A stretch of 64,000 bases of DNA from NCBI RefSeq assembly GCF_031886125.1, contig NZ_CP119391.1, forward strand, positions 1,736,001-1,800,000, given 5' to 3'. The translations under genes were made by a program, and so were the position numbers. Numbering within the stretch: position 1 is the first letter of the stretch; each line of letters begins with the position of its first letter. Shown in pieces: positions 1-64,000 of the stretch. Under the pieces are notes generated by a model. That model did no database searches. It saw only the letters and a list, made by a program, of their open reading frames with translations, and was not told the origin of the DNA. This DNA is from Halomonas piscis (GTDB taxonomy: Bacteria > Pseudomonadota > Gammaproteobacteria > Pseudomonadales > Halomonadaceae).

Positions 1-602
1 GGGGCTGCGGGCAGCTGTTTCAGCGAGTCGGCATCAAGCTGCGCCGGCAGACTCTGCTGGCGCCGTTCGGTTTCGAGTCGCGCCGGCCACTCTTCGCCGT
101 GAAGGCGCTGCCAATGCTGCCACAGCGCCCAGAGGGCATCGACGTTGCCCTCTGGGCCTGGCGCTGCTGCTATGCGGTAGTGCGCCAGCAGCGCGTGCAG
201 GTGCTGCTCGGCAAGCTCCGGCGCCAGCCGCTGGGCCAGGCGACGGGTGCAGATCAGGCGAGCTTCATAGCGGATGCCGGCCCGTTTGAAGGCGTTACGC
301 AGGAAGGCATGGTGCACCCGGGCATTGTGGGCGATCAGGATGGCATTTCCCAGCCAGCTATGCAGCTCTGTTGCCGCCTGCTCGAAGGAGGCGGCGTCGG
401 TTAGCGTGGCGTCATCCAGGGCAGTGACGGCAGCCGGGACGCGCTGGCCGGGGTTGAACCGCTGTAGTCGGCGCTCGACAATAGCGCCGTTTTCCACCCG
501 CAGGGCGGCGAGTTCGATAATCCGGTCGCGGGTGGGCCGGGTGCCGGAGGCGTTCACCTGGAGGAAAACCAGCGGTGTCGGATCAGCGGTATCAGCCGGC
601 AC
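1..602 (-). CDS. Partial DnaQ-fold (DEDDh-like) protein with degenerate exonuclease motifs
   Basis: Only the first 200 codons are present; the gene runs off the left edge. Read from a GTG at 602, just after the stop of the upstream gene at 611. The protein follows the RNase T/DnaQ exonuclease fold: a first strand LVFLQVNASG (residues 11-20), RIIELAALRV (27-36) and an ExoII-like block HNARVHHAF (92-100). The catalytic Asp-x-Glu of ExoI is replaced by Gln15 and Asn17, and the ExoII Asp by His97, so nuclease activity is doubtful. The last visible residues, SLKQLPAAP, resemble the start of a UvrC/Cho-type GIY-YIG domain (usually LP-x-x-PGVY), so this may be a DnaQ-GIY-YIG fusion. The start codon is uncertain: there is no strong ribosome site and no in-frame ATG nearby. 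Confidence 0.65.
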   Translation of the reverse strand, partial: MPADTADPTPLVFLQVNASGTRPTRDRIIELAALRVENGAIVERRLQRFNPGQRVPAAVTALDDATLTDAASFEQAATELHSWLGNAILIAHNARVHHAFLRNAFKRAGIRYEARLICTRRLAQRLAPELAEQHLHALLAHYRIAAAPGPEGNVDALWALWQHWQRLHGEEWPARLETERRQQSLPAQLDADSLKQLPAA

Positions 603-610
603 GGGAAAGC

Positions 611-1738
611 CTAGAGTCCATGAGGGTCCACGGCTAGCGCGCGGGCGGGCAGGCGCGTGTCGGTGATGCCGCGCTCCTGCAAAAACGCTTCCATGCGCTG
701 ATAGCGTCGCGTATCCACCGCTGCCGGGCGCAGCGCCATGCGGCGCACAATCGCAGGCCAGGCGGCCTGGTTGACGCTGTTGTCCAGCACCGGGTAGGCC
801 TCGGTCAGCGTTTCCCAGGCGCGTGCGGGGTCGTCGGCAATCCAGCGGGCGGCGTTTTCCAGGGCAACGGTCAGGCGCTGCCAGGTGTCCTTGCGCGCTC
901 TCAGCGCATTGCCGTTGATCATCAGCACCAGTCCGTCGTGTGCCGGCAGTCCCAGCTCGGTATAGGGAATGACGCTGGCATTGATGCCGTCGGTTGCCAG
1001 CTGGGCAGGCAGCGAGTGATTGAAACCGTCGGCCATGATCTGGATGTTGCCTTCCTGGAGATGGCGCTCGCTGCCGTAGTGCACGTTGAGCGGGGCGCTA
1101 TAGCCATCGGTCTGCCGCACGCTGCCGGGAACCAGCAGCGGTACGATAAGCTCGGCGCCTTCCCGGGTGGCATAGCCGTAAGACAGCGTGGCCAGCGCGT
1201 CGAGCTCCTCCGGCCGGGCATCGCCGGTGACGATGACCGCATTGAGCGGTGTGGCCATCAGCGTGGCGATACGGACCAGGCGGTCATCGTCGTGATCGCG
1301 AAGATGCAAGAGCGGCTGGCGCGCCAGGGCGGCGTCGACTTCGCCGGCGGCCAGCAGCTTGGCGGGTAGGGACGGGTCTGCCGGCGGCTTGAGCGTCACC
1401 TCGAGCCCCTGCTCCAGGTAAAGCTCCCGCGCCTTGGCTACCAGCAGCGGCGCGTGCTGAGGGCTTAAAAACCAGTCGAGCATGATGGTCAGCGACTCTA
1501 CCGGCGGCGGCGGTAGCGGCTCAGGCGCCGCCACGGCGATAGCCGGGGCGGGGATCACGATTTTATCCGGCGGCCAGAGGTTGTCGGGCAGCTTCACGTC
1601 GCTGTTCAGCGTCAGGGCGTCGTCATCCGCGGAGCCATCCTGCGCCCAGATGCCGACGCTGACCAGCCACAAAAGCGCCAGCAGGCAGGAGCCTGGGCCG
1701 GGGAGGCAGCGTAACCGGGAGGAGGTTGTCGATGTCAT
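611..1738 (-). CDS. NMT1/ThiY-like ABC-type substrate-binding protein
   Basis: A 375-residue exported protein. It has a hydrophobic signal segment (about residues 14-31, LAL-LWLVSVGIWAQ), a proline/alanine-rich linker (about 62-80) and then a periplasmic-binding fold starting LTIMLDWFLSPQHAPLLVAK, the usual opening of NMT1/ThiY/SsuA-type proteins that bind pyrimidine precursors, nitrate or sulfonates. No permease or ATPase gene adjoins it, so the ligand cannot be read from context. It lies 8 bp upstream of the DnaQ-like gene on the same strand and is divergent from the antiporter gene. The family call is fairly sure; the substrate is unknown. Confidence 0.7.
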   Translation of the reverse strand: MTSTTSSRLRCLPGPGSCLLALLWLVSVGIWAQDGSADDDALTLNSDVKLPDNLWPPDKIVIPAPAIAVAAPEPLPPPPVESLTIMLDWFLSPQHAPLLVAKARELYLEQGLEVTLKPPADPSLPAKLLAAGEVDAALARQPLLHLRDHDDDRLVRIATLMATPLNAVIVTGDARPEELDALATLSYGYATREGAELIVPLLVPGSVRQTDGYSAPLNVHYGSERHLQEGNIQIMADGFNHSLPAQLATDGINASVIPYTELGLPAHDGLVLMINGNALRARKDTWQRLTVALENAARWIADDPARAWETLTEAYPVLDNSVNQAAWPAIVRRMALRPAAVDTRRYQRMEAFLQERGITDTRLPARALAVDPHGL

Positions 1739-1867
1739 GAAGCGGAGTGTATCCGCATGATAAACGGCCTGGCTAGCATAGCGGATGCGCTCGGGCCTGG
1801 AATGTCACGGTAAAGCCGTGCACGGCATGGCATAATGGCCCGGATCACGCGGTCGAGACGGGGAGAC

Positions 1868-3574
1868 ATGGACGCAATATATACCTTCTTTTTACTGGGC
1901 GGCGGCTTGATGACCCTGAGCATTCTGGCCAGCCGCCTGTCATCGCTTTTCGGCCTGCCGCTTTTGCTGATCTTCCTGGGCCTTGGCATGCTGGCCGGCG
2001 AGGAAGGCATCCTCGGTGTCGAGTTCGACAACTATTCCATGGCCTTCATTATCGGGCATTTGGCGCTGGCCATGATTCTGCTCGACGGCGGCCTGCGCAC
2101 GCGGCTGAAAACCTTCCGGGTCGCCTTCAGGCCGGCGCTGCTGCTGGCAACGTTCGGCGTACTGGTGACCAGCGCCATTGTCGGCGCGATCGCCATGCTG
2201 ATTTTCGATCTGACGCTGATCCAGGGGCTGCTGGTGGGCGCTATCGTGGGCTCGACCGATGCGGCCGCGGTGTTTTCCATGCTCAGAGGACACGGCGTCA
2301 ATCTCAACGAGCGGGTGGGCGCGACGCTTGAGATTGAGTCCGGCACCAACGATCCGATGGCGATCTTTCTGACGCTGATGCTCATTGAGGTGCTGCGCGG
2401 CGATATCGGCGGGATCGGCGAAACGGCGCTGTTTTTTGCGACCCAGTTCGGTATCGGGCTTGCCGTGGGCATCGGCGGCGGCTGGCTCAGCGCCAAGCTG
2501 CTGCGCTTCATGGATCTGGCCCCGGGGCTTTATTCCATGCTGGCGCTAGCGCTGGGATTCAGCGTTTTCGGGCTGACCAGCGTGCTTGGCGGCAGCGGCT
2601 TTCTTGCCATCTATCTCGCCGGGCTGATGATCGGCAACCAGCCCGGACGCCACCTCAGCGCCATCCTCCCGGTACACGACGGCTTGGCCTGGCTAAGCCA
2701 GATCGGCCTGTTCTTGGTGCTGGGGCTGCTGGTGACGCCAAGTCAGCTGTGGGACGTGGCCCTGCCTGCCTCCCTGGTGGCGCTGGCGCTGATCTTTGTG
2801 GCCCGTCCGATTGCCGTGTTTGCCATCATCAGGCCGTTTTTCAAGTTTCGTACCCGGGAGGTGCTGTTTATTGCCTGGGTCGGGCTGCGCGGGGCGGTGC
2901 CCATTGTCCTGGCGATTTTCCCGCTGATTGGCGGGGTGGACAATGCTTTCCTGTATTTCAACGTGGCCTTTGCCGTGGTGCTCATGTCGCTGCTGGTTCA
3001 GGGGGGGTCGCTTGCCTGGGTGGCACGCTGGCTCAAGCTCGAAGTGCCCGACGGCGCTACCCCCAACCGCCGGGGGCCCTTGGGCATTTTGCCGGAAAAC
3101 GACTTCGAGATGTTTGTCTATGAAGTGGAGAATCTCGATCTCGACGACGTCCCCATCCGCCTGCTGCGGTTTCCTTCCGGGGCGTTGATTTCCGCGCTGT
3201 TTCGCCAGCATGCCATGCTCCATCCGAAGGGAAATACGCGCTTGAAGATCGGCGACGTCCTCTGCGTGATCGGGCGGGAAGAAGACATCGTGGCGCTGAA
3301 TCGCCTGTTCAACGGCGACGCGCGCTTCAAGCGGGAGCGAGCCTTCTTCGGGGCCTTCACCCTGGATGCCAGCGCGCGGATGAAGGACATTGCCGAAGCG
3401 TACGGCCTTACTCTGGGGTCGGGCACCCCCGACATGACGCTGGCCGAATTTATGGCGCTGCGGGTCGGCGGGCATCCGGTGGTAGGCGACGACGTGGACT
3501 GGCACGGCATTCAATGGGTTGTCAGCGAAATGAACGGCAACCTTATCACCCGGGTGGGCCTCAGGCTTTACTAA
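1868..3574 (+). CDS. nhaP2: K+/H+ antiporter, NhaP2/CvrA type (CPA1)
   Basis: An inner-membrane cation/proton antiporter of 568 residues, close to E. coli CvrA. About a dozen hydrophobic helices fill residues 1-390, including FLGLGMLAGEEG and the conserved acidic region LEIESGTNDPMA. A cytoplasmic TrkA-C-like domain follows (ENLDLDDVPIRLLRFP, KIGDVLCVIGREEDI) and then a C-terminal CorC/HlyC-like segment. I chose the ATG at 1868 because GGGGAGA lies directly upstream; an earlier in-frame start at 1835 lacks a ribosome site. In a halophile it is expected to take part in potassium and pH balance. The gene stands alone and is followed by the tRNA-Ser pair. Confidence 0.9.
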   Translation: MDAIYTFFLLGGGLMTLSILASRLSSLFGLPLLLIFLGLGMLAGEEGILGVEFDNYSMAFIIGHLALAMILLDGGLRTRLKTFRVAFRPALLLATFGVLVTSAIVGAIAMLIFDLTLIQGLLVGAIVGSTDAAAVFSMLRGHGVNLNERVGATLEIESGTNDPMAIFLTLMLIEVLRGDIGGIGETALFFATQFGIGLAVGIGGGWLSAKLLRFMDLAPGLYSMLALALGFSVFGLTSVLGGSGFLAIYLAGLMIGNQPGRHLSAILPVHDGLAWLSQIGLFLVLGLLVTPSQLWDVALPASLVALALIFVARPIAVFAIIRPFFKFRTREVLFIAWVGLRGAVPIVLAIFPLIGGVDNAFLYFNVAFAVVLMSLLVQGGSLAWVARWLKLEVPDGATPNRRGPLGILPENDFEMFVYEVENLDLDDVPIRLLRFPSGALISALFRQHAMLHPKGNTRLKIGDVLCVIGREEDIVALNRLFNGDARFKRERAFFGAFTLDASARMKDIAEAYGLTLGSGTPDMTLAEFMALRVGGHPVVGDDVDWHGIQWVVSEMNGNLITRVGLRLY

Positions 3575-3579
3575 TCGTA

Positions 3580-3607
3580 TTGATTTCCAGCGGAAAACCG
3601 GTAAAAT
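3580..3607 (+). promoter_or_regulatory. Sigma-70-like promoter of tRNA-Ser(CGA)
   Basis: TTGATT (3580-3585) and TAAAAT (3602-3607) are separated by 16 bp, and the mature tRNA begins 14 bp after the -10 box. The second tRNA-Ser gene has the same arrangement. Confidence 0.65.
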
Positions 3608-3620
3608 TCGCTCCCGTGCC

Positions 3621-3711
3621 GGAGGGATGGCAGAGTGGTTGATTGCACCGGTCTCGAAAACCGGCGTAGGTTTGTAGCCTACCCAGGGTTCGAATCCCTG
3701 TCCCTCCGCCA
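3621..3711 (+). tRNA. tRNA-Ser (anticodon CGA)
   Basis: A class II tRNA with a 7-bp acceptor stem (GGAGGGA/TCCCTCC), discriminator G, encoded CCA, a long variable arm (GTAGGTTTGTAGCCTAC region) and T-loop GTTCGAATCC. The anticodon stem CCGGT/ACCGG encloses CTCGAAA, giving anticodon CGA, which reads UCG. It differs from the next tRNA gene at only two bases. Confidence 0.96.
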
Positions 3712-3722
3712 AGAAACTTGGC

Positions 3723-3750
3723 AAAAAAAGCGCCTGCGGGCGCTTTTTTT
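3723..3750 (+). terminator. Rho-independent terminator after tRNA-Ser(CGA)
   Basis: Stem GCGCC/GGCGC with loop TGCG at 3730-3743, followed by seven T and preceded by seven A, so it could act in both directions. Confidence 0.88.
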
Positions 3751-3820
3751 ATCTTTGGTGGTGAGTAAAGCGAAAGGCCATGCCGCCGTCCGAATAAGCG
3801 CCGGGTCGCGACGAAAAGCA

Positions 3821-3848
3821 TTGACTTTCAACGGCGGGCTGGTAGGAT
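3821..3848 (+). promoter_or_regulatory. Sigma-70-like promoter of tRNA-Ser(UGA)
   Basis: TTGACT (3821-3826) and TAGGAT (3843-3848) have a 16-bp spacer, and the tRNA starts 11 bp downstream. The tRNA therefore appears to be transcribed separately from its neighbour. Confidence 0.65.
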
Positions 3849-3859
3849 GCGCCCACGTC

Positions 3860-3950
3860 GGAGGGATGGCAGAGCGGTTGATTGCACCGGTCTTGAAAAC
3901 CGGCGTAGGTTTGTAGCCTACCCAGGGTTCGAATCCCTGTCCCTCCGCCA
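3860..3950 (+). tRNA. tRNA-Ser (anticodon TGA)
   Basis: The same 91-nt class II serine tRNA as the gene at 3621. It differs only by C for T in the D arm (AGCGG against AGTGG) and T for C at the wobble position, giving anticodon UGA. CCA is encoded. Confidence 0.96.
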
Positions 3951-3966
3951 AAAACATGGTAAATCA

Positions 3967-3988
3967 AGCGCCTGCCGGCGCTTTTTTT
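3967..3988 (+). terminator. Rho-independent terminator after tRNA-Ser(UGA)
   Basis: Stem AGCGCC/GGCGCT with loop TGCC, followed by a T tract through 3988. Confidence 0.88.
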
Positions 3989-4217
3989 GTTTTATAAGCC
4001 GCTATCCGGCGTGGAGCGGAGCCTGGTGCCCGCCGGCGGCCGGCGATAGAGCCGACGAAACGCTAGCGTATTCAAGGCGTTTGGGGGTAGGCCCGCCCGC
4101 AAAGCCCGCAAGCGTTGAATGCGCATGCGGCGATAAAGGCTTTTCAGGCTTGCGTATGGAACCTGTGGGCGGCATGCTTGTCGATTGTTGAGAAACGACC
4201 AACGGAGCATGTTTCAC

Positions 4218-4898
4218 ATGGCTTACAACGAATCACGCCTTTCCAGATCGCAGTCGACGCAGGCCGTAAGCGATCTCGGTGCCAGCAAGGTGCTGCGTAA
4301 TACCTATGCGCTTCTGGCCATGACGCTGCTGTTTTCTGCGCTGACCGCGGGTGCCGCCATGGCCATGGGCATCGAGCGGATCAATATCCTGGTATTTTTC
4401 ATCGGCGCCTACGGGCTGATGTTTCTCGTCCACAAGACGGCCAACTCCGCCACCGGGCTTGTGGCGACCTTCGCCTTTACCGGTTTCATGGGCTTTACTC
4501 TTGGCCCTATTCTCTCGGCCTATTTGACGCTGCCCAACGGTGCCGAGCTGATCATGACGGCGCTTGCCATGACCGGGCTGACCTTCTTTGGTCTGTCGGC
4601 GGTGGCGCTGGTGACCAAAAAGGACTTCAGCTTTTTAAGCAACTTCCTGATGGCCGGCGCTATCGTGTTGATTCTGGCCATGGTGGCGGGGCTGGTCTTC
4701 CAGATTCAGGCGCTGTCGCTGATGGTATCGGCAGGCTTCGTGCTGTTTTCTTCAGCAGCGATTCTCTATCAGACCAGCGAGATGGTGCACCGCGCCGGCG
4801 AGACCAACTATATACTCGCCACCATTACGCTGTACGTGTCCATCTACAATCTCTTTATCAGCCTGCTTTCTCTGCTGGGCGTCATGAGCAGCGATTAA
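4218..4898 (+). CDS. yccA: YccA-type Bax inhibitor-1 (TMBIM) membrane protein
   Basis: A 226-residue protein with a short polar N-terminus (MAYNESRLSRSQ) and seven hydrophobic helices, typical of the bacterial BI-1/UPF0005 family. In E. coli, YccA interacts with and modulates the FtsH membrane protease. The ATG at 4218 is 11 bp after ACGGAG; the in-frame ATG at 4209 is only 2 bp away and is less likely. It is followed by tusDCB-tusE, the order seen in Pseudomonas, which supports the name. Confidence 0.88.
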   Translation: MAYNESRLSRSQSTQAVSDLGASKVLRNTYALLAMTLLFSALTAGAAMAMGIERINILVFFIGAYGLMFLVHKTANSATGLVATFAFTGFMGFTLGPILSAYLTLPNGAELIMTALAMTGLTFFGLSAVALVTKKDFSFLSNFLMAGAIVLILAMVAGLVFQIQALSLMVSAGFVLFSSAAILYQTSEMVHRAGETNYILATITLYVSIYNLFISLLSLLGVMSSD

Positions 4899-4998
4899 GC
4901 GCTCCGCTATATTCTCAAACCGGCCGGGCCTTGTGCGTCAGCTTGCTCTGATGCCAGGGCCTGCGTTGTTTTTGGCCGAATGATGGGGGGGGGGACAG

Positions 4999-5391
4999 AT
5001 GAAATACGCACTGCTGGTCATGGGCGCGCCCTATAGCAGCCAGGCACCGCATTCGGCGCTGCGCTTCGCTCGGGCGCTGCTGGAAGGGGGGCATACGCTG
5101 GACAGCGTTTTCTTTTACCGCGAGGGGGTACACAACGCCTCTTTTCTGATGACGCCGCCCCAGGACGAGGCAAACCTGCACCGGCTCTGGTGCGAGCTGA
5201 ATCGGGAGCACGGCGTAAAGCTCGACGTCTGTATCGCCGCGGCACTGCGCCGCGGCCTGATGAACGCCGAAGAGGCGGCGCGGCACGGCTACGACGAACA
5301 TAGCGTCGCCCCCCCTTTTGCGCTGACCGGGCTCGGGCAGCTGCTTGACATTCAGCAGCGCTGCGACCGGCTGATCACCTTTGCCGCCTGA
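4999..5391 (+). CDS. tusD: Sulfurtransferase complex subunit TusD
   Basis: A 130-residue DsrE/TusD-family protein of the sulfur relay that carries persulfide sulfur from TusA to TusE for 2-thiolation of wobble uridine in tRNA. The start MKYALLVMGAPYSSQAPHSA is characteristic, and the sulfur-carrying cysteine is present in LDVCIAAAL as residue 78, the position used in E. coli TusD. A purine-rich GGGGGGGGGACAG precedes the ATG. It is the first gene of the tusD-tusC-tusB-tusE run. Confidence 0.93.
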   Translation: MKYALLVMGAPYSSQAPHSALRFARALLEGGHTLDSVFFYREGVHNASFLMTPPQDEANLHRLWCELNREHGVKLDVCIAAALRRGLMNAEEAARHGYDEHSVAPPFALTGLGQLLDIQQRCDRLITFAA

Positions 5392-5439
5392 GGCTTTCGT
5401 AAACGGGCCATCAATCCCTTCTGTGAAGTGACACCCGCG

Positions 5440-5799
5440 ATGGATAATACGCTACTTGTCGTGATACGCAGCGCGCCTTACCAGGGCGTCAGGCTGCGCG
5501 AAAGCCTGGATGCGCTGCTGGTCGGGGCGGCGTTTGGCAAGCCGGTAGTGCCGCTGTTCATGGGGCAGGGCGTTCTGGCGCTGCTGCCCGGGCAAGCGCC
5601 CGGCGCGCCGGGTCAGAAGGCTGCGCTGCCGATCATCGAGATGCTGGAAATGTACGATATCGATACGCTTTACCTGCCCGCCGCAGACGCCGCCGCCCGC
5701 GGGCTCGACGGACGTGACCTGATAGCCAACACGCGGCTGCTTGACGCCGACGCCGTGAAGACGCTGCTCCATGAGGCCGGGCAGGTCCTGACGTTTTGA
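5440..5799 (+). CDS. tusC: Sulfurtransferase complex subunit TusC
   Basis: 119 residues of the DsrF/TusC family, a structural subunit of the TusBCD heterohexamer. Markers are LVVIRSAPYQG near the start and LEMYDIDTLY at about residues 70-79. I chose ATG 5440 because it gives the family's usual length; the in-frame GTG at 5428 has no better ribosome site. It lies 48 bp after tusD and 38 bp before tusB. Confidence 0.9.
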   Translation: MDNTLLVVIRSAPYQGVRLRESLDALLVGAAFGKPVVPLFMGQGVLALLPGQAPGAPGQKAALPIIEMLEMYDIDTLYLPAADAAARGLDGRDLIANTRLLDADAVKTLLHEAGQVLTF

Positions 5800-5837
5800 C
5801 AGCCCCGGTTCCCGCAAAAGATGACACAGGGCCGATA

Positions 5838-6131
5838 ATGATACTGCATATCCTCAACTGTCCTCCGGATGCAGGCCAGGCAAGCGCCCAGGCGCTTGCG
5901 GCTATGGCGGCAGAAGATGCGCTGCTGCTGATCGAAGACGGCGTCTACGCCGTGCTTGATGCCGACTGGGAAGGTCTCGGGCTCGGCGCCGGGCGTCTTT
6001 ACGCGCTTGAGGACGACCTTGCCGCCCGGGGGCTTGGCAGCCAAGCACACAAGCGCGACATTGACACCGTCAGCATGGAAGGCTTTGTCAGTCTAACCGC
6101 CAGGGCGCGGCAGGTTGTTAGCTGGTACTGA
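5838..6131 (+). CDS. tusB: Sulfurtransferase complex subunit TusB
   Basis: 97 residues of the DsrH/TusB family. MILHILNCPP opens the protein and LLLIEDGVYAVL (about residues 33-44) is the typical core strand-helix. The ATG at 5838, shortly after AGGG, gives the usual length of about 95 residues; a TTG at 5796 that overlaps tusC would give an atypical extension. The stop at 6131 is 2 bp before tusE, consistent with translational coupling. Confidence 0.9.
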   Translation: MILHILNCPPDAGQASAQALAAMAAEDALLLIEDGVYAVLDADWEGLGLGAGRLYALEDDLAARGLGSQAHKRDIDTVSMEGFVSLTARARQVVSWY

Positions 6132-6133
6132 GT

Positions 6134-6493
6134 ATGGCTGAAGTAAAAATATACCGTTATCTCCATATCAATAATAAAAAAATTCCGCTGGATCCCGAAG
6201 ACTATCTTGTCTACATGGATGACTGGACAGAAAGCGTGGCAGAGGCGTTGGCCGAAGAAGACGGTATCACGCTGACCGAGGCCCACTGGGAGCTCATCTG
6301 GGTGCTGCGAAACTTTTACGCTCGCTTTGAGATGGCGCCGGCCATGCGCGCCTGGATCAAGGCGATCAAGCAGCAGCTGGAGCTGGGCGAGGAAAAAGGG
6401 CGTTCGATCTATGTGATGTCGCTTTTTCCCGGCAGCCCCGCCAAGCGTGCCGCTCGCATTGCCGGGCTGCCCAAGCCCACCAACTGCCTTTAG
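6134..6493 (+). CDS. tusE: Sulfur relay protein TusE/DsrC family
   Basis: 119 residues. TusE takes the persulfide from TusBCD and passes it to MnmA. The conserved C-terminal arm is present: GLPKPTNCL, with the functional cysteine as the penultimate residue. The mid-region ITLTEAHWELIWVLRNFY is typical of the DsrC fold. It starts 2 bp after tusB, and its stop overlaps by 4 bp the stop of the convergent deacetylase gene. Confidence 0.94.
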   Translation: MAEVKIYRYLHINNKKIPLDPEDYLVYMDDWTESVAEALAEEDGITLTEAHWELIWVLRNFYARFEMAPAMRAWIKAIKQQLELGEEKGRSIYVMSLFPGSPAKRAARIAGLPKPTNCL

Positions 6494-7431
6494 GCCGCAT
6501 CGGCAAAGGGCAGCCCCAGCAGTGCCTTGACGTGAGCCAGGGTAGCGCTTGCCAGCGAATCCAGGTGATAGCCGCCTTCCAGCACCGACACCAGCCGACC
6601 GTCCGCATACAGCGTGGCTATCTCCAGGGCCAGCCGCGTCACCCAGTAGAAATCTTCATCTTCCAGCTCGATATTCGACATGGGGTCATCGCGGTGGGCA
6701 TCGAACCCCGACGACAGCAGCACCAGATCGGGCTTGAAGGCGTGCAGCGCCGGAAGCCACTGATCTTCTATGGCCTGGCGAAACGCCTCTCCGCGGGTGC
6801 CCGCTTCAAGAGGCGTATTCACCACGTTGTGGTAGTCGTCTTCCAGGTACCGCCAGGGATAGAAGGGCGCCTGGAAGCTGCTGCATATCAGTATGTTCGG
6901 GTCCTGCTTGAAAATATCGATGGTGCCGTTGCACTGGTGCACGTCGAAATCGAGAATGGCAATGCGCCGCGCCGAGTATCGCTTGCGCGCATAGGCGGCC
7001 GCCACGGCCACGTTGTTGTAAAAGCAAAAGCCCATGGTCGCCGCTGCCTCGGCGTGATGACCCGGCGGGCGGACCGCGCAAAAGACGTTGTCGGCCTGGT
7101 GGCGAAACACCTGATCCACGCCCCGCAGCGCGGCCCCGGCGGCCATTGACGCTGCTTTCAGGCTCTCCGGATTCATTAGGGTGTCGTCATTGAGCATGAC
7201 GATATCCTGGTGGGGCACCACGTCCTTGAGCGCCTGGAGGTGCTCGCCTGGATGCACCCTGGCCAGATCTTCCCGGCCGGCCTCCTTGGCATCCGACTGC
7301 ATGGTCTGCTGCAGTAGCCCGGCAAGCGCCAGACGCGCGCTGATCGCTTCCAGACGCTTTGGCGATTCGGGGTGTTCCGGCCCCATATAGTGCAGGGCAC
7401 AAGAGGGGTGCGTGATATAGGCAGTGATCAT
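6490..7431 (-). CDS. Histone deacetylase-family (AcuC/acetylpolyamine hydrolase-like) protein
   Basis: A 313-residue zinc-dependent deacetylase fold. Visible motifs are RPPGHHAEAAATMGFCFYNN (active-site His pair), ILDFDVHQCNGT (zinc Asp-x-His), SSGFDAHRDDP (zinc Asp) and GGYHLDSLA near the C-terminus. The common DVHHGNGT is changed to DVHQCNGT; the zinc ligands are kept, so activity is plausible. Family members remove acetyl groups from lysines or polyamines. It is divergent from a Pat/YfiQ-type lysine acetyltransferase gene, an arrangement suggesting a reversible protein-acetylation switch like Bacillus AcuA/AcuC. The substrate is inferred, not shown. Confidence 0.85.
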   Translation of the reverse strand: MITAYITHPSCALHYMGPEHPESPKRLEAISARLALAGLLQQTMQSDAKEAGREDLARVHPGEHLQALKDVVPHQDIVMLNDDTLMNPESLKAASMAAGAALRGVDQVFRHQADNVFCAVRPPGHHAEAAATMGFCFYNNVAVAAAYARKRYSARRIAILDFDVHQCNGTIDIFKQDPNILICSSFQAPFYPWRYLEDDYHNVVNTPLEAGTRGEAFRQAIEDQWLPALHAFKPDLVLLSSGFDAHRDDPMSNIELEDEDFYWVTRLALEIATLYADGRLVSVLEGGYHLDSLASATLAHVKALLGLPFADAA

Positions 7432-7532
7432 GTCGGAGCTCCGCTGTGGCTCGGGACAGCTTAAGCCTAAAGCCGGGATGTGTCATAGTGCCCATAGGTC
7501 GTAACGACACGATTCCCGGGGGGAGTACCCAA

Positions 7533-10277
7533 GTGAGCACCAAGTTTCTGCATCATTTTCTACAGCCGGCATCGCTTGCCGTTATCGGCGCTTCGGAAAA
7601 GTTTGAATCCCTGGGCGGCCTGGTGCTGCGCAACGTTCAGGAAGGCGGCTTTCGGGGCAGGCTCTGGGCGGTCAATCGGCGGGGCTACGACGAAGTGTTC
7701 GGTGTCCCCTGCGTGGCGCGGGTGCGCGATCTGCCGGCCATTCCGGATATGGCGGTTATCTGTACCGCCATCGAAGGGGTGCCGGCGCTGATCGACGAGC
7801 TGGGAGAGCTGGGCGTCAGGGCGGCGCTGGTGCTCTCCGGCGGTGCCCATCTGGATCGCGACACTCACCGTCACGGTTCGATCAAGGCGCGCATGCTCAG
7901 GGCCGCCCGGGCGTCGGGCATTCGCCTGCTGGGACCGGAATGCATGGGCGTTATCGTTCCCGGCAAAAAGCTGAACGCTTCCTACGCGAGCCAGCCGGTC
8001 AAGGCAGGGCGAGTCGCCTATCTGGGACAGTCGGGCATGCTGGCCAACGCCATGATCGACTGGGCGGCCGGGCGCGACGTGGGGTTTTCCCACGTGATTA
8101 CCGTGGGCAACAGCGTCGACGTGCTGCTCCCCGACGTGCTGGACTACATCAACCAGTTTTCGCCGTCCCAGGCGATCCTGTTGCACCTTGAGCATATCCG
8201 CGATGCCCAGCACTTCATGACGGCGCTGCGGGATGCTTCGCGCAACCGTCTGGTAGTGGCCATCAAGAGCGGGCGCACCACGGCCTCGGAGCTGAATGAG
8301 CCGCTGGTCACGCCGGGCATCGCCCGGCGCGATACGATCTTCGACGCGGCTTTGTCCCGAGCCGGCGTGGTGCGGGTCGACGACTCCGACGAGCTGCTCG
8401 ATGCGCTGGAGACGCTTTCGCGCATGCGCCCGCTGAAAGGCGATCGGCTGGCGGTGGTATCCAACGGCCTGGGGCCGGCCATGCTGGCAATCGACAAGCT
8501 GATCAGCGCCGGGGGCAAGCTGGCCGTTTTCAGCGACGACACCCGACAGGCGCTGGAACAGCAGGGCCTGGATATCAGTAAGCCCGGGGAAAACCCGGTG
8601 GACCTCAGCGGCAACGCCACGCCGTCGCGCCTGGTCGAAGCGCTTGCCATCGTCAGCGCCGACCCGGGGGTGGATGCCGTGCTTCTGGTGCACGCCGCAA
8701 CCCGCCTGGCACCGTCCCGGGAAACGGCCGAAGCCCTGATTGACCAGCGCCCCAAGGTTCGGCGCAATCTGCTGACCAGCTGGATGGGCCTCAAGGAAGC
8801 CCAGGCCGCGCGTCTCGCCTGTAGCCAGGCCGGCATCCCTACCTATATTTCCCCGGAAAAGGCGGTCAAGGCCTTCATGCACATGGTGGACTACCAGCGC
8901 GTGCAGAAGCTGCTGCAGGAAACGCCGCCGAGCCTGCCGTTTACCACCAGCGCCACGATTCGCGCCCGCTGCCATGCGCTGATTCAGACGGCCCGGGACG
9001 AGGCTCGGCATACCCTGACCCACGGTGAAACGGCCCAGGTGCTGGAAGCCTACGGCATACCCACAGCACCCAGCCTGTATCTGCACACGGCACAAGAGGC
9101 GCAAGAAAAAGCCGACCGGATCAGCGGGCCCAAAGCGCTGAAGATCGTTCACGAGGGCAACTGCCGACCGTTTCGCTATCGCCGGCATCCGCACAAGATT
9201 TCCGCCGGGCTGCTGCAGGATCTGGAGACGCCGGAGCAGGTCGCCGACGGCATAACGCGCCTGGGCGACAAGGTGCGCGAGAAATTCCCCGACTACGCCA
9301 TTCGCGAGTACTGTCTGCAGCCCATGCAGCGGGGCAAGCATTCTACCCAGGTGTGTGCCGGCATTACCCGGGATCCTGTCTTCGGCCCGCTGATTGTCTT
9401 CGGCATCGGCGGGTACAAGGTCAACGTGTTGGCCGACCGACAGGTGGCGCTGCCGCCGCTGAACATGAGCCTGGCCGCCGATATGGTGGGGCGCACCCAT
9501 GTCGCCTCGCTGATACGCGAGCACTCGTCGCTGCCTTCGCGCGATATCCAGCGACTGTGCGAGCTGCTGGTCAAGCTTTCGCAGATGGCAACGGATCTGT
9601 TGGAGCTGCAGGGGCTCGAGCTTAACCCGCTGCTGCTCAACCGCGACGGCATGGTGGCGGTGGACTTTGCCATGGATCTGGGCAAGCCGGCGCGCTTTGC
9701 CATCATGCCGTACCCGGAAGAGCTCAGAGAGTGGACGACGCTGAAAAACGGCTGGCCGGTAGAAGTGCGCCCGGTTCGCGCCGAAGACGCGCCGCTGATC
9801 AGCGCCTTTCACCGCAAGCTCTCCGAGCAGAGCATCCGCTTTCGCTATTTCCACAACAAGGCGGATCTGTCCCAGCGGGACCTGTCGATCCTTTCCCACA
9901 TCAACTACGATCGCCAGATGGCCTTCATCGCCGAACACCGGCCGGAGGCGGGAGAGCGCCAGATGCTGGGCGTGGTGCGCGTGTGGAACGACCCCGACAA
10001 TCTGCGCACGGAGTTTTCCATCATCATTCGCGACGATCTCCAGGGGCTCGGCATCGGCAGCCTGCTGATGCACAAGATGATCAGCTACTGCCGCCACATC
10101 GGCATCATCGAGATGACCGGCACTATCATGATGAATAACCATCCCATGCGCGCGCTGATGAAGCACCTGGGGTTCCGGTGCCGCTATGACATGGAAGAGC
10201 AGGTGGTCGAGGCCACGCTGCGGCTCAACGAGCCGGAGAACGAGTGGCAGCGCCACCGGCTGGAAACCTCGAGCTGA
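7533..10277 (+). CDS. Pat/YfiQ-type protein lysine acetyltransferase (acyl-CoA synthetase-like + GNAT)
   Basis: 914 residues in the Pat order: an NDP-forming acyl-CoA synthetase-like CoA-binding and ligase region (residues about 5-470, LAVIGASEKFESLGG near the start, YLGQSGMLANAMIDWAAGRD), an ATP-grasp-like section (about 490-700) and a C-terminal GNAT domain (about 735-900) with the acetyl-CoA loop LQGLGIGSLL. E. coli PatZ and Salmonella Pat acetylate acetyl-CoA synthetase and other enzymes. I chose GTG 7533 because GGGGGGAG lies 8 bp upstream; the GTG at 7446 has no site. It is divergent from a deacetylase-family gene. Confidence 0.9.
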   Translation: MSTKFLHHFLQPASLAVIGASEKFESLGGLVLRNVQEGGFRGRLWAVNRRGYDEVFGVPCVARVRDLPAIPDMAVICTAIEGVPALIDELGELGVRAALVLSGGAHLDRDTHRHGSIKARMLRAARASGIRLLGPECMGVIVPGKKLNASYASQPVKAGRVAYLGQSGMLANAMIDWAAGRDVGFSHVITVGNSVDVLLPDVLDYINQFSPSQAILLHLEHIRDAQHFMTALRDASRNRLVVAIKSGRTTASELNEPLVTPGIARRDTIFDAALSRAGVVRVDDSDELLDALETLSRMRPLKGDRLAVVSNGLGPAMLAIDKLISAGGKLAVFSDDTRQALEQQGLDISKPGENPVDLSGNATPSRLVEALAIVSADPGVDAVLLVHAATRLAPSRETAEALIDQRPKVRRNLLTSWMGLKEAQAARLACSQAGIPTYISPEKAVKAFMHMVDYQRVQKLLQETPPSLPFTTSATIRARCHALIQTARDEARHTLTHGETAQVLEAYGIPTAPSLYLHTAQEAQEKADRISGPKALKIVHEGNCRPFRYRRHPHKISAGLLQDLETPEQVADGITRLGDKVREKFPDYAIREYCLQPMQRGKHSTQVCAGITRDPVFGPLIVFGIGGYKVNVLADRQVALPPLNMSLAADMVGRTHVASLIREHSSLPSRDIQRLCELLVKLSQMATDLLELQGLELNPLLLNRDGMVAVDFAMDLGKPARFAIMPYPEELREWTTLKNGWPVEVRPVRAEDAPLISAFHRKLSEQSIRFRYFHNKADLSQRDLSILSHINYDRQMAFIAEHRPEAGERQMLGVVRVWNDPDNLRTEFSIIIRDDLQGLGIGSLLMHKMISYCRHIGIIEMTGTIMMNNHPMRALMKHLGFRCRYDMEEQVVEATLRLNEPENEWQRHRLETSS

Positions 10278-10298
10278 CCACAGCCGGTGGCCGTTTTT

Positions 10299-10943
10299 TC
10301 AGGGCGCCAGGCGAAACCGCTGCCAGCTTTCGCTATCGCGGCGCTCGTAGCGGATACGGTCATGCAGCCGGCTGGGCTGGCCCTGCCAAAACTCGATCAT
10401 GTCGGGTACCACGCGGTAGCCGCCCCAGTGGATGGGCCGGGGGATTTCCTGATCGCTGTAGGCCCGCTCGAAACGCTGCTGACGCTCTTCGATCCAGTTG
10501 CGGTCGGGGATCACCACGCTCTGAGTGGCAATCCAGGTGCTCAGCTGGCTGCTACGCGGGCGGCCCTGGAAATAGGCGTCGGACTCGTCGCTGTCGACCT
10601 GCTCGACGCTGCCTTCAACGCGTACCTGGCGGGAAAGCGACGGCCACCAGAAGGTCAGCGCGGCGAAGGGCACGTTGCCAAGTTCGCTGCCCTTGTGGCT
10701 GTGATAGTTGGTATAGAAGACCATACCGTGAGCGTCGAAGCCCTTGAGCAGCACGATTCGTGCGTGGGGGCGCCCCTGATTGTCGGTAGTGGCCAGGGTC
10801 ATGACGTTGCCTTCATGCCCTTCCTTTTCCAGCGCGAGGGTCAGCCATTCGTCGAACAGTGCCAACGGCTCGTCGGGCGTTTGCGACTCGTCGAGACGAC
10901 CGCCTTCATAGTCACGCCTGATATCGGCTATGTCGCGTGTCAT
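10299..10943 (-). CDS. pdxH: Pyridoxamine 5'-phosphate oxidase
   Basis: A 214-residue FMN enzyme that oxidises pyridoxine/pyridoxamine 5'-phosphate to pyridoxal phosphate. Recognisable blocks are MTRDIADIRRDYEGG at the start, the FMN-binding stretches ARIVLLKGFD and SHKGSELGN, and the C-terminal ESWQRFRLAP, which matches the family's usual W-x-R-x-RLAP end. The ATG at 10943 follows GAGAGAAAA; the longer open frame upstream lacks homology. It is convergent with the acetyltransferase gene. Confidence 0.95.
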   Translation of the reverse strand: MTRDIADIRRDYEGGRLDESQTPDEPLALFDEWLTLALEKEGHEGNVMTLATTDNQGRPHARIVLLKGFDAHGMVFYTNYHSHKGSELGNVPFAALTFWWPSLSRQVRVEGSVEQVDSDESDAYFQGRPRSSQLSTWIATQSVVIPDRNWIEERQQRFERAYSDQEIPRPIHWGGYRVVPDMIEFWQGQPSRLHDRIRYERRDSESWQRFRLAP

Positions 10944-10995
10944 GGGTTTTCTCTCTTGAATGTAGGAGCCATGTTGGCTGCTATGGAAACAAAGC

Positions 10996-11346
10996 TCAAC
11001 CCACCCAGCTAAGCTGGACCATGAGCATATAGCTAGCGGTACCCAGCACAATCGAAAGCAGGGCGTTGCGCCGCCACAGGTGTAGCCCCGCCACCAGCAG
11101 CGAAGCCAGGACCAGCGGCAGGCCGTCATCCCCCATGTTGAGCTGCCAGTCGCCTGCCAGCGGGGTAAAGTCGCGCAGCGCATAGATCACCAGGATCAGC
11201 ATGACCGCCGGCGGCAGATAGCGCCCGAGGTGCAGAATCAAGGGGTGATCGGCCTGGCGAGACAGCGCCACGAAGGGCAGCAAGCGAGTGGCAAAGGTCG
11301 CCAGCGCGCAGACCACAATCAGTTGCCAAACCGGATCAAGAAGCAT
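10996..11346 (-). CDS. azlD: AzlD-family branched-chain amino acid exporter small subunit
   Basis: 116 residues with four hydrophobic segments. The family signature TFATRLLPFVAL is at residues 17-28, and RYLPPAVMLILVIYALRD follows. AzlD pairs with AzlC to export branched-chain amino acids. Its ATG overlaps the end of azlC by 11 bp, consistent with coupled translation. It ends about 50 bp upstream of pdxH. Confidence 0.87.
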   Translation of the reverse strand: MLLDPVWQLIVVCALATFATRLLPFVALSRQADHPLILHLGRYLPPAVMLILVIYALRDFTPLAGDWQLNMGDDGLPLVLASLLVAGLHLWRRNALLSIVLGTASYMLMVQLSWVG

Positions 11347-12025
11347 GATGACTCTCCCGGCGCCGATCATGACGGTAGTGCGCCAGCAGCAATAAACTGG
11401 CGCTGCCAATTGCGCCCAGCAGTAAATGCCGGTCCGGCAGCAGCAGTACGGCGCCAAGCCCGGTCACCAGCGCAATGAGAAAAGGCAGCGCCTGCTTGAG
11501 CCGCCGAGCCTGCTCAAGCGTCAGCACGATAAACAGGGCGGTCAGGGCAAACTCGATCCCCTGGCTATTGAACAGCTGCGCGCTACCCACGGCAACGCCG
11601 ATCAGGGTGCCGGTAAACCACCAGAGATGATTGAGCAGGCTGATGCGGAACCCCAGCGCGTGGGTATAGGCCTGCTGACTGGTCAACAGCGAATAGGTCT
11701 CATCGGTCAGGGCGAAAATCATGTAGGGCTTGCGCCAGCCGGCACCCTGAAAACGCTTCAGCAGCGACAGACCGTAAAACACGTGGCGCGAGTTGAGCAT
11801 CATGGTGGCCACGGCGACTTCGGTCAGCCCGGCCCCGGCGGCCAGCAGCGTGGTCGCGAGGAACTGGCCGGCGCCGGCATAGATGATGATCGACATCGCC
11901 GCTGCCGCGTACCAGGGAATGCCCACCTCGATTGCCACGATGCCGAACGCGGCTCCCAGCGGCAAATATCCGAACATGACCGGCAGCGTCTGCTTGCCGG
12001 CTTCGCGCCACGCTTGGCTGATCAC
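11336..12025 (-). CDS. azlC: AzlC-family branched-chain amino acid exporter large subunit
   Basis: 229 residues when read from the GTG at 12025, which has GGGAGG six bases upstream; an ATG at 12139 would add a non-homologous tail. Family markers are MFGYLPLGAAFGIVA, YAGAGQFLATTLLAAG and LNSRHVFYGLSLL. It is an inner-membrane protein with six or more helices and is predicted to form the AzlCD exporter with the overlapping downstream gene. Confidence 0.88.
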   Translation of the reverse strand: MISQAWREAGKQTLPVMFGYLPLGAAFGIVAIEVGIPWYAAAAMSIIIYAGAGQFLATTLLAAGAGLTEVAVATMMLNSRHVFYGLSLLKRFQGAGWRKPYMIFALTDETYSLLTSQQAYTHALGFRISLLNHLWWFTGTLIGVAVGSAQLFNSQGIEFALTALFIVLTLEQARRLKQALPFLIALVTGLGAVLLLPDRHLLLGAIGSASLLLLAHYRHDRRRESHHAS

Positions 12026-12216
12026 GTTTCTGCCTCCCTGGTAGCCCTGTGTTGTCCGACCCGTGTTGACCTGGCCTGTTGCCAATAACCCTATGCTCAG
12101 CCCGATCGGCTGCGGCACCGAGCCACGGTTTTTCACCATGCGTTATTCTATGAGAAAGCCTGAATAAATGCGAAACTGCTATATCCATATAGGCGGGTAT
12201 GAACGGGAGTGGAGCG

Positions 12217-12900
12217 ATGCAGCGTATTCGTGTCTGGGACCTTTATGTGCGGTTTTTTCACTGGGCGCTGGTAATGTCGGTGCTGGTATCATTTTACACC
12301 ATGAAAACCGCAGGCGAGCCGTTTCTGTTTCCCGCAGCGGTTCACGCCAAGGCCGGCTACGTGACGCTCGGGCTCCTAACCTTTCGCTGGCTGTGGGGTT
12401 TTTTCGGCAGCTTTTTTGCCCGCTTCACCACCTTTCTGCGCTCGCCGCGCATTTCGCTTGGCTACGCCTGGAGTCTGATAAAGCGACGCCCCAAACCCTA
12501 CGCCGGGCATAACCCCATAGGCGGCTGGATGGTGCTTGTCATGCTGCTTTCGCTGACGTTCCAGGGTGTAAGCGGGCTGTTTTTGAGCGACGACATTTTC
12601 TTTGAGGCGCCGCTCTACGGCGCGCTGGGGGCCGACACCAGCAAAACGCTGCTTACCCTGCATCGCTATAACAGCACGCTGCTGCTGATCCTGATCGGCC
12701 TTCACATTGGTGCCGTTATCTTTCATCGGCTGCTGGGTGAAAAGCTGGTGGGCGCCATGTTTACCGGCAACAAGCGCTTGCCCGGCCCGCCCATGGACGC
12801 CGACCCGAGCTCATCCCGGCTGGCGGCACGCCCGCTGTGGCTGGGCCTGCTGGCCATTGCCTGTGCCCTGGGCGTCAGTCTCACCTGGTGGTTCTGGTAG
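12217..12900 (+). CDS. Di-haem cytochrome b561-family membrane protein
   Basis: 227 residues with four to five membrane helices. Histidines sit in typical haem-ligand contexts: VRFFHWALV near the start, AVHAKAGYVTLG, and LHIGAVIFHRLLG near the end. The family covers Ni-Fe hydrogenase b-type subunits and soluble cytochrome electron partners. ATG 12217 follows GGGAG by 7 bp; ATG 12199 is possible. A cytochrome c' gene lies convergently downstream, and the two could exchange electrons, but that is only suggested by proximity. Confidence 0.83.
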   Translation: MQRIRVWDLYVRFFHWALVMSVLVSFYTMKTAGEPFLFPAAVHAKAGYVTLGLLTFRWLWGFFGSFFARFTTFLRSPRISLGYAWSLIKRRPKPYAGHNPIGGWMVLVMLLSLTFQGVSGLFLSDDIFFEAPLYGALGADTSKTLLTLHRYNSTLLLILIGLHIGAVIFHRLLGEKLVGAMFTGNKRLPGPPMDADPSSSRLAARPLWLGLLAIACALGVSLTWWFW

Positions 12901-12910
12901 CGTACGGATA

Positions 12911-12937
12911 CAAAAACGGGAAGCCGTGGCTTCCCGT
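12911..12937 (-). terminator. Rho-independent terminator for the cytochrome c' gene
   Basis: A perfect 10-bp inverted repeat, ACGGGAAGCC/GGCTTCCCGT (12916-12937), followed on the minus strand by five T. It lies between the convergent cytochrome genes. Confidence 0.8.
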
Positions 12938-12990
12938 CCGGATACGCAGCCTGTCCTCAGGCAGCCGGATCTTTCCGGCCCTTGCCCGTT

Positions 12991-13461
12991 TTACTCGGCG
13001 CGGTAGTCGTCGTGGCAGTTCTTGCAGGTCTTGCCCACCTTGGACAGCTGGGCACGCGAGCTTTGAAAGTCCTTGTCCTTGGCAACCGTGGCGAGTTTCT
13101 GCGACTCGTCGATCAGATCCTGCTGCTTTTGCTCAAAATCATCCGGGTTATCGGCAATCTTTGCCAGCGCATCAGTATCCACGCCGTGGCCGCCGTCCTC
13201 ATAGCTGCCGTCAACAAAGCCTTCCCAGGGCATGCTGGCGAGATTGGCGACGTTCTGTGCCCGACGCGCGAACTCGTCGCCGTCATACTCGATGTCGCCC
13301 TTGGCCATGTCGGCAATCGGGCCAAAATGCCAGCCCATGACCCCTAGCGCCGACTGGCGGTAATGAATGGCATCTTCGGGCTCAACGGCGCTGGCGGTGA
13401 CGCTCGTGGCCAGCAGGGCGGCACAGACTGCGGCACTCAGGCCGGTTTTCATGATACGCAT
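12991..13461 (-). CDS. Cytochrome c'
   Basis: A 156-residue periplasmic protein. It has a cleavable signal peptide (about residues 1-26, ending VTASAVEPED) and a four-helix cytochrome c' body beginning YRQSALGVMGWHFGPI. The single haem site CKNCH lies near the C-terminus (residues 146-150), the diagnostic place for this class. Cytochromes c' bind NO or CO or carry electrons in the periplasm. It is convergent with a cytochrome b561 gene. Confidence 0.92.
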   Translation of the reverse strand: MRIMKTGLSAAVCAALLATSVTASAVEPEDAIHYRQSALGVMGWHFGPIADMAKGDIEYDGDEFARRAQNVANLASMPWEGFVDGSYEDGGHGVDTDALAKIADNPDDFEQKQQDLIDESQKLATVAKDKDFQSSRAQLSKVGKTCKNCHDDYRAE

Positions 13462-13706
13462 CAGGCATCTCCCTTGTCGTCATTACGGCATCGTCATAAC
13501 GGCCGGACTGTCATTTTTACGCTAGCGTTTTACTCTAGCGTTGTGCCCAAGTGCTCCTGGCACATGGGGTTACGGCGGTAACACCCCATCATCTTAGCCT
13601 AATAAGCTTAGCACTTGAAGATCCGGCACTCCCCGGCCGCCGCGCTTCGCGCTTTGGGCAAGAGTTTTTGGGTCGCCCCAACTAGGGGATGGCTGACGAA
13701 TCCAGC
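13462..13706. other. Intergenic region without a recognised gene
   Basis: Contains the upstream region of the cytochrome c' gene and the downstream region of the DUF2069 gene. Several short inverted repeats are visible, such as GCGCTTCGCGC near 13644, but there is no clear terminator, RNA gene or coding frame. Confidence 0.4.
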
Positions 13707-14110
13707 TCAGCCGCCGGGACGCTCGCGCAGCAGCCGGCTGCGAAAACGCGCGTAGCCCATGCAGCCGGCAAACAGCGCCAGCGCCACTCCGGCCTCGAGT
13801 ACGCCGCGAAAGTGCTGCCCGGGTAGCGTGGCCACCATCACGCCCTGCATAAAATACAGCAGGCTGACAAACGCAAGCCAGGCGTGCCCGCGAGGGCGCC
13901 TGCCGAGAATCGAAGGCAAAAACAGCACCAGCGGCAGGACAAAGGCGACGATCGGGCGCCAGTTGAAGCCGGCGTCGCCCTGAATCATCAGACCGCGATA
14001 CACCATCAGCATCAGCAGCAGGGCAAAGCTTGCCACGACGAGATGACGTGAATGACGGGTGAGGGTAGCCAGGCCCCGCCGGCGTTCCAGCTCTTCCAGC
14101 CACTGACGCA

Positions 14111-14111
<1 letters not shown>
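13707..14111 (-). CDS. DUF2069 small membrane protein
   Basis: 134 residues with four predicted helices (LVVASFALLLMLMVYRG; PIVAFVLPLVLFLPSILG; WLAFVSLLYFMQGVMVA; GVALALFAGCMGYARFRSR). It matches the COG3308/DUF2069 family by layout and by position directly after wrbA, as in Pseudomonas. The function is unknown. The ATG at 14111 overlaps the wrbA stop by one base; a GTG at 14114 is also possible. Confidence 0.78.
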
Positions 14112-15309
<1,198 letters not shown>

Positions 15310-15333
15310 GTGTCGTCAGCCGGAGGGATTAAC

Positions 15334-15924
15334 ATGAACCAGTCACAGCGTGACCAGACGAAGTTTGCGGCGTTGGTTGGCGACGTAGCCCCGCTCAAGC
15401 GCGATAATCGCGCCGATCCGGGTAAAGTTCCGCCGGTCTCGGCCGATGCCGGGCAGGCTCGCCGCGCCGCCGCCGAAGAACATATCGGCGAGCGTAATTT
15501 TCTCTCGGACGATTTTGTCGACCTGCTGCCGCCCGCCGACCCCATGGCGTTTCGCCGCGACGGTATCCAGCGGGGCGTGGCCGACAAACTCAAGCACGGC
15601 GGCTACCCGGTGCAGGCCCAGCTGCATCTGCTGCGCCTGCCGCTGGGCGAGTGCCGGCAGCGGCTCTTTGCCTTCATGGAAGACGCCTGTCGCAACGATC
15701 TGCGCTCGGTGCTGATTGTGCACGGCCGCGGGCGCGAAATCGACAGCCCGGCCAACGTGTTGCGCTCGTATTTGGCCAAGTGGCTGACCCAGTTTGACCA
15801 GGTACAGGCCTACGTCTCGGCCCAGCAGGCCAGCGGCGGGTTGGGAGCGACCTGGGTCATGCTGCGTAAAAGCCAGCGCGCCAAGGCCAATAACCGCGAG
15901 CGCCAGCAAAAACGCCGCGGCTAG
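15334..15924 (+). CDS. Smr-domain protein (SmrA/YdaL type)
   Basis: 196 residues. The N-terminal half carries the conserved FRRDGIQRGVADKLKHGGY; the Smr domain follows (about 95-190) with LDLH-type LHLLRLPLGECRQRL and the core LIVHGRG. Smr domains are nucleic-acid nicking or RNase modules. ATG 15334 has GGAGG seven bases upstream. It overlaps the end of the convergent MATE gene by 4 bp. Confidence 0.86.
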   Translation: MNQSQRDQTKFAALVGDVAPLKRDNRADPGKVPPVSADAGQARRAAAEEHIGERNFLSDDFVDLLPPADPMAFRRDGIQRGVADKLKHGGYPVQAQLHLLRLPLGECRQRLFAFMEDACRNDLRSVLIVHGRGREIDSPANVLRSYLAKWLTQFDQVQAYVSAQQASGGLGATWVMLRKSQRAKANNRERQQKRRG

Positions 15925-17255
15925 GCAGGCTCAGCCTCCGGTATCGCCCAGCGGCGGCGCTGCCATATCCACAGAAACCCCAGCGAGTTGAGCACCCGAT
16001 AACCCAGCTGGGCCAGCCAGATCCCCAAAAGCCCGTAGCCGCCGGCAACGCCGACCCCCCAGGCCGCGGGCAAAAATACCAGCCACTGCATGGAAAGCGT
16101 CAGCGTCATCACCGTGCGCTGGGCGCCGGCGCCCATCAGCGCTTGGGCCAGCACCAGGGCGGCGGCGTCCAGCACGATCATCGCTCCGGTCAGGCGAAGC
16201 GGCAGCGCCCCCAGCTCGATCAGCGCGGCGTCGTGCAAAAACAGCCCGAGTATCGGCCGGGGAAAGGCCAGCATGGGCAGCGCCAGCGTCGCGAGCAACA
16301 GCCAGGCAAGCCCGAGGGCATCGAGCCCCCAGCGGTGAGCATCGCCGCGGGCATCGCGGCCCAGGGCGTCGCCTACCAGGCTCATGGCGGCCACGCCCAC
16401 GCCGACGCCGGGCAGCACCAGCAGCAGGGAAAGGTTGATCAGTATATGCCCCACGGCCACGCTCTGGGTGCCGACCCGGCCCAGCATCCAGAACAGCACG
16501 GCGTAGCCGGCGGCAAAGCACAGCTGCTGCAGCGAGTGCGGCCAGACCAGCGCCGCCAGGCGCAAAAAGCGACCTGGCGTCGGCAGGCAGGCGAGGAATC
16601 CGTGCGCCCGCGCGCCCCTGAAACTCACGCCCAGCCACAGACAAAGCCCCAGACACAGCGACAGCGCCGTACCCGCTCCGGCGCCTTCGGCGCCCATGGC
16701 CGGCAGGCCAGCCAGGCCAAAGATCAGCCCCAGACTTGCCAGTACGTTGAAGGCGTGAACGCAAAGAATAATGCGCAGGTACATGCCGGTTTGCTGGCGG
16801 CCGTTCCAGTAGCCGCGCAGGCACAGGGTCATGGCTACCGCCAGCAGCGCCGCGACGCGCCAGCGAAAGTAGCTCACGCCCGCTGCCTGCACCTCGGGCG
16901 CCGGTGTCATCAATCCGATCAGCGCAGGCGCCAGCCACCAGGCCGCAAGGCTTAGCGGCGCGGCCATGAGTATCGCCAGCAGCAGCCCGCCGTTCAGCGG
17001 CCCGGCCGGGGCGGCGGCGTCTTCGCCCAGCCGCCGGGCGGTTTGCGACTGCACCGCCGAAGAAAGCCCGAAGACCAGGGCCGTCATCATGAACATGGCA
17101 TAGCCGCCGACGCCGACGCCGGCCAGCGCCACCTCGCCGAGCGATCCCACCATGGCCGCGTCGATCAGGTTGAGCACGCTCTGGGAGAGCATGCCCAGCA
17201 TGACCGGAAGCGCCAGGCGCATGACCCGGCGCCGGCGCGGGGGCAGCAGCGTCAC
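15921..17255 (-). CDS. MATE family efflux transporter
   Basis: 444 residues with twelve hydrophobic segments, opening LALPVMLGMLSQSVLNLIDAA, the usual MATE start, and the repeated second half beginning WPHSLQQLCFAAGYAVLF. It is expected to expel cationic compounds in exchange for Na+ or H+ at the inner membrane. It starts 4 bp after the metH stop on the same strand and may be co-transcribed. Confidence 0.9.
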   Translation of the reverse strand: MTLLPPRRRRVMRLALPVMLGMLSQSVLNLIDAAMVGSLGEVALAGVGVGGYAMFMMTALVFGLSSAVQSQTARRLGEDAAAPAGPLNGGLLLAILMAAPLSLAAWWLAPALIGLMTPAPEVQAAGVSYFRWRVAALLAVAMTLCLRGYWNGRQQTGMYLRIILCVHAFNVLASLGLIFGLAGLPAMGAEGAGAGTALSLCLGLCLWLGVSFRGARAHGFLACLPTPGRFLRLAALVWPHSLQQLCFAAGYAVLFWMLGRVGTQSVAVGHILINLSLLLVLPGVGVGVAAMSLVGDALGRDARGDAHRWGLDALGLAWLLLATLALPMLAFPRPILGLFLHDAALIELGALPLRLTGAMIVLDAAALVLAQALMGAGAQRTVMTLTLSMQWLVFLPAAWGVGVAGGYGLLGIWLAQLGYRVLNSLGFLWIWQRRRWAIPEAEPA

Positions 17256-17258
17256 CGC

Positions 17259-20957
<3,699 letters not shown>

Positions 20958-21196
20958 AGCGAGGGGGAGCCTCCAGCGTCACCGTCAGGAAAAATTAAGT
21001 TGTCTTGTTGCGCCATCGGCAGGTGAGCGGGCACGACGGGCGGGCGCGTATCATACCAAAGTCACCGCTTGCGCGCAGCGAGGCGCCAAAGCCGAGTAAA
21101 ACACTCAGGATTGTATCGACGCTCGGTTTTGCTTACCATTGGGGCGTATATTGTTCGCCGTGCGCAGCCCGGCTGCCACCGTAGGAGACAAGTTCC

Positions 21197-21841
21197 ATGA
21201 CCACGACCGCTGAAGTACAAGATTCGCAAACTCGGCAGGACGTCGCTGAAGAAACCAGGCAGGGCATCGAGATTACGCCGAGCGCCCAGGATTATCTCGC
21301 CGAGCTTTTGGAAAAGCAGAATGTCGAAGGCATTGCCGTGCGTATCTTCATTACCCAGCCCGGCACGCCCTACGCCGAAACCTGTTTGGCCTACTGCCGC
21401 CCGGGCGAGGAAGAACCTGACGACGTGGCGCTCGATCTGGAAAAGCTCCGCGTGTTTCTGGAAAAGAACAGCGTCAACTTTCTGGAAGAGGCGGTGGTCG
21501 ACTTCAACGCCGATCGCATGGGCGGCCAGCTGACCATCAAGGCGCCCAACGCCAAGATGCCCAAGGTCAACGCCGACAGCCCCCTGGAAGACCGCGTCAA
21601 CTACGTGCTCTACAGCGAGATCAATCCGGGGCTTGCCGCCCACGGCGGCGAGGTTCGGCTGGTTGAGCTGACCGACGACAACGTGGCCGTGCTTTCCTTT
21701 GGCGGCGGCTGCCAGGGCTGCGCGGCCGTGGACATCACGCTCAAGCACGGCGTCGAGCGCACGCTGCTCGAGCGCATTCCCGAAATGGGCGGTATCCGCG
21801 ACGTCACCGACCACTCCGATACCACCAACGCTTACTACTAG
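21197..21841 (+). CDS. nfuA: Fe-S biogenesis protein NfuA
   Basis: 214 residues: an N-terminal degenerate A-type carrier domain (about 20-120) and a C-terminal Nfu domain with the cluster-binding pair in [19 protein letters not shown] (about residues 172 and 175). It carries 4Fe-4S clusters to targets under stress. The N-terminus is longer than in E. coli by roughly 20 residues. A terminator follows. Confidence 0.95.
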
Positions 21842-21864
21842 AACATCTTCGCCGCTTACCCAAG

Positions 21865-21899
21865 ATGGCCCTGATAGCTTGCTGTCAGGGCCATTTTAT
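21865..21899 (+). terminator. Rho-independent terminator after nfuA
   Basis: Perfect 10-bp stem ATGGCCCTGA/TCAGGGCCAT with a 10-nt loop, followed by TTTATT. Confidence 0.88.
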
Positions 21900-21928
21900 T
21901 GTTTGCACCTGCGATGTGCCTGCCACTT

Positions 21929-23229
21929 TTACCCGCTCGTCAAGGTTTGATAAATCAGGAATACGTTCAGCGCGATAATCACCAGAGCGATCAGCCAGGC
22001 GAGTCGAGTGGTCCATCGGTGGTTCACCAACGTGCCCATCAGCTCCCGGCTGGAGCAGAAGATGATCAGCGGGATCAGCGCGAACGGAATACCAAACGAG
22101 AGAACCACTTGGCTAAGTACCAGGGAAGTGCTGGGATCAAGCCCGAACCCAAGTACGGCCAGCGCCGGCAGCATGGTGATCAAGCGGCGCAGATAGAGGG
22201 GGATTCGGCGATTGATGTAGCCCTGCATCACAACTTGCCCGCTCATGGTGCCCACCGAGGAGCTGGAAAAGCCGCTGGCCAGCAGGCCGACGCCGAACAG
22301 CAAAGAGGCAAGAGGGCCAATCTGATCGCCCAGGCGGGAAAAAGCGCCTTCGATGGAAGAGACGATATCACCGCTGCCAAAGAAGAGCCCGGCCGACATG
22401 ACCAGCATCGCGCCGTTGATAATGCCGGCAATGGCCATGGCAATGAGAATATCGGCCATCTCGAAGCGAAAAATTCGGCGGCGCTCGTTCTCGTTGCGGC
22501 CCGTTACTCGGTGCTGGGTCAGCGACGAGTGCAGATAGATCACGTGGGGCATCACCGTGGCGCCCAGGATGCCGGCGGCCAGCAGTACGCTGTCAGCGCC
22601 GGCAAAGCGCGGCACCGTCAGCCCGTAAAGCAGGGCGCTGCCGTCCGGACGGGCCATGACGACTTCATAGCCGAACGAGACTACGACAATGCCGACCAGG
22701 CAGGCAATGCCGGCTTCCAGCCAGCGATAGCCGCGGCGCTGCAGCTCCAGCAGGGCAAAGGAAAACACGCCGGTAATCAGCGCGGCCGGAAAAAGGGGAA
22801 TACCGAAGAGCAGGTTCAGGCCCAAGGCGCCGCCGATAAACTCTGCCAGATCGGTGGCGATGGCGATGAACTCCGCCTGGATCCAGAGACCAAAGGTCGT
22901 CGGCCGAGAGAAGCGTTCGCGGCAGATTTCCGGCAGATTACGTCCGGTGGCAATCCCCAGCTTCGCCGACATCGCCTGGACCACAATGGCCATGAGGTTG
23001 GACAGCAGAACAACCCACAGCAGCATATAACCGTGGGTGGAGCTGCGGCAATGTTGGTGGCAAAGTTGCCCGGATCGATATAGGCGACGGCGGCGATAAA
23101 CGCCGGCCCAAGAAACGGCCAGAGCCCTTTGAGGCCGCGCGCATGGCCATCGAGAGAGGCGCGAGCTCCGGGAACAGCCGCGTTTTCGCCGGCTGCCGGG
23201 GCATCGGCTGACGCTTGCTGCACCTTCAT
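21929..23229 (-). pseudogene. mntH: Nramp Mn2+/divalent metal transporter MntH, frameshifted as read
   Basis: The reading frame from ATG 23229 (MKVQQASADAP) carries the Nramp signature AYIDPGNFATN, then loses homology near 23040. The rest (STHGYMLLWVVLLSNLMAI through the C-terminus) is in another frame. At the junction the minus strand reads GCCGCAGCTCCACC; one extra G would give an unbroken protein (A-G-S-T-H-G-Y). The remainder is uninterrupted and contains about ten helices and LSQVVLSFGIPFALIPL, so only one lesion is seen. It may be a real inactivation or a consensus error. The protein would import manganese with protons. Confidence 0.85.
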
Positions 23230-23471
23230 TATCCCTGCGTCCCCGAAGCTTTTGCTCTGACACTGCGGAGTCGATCGAATAGCCGCTGCGCTGCCTGTGT
23301 CACTCGCCTGCTCCCTTAGCTTGAAACGTTCGATATTGCCGGCAGCGAGAAGCTGCCAGGCCTCGAGCCGGCTTTTGCCCGATAGTTGACTATATGGCAA
23401 TGAGTTAAGCCGAGGCTCAAATTTAAAACCTGGTGAAAACTGCCGTCAATATGTTCGCCACGATCCAGCGC

Positions 23472-24515
23472 TCAGGACGAGGCGCCGGGGTCTCTAGGCG
23501 GCTGTGCGGGCAGAGTGGCCACCTGCTTTTGTAGCGCCTCCAGGCGCTGGCCGAGCGACGCCTGCCAATCGCATTCGCGCCGGTAACGCTCGCGCTCCTG
23601 CTCGAGTTCGCGCTCAGCGCGGCTCAGCCTTTCCTGCAGGCGATCCATTTCGCTACCCGCCTCTTCTACCGCTTTTTTCTGCTCCAGCAGCCTGTCTTCC
23701 AGCTGCCCGTGGCGCTTTTGCCACTGGCTTTCGGCATCCCGGGCTGCCTTTAGCTCCTGTCTTACCCGCTGGTTTTCCCCGGCAGACTTTTCCAGGCGCG
23801 CCTCAAGCTGGCGCACGCGCTTTTGATGCGCCTTGTCGTCGTCGGCACGCTCCTGGCGCAGCCCATCCAGCAGGGCAAGCAGCTTGCCTTCGGTCGTCTC
23901 GTTGCGCTGCTGTTCTTCGGCTAGCTGGCGGTCGAACGCTGCTCGCTGCTGCCCGACGTTGTCGCTATGGGCTCGGGCCTGCTGTTCCAGCCTGGCATCC
24001 CGTTCGGCGACTTCTTCTTTCAGCGCCCGGCGCGCCTGCTCTGCGCTGTCGCTGCGTGACTGCAGCTGCTCCTGCTGCGTGCGACTTTCGGCCAGCTGGG
24101 CTCCCAGCCCTTCGATGTGCGCTTCCCGGTGGCGCAGATGCTCGGCCAAGGCGCTTTCTCGCTGAGCCGCGTTGTCGGCTTCCTGCCGCGCTTTCCGTGC
24201 CTCCTGCCTGGCCGTCTCCACCTCGCGGTTGGCTTCCTCGCGATAGTGGGCGAGGCCCTCGTTGGCGACGTCCTGGGCCTGGCGCCACATATCCGTTGCC
24301 AGCGACACGATGGCCTCGGGTAGCTCCCGCGGTGGAGGCACATCGCGATTTTTTTCACGCTCGTCGCGCCAGCAGCGAAAGTGCTCGCTGATGGTGGTAA
24401 AGCTGCCGGTGCCGAGCACCTCGCGGATGCGCTGCACGCTGGGGCTGTCGCCCCGAGCGATCAGCTCATCGATCGCTCGTCGCACGTCAGCGTACTGAAT
24501 ACCGGTGCGTGCCAT
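23472..24515 (-). CDS. KfrA-like DNA-binding coiled-coil protein
   Basis: 347 residues. The N-terminal 60 residues match the KfrA_N helix-turn-helix (IQYADVRRAIDELIARGDSP, then GTGSFTTISEHFRCWRDE). The rest (about 85-335) is an almost continuous Glu/Arg/Gln-rich coiled coil with heptads. KfrA of plasmid RK2 is an autorepressor that binds a palindromic operator at its own promoter. Here the gene is chromosomal and divergent from a tyrosine recombinase, with a large palindrome between them. The pairing suggests control of the recombinase or of a chromosome structure; this is inference. Confidence 0.82.
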   Translation of the reverse strand: MARTGIQYADVRRAIDELIARGDSPSVQRIREVLGTGSFTTISEHFRCWRDEREKNRDVPPPRELPEAIVSLATDMWRQAQDVANEGLAHYREEANREVETARQEARKARQEADNAAQRESALAEHLRHREAHIEGLGAQLAESRTQQEQLQSRSDSAEQARRALKEEVAERDARLEQQARAHSDNVGQQRAAFDRQLAEEQQRNETTEGKLLALLDGLRQERADDDKAHQKRVRQLEARLEKSAGENQRVRQELKAARDAESQWQKRHGQLEDRLLEQKKAVEEAGSEMDRLQERLSRAERELEQERERYRRECDWQASLGQRLEALQKQVATLPAQPPRDPGASS

Positions 24516-24572
24516 GCCTGTGCTCCTTGTGTGTTGACCCGGAGCATTGTCGGGCCGGGGGTGGCAAAAAGC

Positions 24573-24602
24573 AATATTACATAATGCGTATTACGTAATA
24601 TT
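24573..24602. promoter_or_regulatory. 30-bp imperfect palindrome, candidate operator
   Basis: AATATTAC-rich arms face each other across a central CG; the right arm contains the perfect palindrome ATTACGTAAT. Only a few of the fifteen base pairs mismatch. It sits 58 bp upstream of the KfrA-like start and 108 bp upstream of the recombinase start, where an autoregulatory operator would be expected. Its AT-rich sequence stands out from the GC-rich flanks. Confidence 0.6.
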
Positions 24603-24710
24603 ATTTACATTAAAAGGCATAAATTCAAGATTACCCGCCTTATCTTGAATTTTTATCCGCGCAGCGCCAGACTGAGCGCAGACTAGCTGCCACCGGAGCC
24701 CATAGCTGCC

Positions 24711-25895
24711 ATGACAGACCCGCTTGCAAAGCTCGATAAAGCGCTCTCGAGCGGCTGCGCAGAAGCGCACCTCGTACTGCCGGCGCGCGAAGGCAGGAGT
24801 GGCGCGCTTATCCGCGCGTCGAACGACGCAGAAGCGGTAGCCCAGTGGCTGGCGGAATACCGGGACACGCCCCAAACCTGGCGGGCCTACCGCCGGGAAG
24901 CCCGGCGCCTGCTTTTGTGGCTTGACAAGCAGGGGGCAGGCCTTGGCGACGTTGACCGCGAAACGCTGCGCCGCTTCGAGGCGTTTCTGGCCGACCCGCC
25001 GGCCAGCTGGACAGGGCCCGCGCGGCCGGAAGGGCATCCTGGATGGCGACCGTTTCGCGGCGCGCTGTCGCCCGCCAGCCGCCGCCAGGCGCTGGTGATA
25101 TTGCAGGGGCTTTACGGCTGGCTGGTGGAAGCCGGCTGGGTGACACACAACCCTTTCCGGCTGATGCGCGATAAATCGCGCCGGTTGAACAATCAGGCAG
25201 GGCGCATCGAGCGTTATCTGGAGCGCAACCTGTGGGACTGGTTCTGGCGGTGGTTAAACCGGCCGCCGGCGGCGGATGCCACGCCCCGGCAGCGCTACGA
25301 ACAGGCGCGTCGGTGCGTTGTGTTTGGCTTTGCCTATCTATTAGCCCCTCGCATTGCCGAAATGGCGGCCGCGGGCATGAACGATTTCTTCCTCCTGGAA
25401 GGACGTATCTGGTGGCGAGTAACAGGGAAGGGCGGCAAGCTGGCCGAAGTACCGGTGCCGGACGACTTTCTTGCCTGCCTCAAACAGTGGCGAGGCGCGC
25501 TGGGGCTTTCTGCGCTGCCGACCCATGACGAGGACACCCCGCTGATTCGCGCGCTGGACGGCAGGCGGGCCGTTGGTGATAACCAGCTGTACCGGCTGAT
25601 ACGCCGGACGTTCGACCGCGCGGCCGAGGCGCTAAAGGGCGAGGGCGGTTCGGCCGCAGCGGTCAACACCCTGCGCCGGGCCACGCCGCACTGGCTGCGC
25701 CATACGTCCATCACCCATCAGGCCCAGGCGGGCATCGATCTTCACTATCTTGCCGAAAGTGCCCGCCACTCAAGGCTCGACACCACCTCGCGCTACCTGC
25801 ACACCGAAGAGGCACGCTGGCACGCCGAGCAGCAGCGCCACCGTCTGACGCCGCCAACGGACGAAGACGCGCCCCGCGTTTCACCGGGGCGCTAA
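24711..25895 (+). CDS. Tyrosine recombinase / phage-integrase family protein
   Basis: 394 residues. The SAM-like core-binding domain spans about 40-165 (TWRAYRREARRLLLWLDKQG) and the catalytic domain about 190-375. Catalytic residues are all visible: Arg in LAPRIAEMA (about 213), Lys in GKGGK, HWLRH (about 327-331), His in ARHSRLD (about 353) and the nucleophile Tyr in TSRYLHTEE (about 363). It differs from XerC/XerD in length and is not next to a tRNA or prophage, so it may be a domesticated chromosomal recombinase partnered with the divergent KfrA-like gene. Confidence 0.87.
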   Translation: MTDPLAKLDKALSSGCAEAHLVLPAREGRSGALIRASNDAEAVAQWLAEYRDTPQTWRAYRREARRLLLWLDKQGAGLGDVDRETLRRFEAFLADPPASWTGPARPEGHPGWRPFRGALSPASRRQALVILQGLYGWLVEAGWVTHNPFRLMRDKSRRLNNQAGRIERYLERNLWDWFWRWLNRPPAADATPRQRYEQARRCVVFGFAYLLAPRIAEMAAAGMNDFFLLEGRIWWRVTGKGGKLAEVPVPDDFLACLKQWRGALGLSALPTHDEDTPLIRALDGRRAVGDNQLYRLIRRTFDRAAEALKGEGGSAAAVNTLRRATPHWLRHTSITHQAQAGIDLHYLAESARHSRLDTTSRYLHTEEARWHAEQQRHRLTPPTDEDAPRVSPGR

Positions 25896-25940
25896 CGCGT
25901 TATAATGCGGCTATATTCACCTGACGAAAAAGGACTCGCC

Positions 25941-26357
25941 ATGAGCGCCGAAGAAGCTCAGCAAGAGCTCGTCGAAGAGTTCGAAATGTTTGACAACTGG
26001 ATGGATCGCTACCAGTACATCATTGACATGGGCAAACAGCTGCCGGCCTTCCCCGAGACGTGGAAAATCGAGGAATACAAGATCAAGGGCTGCCAGTCCA
26101 ATGTCTGGATGAATCACGAAAAACAGGACGGCCAGCTGACGTTTTACGCCACCTCGGATGCGGCCATTGTGTCGGGGCTGATTGCGGTACTGCTGCGCAT
26201 CTACAACGAGCGCAGCCCGGCAGAAATCCGCGCGGCGGAGCCGCATTTTCTCACCGATCTGGGGCTTGATAAGCACCTTTCGCCCACGCGCAGCAACGGC
26301 CTGCACGCCATGCTGCAGCGAATTTTCCAGGTGGCGGAAACAGAAGCCGCTGACTAG
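25941..26357 (+). CDS. sufE: SufE-family cysteine desulfuration protein
   Basis: 138 residues. SufE accepts sulfur from SufS/CsdA-type desulfurases; its acceptor cysteine is present in YKIKGCQSNVW (about residue 51). Other markers are FEMFDNWMDRYQYIIDMG at the start and the C-terminal HLSPTRSNGLHAML. ATG 25941 has AGGA nearby; a longer frame from 25905 has no homologous N-terminus. No sufBCDS genes adjoin it. Confidence 0.92.
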   Translation: MSAEEAQQELVEEFEMFDNWMDRYQYIIDMGKQLPAFPETWKIEEYKIKGCQSNVWMNHEKQDGQLTFYATSDAAIVSGLIAVLLRIYNERSPAEIRAAEPHFLTDLGLDKHLSPTRSNGLHAMLQRIFQVAETEAAD

Positions 26358-26406
26358 AAAACTTGAGCGGTGAGGTGATTTAGTGACAAGACAGGCCGCA
26401 AGTAGA

Positions 26407-26434
26407 CGCGGCCGGGCTGCAAAGCCCGACCGCG
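26407..26434. terminator. GC-rich hairpin between sufE and the antiporter remnant
   Basis: Twelve-position stem with one mismatch and a GCAA tetraloop (CGCGG-C-CGGGCT / AGCCCG-A-CCGCG). There is no T tract, so it is a weak intrinsic terminator or another structured element. Confidence 0.5.
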
Positions 26435-26448
26435 TAGATTGACCCATG

Positions 26449-27200
26449 TTAAAGCACCATGGCGGCCAGCCATCCCGCTGCCAGCAGGGGCAGATTAAAA
26501 TGTAGAAAGGTTGGCACTACGGTATCCCAGATATGGTCGTGCTGCTCATCGGCATTGAGACCAGCAGTCGGACCTAGAGTAGAGTCGGATGCCGGCGAGC
26601 CGGCATCACCCAGGGCGCCCGCAGTGCCGATCAGGGCGATCGTTGCTAGTGGCGAGAAACCATAAGCAATGCAAAGTGGTACATAGATCACAGCGATAAT
26701 CGGTACCGTCGAAAAAGATGAGCCGATACCCATGGTAACCAGCAGCCCGACGAGTAACATTACGATAGCGGCTAGAGCCTGGCTATCGCCAATCAGGGCA
26801 GTTGAGCTTTCTACCAGGCTTGATACTTCACCAGTGGCCACCATCACCGAGGCAAAACCCTGGGCTGTGACCATTATGAAACCGATCAATGCCATCATAC
26901 GCAAGCCAATAACGAAAACGTCATCGACTTCATTCCAGCGAAAAAAACCTGAAAGGCTCAAGATGGCAAAACCAATCAATCCCGCCAGCAGCATTGAGCC
27001 CAGCATTAGCTGTGCGACCAAGGCAGCCACGATGGCCAGCAGGCTAAGACCAATCTGACTCGTTTTGAGCTCGATCTTTTGTGGTTTCTGGTCGGTGTCT
27101 GCAATTGCCCTTGTCTTGTACTCTCGGGGCGATGACTGTCAAGCTTGTTGGAAGTGTGCCCTGAAGGCTGAGCATGAGTAACGTGCCAGTCATGCTGTAT
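26449..27200 (-). pseudogene. C-terminal remnant of a YuiF-like Na+/H+ antiporter family protein
   Basis: Only the last half of the protein remains. The frame ending at 26449 contains [20 protein letters not shown] and [16 protein letters not shown], typical of the NhaC-superfamily/YuiF-like antiporters. Homology continues upstream of the GTG at 27030 through [14 protein letters not shown], but the frame is broken near 27125: TGTLLMLSLQGTLPTSL lies in another frame. Everything upstream is missing, replaced by the mobile-element nest. It lies on the same strand as hutH beyond the nest, so it may once have belonged to the hut region. Confidence 0.75.
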
Positions 27201-27240
27201 CTGTGATGAGGGCGGGCCCCTCGGATACGCCGATCAGGCG

Positions 27241-29019
27241 GTGTGTCCAAACCACCCTGAGCTGCTGGCGTCAAGAGCGTCGGTGGTGAGCGTCAGTGGA
27301 AAAGGCAAGGCGAGACCTTGTCAGGTGTGAATAGCGGAGACGAACGAAAGTGAACCACCGACGAAGTGTCGATAATTGCAACCGATATCAAAACTGGGGT
27401 CTTTCCAATGCCCCAGGACAAGTCAGGCGGCAACCTGAACGTGGGCCTGATGGTATCCGGCATAGAGGTGGCGTGACCGTTATTCAGGCGCAGATACGGA
27501 ACAGGGGAACCTGTCACGTCGATGCCAAGGGAGCGATTCAATCAGAGGCCCTGAGAGAATCTGAGTACCGATGCGACGTACAGGGGCGGAGTCGTGCGTA
27601 GTAGTGATGAAAAGGCTGTAATGGCCTTGGAGCGAAGGCACGGCCCTATCCAGCCGGAGCCAGGAGACAACTGTCATGAGGCAGGATGACCTTCAGGTGA
27701 CGGCAAAGCCATTCGAGATACCCAAGCGGATACTTTGGGAGGCATGGAAACGCGTGGCGGCCAATAAAGGTGCGCCGGGCGTCGACAAGGAGAGCATTCA
27801 AGCCTTTCAGGAAAAGCTTGGCCCCAAGCTGTACAAGTTGTGGAATCGCATGAGTTCGGGTAGCTATCATCCTGCACCTGTTCGCCAAGTTCTGATACCG
27901 AAAGGTGATGGGCAGTTCAGGCCGTTGGGGATTCCCACGGTCGGCGACCGGGTGGCGCAAATGGCAGTAAAGATGATCCTGGAGCCCAGGCTCGAAAGGC
28001 TCTTCCATGCGTCGTCATTCGGCTATCGTCCGAGGCGTGGTGCACATCAGGCGGTGATGCAAACACGTCGCAACTGTTGGCGATATGACTGGGTGGTAGA
28101 TCTGGATATGAAGGCATTCTTCGATACCATCGACCATGATCTTCTGATGAAGGCGGTGGAGAAGCATGTGCCCGAGCTCTGGATACGTCTTTATATTCGC
28201 CGTTGGCTAAAAGCACCACTGATACAGGAAGATGGGGCGCAAGTAGATAGGGATCGAGGCACGCCGCAAGGCGGGGTCATTTCACCAATCTTAGCAAACC
28301 TCTTCCTGCATTATGCCTTTGATGCCTGGATGGCCCGCACGTTTCCCCATCTTCCCTTTGAAAGATATGCCGATGATGTGGTTTGCCACTGTCGGACAAA
28401 AGAGGAAGCGGAGACGCTGCTGACCACCCTGCATCACAGGATGAGCGAATGCCGGCTGGAGTTGCATCCCGACAAGACCAAGGTGGTGTACTGCAAGGAT
28501 GGTCGCCGGAAAGGTGGTCACCCGCATACCCGCTTCGATTTTCTGGGGTTCAGCTTTCACGCGAGAACCGTTCAGGACAAGCAGGGAAACCTATTCACTG
28601 GGTTCAATCCTGGGGTGAGTCGCAAGTCACTCAAGCGGATACATGAAACGCTCCGACGTATGAATATTAATCGAGCGACATGGGCAGACCTTCGTCAACT
28701 GGCGGATTGGCTCAACCCCATGGTGCGAGGATGGGTAACATACTACGGAAAGTTCTATCCGCAGCCTCTGGCACGAGCGCTGGTGAAGATCGATCTCCGT
28801 CTTGGCCGCTGGGCACGCAACAAGTACAAGCGATTGAGAGGGCACAAACGCCGGTCATGGGCTTGGGTAAAGAAGGTCCGTACGGCACAGCCAACACTCT
28901 TTGCGCACTGGGAGTTCGTCTACTCGAAGAAGGCCGGATAGGAAGAGCCGTATGAATCGAGAGGTTCACGTACGGTTCTGTGAGGGCCTGAGGGGGGTGG
29001 TTCCCTCGGGCTACTCGAC
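27241..29019 (+). mobile_element. Group II intron 1 (ORF-containing)
   Basis: The 5' end fits the GUGYG consensus (GTGTGTCC at 27241). About 435 nt of structured RNA domains precede the maturase ORF in domain IV. After the ORF come domain V (GAGCCGTATGA at about 28948, paired with TCACGTACGGTTC) and domain VI, ending in CTACTCGAC. The exact ends are inferred from consensus. The 3' end is immediately beside the inverted-repeat end of the IS3 element. Confidence 0.78.
27676..28941 (+). CDS. ltrA: Group II intron reverse transcriptase/maturase
   Basis: 421 residues. Reverse-transcriptase blocks are intact: RPLGIPTVGDRVAQMAVKMI, SFGYRPRRGAHQAV, VVDLDMKAFFDTIDHDLLM, GTPQGGVISPILANLFL and the catalytic YADD in FERYADDVVCHC. 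The maturase X domain follows (FDFLGFSFHAR, WADLRQLADWLNPMVRGWVTYY); no HNH endonuclease is present. AGGAGA precedes the ATG. The protein looks functional. Confidence 0.93.
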   Translation: MRQDDLQVTAKPFEIPKRILWEAWKRVAANKGAPGVDKESIQAFQEKLGPKLYKLWNRMSSGSYHPAPVRQVLIPKGDGQFRPLGIPTVGDRVAQMAVKMILEPRLERLFHASSFGYRPRRGAHQAVMQTRRNCWRYDWVVDLDMKAFFDTIDHDLLMKAVEKHVPELWIRLYIRRWLKAPLIQEDGAQVDRDRGTPQGGVISPILANLFLHYAFDAWMARTFPHLPFERYADDVVCHCRTKEEAETLLTTLHHRMSECRLELHPDKTKVVYCKDGRRKGGHPHTRFDFLGFSFHARTVQDKQGNLFTGFNPGVSRKSLKRIHETLRRMNINRATWADLRQLADWLNPMVRGWVTYYGKFYPQPLARALVKIDLRLGRWARNKYKRLRGHKRRSWAWVKKVRTAQPTLFAHWEFVYSKKAG

Positions 29020-29026
29020 CCTGGAA

Positions 29027-29377
29027 TCAGGCGGCTTCTAATCGCTGATCCTGTTGAACCAGCGGGTCTTCCTGGTCGGGGTTCAGCCAGACTGTCCGGC
29101 GCGGTGTCCAGTTGCGGGTGGCACTGCTCCACCGCCCGGGATGTTGCCGTTTCGCCTCGGCATAGATGGCGCCTCGCCTTGCCAGCACCTCGTTATCCAG
29201 GCCGGCATGCCGCTCACCCGGGGTGACGAACCGTATGGCGCTGTGGCGGTGTTCGTGGTTGTACCAGTGCACGAAGCGCGTCACCCACTGCTGCGCCGCT
29301 AACAGGCTCTCGTAGCCGTCCATCGGGTAGTCGGGCCGGTACTTGCAGGTCCTGAACAGCGACTCCGAGAAGGCGTT
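29027..29377 (-). pseudogene. IS3-family transposase orfB, C-terminal piece
   Basis: Encodes the end of the integrase-like transposase: NAFSESLFRTCKYRPDYPM, RFVHWYNHEHRHSAIRFVTP and the tail. It continues the middle piece at 30712 after removal of the IS110-family insertion (VSND joined to NAFSESL). The catalytic Glu of DDE lies in this piece (FSESLF). Confidence 0.85.
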
Positions 29378-29393
29378 GATGCTCCTATATCTG

Positions 29394-30473
29394 TCAAGTC
29401 GCGTATTCAGCTACTTTGGGGCCATACCGTAGGAGACGATAAACCTCACGAATGATGTAACGCTTGAGGCACCTGACAATGTCACGTTTCGTCTTGCCTT
29501 CTGCGGTCCTTCGCGCAACGTACACCTTAGTTGGCTCGTGGCCTCGCATTCGCACAATCGCCGCGCGATAGATGGCAGCATTGAGCTGTCTGTGTCCACC
29601 CCTGTTGATTCTATATCGGCCTGATGTCATGCCTGATGAGGCGGGAATAGGGCTAATGCCGGCCAGCTTTGCCAATGCCGCCTCGGATTTGATCCTTTCA
29701 GGATTATCTCCCACAACAATCAGTATTTCTGCTGCCGTGTGAGTGCTGATGCCATACGACTCGACCAGCTGCGGTACGGCTTCTTGGACAAGGTCATAGA
29801 TCATTTTATTCAATGCACCGGCTTCCTCATCCAGAGAAATCCAGCGCCGAGACAGGGAACGAAGCGTATGTTTAATGCTATCTGTCGTATTCTCCAACAA
29901 GCTGGGACGTAGCCTGGAAAATTTGTGTGCAAGCGCCAATGGCGTTTTCGCTTCAGCGCTAGCCCGGACATCGTCTGGTGCATGAACCAGCATGGCCTTC
30001 AGGGTCACCATGGCCGCTGTACGGGCTTTGACGGCCGTATCATAAGCCACCTTCAGCTGCCGAACCATTTCAGCAGTGCCATCGGTCACCTTGGGTATAG
30101 CGGTTGCCGTTCTGGACAGAACAGCACGGGCGGCATTCTCGGCGTCTAGGGTATCGGATTTTCCATTCAGCCGCCTGAGACGGCGATTGGGGCGACTCAC
30201 CTCGATGACCAACGTGTCATGCCGGCGAATGAAGGAAGTCAGAGCGGCGCCGTAGGAACCGGTGCCTTCCACACCAAAGGCCAGGATTCGACCAAAAGAG
30301 CGTGCCCAGGCCAGCAGCTTTTCAAAGCCGTCACGGTCCGCCGTAACTGAAAGCGTTGATCGTAGGCCAGCGGTTGTATCTACAACGGCAGCAACATGGA
30401 TATGCTTATGCGTATCCACCCCAACGACGATATGGCCGGAAGGTGCGATATCAGGTAACTGTAAAGCCGTCAT
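29394..30473 (-). CDS. IS110-family transposase (DEDD recombinase)
   Basis: 359 residues from ATG 30473 (a start at 30518 is possible). The N-terminal RuvC-like DEDD domain has GVDTHKHIHVAAVVD (first Asp), FGVEGTGSYGAALTSFI (Glu) and KSDTLDAENAARAVLS (Asp-x-x-Asp). The C-terminal transposase_20 domain has ISPIPASSGMTSGRYRINRGGHRQLN with the conserved serine. All catalytic residues are present, so the element may be active. Confidence 0.93.
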   Translation of the reverse strand: MTALQLPDIAPSGHIVVGVDTHKHIHVAAVVDTTAGLRSTLSVTADRDGFEKLLAWARSFGRILAFGVEGTGSYGAALTSFIRRHDTLVIEVSRPNRRLRRLNGKSDTLDAENAARAVLSRTATAIPKVTDGTAEMVRQLKVAYDTAVKARTAAMVTLKAMLVHAPDDVRASAEAKTPLALAHKFSRLRPSLLENTTDSIKHTLRSLSRRWISLDEEAGALNKMIYDLVQEAVPQLVESYGISTHTAAEILIVVGDNPERIKSEAALAKLAGISPIPASSGMTSGRYRINRGGHRQLNAAIYRAAIVRMRGHEPTKVYVARRTAEGKTKRDIVRCLKRYIIREVYRLLRYGPKVAEYAT

Positions 30474-30711
30474 GTCAGCCTCTGAGTATGTCGAGTTATG
30501 GTCTCCAGAATCGGCCAAGTGGACAGGACTGTCATGAGAGTATATGCCTTCAGGCTCCTATTAAGTCACAGCTTCGCCATACTGGATCAGGTGCCCGGTC
30601 CGGAGCTGACAGATCAACGCCAAGGCATGCAACGGCCAATCATTGCAAGAGTCAAGCCACCAAGACCAGGTCTTCCGGATCGATTATGAATCCGACGTAT
30701 AAAGACTGACA
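30474..30711 (-). ncRNA. Candidate IS110 bridge-RNA region
   Basis: The non-coding end upstream of the transposase, where IS110-group elements encode the bridge RNA that pairs with donor and target DNA. Hairpins are visible, for example AAGACC/GGTCTT near 30662-30674 and CGGAT/ATCCG near 30677-30694. The boundaries and guide loops cannot be fixed by eye. Confidence 0.45.
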
Positions 30712-30983
30712 GTCATTGGAGACCCGAGGGCGGCTGTACGATGGGGTGATGTTTAACCGCTGCAGCGTCGCCTGAAGCGTCGAGCCTTTCATGGCGGAGC
30801 CATTATCGGCGTGCAATACCAGTGGCTGGTTGATGCAGCCTTCCCGCAGTACGGCACGCTGGATTACCTCGCTGCTGTTGGCCATGGATTCCTGGTCGAA
30901 GACCTCGGCATCGACGATTTTGCGGCTGTAGATGTCGATGATCATGTACAGGTAGTAGAACTGCCCACGCACCTGGGTCGGTA
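30712..30983 (-). pseudogene. IS3-family transposase orfB, middle piece
   Basis: Encodes LPTQVRGQFYYLYMIIDIYSR, VLHADNGSAMKG (second catalytic Asp) and PSYSRPRVSND of the integrase core. It is bounded by group II intron 2 on one side (30984) and the IS110-family element on the other (30711). Confidence 0.85.
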
Positions 30984-31073
30984 GTGGAGTAAGAAGCAGG
31001 GCGTAGTCGAGCTATTTCCCTACTTCTCCTCCCCGAACCGTACGTGCACCTCTCAGCGCATACGGCTCTCCAT

Positions 31074-32023
31074 TCAAGTGTGGCTCAAAGCCATGGCAAC
31101 ATCTCGGTAGCGCGAAGTGACGGTGTTGCGTACCTCTTCCTGTGGCAGATAGGGATTTGCCTCAGGAAGCCGCCATCGGAAGGTCATCTTTCGACTGGTT
31201 ACCAGACGTCTCAGGCTCGTTACGCAGAAAACACCTCTGCCATTTGGGCCAAAGAATTTCCATGTCTTGGCTTGTTTCTCTGTTGGTCTCAGGAAGTGTT
31301 TTCGCATCATGGACTTTATCGATGCGCGATACTTCCTTGATAGCCAGTGGCCAAATCGCCAGAAGACAATGCCATCTATCTTCCTGTAAGTGATCGCGGT
31401 GTAGTCGGTATGCTGGTAGAAATTTGCCCATCCCGCCAGTCGGCGATTCAGGCGGTCCACCATGTCAATCCTATTCGCGCTATGATTGCTAGACAATTCT
31501 TTCGCCAGTGATGCAGCGAAATTCTTTGCCTTTTCACGGGGGATGGACGTGACCGGGCGCATTGTGCCATTGGGACCGCGTTTACGGACTACTCTATGAC
31601 CCAGGAAAATGAACCCATCATTCACATGTGTAACATGGGTCTTATCCATATTCAGAGTTAATGAGAGGTCGTCCTCAAGGAACAGTCGGCACTCCTCGCG
31701 GATAGCCTCAGCATGAGCCTTGTTTCCTTTAACAACCAAGACGAAATCATCAGCGTAGCGACAGTAAGCTACCGCTGGTCGCCAATGTCGTCTTTCTCGC
31801 ATGGCGATTGGAAATTCTCGTTGGATGCTAGAGTTCCAGTACCAACGATCTTTGCGAGCCTTCTTGCCAAGATAGCGTTTCTCAAGCCATTGGTCGAATT
31901 CATTCAGCATGATATTCGACAGTAATGGTGAAAGCACACCACCTTGCGGAACGCCGTCGTGAGCAGCATGAAACAGCCCTTTGTCGACATGGCCCGCTTT
32001 GATGAATTTCCAGAGGAGGTCTA
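31074..32023 (-). pseudogene. Group II intron 2 maturase, C-terminal part
   Basis: Continues the N-terminal part at 32880 after removal of the IS5-type element: RRRICDSRF joins LDLLWKFIKAG without loss of frame. It carries GVPQGGVLSPLLSNIMLNEF, YADDFVLVVKG and the X domain (RLAGWANFYQHTDY). The ORF continues artificially into IS sequence beyond 32023. Confidence 0.85.
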
Positions 32024-32879
32024 GGGCCTGTTGACGTTTCATGGCAGGGGTATTGGCAGGATAGGGGCAAGCTCGCAGAATAAAAGTTCCCACACCAACA
32101 AACTGCAAGCCTGCCATGCCCCGACAAATGCTCACGGATGAACACTGGTCGAAGCTGAAACCTATCCTGCTTCAACAAGGTATTTATGACAAGGCCGACT
32201 TGCGTACCACGATAGAAGGCATCCTTTATCGGATGCGCACCGGCTGCCCGTGGCGGGACCTACCGGAGACGTTTGGCCCCTGGAACACGGTCTACAAGCG
32301 TTTTAACGCCTGGTCAGCGAGTGGAAAGCTGATGAGGCTTTTCAGCTCTCTGGTGGAGGAGCCTGATGTTGAGTGGCTGTTCATTGATGGCTCCTACGTC
32401 AAGGCCCACCAGGACAGCACCGGAGCTGCCACGGAAGACGCAGAAGCCATTGGCAAAAGTCGTGCAGGCAATACCAGCAAGATCCACTTGACCGTAGATG
32501 CCTATGGGCTACCGATCACCTTCAGAATAACCGGGGGTGAGGTGCACGACAGCACGGAAGCCCGGGCATTGATTGACGATTTGCCAGCGGGTGATGCATT
32601 GGTGGCTGACAAGGGCTATGACAGCGAGCGTATCCGTGAACAGATCGAAGCCAAGGGCATGGCTGCCGTCATTCCACGCAAACGCAACTCAAAGAAAGGA
32701 AATGCCAATCTGGACAGAGGCTTATATCGCTATCGGCATCTGGTTGAGAATGCCTTTGCTCGATTGAAGCCGTATCGCGCCATCGCAACGCGTTACGACA
32801 AGCTCAAGCGAAACTACGAAAGCATGGTGGCCTTGGCCTGCGGCTTTTTATGGCTGCCCATGTGAAACGTCAACACGCC
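32024..32879 (+). mobile_element. IS5-type (IS427-like) element, copy 1
   Basis: 856 bp with terminal inverted repeats GGGCCTGTTGACGTTTCA and its partner (GGGCGTGTTGACGTTTCA on the other strand), flanked on both sides by CTA(G). Excising it with one CTA restores the intron maturase frame. A second 856-bp copy lies at 50531. Confidence 0.93.
32116..32865 (+). CDS. IS5-family transposase, copy 1
   Basis: 249 residues with the DDE triad: IDGSYVKAHQD, VADKGYDS and ENAFARLKPY. It starts MPRQMLTDEHWSKLKP and has a DUF4096-type N-terminal domain (RMRTGCPWRDLP). It differs from copy 2 at 14 residues by my count. It appears intact. Confidence 0.94.
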   Translation: MPRQMLTDEHWSKLKPILLQQGIYDKADLRTTIEGILYRMRTGCPWRDLPETFGPWNTVYKRFNAWSASGKLMRLFSSLVEEPDVEWLFIDGSYVKAHQDSTGAATEDAEAIGKSRAGNTSKIHLTVDAYGLPITFRITGGEVHDSTEARALIDDLPAGDALVADKGYDSERIREQIEAKGMAAVIPRKRNSKKGNANLDRGLYRYRHLVENAFARLKPYRAIATRYDKLKRNYESMVALACGFLWLPM

Positions 32880-33459
32880 CTAGGAAACGACTGTCACAAA
32901 TCCGCCTGCGAACGCACCGCATCAGCTTTCGGTGGTGGACAGTATCAAAGTAGCTTGCCAAGTCGCCTTCTATGACCCAGCGGCCCTTTGTTTCTCCACT
33001 ATCCGTAAGCTGCAATTTCACGGTTCGGATAGCATGGTGCACGCTTCTTTCGGGGCGGAAGCCGTAGGATAAGCGATGGAAGTCGCTTTCCCATATGGGC
33101 TCCATTGCCATCAGCATCGCACGTTGTACAATCCTATCTCGCAGTGTTGGTATCCCCAGTGGGCGCTTCTTGCCGTTGGCCTTCGGAATATAGATACGAC
33201 GAGCAGGCTGAGGCTGATAGGTTCCAGCCAGCAGCTCTGAGCGAATATCATCCACATAGTGGCTAATATCCTGCTCTACTACTCGTCGAGTCTCACCGTC
33301 TACCCCAGCAGTCTTGGCCCCCTTTGATGCCAGTGTTTTCCACGCAGCATCCAGGAGCCAATCGCGCCCTGCAATCAGCCTCAACAGTCGATCAATCCTA
33401 CGATTCGGATCTTCTGTTGACCATGTTGCTAGCTTGCTCTGCATTTCCCTGATTATCAA
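32880..33459 (-). pseudogene. Group II intron 2 maturase, N-terminal part
   Basis: Encodes the first RT blocks: AGVDGETRRVVEQDI, RRIYIPKANGKKRPLGIP, SYGFRPERSVHHAI and EGDLASYFDTVHH. It is cut after DSRF by the IS5-type element. Confidence 0.87.
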
Positions 33460-34117
33460 AGGTCTTCACCTCTCTCAGTCAGGTAATTAGTGGAACAAGC
33501 CACTTGAACTGCCTCCCTTCGCCATGTGGTGGGCTTTCCCCACCTCGGACTACTACGGAGGCTCCGCCAGCTTGTTGGGCATCGGGGTCGCACTCCCTTA
33601 CCATCCCATACAAGCCTTCCCTCGTTTACATGCTGGACTCAAGCGTATGGAGGAGGTTGCCGATCGCAATCTTTACCCTTGCATGCTGCAAGTTGGTGTA
33701 CCCGGTACGGATTAGCTGCGCACTGTCCATACCTCTGTTGGCAACGACTTGGCTATTCGTTGCCCGCAGCAGAAGTGAGCCGTACCTGTACTCACTGCTG
33801 GGGTACACACCTCCAATAAGCCGTGTAGGAGGTGGCGACACGTTCAGCCCACAGACGCGGATTAATCGGTTCGTGTTCCTCAACCTTTCCATACTTAGCC
33901 TAGAGGTGCATCTTGGCGTAACGGCTTCGCCTCACACCCCGTTTCCCACGGGTTACATCACCCTGCCAGTGCACTGCAGGTCACTGCCGCTTCGGCTCAT
34001 GCCCTCTCACAGCAGAGGGCAGCCCTTCACTAGGAGCATCCTGCTCGTCATGAAGGTATTCCAGTCATGCTCGTGCCCATTCAGCTACTTCCTGCTGCCT
34101 TCAGGGTCGAGGCACAC

Positions 34118-34559
34118 AGTAGGTCACGTCCCAGCTCCAGCAAGCATTGGGGCGTGTCACCCGGTGTCGCTGTGGGTCGCCCTTGGGACGTGGAGCGCGA
34201 GCGCGGCCACGGTGGTGCTGCTCACCATGCTCCCGGAGGATGCGGTAGTAGCTGGACTCTGACGCCACGTAGCGGCCTTCTTCGTCCAGCAGCCGCGGCA
34301 CGATCTGTCCGGGCGGCAGGCTGGCGAACTCAGGACGATGGCAAATCTCCAGCACCTGCTGACGTTCCTCCGGCGATAGGGCATGGCGCGGGACAGGCCT
34401 CACCGCTTTAGGCCGGCGATCCTGATCACCCCGCACCCAGCGGCGATACGTGTTGGTACCGATGCCGAGCTCTGCACACGCGGCTTGCAGGCGGGCTCCT
34501 TCGGCGAGGGCCTCATCGATCAGCTGTATGGCGTCCTGGCGATCTGAAGTGCTGATCAT
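34118..34559 (-). pseudogene. IS3-family transposase orfB, N-terminal piece
   Basis: Begins MISTSDRQDAIQLIDEAL with its ATG overlapping the orfA stop by 4 bp. It contains the HTH_21-like region (EGRYVASESSYYRILREHG) and ends NACWSWDVTY, the first catalytic Asp, where group II intron 2 interrupts it. Confidence 0.87.
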
Positions 34560-35047
34560 TCGTCCTCGTCCCCCCAGATCGCTCGGGCCTTTTTTCGCAA
34601 TGTCAGTAGTGCAGCGGTTTCCGCCAGCGCGGCCTCCTTGCGGCGGAGCTCGCGCTTGAGTGCCTTGTTCTCCTGGCGCTCCGCCTTGCGTGCCTCACTC
34701 TGCTGCTTGGTGGCGGCATCGCTTCGGTCGTTAGCGCCTTCACAGCTCGCACGCCAGCGCTGGACCTGCTCGGGATAGAGGCCACGCTGCCGGCAGTATT
34801 CAGCACGCTCAGCTTCGCTGAGGGCCGCTGTCTCCAGAACGGCGTGGAACTTGTCCTGCGAGCTCCAGCCTTCGGGATCATCGCTCTGGTCAGGTAGCAA
34901 ACGGCCTGCTTGTCGAGCCTTCTTGCGCCAGTTGTACAGTGTCGCAGCGGAGATGCCTTCTTCCTGGGCCACTTCTGCCACCGTGCGGTTGTGCGGTGGG
35001 AGCAGCTTCTTGAGGATGGCTTCCCGGCGCTCGTCGGAGTACTTCAT
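34556..35047 (-). CDS. IS3-family transposase orfA
   Basis: 163 residues from ATG 35047, which has GAGG 6 bp upstream (35068 is an alternative). A helix-turn-helix (VAEVAQEEGISAATLYNWRKKA) is followed by a leucine-zipper-like charged helix (KAERQENKALKRELRRKEAAL). OrfA normally acts with OrfB, made by frameshift or coupling; here the stop and orfB start overlap (ATGA). Confidence 0.86.
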   Translation of the reverse strand: MKYSDERREAILKKLLPPHNRTVAEVAQEEGISAATLYNWRKKARQAGRLLPDQSDDPEGWSSQDKFHAVLETAALSEAERAEYCRQRGLYPEQVQRWRASCEGANDRSDAATKQQSEARKAERQENKALKRELRRKEAALAETAALLTLRKKARAIWGDEDE

Positions 35048-35102
35048 CGGAACCTCATCACGCCCCATATGGTTCAGAGTCTAACAGCCGCAGAAACTCC
35101 AA

Positions 35103-36434
35103 CTAGCGTGACAGTGGGGGACCCAGATGAAGGGTGATCCGCCGGGCATGCAGCTTCAGTGTGGCGGCGACCTTAAGCACCTGCTCGCGCATCCGACTCA
35201 GGCTCCAGCCTTGCCGAGTCTGCCGCTCCAGCAGGCAACGCAGACCATGCAGGACCTGGTAAGCATAGAGGCTGAGTAGCAGGCTCACCTCGTTACGCGC
35301 CATCACGTCCTGAACCGTGGAGGCGCCACGATCCGTCGACGAGAGGTGTACGTCGAGCGCTGATTTCACCTCGCCCATGTGCGCTTCGGCGCTACCGCGC
35401 TTGCGGTACAGTGCCAGGACCTTCTCCGGCGGCCAGTCGAACTTGTTGAGGTTGGTGACCAGGAAGAAGGCATGCAACAGCAGGTCATCGGGTCGCTCTT
35501 GCACGACCAGTACCACGCGCCGTGGTTCAGGCCAGGTGCCGGCCTGGTACTCCAGGTCATGACACCATTCCCGTGGCTGCTCGGGCGGCCGACCTCGGGG
35601 CCGCTTCAGGTACGGCGCCGCCAGTGTCTGCAGCCCCGTGTGACTGCGCAGCCGGCCCAGGTACTCGATGCCGCGATCTTCCAACGCCTCCAGCGTGTCG
35701 TTGTCGGTGAACCCGGCGTCGATACGCACCCGAACCTGGGCGCCGGTGCTTTCGTTGAGCCGCTTCACCAGGTGCGGGATCCAGGTATCGGCGTTCTCGG
35801 CCGGGCCGGCGTTGCCTTCGCGTAGTAGGCCGCCCACCATGTCACCGGTTTCGGCCAGCGAGGCGACCAGCGGCGAGTAGATGCGGACCCCGTAAAGGCC
35901 ATGATAGGCCGAGCCACCTTGGTGACCGTGGACCTCGATCGGCAGGCCGTCGATGTCGAGGGTCAACTGCTTGGGTCGCTCGCCGTTCTTCAGCGAGGTC
36001 AGGCGCCAGACTACCAGTCGCAGCAGGCCTTCATGCACGGCATCGATGTTGTCGTTGCGTCCAAGGCAAGTCAGCAGCCGCGACAGCGTGGCTTGAGACG
36101 GCCGGTCCTGGGCCAGTGGCGTCATTCCACGCGCATCGCTGCAGGCCAGCTGCCAGAGGGGATCACGCCGCAACGTGTCGGTATCGCTGAGGTCGATCCA
36201 GCCCATCGCGCGCTGCAGCACCAGGGTTCGCAGCTGGCTGGCCAGCGAGTGGCGGATGCGTAGCGGGTGGCGTTGATCGACCAGATTGTCTTCGAGCGCC
36301 TCGATCACACCGCTGTTGTCGAGGGCTTCACGCAGCAGCAGAGCGCCGCTGTCACTGGTGGTGCGGTGGCCGCTCAGCTCGACACGGACGGAGCCGTTGC
36401 ACGAGGGCGTCCAGGTAGATAGGCTTTCACCCAT
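35103..36434 (-). pseudogene. IS1380-family transposase, 3' end cut off by the IS3 element
   Basis: About 443 residues. Features are GHRTTSDSGALLLREALDNSG, the DDE region LTLDIDGLPIEVHGHQGGS and FTDNDTLEALEDRGIEYLG, and KRGSAEAHMGEVKSALD. Homologues run some 20 residues further; here the frame ends LGPPLSR and a TAG at 35103-35105 that lies exactly at the IS3 terminus, so the stop is made at the junction. The start at 36434 (MGESLSTW) or 36473 is uncertain. Hairpin CCGGCCT/AGGCCGG at 36516-36538 lies near the 5' terminus of the element. Confidence 0.82.
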
Positions 36435-36568
36435 AGCGGATGGCTCTCTTGGTTCAGGTTCTTGGCGGAACACATTGAATTTTCAAGAGAATACCATCCG
36501 CTATCTTCGTTTTCAGGCCGGCCTCATGAATAGGCCGGGTTAAAGGGACCATCTTATTGCATCGATTT

Positions 36569-38101
36569 TTAATAACTCGGAAGCAGTGTCCCAGGCATTA
36601 GGCCGTTCAGGATACGCTTGTGCAAAAGATCAGTAGCCGCGTCGATATCCGGAGCGAAGAAGCGATCCTGATCGTAGTGGGTGACGCGCTCGCGCAGCGC
36701 CCTACGTGCCTGTTCCAGCCTCGGCGAAGTACTCAGGCCGGGGCGCATATCGAGGCCCTGGCAGGCGGCCAGCCATTCGATGGCCACGATGCCGCGCACG
36801 TTGTCTGCCATTTCCCACAGGCGCTTTCCCGCAGCCGGCGCCATGGAGACATGGTCTTCCTGGTTGGCCGAGGTTGGCAGGCTATCAACGCTGTGAGGAT
36901 GAGACAGCGCCTTGTTCTCGCTAGTCAGCGTCGCAGCGGTAACCTGAGCGATCATGAAGCCGGAGTTGACGCCGCCTTTTTCTACCAGGAACGGCGGCAG
37001 CTGGGACATGTGCTTGTCCATCATCAAGGAAATTCGCCGCTCCGACAGCGCACCGATCTCGGCAATAGCCAGTGCCAGGTTGTCGGCGGCCATAGCCACC
37101 GGCTCAGCATGGAAGTTGCCACCGGAGATGATGTCACCCCCCTCGGCAAATACCAGCGGGTTGTCCGACATCGCGTTGGCTTCCACTTCCAGCACCTCAG
37201 AAACCTGGCGCAGCTGGGTCAAAACCGCGCCCATTACCTGAGGCTGACAGCGAAGCGAGTAAGGGTCCTGCACCCGATCGCAGTCGATATGCGAGATACT
37301 GAAGTCGCTGCTCTCACCGAGCAGGTGGCGATAGGCAGCAGCAGCATCGATCTGTCCTTGCTGGCCACGAGCTTCATGGATGCGCGGGTCGAAGGGCACG
37401 CGAGAGCCCAGAGTGGCCTCGACGGTCAGTGAACCGCTCACCGTGGCGGCGCTGAACAGGTCTTCGGCATCGAACAGCCCTTTGAGGGCGTAGACGGTAG
37501 ACACCTGTGTGCCGTTGAGTAGTGCCAGGCCTTCCTTGGGGGCGAGCTGCATAGGCTCAAGCCCTGCAACTTCCAGCGCCTTGGTAGCGGGAAGCCACTT
37601 GCCCTGATGACGCGCCTCACCTACACCCAGCAGCAGTGCGCTCATATGCGCCAGCGGTGCCAGATCGCCGGAAGCACCTGCTGAGCCTTTGAGCGGAATA
37701 CGCGGATACACCTCGGCGTTGATTAACGCGATCAGAGCATCCAGCACCTCGCGGCGAATGCCCGAGAAGCCTCGTGCCAGGGCGTTGACCTTGAGCACCA
37801 TGATCAGCCGCACCAGGCTATCGTCTATGGGAGAACCCACCCCGGTGGAATGGGATAGCACCAGCGAACGCTGCAGATCTTCCAGCTCGTCGTCGGCAAT
37901 GCGGGTTTGGGCCAACAGACCGAAACCGGTGTTGATGCCGTAGACCGTACGGCCTTCTTCCACAACCTGATTAACGCAGTCAACGCTGCGCTGAATGGCT
38001 GCATTGGCGCTGTCCGGCAGGCTAACCTGGACTGGCGCTTCGAACACCTGGCGCAGATGCGCCAGGGTCGTCTTGCCTGGGGAGATAGTTAAGGTTGTCA
38101 T
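36569..38101 (-). CDS. hutH: Histidine ammonia-lyase
   Basis: 510 residues. Converts L-histidine to urocanate and ammonia, the first step of the hut pathway. The MIO cofactor triad Ala-Ser-Gly is present in [16 protein letters not shown] (about residues 143-145), and other signatures are [15 protein letters not shown] and [12 protein letters not shown]. It is the last gene of the long minus-strand run that starts with hutI; the IS1380-family element begins about 100 bp after its stop. Confidence 0.97.
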
Positions 38102-38114
38102 ATGCTGTTCCTGT

Positions 38115-39428
38115 TTACTCAGGTGTCGTGATGGGGTAACAAAGATTATTCTTGGTTCTTGCTTTTTCGCTGACAGCGAGACGAATACTTAAAGCAATTC
38201 CCTCTGCAGCCTGTTCGATCTCTTCCATTGACAGGAAGGTTGGAGCAATACGAAGGTGGCTATCTTCTGGGTCGTTCCCATAGGGAAAAGCCGCGCCAGC
38301 TGGGGTCATTGTAACGCCAGCTTTCTCGGCGAGTTCGACAGCACGACGAGCGCATCCCTTGGGAGTGTGTAAACTAATAAAATAACCGCCTTTAGGGCGA
38401 GTCCAGTTTGCCACTGTTGGATCGGTGAGCCAACGATCGAAAGCAGCGTGCACTGCTTCAAATTTAGGGTCGATGATCTGACGATGGGCGTCCATGAGAG
38501 CGTGCAATGCCTGCTCATCGGGGAGCAGGGCCATATGGCGAAGTTGATTGATTCGATCTGGAACGATTGAACGTTTTCCGATTTTCTCGAGAAACCACTG
38601 CAGGTTATCTGTGGAACTGGCGAAAGCAGCGATGCCTCCGCCCGGAAAGGTAACTTTGGACGTCGAGGCAAAAACCAGCGCCCGATTGGGATGCCCCGCG
38701 CTTTCACATGCGTCGAGGATGTTGGCGATTGTAATGCGTTTTTCGGTGAGGTGGTGGACAGCGTAGGCATTGTCCCAGAATAGGCGGAAATCAGGCGCTG
38801 CAGTGGTCATGGAGGCAAGACGTTTAATCACCGAGTCTGAATAAATTGTGCCCGTAGGATTACTGTATTTGGGCACACACCACATACCTTTGATGGAGGA
38901 GTCTTCTGCTACCAATTCCTCTACTTGATCCATATCGGGACCATCAGCATCGAGTGATACTGGGCACATCTCGATGCCATATTCCTCAGTCATATTGAAG
39001 TGGTAGTCATAGCCGGGTACCGGGCAGAGAAAGCGTATTTTTTCTTCCTGGCTCCAAGGTAACAAACTGTCAGAGTTTCCTCTGAGAAGGCTGAACACTA
39101 GATAGTCGTGCATCAGTGCAAGACTGGAATTGCCCTCGACCAAAGTGTTCTCCGGTGGAGCGCCGACCAGTGCCGACATTAGCTCACGAGCTTCAGGCAA
39201 ACCACGCTCACCGCCGTAGTTGCGGCAGTCGGCGCCATCGCTTGCCATGTAGTTACCACTACCGGGCAAATTTAATAGCTGCTCGGCTAATGCTAGCTGC
39301 TCTGGTGCTGGCTTGCCGCGGGCCATGTTAAATTGGATACCCATAGCCTTAAATTTGTTATATTCTTCGTTTATCTTGCGATGGACCTTGTCTAATTCAA
39401 AATTATTTAATTGTTGTAATGTGGTCAT
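38115..39428 (-). CDS. Aspartate aminotransferase-like PLP enzyme in the hut run
   Basis: 437 residues of the fold type I, AspT-like aminotransferase group (PF12897-like by appearance). Visible markers are [20 protein letters not shown] at the start, [20 protein letters not shown], the [17 protein letters not shown] block, the cofactor Asp in [13 protein letters not shown], and [16 protein letters not shown] with the Schiff-base Lys. The N-terminal part is charged and helical. It lies 13 bp upstream of hutH. A role in histidine/imidazolepyruvate or glutamate transamination is plausible but inferred. GAGGTAGGAT lies before the ATG. The base composition is more AT-rich than hutH. Confidence 0.85.
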
Positions 39429-39485
39429 ATCCTACCTCGCATGCATAGGTCGCATCAAAGTACAACCGAATATATCAATGTTTTT

Positions 39486-40829
39486 TTAAAATATTAAGTG
39501 AGTCGCAATTGCCACTAAGGGGATGGCGATAATAGTTCGAATCAAGAAAATGACAACCAGGTCAAGGATAGATAGTGGGATGTCTGACTCGAGTATAGCA
39601 TTAGCGTTTTCTGTAAAGAAGATAATTTGAACTGTTGACAGAGTGCATACAAAAAAGATGCTCATTGGAGCGGCATCGGTTCCAGAAATAATGATGACTG
39701 GCAGCGCAACTTCGGCAATGGAAATCAAGACTGTTGGCGCGATTTTATCCGCATTGGGAAGCTGAAGCATATCCAGAGGATATTGAAAACCAGCGCCAAG
39801 ATATTCAAAAATTGGTGTATAAGTAGCCAAAATAAGTGATAGCGTTGCAATAGCAATAACGTAGGCGACTATCTTCTGTGTAAAAGCAATTGCATCCCAG
39901 AAGGCTTTTTTGAAAACCTCAGGGCCCGAAGCAGCAGCACGTCTTGACGCTGCTTGACAGGCACGCACAAAAATATTTCCTTTCGCTAGATTATCCGTGT
40001 CACTTTTTATATATTCCTGACTATCGATATAACTATCACTTTTCCTGGATAGCGGAGGGATTCGGATCATTATAGCGGCAAGTAAAAAAGTTATAACGAA
40101 TGACGTGATGATCATATGCGGGAGATAGTTAAGAATTCCACCAATCGATACCAGTAATGCAAAAAAACCAATACTTACCACACTGAAGTTTGTTGCAATG
40201 CTGGCAGCTTCCCTCTGATTATATTTTCCTTCTCTATAAAACTGATTCGTGACAAAAACGCCGACAGCGGGCGAGGCGACAAATGAAGTAACCGAATCCA
40301 CTGCTGCCCTGCCAGGAACACGATAAAATCTTCTCATCATTGGCTCCATCAATGTGCCAATAAATTCGGGAAAACCAAATGCCATCAAAAAAACCACCAA
40401 GAATCCCGCTATGGAAACTGTTAATAACACGCTACCACCGAGCGTGAGCGCTAACCCTCCCACATCCTCGTGGAGCAGCCAGTCGGGCCCAACTTCAAAT
40501 ATAATAAGTATCGAAAATATGGCTGATAATATGAAAAGAAGTCCAATAATATTCCCGTCTTTTTTATGATAGTTATTGACTCGCCTATTACTGGTAAATC
40601 TAGAGGCTATCCATGTAGTGCAGAGTAGAACAACCACCCCAAGGGTAATATACTGCAGATTTCCACCGAGAATATCTTTGACGTAATCAATAAGTATTAC
40701 CAAAGGTATTTTGGTTTCGCCTTCCTGCACTGAAAAAGGGATAAAGAAAATGCCGACTCCGATAAGGCTGCCAAAGATTGCCTTCAACGCAGCAGAGTTT
40801 GGAGTGTTAGTCACTTCCGTCTTGTTCAT
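39486..40829 (-). CDS. YjiH-family (nucleoside-recognition/Gate domain) membrane carrier 1
   Basis: 447 residues with about ten hydrophobic helices; FGSLIGVGIFFIPFSV opens the membrane part. It shares the pattern P-x-M-R-x-x-x-R-x-PGR-x-A-(IV)-D with a second paralogue at 49212. The family is uncharacterised, but members sit in amino-acid catabolic loci. Perfect AAAGGAG precedes the ATG. The DNA is strikingly AT-rich with many Ile/Asn/Lys codons, unlike its hut neighbours, suggesting separate acquisition. It is likely a transporter for histidine, urocanate or a related imidazole acid, judged from context only. Confidence 0.8.
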   Translation of the reverse strand: MNKTEVTNTPNSAALKAIFGSLIGVGIFFIPFSVQEGETKIPLVILIDYVKDILGGNLQYITLGVVVLLCTTWIASRFTSNRRVNNYHKKDGNIIGLLFILSAIFSILIIFEVGPDWLLHEDVGGLALTLGGSVLLTVSIAGFLVVFLMAFGFPEFIGTLMEPMMRRFYRVPGRAAVDSVTSFVASPAVGVFVTNQFYREGKYNQREAASIATNFSVVSIGFFALLVSIGGILNYLPHMIITSFVITFLLAAIMIRIPPLSRKSDSYIDSQEYIKSDTDNLAKGNIFVRACQAASRRAAASGPEVFKKAFWDAIAFTQKIVAYVIAIATLSLILATYTPIFEYLGAGFQYPLDMLQLPNADKIAPTVLISIAEVALPVIIISGTDAAPMSIFFVCTLSTVQIIFFTENANAILESDIPLSILDLVVIFLIRTIIAIPLVAIATHLIF

Positions 40830-40890
40830 TGTTTTCTCCTTTAGTATTTATATTGAAAGCTCGGCTACAGAGAAAATTGGCCGGTTTTGG

Positions 40891-40920
40891 TGACAGCAGA
40901 GGTGATAAAACATGCTGTCA
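40891..40920. repeat. Inverted repeat between etfA and yjiH-like gene 1
   Basis: Perfect 8-bp arms TGACAGCA/TGCTGTCA around a 14-nt AT-rich loop, in the 145-bp gap downstream of etfA. It could be an mRNA-processing or protein-binding hairpin. There is no T tract on the minus strand. Confidence 0.5.
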
Positions 40921-40974
40921 TTTGGTGGTAACACCCACAACTACTGGGAGAGTCTATAGGCAGGTGCTGATTAT

Positions 40975-41901
40975 TTAGAGCTTGCTTTCCAGTTCCGGCA
41001 CAGCCTCAAACAGATCAGCAACCAAACCGTAATCGGCTATCTGGAAGATGGGTGCGTCGTCATCTTTGTTGATCGCCACAATCACCTTGGCGTCTTTCAT
41101 TCCCGCCAGGTGCTGAATGGCACCGGAAATGCCCACCGCGACATACAGATCGGGGGCAACGATCTTGCCGGTTTGCCCTACCTGCATGTCGTTGGGCACA
41201 AAGCCGGAGTCCACCGCGGCTCGGGAAGCGCCAATCGCGGCACCTAGCTTGTCGGCGATGCCGTTAAGCAGCTTGAAGTTGTCGGCACTTCCCATACCGC
41301 GACCGCCGGAAACGACCGCTCGCGCGGCACCCAACTCGGGACGATCGCTCTCAGCCAAGGACTCCTTGACGAAAGCCGATATGCGATTCTCGATGCTCTG
41401 TTCGACTGCCTCGATACTTGCGTTGCCACCTGCGGCCACCGGGTCAAAGCCGGTAGCACGCACCGTGATAACCTTTAGGGCATCGCTGCTCTGCACGGTG
41501 GCGATGGCGTTACCTGCATAGATCGGTCGCCTGAAGGTATCGGCGGATTCCACGGCAATGATATCAGATATCTGCGCTACGTCTTTCAAAGCGGCAACCC
41601 GAGGCAGCGCATTTTTGCCATTCGTCGAAGCCGCCGCCAATACGTGGCTATAGTCATCGGCCAGCATGGCCAGCAGTTCGCTTAGCGGCTCGGCCAGCTG
41701 GTGGGCAAAAACGTTACTATCGGCCACGCGCACCTTGGTCACACCGTCGAGTTTGGCGGCCGCCTCCGCCACGGCGTCAACGTTGTCGCCGGCTACCAGC
41801 AGATCAATATTGCCGCCGATCGCCTGGGCGGCAGCAACGACATGGGCAGTCACACTGTCCAGCTCACCGTCCTGATGCTCTGCCAAAACCAGAATACTCA
41901 T
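40975..41901 (-). CDS. etfA: Electron transfer flavoprotein alpha subunit
   Basis: 308 residues. The C-terminal FAD domain is intact: [37 protein letters not shown] and [20 protein letters not shown]. It accepts electrons from acyl-CoA dehydrogenases. Its ATG overlaps the etfB stop by 4 bp. In this locus it is placed to re-oxidise the adjacent dehydrogenase. No ETF:quinone oxidoreductase is in the window. Confidence 0.95.
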
Positions 41902-42650
41902 GAAATCACCTTGGCTTCGTTCTGGAGTTTGTCCACAAGCTCATCAACTGAGCCCACCTTTATGCCACCTTCACGTTCGGCCGGTGGTTCAACCTTGATC
42001 AGAGCCAACTTGCTGGCCACGTCGAGGCCCAGCTCTTCCGGGGTTTTGACGTCCAGCGGTTTCTTCTTGGCTTTCATGACATCCGGCAGCTTGGCATAGC
42101 GCGGCTCATTCAAACGCAGATCGGCGGTCACCACCGCGGGCAAAACCAGCTCAAGCGTCTGCAGGCCGCCGTCGATTTCGCGGGTCACCTGCAGCTTGCC
42201 GTCTTCCACGGTAATCTCGGACGCAAAGGTGCCCTGAGGGCGTCCGGTCAGCGCCGCCAACATCTGCCCCGTCTGGTTGTTATCGGTATCGATGGCCTGC
42301 TTCCCAAGAATGATCAGCTCCGGCTGCTCTTCCTCAACCAGCTTGGCCAGCGCCTTGGCAGCGCCCAATGATTCAACGCGCTCATCGGTTTGTACATGGA
42401 TACCCCGATCCGCACCCAGTGCCAATGACGTTCGCAGCTGTTCCTGAGCCGCTTTAGGCCCAACAGTAACGGCGACCACCTCGGTAGCCACCCCCTTCTC
42501 TTTCAGGCGTACCGCCTCTTCCACGGCGATCTCGCAGAAGGGATTCATGGCCATCTTGACGTTGGTTAGGTCAACGTCGGAGTTATCCGGCTTCACGCGA
42601 ATCTTGACGTTGTAGTCAATGACGCGCTTGACAGCGACGAGTACTTTCAT
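41898..42650 (-). CDS. etfB: Electron transfer flavoprotein beta subunit
   Basis: 250 residues, opening [20 protein letters not shown], with the AMP-binding region [11 protein letters not shown] and the recognition-loop motif [20 protein letters not shown]. It pairs with EtfA. It starts 24 bp after the dehydrogenase stop. Confidence 0.96.
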
Positions 42651-42674
42651 GGTTATAGCTCCAAGTCTAGCGAA

Positions 42675-43808
42675 CTAGAAAGTGATGGCACGCCCGATAA
42701 TAAGCTTCTGGATCTCGGAGGTACCTTCGAAAATACGTGTGATTCGGGCATCACGATAATATCGTTCGATAGGGAGGTCGCTGATATAGCCGTAACCGCC
42801 ATGAATTTGTACTGCGTTATCGGTAATTTTCGCTGCAGTTTCGGATGCAAATAGCTTGGCAACAGCAGATTCAACGCTAAATCTTTGGTCTGTATCACGC
42901 GCATCAGCCGCTTTGTAAGTGACCAGTTTTGCTGCTTCCAGCTGAGTATGCATCTCAGCTAACATCCACTGGAGGCCTTGGTGTTTGCATAATGGCTTAC
43001 CACTAACCACACGCTCTTTTGACCACAATATGCTGTCATCGTAAGCCGCCCTAGCAATACCTAAACTCATAGCAGCAATCTCTACGCGACCACGGTCAAG
43101 AACTTCCATAGCAGTTGAAAACCCTGCACCCTCCTTACCTAATAGAGCGCTTTCGGGTACGACGCAATCAAAACTGATTTCGTAGATATGACTACCACAT
43201 AGCCCAAGAGTCTTTTCAGGACTAGCATAGTTAATACCTGAATTATCGCTATCGACCAAGAAAGCGGAAATACCTTTATGACCTGCATCAGGATCTGTCA
43301 TGGCATAAACCACAAGGAAATCAGCGTAAGCACCATTAGTGATATAGTGCTTGGTTCCTGTTAGATGCCAACCTTTTTCAGTACGTGTTGCCTTCGTCCG
43401 CATCTCAGCCGGATTTGAACCAGCTCCAGGTTCAGTAAGGGCAAAAGCCCCGAGTAACTCGCCGGCAGCGCATCTTGGCAAATAATCTTGCCTTTGCTGC
43501 TCGGTGCCGCCTATCAAAATTGAGTCAGTTGACAAAAAATGTGCTGTTAGAGAAGAACAAGTAGCAGCACAGTGGTAGGCAACTTCTTCTACAGCTAGTG
43601 TCATGCCGATACTGCTAATATCAACGCCATCATAGTCGGACGGCAAATTCATTCCCCAAAAACCAAGTTCGCCTAAAGCTTTTAAGCTTTCAGTACAAAA
43701 TTCGCGCGTTTCATCATAATATTTGGCATTATCCTTCAACACCTCGGAAGAAACTTTTTTGGCAATATCTTGAAAGGCGATTTCGTCATCGTTAAATGTG
43801 AAGTCCAT
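42675..43808 (-). CDS. Acyl-CoA dehydrogenase (CaiA/short-chain type) in the hut run
   Basis: 377 residues from ATG 43808, chosen for AAGG at 9 bp spacing; ATG 43814 overlaps the upstream stop. The FAD-binding signature FALTEPGAGSNPAEMRTKAT and the C-terminal QIHGGYGYISDLPIERYYRD are present. The catalytic Glu is at the usual place in ITRIFEGTSEIQ. It removes or adds hydrogens at the alpha-beta positions of an acyl-CoA with ETF as partner, and it lies between a class III CoA-transferase and etfBA, the same set as caiB-caiA-fixAB. I infer a substrate such as imidazolepropionyl-CoA/urocanoyl-CoA from the hut context. It is more AT-rich than hutU. Confidence 0.9.
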   Translation of the reverse strand: MDFTFNDDEIAFQDIAKKVSSEVLKDNAKYYDETREFCTESLKALGELGFWGMNLPSDYDGVDISSIGMTLAVEEVAYHCAATCSSLTAHFLSTDSILIGGTEQQRQDYLPRCAAGELLGAFALTEPGAGSNPAEMRTKATRTEKGWHLTGTKHYITNGAYADFLVVYAMTDPDAGHKGISAFLVDSDNSGINYASPEKTLGLCGSHIYEISFDCVVPESALLGKEGAGFSTAMEVLDRGRVEIAAMSLGIARAAYDDSILWSKERVVSGKPLCKHQGLQWMLAEMHTQLEAAKLVTYKAADARDTDQRFSVESAVAKLFASETAAKITDNAVQIHGGYGYISDLPIERYYRDARITRIFEGTSEIQKLIIGRAITF

Positions 43809-43813
43809 AATCA

Positions 43814-44929
43814 TTAACCTTTTAGCAAGCTGTTGTGTTGTCCAAGTTTTGGTGCGGGCTGGTCATTAGCAACTTTTTTCCCGTTAAAATACACCGGTTG
43901 TGCAGGGGATCGCCATTGGCCCATATCCATCAGCAGCTGTCGGCTGTCGGCATGCTGGGACTGTGATGTTTGCTTGATGTCCCAGATAGGAGAGGCCGGC
44001 ACACCTGCTGCATCAAGCTTAATGCAGATTCCATCCACTGTATCCTGCTCCGTCCATGCTTCGATAATTGCCTTAAGCTCTGCTTGGTTAGCACAGCGCC
44101 GTTCATCGCTTGAGAAGCGCTCATCGCTAATAAGTTCAGACATTTCCATACATTCAGCCAAACGTTTAAAAAGACCGTTTGATATAACAGCGATAATCAC
44201 TTTACCATCGCTTGCTTGGAAGCTATCGAAAGGAGCAGAGAGTGGGTGGCGATTGCCAATTGGCGAAGGAGCCTGGTCATTAGCAACATACTGGGCAAGA
44301 TTGGTGACTTGCATTGAAAATAGGCAATCGAGCATGGATACGTCGAGATAGCAGCCTTTTCGCTCAGGGTCACGCTCACGCTGAAAAAGTGCTGCACAAA
44401 TTGACCAGCTGGAAAACATCCCGGCACAGACATCCCCCATGGATTCGCCAATCCGAGTTGGCGGGCCACCTTCAGGGCCAGTGGCTGCCATGATGCCGGA
44501 TAACGCTTGGGCGATGATGTCATAGGCTGGTTTAGAGGTCATTGGTCCTGTTTGCCCAAAGCCTGAGATAGAACAATAAATCAAGCTTGGGTGACGCTCA
44601 CGAAGCGTTTTTTCATCGATACCAAGGCGTGAAGTGACTCCGGGACGGAAGTTTTCTACTATAACATCAGCATTTTTACACAACGTATCAAAATGAGATT
44701 TATCTTTGGGATCTTTAAGGTTCAGGCATAGACTTTTTTTTCCACGATTGAGCATTGAGAAATAAATGCTCTCATCTTCCATAAAGGGGGCAATATGACG
44801 GCTGTCGTCACCGTGCTCAGCTTCAATCTTAATAACCTCGGCCCCTAGATCGACTAGCATCGAAGTACAATAAGGGCCGGCTAACACGCGCGACAAGTCA
44901 AGAATAGTCACGCCCTGTAATGGCTGCAT
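43814..44929 (-). CDS. Class III (CaiB/BaiF family) CoA-transferase in the hut run
   Basis: 371 residues from ATG 44929, which has GGAGGT six bases upstream. It opens QPLQGVTILDLSRVLAGPYC, and further markers are LGAEVIKIEAEHGDDSRH, NADVIVENFRPGVTSRLGID and GCYLDVSMLDCLFSMQ, the region of the catalytic Asp. Such enzymes move CoA between carboxylic acids, as CaiB does between carnitine and gamma-butyrobetaine. It follows hutU by about 70 bp and precedes the dehydrogenase with overlapping stop and start. The likely job, from context, is to load or unload CoA from a histidine-derived acid. Confidence 0.9.
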   Translation of the reverse strand: MQPLQGVTILDLSRVLAGPYCTSMLVDLGAEVIKIEAEHGDDSRHIAPFMEDESIYFSMLNRGKKSLCLNLKDPKDKSHFDTLCKNADVIVENFRPGVTSRLGIDEKTLRERHPSLIYCSISGFGQTGPMTSKPAYDIIAQALSGIMAATGPEGGPPTRIGESMGDVCAGMFSSWSICAALFQRERDPERKGCYLDVSMLDCLFSMQVTNLAQYVANDQAPSPIGNRHPLSAPFDSFQASDGKVIIAVISNGLFKRLAECMEMSELISDERFSSDERRCANQAELKAIIEAWTEQDTVDGICIKLDAAGVPASPIWDIKQTSQSQHADSRQLLMDMGQWRSPAQPVYFNGKKVANDQPAPKLGQHNSLLKG

Positions 44930-44998
44930 AGCCACCTCCGGCTTTCGCTTATAAACAGGCACTCTGTTGAGTGCCTGTGGAATTTTATTAGGCGCTTT

Positions 44999-46678
44999 TT
45001 ATTTGACCATCGGCAAATCCAAGCCGTTTTCTTTGGCAGATTCAACAGCGATGTCGTAGCCTGCATCGGCGTGACGCATGACGCCGGTCCCCGGGTCGTT
45101 GCGTAGTACGCGACCAAGGCGAGCATGGGCGTCGTCGGTGCCGTCGCAGACGATCACCACTCCGGCGTGCTGGGAGTAGCCCATACCTACGCCCCCACCG
45201 TGGTGTAGCGACACCCAGGTAGCTCCGCCGGCGGTATTGAGTAGGGCGTTGAGCAGCGGCCAGTCGGAAACGGCATCCGTCCCGTCCCGCATCGACTCGG
45301 TCTCACGGTTGGGGCTGGCTACCGAGCCGGAGTCTAGGTGGTCGCGACCGATGACAACGGGCGCCTTGAGCTCGCCGTTTTTGACCATCTCATTGAAGGC
45401 TTGGCCGAGACGCGCGCGGTCCTTGAGGCCGACCCAGCAGATGCGTGCCGGCAGGCCCTGGAAGGAGATACGCTCCTTGGCCATGTCGAGCCAGTTATGC
45501 AGGTGCGGATCGTCGGGAATCAGCTCCTTGACCTTCTGATCGGTCTTGTAGATGTCCTCCGGGTCGCCGGAGAGCGCTGCCCAGCGGAAGGGCCCAACGC
45601 CCTGACAGAACAGCGGACGGATATAGGCCGGCACGAAGCCCGGGAAGTCGAAGGCGTTCTTGACACCTTCTTCCTGGGCCATCTGGCGGATATTGTTGCC
45701 GTAGTCGAAAGTGGGAATCCCCATCTTCTGGAAGTCGAGCATGGCCTGGACGTGGACAGCCATAGACTGCTTGGCAGCCTTGACGACGGCTTTCGGCTCC
45801 TGCTTGCCGCGAGCCATATAGTCATCCCAGGTCCAGCCGGAGGGCAGGTAGCCGTGCAGCGGATCGTGGGCGCTAGTTTGATCGGTTACCATGCCCGGGC
45901 GCACCCCGCGCTTGACCAGCTCCGGTAGCACATCGGCCGCGTTGGCACACAGCCCGATGGATACTGCCTTGCCTTCCTGAGTGTGCTTTTCAATACGCTC
46001 CAGAGCGTCATCAAGATTCTCGGCCTGCTCGTCCAGATAGCGGGTACGCAGACGGAAATCGATACTTGACTGCCGGCACTCGATATTCAACGAGCAGGCA
46101 CCGGCCATACTGGCTGCCAACGGCTGAGCACCGCCCATGCCGCCAAGGCCGGCGGTGAGAATCCAGCGGCCCTTGAGATCACCCTCATAGTGCTGACGCC
46201 CCGCCTCGACGAAGGTCTCGTAGGTGCCCTGGACGATGCCCTGAGAGGCGATGTAGATCCACGAGCCCGCAGTCATCTGGCCGTACATCATCAGGCCCTT
46301 GCGATCCAGCTCGTTGAAATGCTCCCAGTTGGCCCAGGCCGGCACCAGGTTGGAGTTGGCGATCAGCACCCGCGGGGCATCTTTATGGGTTTCGAATACG
46401 CCTACCGGCTTGCCGGACTGAATCAACAGGGTCTGATGGTCCTCCAGGCGCTTGAGAGTCTCGATAATCTTGTCGTAGCACTCCCAGTCCCGGGCGGCGC
46501 GACCGATACCGCCGTAGACCACCAGATCCTCGGGGCGCTCGGCCACGTCCGGGTGCAGGTTGTTCATCAGCATGCGCATGGGCGCTTCGGTCAGCCAGCT
46601 CTTGCAGCTAAGCTCGGGGCCAGTAGGTGAAGCAATCTTGCGGCTAGGGTCGTGACGCTTCTGGTCTTGGTTGCTCAT
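44999..46678 (-). CDS. hutU: Urocanate hydratase (urocanase)
   Basis: 559 residues. Converts urocanate to imidazolonepropionate with tightly bound NAD. Typical stretches are [40 protein letters not shown] and [23 protein letters not shown] 46678 follows GAGGAAAT; a start at 46702 is possible. It is downstream of hutG in the minus-strand run and is followed by the CoA-transferase gene. Confidence 0.97.
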
Positions 46679-46716
46679 ATTTTCATTTCCTCGTGTTGTC
46701 ATTAGCTGTTATGCAC

Positions 46717-47661
46717 TCAGCCGTTCAGTGTCAACAGATGAACCAGCCGCGCTGCCAGCTTGGCGGTACGATTGTCGATGTCGTAATCGGGGTTGAGCTC
46801 GGCCAAATCGGCCAGCCGCAGCTTGCCGCTGTCGCGGATTGTTTCGATCAGGGGTTCAAACAAGACAAGCGACACGCCGCGAGCCGCGGGCGCGCTGACG
46901 CCGGGCGCTTCGCAGGCCGGCAGGACATCAAGATCAACGGTCAGATAAAGGTGGTCGCAGGAAGCGATGAAGCGTTCAACATCCTGTCTCAGCTCTTCGA
47001 TGGCTGTAGGCGAGAAATCACGATCTTCGCGAATCAGCACCTGGAGCTCAGCGGCGCGCTCAAACAGCGCCCGGGTATTGCTGGCTCGGCTGACGCCCAG
47101 GCAGGCGTAATGAAATGACCAGCCGAGCTCCTCGCACTGCTCGGCAATTTGCGCAAAGGGCGTACCGGAAGAGCGCACGTGCTGCGGATCGCGCAGGTCG
47201 AAATGGGCATCCAGATTGATAATACCGACCCTGGGCGACTTGTTGCCCTGGTTTTCCAGGTGACGCGCCAGCCCCAGCCAGCTGCCAAAGGCAATCTCGT
47301 GGCCGCCGCCCAGCACCACCGGCAGGTGACCGGCATCAAGCAGCGGAGCGAGGCGCTCACCAAGATGTTGCTGAGCCTGCTCCAGGGCATCGCCTTCACA
47401 GATCACGTCGCCGACGTCATAGGCCGGCCCCTGACGATGCCAGGCCTGCGAAGCCAGCGCGCGACGAATCGCGACAGGGCCCTTGGCCGCCCCGACGCGG
47501 CCCTGATTTCGCGCGACGCCGGAATCGCTGGCAAAGCCGAGCAGGGCGCAGCCTGCTGCTGCGTTTTCGCTCAGCGGTCGGACGCGCTGATGCCAACGCT
47601 CACTGTTGAACTCGGGGTCGGTGCGGCCTTGCCAGATTGTCATATCGATCTCAGCGCTCAT
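46717..47661 (-). CDS. hutG: Formimidoylglutamase
   Basis: 314 residues of the arginase/agmatinase fold. Manganese-binding motifs are visible: [26 protein letters not shown] and [19 protein letters not shown]. It splits formimidoylglutamate to glutamate and formamide. The start [15 protein letters not shown] overlaps the hutI end by 11 bp and has GAGGGA upstream. Confidence 0.95.
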
Positions 47662-48880
47662 TGGACAGTCCCTCGGTCAGCTCCCCGCGATAGAGACGCT
47701 GAGCCAGCCGCCCGGGCTGGACGGCGTAGGCCAGTTCGGCCGGCGTTTCGATGTGCCAGCGGCACAGGTCAGCCGGCTGTCCGGGGGCAACGCGGCCCAG
47801 CTCATTGAGTCCCAGCGCCTGAGCGCCGTGCGCCGTCATTCCGGCCAGCGCTTCGCCCGGTGTCATGCGAAATAGCGTGCATGCCAGATTGAGCATCAAC
47901 GTGGCTTGAAAGAGCGGCGAGGTGCCGGGGTTGGCATCGGTGGCGACGGCCATCGGCACGCCGGCTTCGCGTAGGGCCTCAATAGGCGGCTGCTGCGTTT
48001 CACGTAGCGTATGGAAAGCACCGGGCAGAATGACAGCAAGAGTGCCGGCTTCACGCATTGCCTCAATGCCGGCTTCGTCGAGATATTCGATGTGATCCGC
48101 AGACAGCGCGCCGTGGCGTGCGGCAGCAGCGCTACCGCCCAGGTTGGATAGCTGCTCCGCGTGGGCCTTGATCGGCAGGCCATAGGCATTAGCGGCCTTG
48201 AAGACGCGTTCGCACTGAGAGACCGAGAATGCGATTTTCTCGCAGAATACGTCCACCGCATCGGCCAGGCCCTCGGCGGCAGCTCTTGGGATCATCTCGT
48301 TGCAGACCAGGTCGATGTAGTCGTCGCTGTCGTCCTTGAACTCCGGCGGCAGAGCGTGAGCGCCGAGCAGGGTGGTGACGACGCGTATCGGGCGCAATTC
48401 GCCCAGTCGCCGCGCCGCGCGCAGCATCTTCATCTCGTGCTCGACATCCAGCCCGTAGCCCGACTTGATCTCTATCGTGGTGACGCCATCGGCGATCAGC
48501 GCATCCAGGCGCGGCAGGGCGCTTGCAACCAGGTCGTCCTCGCTTGCCTGGCGGGTAGCGTTGACGGTGCTGAGAATGCCGCCACCGCGGCGTGCGACCT
48601 CTTCATAACTCACGCCTTCCAGTCGCGCCTCGAACTCTTCGGCACGATTGCCGCCGAAGACCAGGTGGGTGTGGCAGTCGATCAACCCGGGCGTAATGAC
48701 GCCGCCTGAGCCCATGTCTTCGCCGCTATCAAGCAAGGCGGCATCGGTATCGGCCATGGGCAGCACATCGACAAAGATGTCGCCCTCAACAATCACAGCC
48801 TGGAGGCCTTCAAGGGTCTGATCGCCATCAAACACGGTGACATCTCGCCAAACGCGGCGGCTTTTATCACTGCTAGCCAT
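47651..48880 (-). CDS. hutI: Imidazolonepropionase
   Basis: 409 residues of the amidohydrolase fold that opens imidazolonepropionate to formimidoylglutamate. Metal-binding [50 protein letters not shown] and [12 protein letters not shown] are all present. AGGAGAT precedes the ATG. It is the first gene of the hut minus-strand run, with a HutC-type palindrome 41-50 bp upstream of its start. Confidence 0.97.
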
Positions 48881-48920
48881 AGGGTTATCTCCTCTGAAGC
48901 TGCTGAGTTGGGCTTAGTTA

Positions 48921-48930
48921 TGTATATACA
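48921..48930. promoter_or_regulatory. Candidate HutC operator 1
   Basis: Perfect palindrome TGTATATACA, the core known for HutC binding in enteric bacteria and pseudomonads, 41 bp upstream of the hutI start. Confidence 0.8.
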
Positions 48931-49134
48931 ATACAAACTAGCTGACTTGCGTGGTGCATGCCAATACTGGAACGTTGTTTTTAATAGTGGAAGAAGGTCA
49001 GGCCATCCGAAATAATAATATAAGTTGTTGAATACAATATATTATTTTTGAAATAAAGAAATGTAGAGAAAAACAAAAATAGACTAAAGTCTAGTTTTGA
49101 AGGGCGCGCCAGAGCCAGAAGCAGTGTTACTTTG

Positions 49135-49144
49135 TGTATATACA
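49135..49144. promoter_or_regulatory. Candidate HutC operator 2
   Basis: A second TGTATATACA, 68 bp upstream of the yjiH-like carrier start, in the context TTTG...AAA. It suggests the carrier is co-regulated with hutI. Confidence 0.8.
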
Positions 49145-49211
49145 AATGAAGAATGAAGCCTGCCTACGCCAGCTATATTCGATTTCTTACCTACCACTGC
49201 GGAGCCAGTCC

Positions 49212-50531
49212 ATGTCGCCATCTGACCCCTCAAAGCCACAGCAGTCCTCGCGGGCTACCGTTGTCAAGTTACTGCTGCCCAGCCTGCTGGGCATTTTCAT
49301 ATTCTTCGTGCCAATCACGCTCAACGGGCATACCACCATCGCGCTGGATCATATGGTCACAGGCGCGCGGTCTCTAATGGGCAAGGGTAGCGGCCTGTAT
49401 GCCATGGCAATGATCATCGCCGGCGGGCTTTACCCGTTGTTAACTGGCACCTGGCGCGAAAACCTGACCAATAGCGTGTTCACCGGTCTTAAGCTGATCG
49501 GTATTCCGGTGGCCGGAATAGCGCTGACAGGCTGGGGGCCGGACTTTCTGCATACGCCGGACATGCTGCCGTTTCTGTTTGACAAGCTGGTCATACCGGT
49601 AGGGCTGATCGTCCCGATTGGCGCCATCTTTCTCGCACTGCTGGTCAGCTTCGGCCTGCTTGAGCTGATCGGCGTTCTGGTGCAGCCGGTAATGCGACCG
49701 ATCTGGCGCACCCCGGGGCGCAGTGCCATCGATGCAGTAGCCTCCTTTGTCGGCAGCTACTCTATTGGCCTGCTGATCACCAATCGGGTCTACATCGCCG
49801 GACACTACTCGGCACGCGAAGCGGCCATCATCGCTACCGGCTTCTCGACAGTATCGGCGACCTTCATGATTATTGTCGCCAAAACCCTCGACCTGATGAG
49901 CGTGTGGAACACTTATTTCTGGCTGACCCTGCTCATCACCTTCGTGGTCACCGCGATCACGGTGCGTTTGCCGCCGCTGGCAACGATGGACGACACAAGC
50001 GAAGGCGGCGAGCCGGTGGCCGAACCCGGGCGACGTTTCGTGACTGCCTGGCGGACCGGACTTGATGTGGCTGCCAAGGCGCCTTCGCTAGCGGCAAGCG
50101 TGGCGCTGAACTTCAAGGAGGGCCTGCTGATGGCCATCAGCATTCTGCCGTCGATCATGTCGGTAGGGCTTGCCGGTCTGCTGGTGGCCAAGTACACGCC
50201 GCTCTTCGACTGGGTCGGCTGGCTGTTCTATCCTTTTGTCGCGATCTGGGGGCTGGAGGAGGCACGTCAGCTGGCTCAGGCTTCAGCAGCCGGTCTTGCC
50301 GAAATGTTTTTGCCTGCTCTGCTGATGGACGACGCTGGCTTTGTGGCACGCTTTGCCGCCGGTGTCGTCTCGGTATCGGCGGTGCTGTTCTTCTCGGCGT
50401 CGATTCCCTGCATTCTGTCGACTCGCATTCCGCTCAGCGTGGGCCGCATCGTCATCGTCTGGTTCATCAGGGTGGCGCTCAGCCTGCTGCTAGCCGTGCC
50501 GACAGCCATGATAGTGAATAACATTGGCTAG
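49212..50531 (+). CDS. YjiH-family membrane carrier 2, divergent from hutI
   Basis: 439 residues with about eleven helices (LLPSLLGIFIFFVPITL; VGLIVPIGAIFLALLVSFGL). It is a paralogue of the carrier at 39486: both have the PGR-x-A-(IV)-D motif followed by SFV and a REAA-x-IAT segment. ATG 49212 has GGAG 7 bp upstream; the open frame from 49134 crosses the HutC site and is unlikely. Operator placement implies induction by urocanate. The TAG stop lies at an IS5 insertion point, and the original CTAG target would have given the same stop, so the gene is intact. The substrate is probably histidine or urocanate, by context only. Confidence 0.83.
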   Translation: MSPSDPSKPQQSSRATVVKLLLPSLLGIFIFFVPITLNGHTTIALDHMVTGARSLMGKGSGLYAMAMIIAGGLYPLLTGTWRENLTNSVFTGLKLIGIPVAGIALTGWGPDFLHTPDMLPFLFDKLVIPVGLIVPIGAIFLALLVSFGLLELIGVLVQPVMRPIWRTPGRSAIDAVASFVGSYSIGLLITNRVYIAGHYSAREAAIIATGFSTVSATFMIIVAKTLDLMSVWNTYFWLTLLITFVVTAITVRLPPLATMDDTSEGGEPVAEPGRRFVTAWRTGLDVAAKAPSLAASVALNFKEGLLMAISILPSIMSVGLAGLLVAKYTPLFDWVGWLFYPFVAIWGLEEARQLAQASAAGLAEMFLPALLMDDAGFVARFAAGVVSVSAVLFFSASIPCILSTRIPLSVGRIVIVWFIRVALSLLLAVPTAMIVNNIG

Positions 50532-51386
50532 GGTCTGTTGACGTTTCATGGCAGGGGTATTGGCAGGATAGGGGCAAGCTCACAGAATAAAGGTTCCTAA
50601 GCCAACAAACTGCAAGCCTGCCATGCCCCGACAAATGCTCACGGATGAACACTGGCCGAAGCTGAAATCTATCCTGCTTCAACAAGGTATTTATGACAAG
50701 ACCGATCTGCGTACCACGGTGGAAGGCATCCTTTATCGGATGCGAACCGGCTGCCCGTGGCGGGACCTACCGGAGGCGTTTGGCCCCTGGAACACGGTCT
50801 ACAAGCGCTTCAACGCCTGGTCAGCGAGTGGAAAGCTGATGAGGATTTTCATCTCTCTGGTGGAAGATCCTGATGTCGAGTGGCTATTTATTGATGGTTC
50901 CTACGTCAAGGCTCACCAAGATAGCACTGGGGCTGCCACGGAAGATGCAGAAGCCATTGGCAAAAGTCGTGCAGGCAATACCAGCAAGATCCACTTGGCC
51001 GTGGATGCTTATGGGTTGCCGATCGCCTTCAGAATAACCGGGGGTGAAGTGCACGACAGCACGGAAGCCCAGGCATTGATTGACGGTTTGCCGGCAGGTG
51101 ACGCGCTGGTGGCTGACAAAGGCTATGACAGTGAACGTATCCGTGAGCAGGTCGAAGCCAAAGGAATGGCTGCCGTCATTCCACGCAGGCGTAACTCGAA
51201 AAAAGGAAATGCCAATCTGGACAGAGGGTTATATCGCTACCGGCATCTGGTTGAGAATGCCTTTGCTCGATTGAAACCGTATCGCGCCATTGCGACGCGC
51301 TACGATAAGCTCAAACGAAATTACGAAAGCATGGTGGCCTTGGCATGCGGCTTTTTATGGCTACCAATGTGAAACGTCAACAGGCC
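50531..51386 (+). mobile_element. IS5-type (IS427-like) element, copy 2
   Basis: 856 bp, with inverted repeats GGGTCTGTTGACGTTTCA and GGGCCTGTTGACGTTTCA (other strand), flanked by CTA. It is in the same orientation as copy 1 at 32024. It lies against the stop codon of the yjiH-like gene and is separated by only CTA from the next element. Confidence 0.93.
50623..51372 (+). CDS. IS5-family transposase, copy 2
   Basis: 249 residues with an intact DDE triad (DGSYVKAHQD, VADKGYDS, ENAFARLK). It differs from copy 1 at 14 positions by my count, for example A27T, L75I and K200R-type changes, so the copies are not a very recent duplication. Confidence 0.94.
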   Translation: MPRQMLTDEHWPKLKSILLQQGIYDKTDLRTTVEGILYRMRTGCPWRDLPEAFGPWNTVYKRFNAWSASGKLMRIFISLVEDPDVEWLFIDGSYVKAHQDSTGAATEDAEAIGKSRAGNTSKIHLAVDAYGLPIAFRITGGEVHDSTEAQALIDGLPAGDALVADKGYDSERIREQVEAKGMAAVIPRRRNSKKGNANLDRGLYRYRHLVENAFARLKPYRAIATRYDKLKRNYESMVALACGFLWLPM

Positions 51387-51389
51387 CTA

Positions 51390-52216
51390 GGGGGCGTTAA
51401 CAATTAGGCCAGCCATATGGCGGCTGACACGAGGCAGAGGAGTGACTGGTAGTTTCTTGCCAGTCGCTCATAGCGTGTAGATAACCGCCGGAACTTCTTG
51501 ATTTTATGGAAAAATCGCTCCACCAAATTGCGATCTTTGTAAAGGTGCCAGTCTATATCCCGGGGCTCACGGCGATTTTTTTTGGGGGAATCACGGCCGT
51601 TGCCCCGGCCTCGGCAATCACTTCCATCAGGGCGTCGGAATCATAACCTTTGTCACCCAGTACCGCTTGCGGGGAAAAGCCTTCGAGCAGTGCCGGAGCG
51701 GGGCCGTACTCGGAGGCTTGGCCAGGCGTCAGAAGAAGTCGCATTGGGTTACCCAGGGCGTCTACCGCCACATGAATCTTGGTGCTCAATCCGCCTCGAG
51801 ATTTGCCCATGGCTTCGACGTCTTGCGTGTTTTTTTGACGCTCCATGCTGGTGCACCCTGACGATGCTACCGTCGATCATCAGCTGCTCTAGATCGGGAT
51901 CGTCGGCTACTGTGTCAAAAATACGCTGCCAAACGCCCTTTCGTGACCAACGGTTATACCGCATGTAGACGGTGTGCCAGCGCCCAAAAGATTCGGGAAG
52001 ATCACGCCACGGGGCGCCGGTCCGAGCGATCCAGAGCACGGCTTCCACGAACAGGCGATTGTCCTTGGCAGTTACCCCACAGTCTGAGGCTTTGCCGGGG
52101 AGCAGGTGCTCGATTCGCTCCCACTGATCATCGCGTAACTTCAACCGACTCATGGCCCACCAAAATCTATGAATACTAAATCAGTTTAAACAAAACTAAT
52201 GATTGTTAACACACCC
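51390..52216 (-). mobile_element. Second type of IS5-family element, tandem to copy 2
   Basis: 827 bp with terminal repeats GGGGGCGTTAACAAT and GGGTGTGTTAACAAT (other strand). It is flanked by CTA on the left (shared with copy 2) and TAG on the right, so both elements occupy one original CTAG site. Confidence 0.87.
51404..52153 (-). pseudogene. IS5-family transposase with two frame breaks in A runs
   Basis: It begins MSRLKLRDDQWERIEHLLPG, with the first catalytic Asp in LMIDGSIVRVHQ. The frame changes at an A7 run (51830-51836) into KNTQDVEAMGKSRGG...LGDKGYDS, and again at an A8 run (51578-51585), where one extra A would restore NRREPRDIDWHLYKDRNLVE and the end IWLA. IS427-group elements may use frameshifting at the first site; the second break probably makes the copy defective. 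Confidence 0.82.
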
Positions 52217-52281
52217 TAGCAATTTCCAAAAGATCTCCGATGTAATACCACAGCAGGTGCTGGCCGAAACGCGATATTTTC

Positions 52282-52992
52282 TCAGGAAGTATGCAGCGAA
52301 GAGCGAAGCTTGTAACGGCCACCGGGATGCGTCAGGCGTGCATAGCTAATCAGCTGCTCTCCTGACCAAGTGCGTCGTATCAGCTGCAAGCAAGGTTGTG
52401 GTGAATCAATGTCCAGCAGGGCAGCTGTTTCTTTATCCACCAGCACCGCTTCGACTACGTGCTCCACGTCGGTAATCGGACAGGCTGCTACCAGCACTTC
52501 ATTGGGGGTATGCTGGTGAAAATTGGTTTCCAGGTAGCGAGGAGCGTGGCGCGGGTTTACGTAGCGCTCCTCAAGCTGAATGGGCGTTCCGTTTTCATAA
52601 TGGAGAATCAGGGTGTGAAATACTTGGGCACCCAGCCGTACTCCTAAACGCATGGACACTTCATCATCGGCACTTTTTGCTTCAACAAGCAGCACGTCGC
52701 AGCTATATTCGTGGCTGCGGTTACGCACTTCGTCGGCGATATTATGCACTTCGACCAGCGAAGATTCGGCCTTATGGTCAGTCACAAAAGTGCCGACTCC
52801 TGCCTGACGCACCAGGTAGCCTTGCTGGACCAAATCATGAATTGCCTTGTTAGCGGTCATGCGGCTGACGCCGAAATCACGTGCCAATTGCTCTTCCGGA
52901 GGAATTTGGTGTTCTGCTGCCCAGTTACCGCTCTGGATTTTCTCCAGCAGGTGCTGTTGAATCTGGAGATAAAGAGGGATCGTTTTGCCCAT
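52282..52992 (-). CDS. hutC: Histidine utilisation repressor HutC (GntR family)
   Basis: 236 residues. The N-terminal winged helix (IPLYLQIQQHLLEKIQSGNW; DFGVSRMTANKAIHDLVQQG) is followed by a UTRA ligand domain (about 90-232) ending YKLRSSLHTS. HutC represses hut genes and is released by urocanate. It is separated from the rest of the locus by the two IS5-family elements. I saw no TGTATATACA site in front of it. Confidence 0.94.
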   Translation of the reverse strand: MGKTIPLYLQIQQHLLEKIQSGNWAAEHQIPPEEQLARDFGVSRMTANKAIHDLVQQGYLVRQAGVGTFVTDHKAESSLVEVHNIADEVRNRSHEYSCDVLLVEAKSADDEVSMRLGVRLGAQVFHTLILHYENGTPIQLEERYVNPRHAPRYLETNFHQHTPNEVLVAACPITDVEHVVEAVLVDKETAALLDIDSPQPCLQLIRRTWSGEQLISYARLTHPGGRYKLRSSLHTS

Positions 52993-53095
52993 GACGTCTT
53001 GGCATTCCTTGCAATTGAATCTCTATTAGTTTACCTACTGGCTTACAGAAGGGCATTCTTGCAGACCCTGCCATGATGATAAACGAGTTCAGAAA

Positions 53096-53749
53096 ATGAC
53101 GGCAGCTGATGACAGGCGGCTAACAATTGCTGCTACGGCGCGCAACCGCGACCCCATACTGGCGGTGCTGCGCGAACATCTGCCGCCTCGGGCCCGGGTG
53201 CTGGAGCTTGCCAGCGGCAGCGGCGAGCACGCCGCCCACTTCACGCAGGCCATGCCCGGCTGGCAGTGGCAGCCAAGCGATACTGACAGCAAGGCGCTTG
53301 CCTCCATCGCTGCCTGGCGTGGCCATGAGCAGCAGCAAGGGCGGGGCGCCAACCTGCTGGCTCCGGTTGAGCTGGACGTCACCGCCGACTGGCCGGAAAA
53401 ATGCCGGGGCGCAGCGTTCGATGCCATGGTTGCCATCAACCTGATTCATATTGCGCCCTGGAACGTCACCGCCGCGCTGATGCGCCGGGCCGGCGAACAC
53501 CTCACGGATAATGGCGCGCTGTTCCTCTACGGCCCCTACCGGCGCGGCGGCCGGCATACGGCGGCCAGCAACGAGGCGTTCGACCGTGATCTGCAGGCGC
53601 GCAATCCGGCCTGGGGCATACGCGACATGGAAAGCGTCGAAGCGGAGGCGGCTGCCAACGGCCTGGCGTTGGAAGCCGTCGTTGCCATGCCGGCCAACAA
53701 CGTCAGCGTGGTTTTTCGCCGCGCCGGCCAGGTACGTTACTCCCGGTAA
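53096..53749 (+). CDS. DUF938 SAM-dependent methyltransferase-like protein
   Basis: 217 residues. A class I methyltransferase fold: AATARNRDPILAVLREHLPP, then the SAM motif VLELASGSGEHAAHF, then NLIHIAPWNVTAALM, LFLYGPYRRGGRHTA and ASNEAFDRDL, the standard DUF938 blocks. The substrate is unknown. Its end overlaps the convergent yidD gene by 13 bp. Confidence 0.88.
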   Translation: MTAADDRRLTIAATARNRDPILAVLREHLPPRARVLELASGSGEHAAHFTQAMPGWQWQPSDTDSKALASIAAWRGHEQQQGRGANLLAPVELDVTADWPEKCRGAAFDAMVAINLIHIAPWNVTAALMRRAGEHLTDNGALFLYGPYRRGGRHTAASNEAFDRDLQARNPAWGIRDMESVEAEAAANGLALEAVVAMPANNVSVVFRRAGQVRYSR

Positions 53750-54042
53750 CGGCGCGGGCGGAAGTTGTCGTCGAGCTCGGGATCTTCCCGGCAGAGAGTT
53801 TCGCTGGGCCCGCCGGGAACCGGGTCGATGCCGCCGGCGCTGCCCGGGTGGCAGCGACTCATCCGCTTTAACGCCATGGCGCCACCTTTCAGCGGCCCGT
53901 GAACTTGCAGCGCCTCGACCGCATAGGCGCTGCAGCTGGGCCAGAAGCGGCAGCGCGGCCCCAGCACCGGGCTTATTACCCACTGATAGCCCCGCACCAG
54001 CCCCACCAGCACTGCCGTCAGCCAGCGGCGCAGCGGTCGCAT
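53737..54042 (-). CDS. yidD: Membrane protein insertion efficiency factor YidD
   Basis: 101 residues. The diagnostic YQWVISPVLGPRCRFWPSCS is at residues 19-38, followed by SAYAVEALQVHGPLKGG and RCHPGSAGGIDPVP. It assists Sec/YidC-dependent insertion. The ATG overlaps the hisI stop (TAATG). It is unusual in being beside hisI rather than rpmH-rnpA-yidC. Confidence 0.93.
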   Translation of the reverse strand: MRPLRRWLTAVLVGLVRGYQWVISPVLGPRCRFWPSCSAYAVEALQVHGPLKGGAMALKRMSRCHPGSAGGIDPVPGGPSETLCREDPELDDNFRPRRYRE

Positions 54043-54509
54043 TAGGCCTTGCCCCCGTAAAGGCTTGCCGGGTCGACCAGCGGAGCACGCGTAATCCGCG
54101 GCCTGGCGGTGACGTCGATATAAAAGCAGCTGCGCCGGCCGCTGTGGCAGGCCGCTCCGGTTTGCTCGACCTGCATCAGCAGTGTGTCGCCGTCGCAGTC
54201 CAGAAATGCGGCCTTGAGCCGCTGCTGCTGGCCGGACGATTCGCCCTTGCGCCAGAGCTTGCCCCGGGAGCGGGAGAAATAGCACGCGCGTCCGGTGCGC
54301 AGGGTTTCCTCGAGGGCATCGCGATTCATCCACGCCATCATCAAGACTTCGCCGCTGTCGTGCTGCTGGGCGATGGCGGGGATCAGCCCGTCGGCGTTAA
54401 AGCGCACCGCGCGCAGAACGTCAGCGGCAGCGGGCAGAGCATCGTCGGGGAGGGCGCTTTCCAGGCGCTTGAACAGCGTGTTGAAAGGTTCGCGTGCGAT
54501 ATCGGTCAT
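54042..54509 (-). CDS. hisI: Phosphoribosyl-AMP cyclohydrolase
   Basis: 155 residues. Third step of histidine synthesis. Zinc/magnesium motifs are present: [56 protein letters not shown] and SCFYI. The N-terminus has about 35 extra residues and there is no HisE domain. It lies 6 bp after zur and overlaps yidD. Confidence 0.94.
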
Positions 54510-54515
54510 GGGGAA

Positions 54516-54980
54516 TCACTCTGGACAGGTCGAGGCGGGGGATGATGCCAGGCAGGGCGCGCACAGCCCGATCAGCTCGATGGTTTGACGCTCTACCCGA
54601 AAGCCTTCGCGGCCGGCGCGGCGCGCCAGGCACCGGCTGATGTCGTCAAAGTGGATTTCTTCCACGTACCCGCAGGCTCGGCAAATCAACAGCTGAAACC
54701 CGTGGGCATGCTCGGGGCAGGCGCAGGCCACGTAGGCGTTCTGCGACTCGATGCGGTGGACAAGCCCCTGCTGAATCAAAAACTCCAGCGCGCGATAGAC
54801 GGTGGGCGGGCGCGCGGCGGCATGCTCGGCCGACAGCTGCTCAAGCAGGTCGTAGGCTTTCAGACCGCCGCCGCTGCGCGCAATCAGTTCGAGAACGCGC
54901 CGGCGTATCGGCGTAAAGCGCGCGCCGCGAGCCCGGCAGCGGGCCTCGGCCTGCTCCAGCAGATGATGAAGCTGACTCAT
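54516..54980 (-). CDS. zur: Zinc uptake regulator Zur (Fur family)
   Basis: 154 residues. The winged helix (FTPIRRRVLELIARSGGGLKAYDLL, RPPTVYRALEFLIQQGLVHR) is followed by a metal domain with structural zinc pairs C-x-x-C in LLICRACGYVEE and LCAPCLA. The arrangement fits Zur rather than Fur or PerR. No znuABC genes adjoin it in the window. Confidence 0.9.
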   Translation of the reverse strand: MSQLHHLLEQAEARCRARGARFTPIRRRVLELIARSGGGLKAYDLLEQLSAEHAAARPPTVYRALEFLIQQGLVHRIESQNAYVACACPEHAHGFQLLICRACGYVEEIHFDDISRCLARRAGREGFRVERQTIELIGLCAPCLASSPASTCPE

Positions 54981-55004
54981 AAGCGGCTCAAAATAAAAAG
55001 GCGG

Positions 55005-56000
55005 CTATGCATCATTCATCAGTTTAGCAGGCTCGACAAGCTCGCTGCGCCGGGCGAAATGCCGCTGGGCAAAGGCCACGCGCTCGGCAGGCGGCACGTT
55101 GTCGGGCTGATTCTCGACCAGGTCGAGGCGCCGGCGCAGCCCCTCGCCGTTGGTCATCTGAATGGCAAGCCCCGGGCGGGCGTTAAGCTCCAGGAGCATG
55201 GGGCCGTGCTCGCGGTCAAGCACCATATCGGTTCCCAGATAGCCAAGGCCGGTCATTTCGTAGCAGCTCGCCGCCAGGCTGAGCAGAGTGTCCCACTGGG
55301 GCACCACCAGGCTTGCCAGACCGTGCCCGGTATCCGGATGGCGCTGGCAGGGGCGGTCGAACTGCACGCCGCGCAGCGCGTGGCCGCTGGCGATATCAAT
55401 ACCCACGCCAACGGCACCCTGGTGCAGGTTGGCCTTGCCGTCCGAGGCGGCGGTGGAAAGCCGCATCATGGCCATCACCGGATAGCCCTTGAACACGATG
55501 ACGCGAATATCCGGAACGCCTTCGTAGGTATAGGCCATCAGGCTGTCTTCAAAATTGATCAGCGTTTCCACCACGGCGACGTCCGGCGAGCCGCCTAGGG
55601 AGTAAAGCCCCGAGAGGATATTGGATACGTGCCGTTCGATATCGGTCAGCGTGAGCTCAGCTCCGCTGGGTTTGAAAAAACCGTCGGGGCCGGCCTTGTC
55701 CACGACCAGAATGCCCTTGCCGCCGCTGCCCTTGGCCGGCTTGATCACAAACCCCGGGTGCCCATCGAGCATCGTGGCAATACGCTTGACGTCGAACTGG
55801 GTGGTCACCGTGCCGATCAGCGCCGGAGTCGTGATGCGATAGGTCTGGGCCAGCAGCTTGGTCTGCAGCTTGTCGTCCACCAAAGGATACAGCCGACGAT
55901 CGTTATAGCGGCCGATATAGTAAATGTTGCGCCGGTTCATGCCGATGATGCCGCGGGCTTTCAGGCGCGAAGGAAGGGTCCAGTTCTTGAGCCAGCTCAT
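55005..56000 (-). CDS. RimK-like ATP-grasp ligase (alpha-L-glutamate ligase-related)
   Basis: 331 residues. ATP-grasp features are GFVIKPAKGSGGKGILVVD, ALRGVQFDRPCQRHPDTG, LGYLGTDMVLDREHGPMLLE and LNARPGLAIQMTN (metal-binding Glu and Asn). N-terminal MNRRNIYYIGRYNDRRLYPLV is typical of this subfamily. It is expected to form an amide bond with an amino acid, perhaps glutamate, on an unknown acceptor. Its start overlaps the end of the transglutaminase/7TM gene by 4 bp. Confidence 0.88.
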   Translation of the reverse strand: MSWLKNWTLPSRLKARGIIGMNRRNIYYIGRYNDRRLYPLVDDKLQTKLLAQTYRITTPALIGTVTTQFDVKRIATMLDGHPGFVIKPAKGSGGKGILVVDKAGPDGFFKPSGAELTLTDIERHVSNILSGLYSLGGSPDVAVVETLINFEDSLMAYTYEGVPDIRVIVFKGYPVMAMMRLSTAASDGKANLHQGAVGVGIDIASGHALRGVQFDRPCQRHPDTGHGLASLVVPQWDTLLSLAASCYEMTGLGYLGTDMVLDREHGPMLLELNARPGLAIQMTNGEGLRRRLDLVENQPDNVPPAERVAFAQRHFARRSELVEPAKLMNDA

Positions 56001-57520
56001 ACCCCGGACTCGTCATCGGTGATGGGCTTGAAGCGGCGCAGCTCCAGCAGCCGGTAGCCGGTGTAGTTACCCAGCAGCAGTATCAGCGCCATCAGGATCA
56101 GCTGTACGCCCAGAAAGTTGAAGGTGATGTGGCGCACCACAGGGTTGTTCATGGCCAGGTAGACGATGACCGCGGTCATCAGGCTGCCGCCGCCCTGAAT
56201 CAGCACCTCTTTGGGGCCTTCCTCCTCCCAGAGAATCGACATCCGCTCGATGGTCCAGGAGAGGATGATCATGGGGAAGAAGGTAATCGTGAGGCCGGCG
56301 TTGAGCCCCATGCGGTAGGCAATCACCGAGAATATCGAAATGATGGCAATCACGGTAATGATCACCGCCGATACTCGGGCGACCAGCAACAAGTTCAGAT
56401 AGGACAAATAGTTGCGTATCACCAGCCCTACGGCAACGACCAGCAGAAATCCCAGAAGGCCGGTAAGCAGCGACGTCTGGATAAAGGCCAGGGCGATCAG
56501 CACCGGCATGAAGGTGCCCGAGGTCTTGATGCCCACCAGCACGCGCAAGAACACGACCACCAGCGCGCCGATGGGAATCAGCAGAATGGTCTGAAACAGC
56601 GCCTGCTCTTCCAGCGGCAGGCTGTGAATGGAGAAGTTCAGCAGAGTATCGTCGGAATGATGGTTGCGGACCGCCGCGGCCGCCGGCTGGGAGTGGGTCA
56701 GCATGGAGAAGGTGACGCGGGAATCGCTGCCGCCCTGAAGCTCCAGCACCGCCTGGCCGCCAACTTCCCACAGCAGCAGGTCGTCCGGCTTGCCCTGCTC
56801 GCCGGTAGCCGGATCGAACAGCCACCATTGCTTTTCGTCGTCGCTATAGACCTGTATCCAGCTGCTCAGCGTCTGCCGGCGACGACCGTCCTTGAGCTCA
56901 AGCCCGCTGACGACGCGTGCCTTGATCTCGGCCTGGTGCAAAAGGCGCACGATCAGCTCGGGAGCGTCGAACTGGGTCAGCAGCAAACGGGCATTTTCTC
57001 CCTGCTGCTCGCCGCTGATGTTGCGCATCAACTCTCGTGCAAAGGTTGCGTTGTCGGCGCTGCGTGCCCAGGCGCGTTCGATCACCTGGCTTGCCGCCGT
57101 ATCGTAAGGGCGCTCCCAGGCGGTGGCGGACGAAAGCTCCGGCGGCGGCGGCCCCTTGGCCCGGGCCTCGGGCGCCACGAGCAGCTGCACCGAATAGTAA
57201 AGCTGCTGCTCGCCGCCGGCCTCGCGGGTGGTCCACTCGGCGCGCCGGCCCCGTTCGTCGGCGCTGTAGGCCAGACCGTAGCCCGAAGACGCCGTGTTTT
57301 CGGTCAGCACGCGAAATCCTTGCTGCTGCGAGGGCAGGGCGAAGTTCACCGATACCGGACCGTCGTCGGCGTTGTAGGTTATCATCGCTTCGACTTCCCA
57401 GACCTGGCGCTGCTCGCCGGGCAGCCAGGGAATCTCGAACTGCAGATGACGATGCGCCGTCATGGCAATGCCGACAATCAGCAGACACCCGACGATCAGG
57501 TAAAACGGTAGCCGTGACAT
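55997..57520 (-). CDS. Inactive transglutaminase fused to seven-helix membrane domain
   Basis: 507 residues. There is a signal anchor (LIVGCLLIVGIAM), a periplasmic transglutaminase-like domain (about 150-260, VSGLELKDGRRRQTLSSWIQ, WWLFDPATGEQG) that lacks the Cys of active enzymes, and a C-terminal 7TM region (about 310-500). It matches the known pair of domains that travels with RimK-like ligases and retropepsin-like proteases. It probably presents a substrate in the inner membrane. Confidence 0.87.
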   Translation of the reverse strand: MSRLPFYLIVGCLLIVGIAMTAHRHLQFEIPWLPGEQRQVWEVEAMITYNADDGPVSVNFALPSQQQGFRVLTENTASSGYGLAYSADERGRRAEWTTREAGGEQQLYYSVQLLVAPEARAKGPPPPELSSATAWERPYDTAASQVIERAWARSADNATFARELMRNISGEQQGENARLLLTQFDAPELIVRLLHQAEIKARVVSGLELKDGRRRQTLSSWIQVYSDDEKQWWLFDPATGEQGKPDDLLLWEVGGQAVLELQGGSDSRVTFSMLTHSQPAAAAVRNHHSDDTLLNFSIHSLPLEEQALFQTILLIPIGALVVVFLRVLVGIKTSGTFMPVLIALAFIQTSLLTGLLGFLLVVAVGLVIRNYLSYLNLLLVARVSAVIITVIAIISIFSVIAYRMGLNAGLTITFFPMIILSWTIERMSILWEEEGPKEVLIQGGGSLMTAVIVYLAMNNPVVRHITFNFLGVQLILMALILLLGNYTGYRLLELRRFKPITDDESGV

Positions 57521-57570
57521 TCAAAAATCCTTATGAAGCAAAAGCGGCGGCAGGAAGGGAGTGCCGGACG

Positions 57571-57635
57571 TTAGTCGTCGTCGTCGTCATCGTCGTCATC
57601 ATCATGCTCGTCCCCCTCGTCGTCATCGTCATCGT
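57571..57635. repeat. GTC/ATC trinucleotide repeat encoding the acidic tail
   Basis: On the plus strand the repeat runs as GTC and ATC units with a short interruption (CTCGTCCCCCTC), encoding Asp with a few Glu, Gly and His. It could change length by slippage. Confidence 0.8.
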
Positions 57636-58413
57636 CGGGTGACTCATAGGAAGGGCGTTCGTGGACATAGCGCTGGGCGACGTCGACCAGGGCGATATCC
57701 AGCAGGAACCGCCGACCCAGCAATACGGGATAATCCAGATGGGAGCGGTCGTTGAGCGTGAATTCCACTTTCTGGCGGATCGGGCCCAGCGTCATGAGCA
57801 GAGAAATCACCGGGCGCGAGGCCTCGCCGGTGGCCTGGATGATGCGCACCCGGCGCTCAACCGGCGCTTCGATCCATTCGTCGCGGCGAGCTTCTACCAC
57901 CTCGTCCTCGTCTTTCAGCGACAGCTTGAAACGCACCCAGTCGTCGCCGTCGCGTTCAAAGTCGGTAATCTCCCTGACCGAAAGCGACGACGTCTTGGCG
58001 CCGGAATCGATGCGTGCCTTCAGGTACGTCTCGAGCTTGGGCAGACCCACCCATTCGCTGCGGCCCACCAGCGTTTTGGTGCTCAGCAGGCTGTCGGCTT
58101 CGCAGGCCTCGCGGATGACCCGGGGCTCGCTATCCTGGCGGATCTGAAGCGTTGCCACATCGCCGCGCAGGCGGCGCAGAAGGCCGCCAATCTCGCGCAC
58201 ATTGGCGCTCATCTCCTGGTAATGATCAAGCTGCTCCTGGCGCATGGCGGAGGTGTCGCACTGGCGGGCAATACGGCTTTCCAGCTCGCCCATGCGCATC
58301 CGGAAATCCGGTTCGGTCAGCGGGGCAGGCGTGGATGTTTCGTGTGGCGTCATGGAACAACCGACCAGCACCAGCGAGAACATCGCCGCCAGCCCGGCAA
58401 AACCGTAGCGCAT
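57571..58413 (-). CDS. Retropepsin-like aspartic protease lipoprotein with poly-Asp tail (RimB-like)
   Basis: 280 residues. The N-terminus MRYGFAGLAAMFSLVLVGCS is a lipoprotein signal (lipobox LVGC). A coiled-coil part (about 35-100) is followed by a PF05618-type retropepsin domain with KARIDSGAKTSSLSV holding the catalytic D-S-G. The protein ends in an acidic tail of about 20 residues, mainly Asp. ATG 58413 has AAAGGT upstream; a longer frame is unlikely. It is the first gene of the three-gene run with the ligase and the 7TM protein. Confidence 0.87.
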   Translation of the reverse strand: MRYGFAGLAAMFSLVLVGCSMTPHETSTPAPLTEPDFRMRMGELESRIARQCDTSAMRQEQLDHYQEMSANVREIGGLLRRLRGDVATLQIRQDSEPRVIREACEADSLLSTKTLVGRSEWVGLPKLETYLKARIDSGAKTSSLSVREITDFERDGDDWVRFKLSLKDEDEVVEARRDEWIEAPVERRVRIIQATGEASRPVISLLMTLGPIRQKVEFTLNDRSHLDYPVLLGRRFLLDIALVDVAQRYVHERPSYESPDDDDDDEGDEHDDDDDDDDDD

Positions 58414-58560
58414 AATAAACGTACCTTTAAGCCATATAAGAACAGGGATGATAAGGATAAGGCGGCAGGGCTGTCCATCCGAACGAGATTTCACAAGAAG
58501 GGACGGCGCTTTTTACCCGATTTTGTTCATTATCATGGTAACTTGGCAGCCAGTATTTAA

Positions 58561-58576
58561 CATAATATATATTATG
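58561..58576. promoter_or_regulatory. Perfect 16-bp palindrome upstream of the retropepsin gene
   Basis: CATAATATATATTATG is identical on both strands and lies 148 bp before the retropepsin start. It may be a protein-binding site or overlap a -10 box. The rest of the 305-bp gap to ectC holds only a terminator-like hairpin. Confidence 0.5.
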
Positions 58577-58643
58577 CGAACCTTTATGGCTGCCGTGTTC
58601 CGGCTCATGGCCGTGCCGCTGGTCTGCTGATATCCCAGACACG

Positions 58644-58671
58644 CGAAAGCCCCGCCGAAGCGAGGCTTTCG
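58644..58671 (-). terminator. Terminator-like hairpin after ectC
   Basis: 8-bp stem CGAAAGCC/GGCTTTCG with a 12-nt loop 48 bp after the ectC stop. It lacks a strong T tract. Confidence 0.55.
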
Positions 58672-58718
58672 GTTGCCGGTGTCGGCAGCGCACGCCGGCA
58701 CTCGCCGTAGCGTGGCGA

Positions 58719-59114
58719 CTAGTCTTCGCCGGCCGGCGCGTAAGAGCCGTCTTCGCGGTGATCTTCGTTGCCCGTCAGCCCCGGCGTGAACACACAGGCC
58801 AGATGCAGGGTCTTGGTGGCGCGCAGCAGATGCTCGTCGTGCTGGTCGAGAATATAGATATCGCCGGGCTTGATCGGCCAGACCTTGCCGTCGGCCAGCG
58901 TTTCCACTTCGCCTTCGCCCTCCATGCAGTACACGGCTTCGAAGTGGTGCTTGTAGTGGATATGGGTCTCGGTACCCGCGAAAATACGGGTGATATGAAA
59001 CGAGCAGTTGCCGCCGTCATCGGCCAAGGACAGCCGCGTGCTGTCCCAGTTGCCGTTTGCCGCGGTTACCATGCGGTCGGTCTTGCGGGCTTCTTCAAGG
59101 TTGCGAACGATCAT
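58719..59114 (-). CDS. ectC: Ectoine synthase
   Basis: 131 residues. Cupin-fold enzyme closing the ring of N-gamma-acetyl-diaminobutyrate to ectoine. It opens [16 protein letters not shown] and has [20 protein letters not shown] (metal-binding region) and [15 protein letters not shown] 59114 has GGAG 6 bp upstream; a TTG at 59126 would extend into the hairpin. It is the last gene of ectABC and has a terminator-like hairpin immediately before its ribosome site. Confidence 0.96.
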
Positions 59115-59124
59115 GCTTGGCTCC

Positions 59125-59151
59125 AAAAAAACGGCCCGCTACCGGGCCGTT
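59125..59151 (-). terminator. Terminator/attenuator-like hairpin between ectB and ectC
   Basis: On the minus strand AACGGCCCG and CGGGCCGTT pair (9 bp) with a 4-nt loop, followed by a T tract that runs directly into TTGGAG, the ectC ribosome site. The structure fits a rho-independent terminator inside the operon. Confidence 0.8.
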
Positions 59152-59245
59152 GGCAGAAGTTTTTTAACAAGAATGTGCCTGGAAAGGTATTCTGCGGCGA
59201 GTCGCCACGGGGTGGCAACGACCAGCCGGCAGAATCATAGCAGCG

Positions 59246-60568
<1,323 letters not shown>

Positions 60569-60628
60569 TCAGTATCGATAGCTCCCCTCGCCTGACGTCA
60601 AGCGAAGGGCGCTGAACCGACAACAGTG

Positions 60629-61213
60629 TCATGCCTGGATGGCATCCGTCTGGAAGGGACCGATGCGTACCAGGTTTTCCGGATCGTGCTCACCTCCCAA
60701 CTGCTCGGTTGAGAAATATTCACGGCTGTTCAGCGGCGTTTGCCAGCGTGCCGCCAGACGACGAAACAGCCCCCAGGACGCCATGTTGTCCGGGGTGATA
60801 GTGGTTTCGAGATGATGGACGTCTTCAAGCTCCGGACGCGTCATGATGGCCTCTACCAGCCGGCGGGCAAGGCCTGTTCCACGGGCCTTTTCACCGACGG
60901 CAACCTGCCAGAGAAAGTACGTGTCCGGGGCATTGTCCTTGACGTAGCCGGAAACGAAGCCCACTACCTCGCCTTCTTCATTCGTCGCTACCGCACAGGT
61001 ATCACGAAATTGGGTAGCAAGCAAAAGGTATGCATACCCGGAATTGACGTCCAGCGGCGGGCAGGACTTGATCAGCTCATAAATTCCCCAGCCGTCTTCC
61101 GCATTGGGTTTGCGGATAAACAACGGCATTTCCGCACGCCCCACCACCGCATCGGCAACGGTGGGCTTGACGAGCTCGGCGGAGGGAGTAAAGGGCCGCA
61201 TTGGTTTGTTCAT
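60629..61213 (-). CDS. ectA: Diaminobutyrate acetyltransferase
   Basis: 194 residues from ATG 61213. GNAT enzyme acetylating diaminobutyrate. It has VGEKARGTGLARRLVEAIMT (acetyl-CoA loop), DDGWGIYELIKSCPPLDVNS-like substrate region and HHLETTITPDNMASWGLF. The start matches the family (NKPMRPFTPSAELVKP); a frame from 61273 is unlikely. It is the first gene of ectABC. Confidence 0.97.
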   Translation of the reverse strand: MNKPMRPFTPSAELVKPTVADAVVGRAEMPLFIRKPNAEDGWGIYELIKSCPPLDVNSGYAYLLLATQFRDTCAVATNEEGEVVGFVSGYVKDNAPDTYFLWQVAVGEKARGTGLARRLVEAIMTRPELEDVHHLETTITPDNMASWGLFRRLAARWQTPLNSREYFSTEQLGGEHDPENLVRIGPFQTDAIQA

Positions 61214-61244
61214 GTAGTTACTTCGCTGTTGCGATTTTGTGCCA

Positions 61245-61273
61245 AGGATAACAGTCGCTTGTGACGAGTTCAA
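61245..61273 (-). promoter_or_regulatory. Candidate sigma-70 promoter of ectA
   Basis: Minus-strand TTGAAC and TATCCT are spaced by 17 bp, and the -10 lies about 32 bp before the ATG. AT-rich sequence further upstream (61290-61325) may hold additional, stress-dependent promoters. Confidence 0.5.
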
Positions 61274-61378
61274 AACTGCTTTTATTCATTGAACCTCTTT
61301 CCATAATTTATTTTTATAAAGACAGAATGGCCTCACGTTCCCCGCACCACACCGAAAGCCTTCGTCTACCTTGCCTAT

Positions 61379-62761
61379 TTATCGCCGGCTTAGCGTGCGC
61401 AGGGTGACAAACTCTTCGGCGCTGGTGGGGTGAATGCCCACGGTGCGATCGAAATCGGCCTTGGTCAGGCCCGCGCCCACGGCGATGGCGATGCCCTGAA
61501 TCAGCTCGCCGGCGTCTTCGCCTACCATGTGGGCACCCAAGACGACGTCGCTGGCATCGTCGACCACCAGCTTCATCAGCGTCCGCTCACCGCTGCCGGA
61601 CAGCGTGTGCTTCATGGCGCGAAAATCCGTGGAGTACACGCGGATACTGTCGTGGGCCTCGCGCGCCTCCTCTTCCGACAAGCCCACGGTGGCTATATTG
61701 GGATGGCAGAACACCGCCGTGGGCACGCTTGCGTAGTCCAGCGGCGGCGGCGTTGCGCTCTTGAAGTGGATATCCACCAGCTGCATGGCTTCCGCCAGCG
61801 CCACCGGCGTCAGCTCCGGCGTGTCGATCAAGTCTCCCAGAGCCAGAATCGAGGGAACGACGGTTTCAAAACGCTCGTTGACCGGCACCTTGCCTTGCGC
61901 GTCGGGGGTAATGCCCAGAGTGTCGAGGCCCAGCCCCTCGACATTGGCGTGGCGACCGGTGGCAGCGAGCACCGTGTCCACCTCGATGACCTCACCGTCG
62001 GTGAGCGTTACTCGATAGCCATTGCGGCCCTTTTCTATCTGCACGATGTTGACGTTGAAGTGAAGGTTGACGCCCTTGCGCTGCATTTCGTCCCGGGTGA
62101 ACTCGCGCACCTCGTGATCAAAGCCGCGCAGAAACAGATCCCGGCGGTAGATCAGGTGCGTCTCGCTGCCAAGTCCGCTGAAGATACTGGCAAACTCCAC
62201 GGCGATATAGCCGCCGCCCAGCACCAGAAAGCGCTCGGGAAAGGTCTCCAGGTCGAACACCTGGTTGGAGTCGACGACGTGCTCGCAGCCGGGAAAGTCC
62301 GGCACCCAGGGCCAGCCGCCGGTCGCCACGAGGATTTTGGCAGCGCTCACGTACTGCTCATCCTGATCGCTGACCAGCATGACCGTATGCTGGTCGACCA
62401 CCGTGGCCCGGGCGTGGTAAAGCGCTACCCCGGCGTTTTCCAACAGGCGCTGGTAGATGCCGTTAAGCCGCTTGATTTCGCCTTTCTTGTTCTCCCGCAG
62501 GGTGGGCCAGTCAAAGCGCGCCGGCGTTTCGAGCTCCCAGCCAAAGCCCGCCGCATCGTCGAAGCTGTCGTGAAAGTTGGCAGCGTAGGAATACAGCTTT
62601 TTGGGCACGCAGCCGACGTTGACGCAGGTACCGCCCAGGTAGCGGTCTTCGGCGATTCCCACGCGCGCGCCCTCCGCCGCGGCCATTCGCGCGGCGCGGA
62701 CGCCGCCGGAGCCGGCGCCGATAACAAAAAGATCATACTCATAGGATGCTGCGTCTGCCAT
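61379..62761 (-). CDS. gorA: Glutathione-disulfide reductase
   Basis: 460 residues. Starts with the FAD loop DLFVIGAGSGGVRAARMAA; the redox-active disulfide is in GGTCVNVGCVPKKLY; an NAD(P) loop is in LVLGGGYIAVEFASIFSG; the C-terminal catalytic His-Glu pair is in VGIHPTSAEEFVTLR. It reduces oxidised glutathione with NADPH. It is divergent from the carbonic anhydrase gene. Confidence 0.94.
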   Translation of the reverse strand: MADAASYEYDLFVIGAGSGGVRAARMAAAEGARVGIAEDRYLGGTCVNVGCVPKKLYSYAANFHDSFDDAAGFGWELETPARFDWPTLRENKKGEIKRLNGIYQRLLENAGVALYHARATVVDQHTVMLVSDQDEQYVSAAKILVATGGWPWVPDFPGCEHVVDSNQVFDLETFPERFLVLGGGYIAVEFASIFSGLGSETHLIYRRDLFLRGFDHEVREFTRDEMQRKGVNLHFNVNIVQIEKGRNGYRVTLTDGEVIEVDTVLAATGRHANVEGLGLDTLGITPDAQGKVPVNERFETVVPSILALGDLIDTPELTPVALAEAMQLVDIHFKSATPPPLDYASVPTAVFCHPNIATVGLSEEEAREAHDSIRVYSTDFRAMKHTLSGSGERTLMKLVVDDASDVVLGAHMVGEDAGELIQGIAIAVGAGLTKADFDRTVGIHPTSAEEFVTLRTLSRR

Positions 62762-62945
62762 TATATGCTCCTGTGCGATGGCACTTGTCGATACCTCCGA
62801 CTGGGCATGCCAGCCGAGCGTACCGGCGTTTATGCTGCCGCTACGCTAGCAGCGTATGCCGGGGCCGTCACGGGTTATTCGGGCGCCCTGCCCGCTGCCG
62901 TTTTACCATTTTTGCTACCTGCCGAGACCAATAGCCGAGACTCTC

Positions 62946-63593
62946 ATGCCAGACTCGTTGAACCACCTGCTGGATAACAACCGCGAATGGGCCGAACATA
63001 TCTGCGAGGAAGATCCCGACTACTTCGCCCGTCTGTCCCGCCAGCAAAACCCCGACTACATGTGGATTGGCTGTTCGGACAGCCGCGTACCGGCCAACCA
63101 GATCATTGCTCTGCCGCCGGGCGAAGTGTTTGTGCATCGCAACGTGGCCAACCTGCTCAACCATACCGACATGAACGCCCTTTCCGTGGTGCAGTACGCG
63201 GTGGACGTGCTCAAGATCAAGCACATCCTTATCGTCGGCCACTACGGCTGCGGCGGCATCAAGGCGGCCATCGAAGGCGGTGAATGCGGCATGGTGGACT
63301 ACTGGCTGCACTCGGTGCGCGAGCTCTACAACCGCCACCGCGACTCCCTAGATCACCTGCCGATGAGCGATCAGGTGGACCGCATGTGCGAGCTCAACGT
63401 CAAGGCCCAGGTCAACAGCCTGTGCCGCACCAAGATTCTTCAGCGCGCCTGGCAGCGCGGCGAAAACGTCGCGGTCCACGGCTGGGTCTACGGGCTCAGC
63501 GACGGCCGGGTGAAAAACCTCAACTGCACCGTCTCCGGGCTCGATCAGGTAGAAACCCTCTACCGCATCGACCGCCTGGCGCCGAGCGACTGA
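62946..63593 (+). CDS. can: Beta-class carbonic anhydrase
   Basis: 215 residues from ATG 62946 (PDSLNHLLDNNREW). Zinc ligands are visible: Cys43 and the dyad Asp45 in GCSDSRVPANQ, and His and Cys in IVGHYGCGGIKAA. It interconverts CO2 and bicarbonate. Upstream frame to 62856 is not homologous. The gene ends 17 bp before the convergent msrA. Confidence 0.95.
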   Translation: MPDSLNHLLDNNREWAEHICEEDPDYFARLSRQQNPDYMWIGCSDSRVPANQIIALPPGEVFVHRNVANLLNHTDMNALSVVQYAVDVLKIKHILIVGHYGCGGIKAAIEGGECGMVDYWLHSVRELYNRHRDSLDHLPMSDQVDRMCELNVKAQVNSLCRTKILQRAWQRGENVAVHGWVYGLSDGRVKNLNCTVSGLDQVETLYRIDRLAPSD

Positions 63594-63609
63594 GCCTACC
63601 CGCTCGCTG

Positions 63610-64000
63610 CTAAGCCACCGGGCAGCTGACGCCGGTGCCCTTCAGGCCGCAGTAGCCGCCCGGATTTTTCGCCAGATACTGCTGGTGATAGCTCTCGGCG
63701 TAGTAGAAGCGCTCCAGCGGGCGGATCTCGGTGGTGATGTCGCCGCACCCTGCCTTTTCAAGCGAGGCCTGAAACGCCGCGGCGCTCTGCTCGGCGGCAA
63801 TCCGCTGGGCCTCGGTGGTGGTCAGGATGAGCGAGCGATAGTGAGGGCCGATATCGTTACCCTGGCGGTTGCCCTGGGTCGGATCGTGATTTTCCCAGAA
63901 CGTCTTGAGCAGCGTCCCGATATCGATGACCGCCGGGTCGTACACCACCTGAACCGTTTCGGCGTGGCCGGTGCGGCCGGTGCAGGTCTCTTCGTAGGTC
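63610..64000 (-). CDS. msrA: Peptide methionine sulfoxide reductase MsrA (partial)
   Basis: The 3' end, about 129 residues, is inside the window; the N-terminus with the GCFWG active site lies beyond. Visible parts are [20 protein letters not shown] at the edge, [24 protein letters not shown] and [20 protein letters not shown]. The tail GTGVSCPVA keeps a resolving Cys. It reduces methionine-S-sulfoxide in proteins. Confidence 0.95.

Follow-up and report, generated by a model that had tools for sequence, protein, structure and literature searches.

A CoA-transferase and acyl-CoA dehydrogenase within a hut operon: a probable route from imidazolepropionate to urocanate

Why should a histidine-utilisation (hut) operon carry genes for CoA chemistry? 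The question is raised by a 64 kb stretch of DNA from Halomonas piscis (the window), in which genes for a CaiB-like CoA-transferase, an acyl-CoA dehydrogenase (ACAD) and an ETF lie among the hut genes. Judged from sequence, these extra genes probably turn imidazole propionate into urocanate, usable as food. UrdA is known to produce imidazole propionate, a compound that microbes form from histidine and that has been associated with cardiometabolic and neurodegenerative disease (PMC13320830). No description of the pathway or of breakdown genes was found among the matches listed in the open literature, outside which most subscription journals lie. To our knowledge, no genes for imidazole propionate breakdown are known. 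Coote and Hassall are said to have reported in 1973 that pseudomonads grow on imidazolylpropionate, and we know of no genes given in the 1970s reports of such growth.

The operon runs on the minus strand, with short gaps or overlaps, in the order hutI-hutG-hutU-caiB-acad-etfB-etfA-carrier-aminotransferase-hutH. It opens with hutI (imidazolonepropionase, 47651..48880; TIGR01224, 467.9 bits, cut-off 298.15), hutG (formimidoylglutamase, 46717..47661; TIGR01227, 325.3 bits, cut-off 229.15) and hutU (urocanate hydratase, 44999..46702; TIGR01228, 985.6 bits, cut-off 375), and closes with a class Ic aspartate aminotransferase (38115..39428; NF053594, 594.2 bits, cut-off 435) and hutH (histidine ammonia-lyase, 36569..38101; TIGR01225, 716.8 bits, cut-off 539.15). 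The first-pass annotation had described such a single-strand run of hut and caiB/acad/etf genes, and every gene it named is present on that strand; its list was right, but hutH lies outside the interval 38115-48880 that it gave for the run. With hutC (52282..52992, minus strand; TIGR02018, 288 bits, cut-off 220), the histidine-utilisation repressor, which the annotation had not mentioned, every member of the Hut pathway (HutC, HutH, HutU, HutI and HutG) is encoded in the window and scores above its curated cut-off, the pathway here being extended by caiB-acad-etfBA. The carrier (39486..40829, minus strand) is a candidate uptake system; the annotation had named it YjiH. It has a Gate domain (PF07670) and no NCBIfam match above cut-off. 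It is also found behind etfA in six related loci (L105-L110), not in L111 or L112. A second Gate-domain carrier (PF07670; 49134..50531, plus strand) diverges from hutI, as one also does in L105 and L107.

For the CoA-transferase gene (43814..44929, minus strand), the likeliest start is ATG 44929, which follows GGAGG; the reading frame is open from GTG 44962, a less likely start. Its product belongs to family III (CaiB/BaiF), scoring 385 bits to PF02515 (cut-off 23.3) and keeping Asp177 (numbered from GTG 44962) in 56/56 aligned sequences; by analogy with formyl-CoA transferase, we take this residue to be the catalytic aspartate. It is the only family-III CoA-transferase in the genome at E 0.001, and at 326.5 bits it falls outside its nearest curated model, CoA:oxalate CoA-transferase NF008511 (cut-off 522). 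The ACAD gene (42675..43808, minus strand; start most likely ATG 43808) encodes one of three ACADs in the genome. Its product has the N-terminal, middle and C-terminal ACAD domains (PF02771, PF02770 and PF00441) and the glutamate of an EG(T/S) motif. This residue, Glu363 (numbered from ATG 43814), is presumably the catalytic base and is present in 56/57 rows of the ACAD clade described below, the 57th (L171) ending earlier. A further residue, Glu245 (same numbering), is clade-specific and present in all 57 ACAD rows; in a structure model built from 15 sequences (mean pLDDT 84.5, pTM 0.86), it lies within helix 231-267. The two ETF subunits are canonical and quinone-linked in type: EtfB (41898..42650, minus strand) scores 301 bits to 1efp/1efv against 43-107 to other types, and EtfA (40975..41901, minus strand), one of three in the genome, 357 bits to 1efp, with other types reaching no more than 150. 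They carry domains PF01012 and PF00766, respectively, and their partner, ETF:quinone oxidoreductase (ETF:QO), is encoded in one copy outside the operon.

Taken together, these enzyme classes suggest a cycle. CaiB, presumably a urocanoyl-CoA:imidazolepropionate CoA-transferase, would move CoA from urocanoyl-CoA onto imported imidazolepropionate, yielding imidazolepropionyl-CoA and free urocanate. The ACAD, presumably an imidazolepropionyl-CoA dehydrogenase, would regenerate urocanoyl-CoA with the operon's own ETF as acceptor, from which electrons would pass via ETF:QO to the quinone pool. HutU, which presumably receives what the module makes, would take free urocanate on through HutI and HutG to glutamate. 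The run contains no gene for an acyl-CoA ligase, thioesterase or hydratase, as would be expected for a loop that recycles CoA. We infer from the gene set that this loop is closed; a different CoA donor, for example succinyl-CoA, is possible in place of urocanoyl-CoA, and no enzyme dedicated to the initial CoA loading was found. Overall, we consider it likely that caiB-acad-etfBA extends the hut pathway by a branch in which imidazolepropionate is oxidised to urocanate.

The predicted regulation is consistent with this assignment. The HutC operator has the consensus TGTA-N2-TACA (PMC12977541). The window contains just two perfect matches in its 64 kb, neither of them noted in the annotation, whereas none of 100 shuffled sequences had two (mean 0.00). 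One putative operator, TGTATATACA, lies at 48921..48930, 5' of the operon, with 40 bases between it and the hutI start codon; the other, also TGTATATACA, lies at 49135..49144, close to the 5' end of the divergent carrier gene, whose true start is probably downstream of the site. HutC, released by urocanate, would control the entire operon. Scans for sigma-70 promoters and terminators gave counts at chance level. Predicted operators recur in 23 of the 24 loci of the window's subclade that have a full upstream stretch (L183 being the exception), and in five subclade loci one lies directly 5' of caiB. Ten further subclade loci fall outside the 24: eight (L111-L114, L119, L123, L182 and L185) have 0-8 upstream bases, and two (L008 and L189, 280-282 bases) have no site. 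L171, from the window's class, also lacks the operator, and in alphaproteobacterial and actinobacterial loci it is absent 5' of the first gene in 21/22, L196 being the sole carrier. As background, TGTA-N2-TACA occurs at 9 sites in 1,041,969 bases, some of them near other hut genes and hutC, and in 0/74 distant ACAD loci.

The first-pass annotation had proposed co-occurrence with hut genes in other genomes as a check, and such co-occurrence was found in several lineages. In the ACAD tree, which included 45 of 74 far rows, the window's ACAD falls in a clade of 57 (SH-aLRT 100), of which 48 rows, including the window, are hut-linked, as are 34/34 in its subclade. An identity of 46% to the ACAD of the window divided near from far loci. 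The 56 near loci comprise 6 from one search, 10 from Halomonadaceae, 9 + 9 from Pseudomonadaceae, 12 of 30 Brevibacterium-family matches, L171 and 9 plasmids, the labels Halomonadaceae, Pseudomonas and Brevibacterium family being inferred from named relatives. A CoA-transferase adjoins the ACAD in 55/56 of these, compared with 0/74 distant ACAD loci. Hut genes or hutC lie near caiB-acad in 38/56 (strict, within 12 kb) to 47/56 loci, as against 0/74, a comparison in which near loci are not mutually independent, flank lengths vary and some far loci are short contigs. The strict set comprises 30 loci with hutU and 8 with hutC alone (L006, L007, L109, L110, L188, L191, L197 and L198), hutC being called by tblastn only in L007, L109, L110, L188, L197 and L198. 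Of the nine loci added, six (L008, L111, L112, L119, L185 and L189) have pieces of hutU at a contig end, just 39-40 residues long in L008 and L189, and three (L155, L159 and L164) a complete hutU more than 12 kb away. The fetched stretches of the other nine (L010, L156, L162, L163, L167, L168, L171, L190 and L194) contain no hut gene; L171 is gammaproteobacterial like the window, and L010 has hutU about 14 kb away in its genome.

Layouts vary among Halomonadaceae, Pseudomonas, Providencia, alphaproteobacterial plasmids and Brevibacterium kin. hutU is directly 5' of caiB in most loci of the first three, two Paracoccus plasmids have hutI-hutH-hutG-caiB-acad-hutU, and Pseudorhodobacter has hutI-hutH-caiB-acad-hutU. 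A second hutU occurs in seven genomes (G293, G122, G467, G474, G480, G484 and G485). In most Pseudomonas, alphaproteobacterial and actinobacterial loci the pair has no neighbouring etfAB, L189 having etfB, and housekeeping ETF presumably serves instead. No ETF:QO turned up in four of the 21 carrier genomes, namely G304 and the three actinobacterial ones. The ETF:QO gene lies inside the Providencia cluster and behind etfA in L112. Three related, Halomonadaceae-type genomes retain hutI-hutG-hutU-caiB-acad-etfBA without a histidase above cut-off, G287 and G393 having no match and G304 only one below it.

In principle the module could run backwards and use urocanate as an electron sink, reducing it in CoA-bound form to imidazolepropionate. 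The annotation had allowed for this, and known systems lend it some plausibility. In enteric bacteria, CaiB-CaiA-FixAB acts reductively on crotonobetaine, a family-III CoA-transferase recycling CoA between the saturated and unsaturated acids together with an ACAD and an ETF pair; aryl-acrylate and caffeate reduction (FldA/AcdA/EtfAB; CarA/CarCDE) likewise combine CoA-transferase, ACAD and ETF on a beta-aryl acrylate/propionate pair. The nearest curated ACAD model is also a reductase, the acryloyl-CoA reductase AcrC (NF042972), although the window's ACAD stays below its cut-off (407.2 bits, cut-off 640) and differs from AcrC in context and ETF type. The carnitine system, which includes CaiC/CaiD, can be rejected: the window proteins miss every curated cut-off (CaiA 201.4 vs 540, CaiB 110.6 vs 413, FixA 70.6 vs 219 and FixB 110.1 vs 549 bits), and the module differs by its canonical ETF and hut enzymes. 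The aryl-acrylate systems are anaerobic with a bifurcating-type ETF, whereas the window's EtfB reaches 301 bits with canonical ETF and 106 with CarD, and a bifurcating reductase is rejected on ETF type. The urocanate reductase UrdA acts on the free acid without CoA, the window's enzyme being instead an acyl-CoA dehydrogenase. Like the proposed module, UrdA links urocanate and imidazolepropionate, and it works reductively (PMC13320830). Because the ETF is canonical, ETF:QO is clustered in Providencia and L112, the usual partner hutU would compete for urocanate and three carrier genomes lack a histidase above cut-off, oxidation is favoured and reduction is very unlikely.

A close relative of imidazolepropionate (N-methyl-, thio- or otherwise substituted) is a very unlikely substrate, though Mesorhizobium and Gemmobacter have caiB-acad beside a Rieske oxygenase, a reductase, a HisC-like aminotransferase and a GlcD-like oxidase, and the Rieske oxygenase sets neighbouring L194 and L191 make a related substrate possible there. 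In the window, the adjoining HutU is a true urocanate hydratase and was rejected as a thiourocanate hydratase (670.8 bits, cut-off 930; the S-methyl-thiourocanate model is also missed), and the remaining genes form the ordinary hut route. Chance capture of ordinary fatty-acid or glutarate-type CoA enzymes is scarcely credible: both families are large and common and their curated names generic, but the pair, within one ACAD clade, is linked to hut or hutC in differing layouts across several lineages and in none of the 74 controls, and in five loci an operator stands directly before caiB. We reject it on these grounds. Imidazolepropionate oxidation via urocanoyl-CoA, as the annotation had proposed, is supported by the same linkage and operators.

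Viewed across all carriers, the data likely describe a CoA-dependent oxidation of imidazolepropionate that is HutC-controlled in many, patchy in Gammaproteobacteria, Alphaproteobacteria and Actinomycetota, partly plasmid-borne and often equipped with its own hutU and hutC; the clade-specific Glu245 may hold the imidazole ring. In some carrier genomes the hut pathway would run without any histidase and so serve imidazolepropionate rather than histidine. The module is rare (11/275 family, 2/194 order and 2/369 class genomes, its own counted in each). It would provide a two-gene marker for imidazolepropionate breakdown and makes the imidazolylpropionate biochemistry of the 1970s directly testable. 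The caiB-acad pair is also present in species of Providencia, some of which live in guts.

All ten genes from hutI to hutH lie on the minus strand, closely spaced or overlapping, and the four hut proteins exceed their curated cut-offs, confirming the first-pass annotation of a hut operon with an embedded CoA-transferase, acyl-CoA dehydrogenase (ACAD) and ETF. hutI (48880-47651) is followed by hutG, hutU and caiB, which encodes a family-III CoA-transferase with a probable ATG start at 44929, preceded by GGAGG. Then come acad (probable start ATG 43808, as in its orthologues), etfB, etfA, a Gate-domain carrier gene, a class Ic aspartate aminotransferase gene and hutH (38101-36569). The hutU-caiB gap holds a 10-pair hairpin (44955-44978), perhaps an RNA-processing or attenuation point; hairpins overall occur at chance level.

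A gene for a second carrier diverges from the operon, and hutC, encoding the HutC repressor (52282-52992), lies near it. Transposase genes are found on both flanks of the locus. An IS4/5-type gene (50623-51372) separates the second carrier from hutC. On the other side, 34101-35068 and 35103-36473 hold IS1380, directly downstream of hutH, and adjoining helix-turn-helix transposase pieces. Elsewhere in the window, both strands show matches to group II introns (27208-29019 and 30984-31070), accompanied by a reverse-transcriptase fragment (32848-33459).

The first-pass annotation had proposed looking for co-occurrence of this gene set with hut genes in other genomes, and such co-occurrence was indeed found. 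We compared 56 orthologous loci, with more than 46% identity to the window's ACAD, with 74 less related ACAD loci as a control. A CoA-transferase gene directly adjoins acad in 55 of the 56, and a hut gene or hutC lies within 12 kb in 38 (hutU in 30, hutC alone in 8). The number of linked loci rises to 47 if hutU fragments cut off by a contig end, and hutU genes farther away than 12 kb but still within the fetched stretch, are included. The 74 control loci contained no hut gene, no hutC and no such transferase. The layouts differ between lineages: hutI-hutG-hutU-caiB-acad-etfB-etfA-carrier in Halomonadaceae, hutC-hutU-caiB-acad-permease in Pseudomonas, and hutU-caiB-acad-permease-etfB-etfA-ETF:QO, with hutC, in Providencia. 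Two Paracoccus plasmids carry hutI-hutH-hutG-caiB-acad-hutU-ABC transporter, with close counterparts in Pseudorhodobacter and Thioclava. In two Sinorhizobium loci hutC diverges from caiB-acad and an ABC transporter, and in the Brevibacterium family caiB-acad-permease is near, and divergent from, hutU-hutI-hutH. A tree was built from 102 ACADs, 57 belonging to the clade and 45 taken from the 74 distant ones; it unites the ACADs of all these layouts in a single clade (SH-aLRT 100). Within it, the window's subclade of Halomonadaceae, Pseudomonadaceae and Providencia is hut-linked in 34 of 34 rows. One locus from the window's class, L171, falls outside this subclade, and no hut gene was found in its fetched stretch.

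On plasmids of Mesorhizobium (L191:12302-17158) and Gemmobacter (L194:3866-8521), caiB-acad lies by a Rieske oxygenase and reductase, a HisC-like aminotransferase and a GlcD-like oxidase; the Mesorhizobium locus additionally has hutC and a his-type ABC transporter. Perhaps these clusters serve several imidazole acids that derive from histidine, imidazolelactate for example. Five loci of the Brevibacterium family (L155, L159, L160, L164 and L168) contain a second, distant caiB-like/acad-like pair (34-35% and 29% identity). In four of them this pair has hutU on one side and the module on the other; the fetched stretch of L168 ends before any hutU.

The HutC operator consensus, TGTA-N2-TACA, has been established by experiment (PMC12977541). 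A predicted operator, TGTATATACA, lies at 48921-48930, upstream of hutI. Operators were present in 23 of the 24 subclade loci, the window included, that had a full 400 bases upstream of the first gene (the exception being L183), with only nine further sites in the 1,041,969 bases of the same loci. In five of these loci (L006, L007, L109, L110 and L188) caiB is itself the first gene, and the operator begins 48-109 bases before its matched start. None of the 74 distant ACAD loci had an operator, nor was one found upstream in L171; among the 22 loci from alphaproteobacteria and actinobacteria, L196 alone had one. As a test, the operator holds only within the window's subclade; elsewhere other sites or other control may operate.

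In which direction would the module run? EtfB and EtfA score 301 and 357 bits against the canonical ETF structure 1efp, and at most 107 and 150 bits against other ETF types; on these scores they are of the canonical type, which feeds ETF:QO (ETF:quinone oxidoreductase). ETF:QO lies inside the cluster in Providencia and in a Halomonadaceae contig (L112). The usual hut partner of the module is hutU, of which seven genomes have a clear second copy. Two Halomonadaceae-type genomes rated 100% complete (G287 and G393, draft assemblies with some 50 and 70 contigs) gave no histidase match, and in a third (G304) the sole match, at 421.6 bits, is below the 539.15-bit cut-off; all three carry hutI-hutG-hutU-caiB-acad-etfBA. 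Since the ETF type, ETF:QO, the hutU partnership, the second hutU and the histidase gaps all fit it, we favour the direction in which urocanate would be fed to HutU from its saturated acid, which explains these sequence features together. A module that consumed urocanate, running in reverse, does not explain them. It is possible that the histidase-less genomes import urocanate itself, but this would leave caiB, acad and etf without explanation.

Within each of four genomes (G225, G256, G233 and G197), hutU copies or pieces with nearly equal scores sit at contig ends. This suggests recent duplication, gene conversion of the regular hutU with the caiB-linked one, or a redundant assembly.

By established ACAD chemistry, an ACAD cannot take the alpha proton from an unactivated carboxylate, and a CoA thioester permits it. 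By handing the product's CoA on to the substrate, the family-III transferase would let the cycle run without ATP, the arrangement of the carnitine system. All 56 aligned transferase sequences retain the catalytic Asp. In the ACAD the catalytic Glu is conserved in 56 of 57 rows, these being all that cover the position. Among further residues absent from the 74 other ACADs, Glu245 stands out, being present in 57 of 57 clade members versus none of the 74 (Gly in 72, Ser in 2). In a structure model it lies in a long helix (231-267) which, by MCAD numbering, we take to line the acyl pocket; our guess is therefore that its carboxylate could hold the imidazole ring.

Such CoA cycles are known for carnitine, aryl acrylates and caffeate. 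Although the kind of cycle is shared with the carnitine family, the window's proteins fall outside it by curated cut-offs, and membership in the acryloyl-CoA and oxalate families was rejected likewise. UrdA produces imidazolepropionate from urocanate (PMC13320830). Neither the open-access papers listed by our searches, a body that excludes most subscription journals, nor passages of PMC13320830, PMC12772324 and PMC12977541 yielded a description of urocanoyl-CoA, of imidazolepropionyl-CoA or of a CoA-transferase/ACAD linked to hut.

The H. piscis genome (3.23 Mb, one contig) has three ACAD genes, three EtfA genes and a single family-III CoA-transferase gene, the window's caiB; its one ETF:QO gene adjoins another etfA. 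Among the best 120 of 7994 ACAD matches, the closest with an organism name are from Salinicola, Halomonas, Vreelandella and Bisbaumannia (78-87% identity), followed by Acinetobacter, Providencia and Pseudomonas (61-64%). The transferase gives a similar picture, with Salinicola and Acinetobacter absent from the names among its best 120 matches listed. These matches led us to assign the genome to Halomonadaceae. Whole-genome searches indicated a patchy spread. Counting H. piscis itself each time, the module occurs in 11 of the 275 genomes searched in its family, in 2 of 194 genomes of an order-wide sample and in 2 of 369 of a class-wide one. It is present in 9 of 25 genomes of one Pseudomonas genus group (18 of 398 across that group's family, these 9 included), in 30 of 60 genomes of the family of Brevibacterium oceani, and in nine plasmid records, all alphaproteobacterial.
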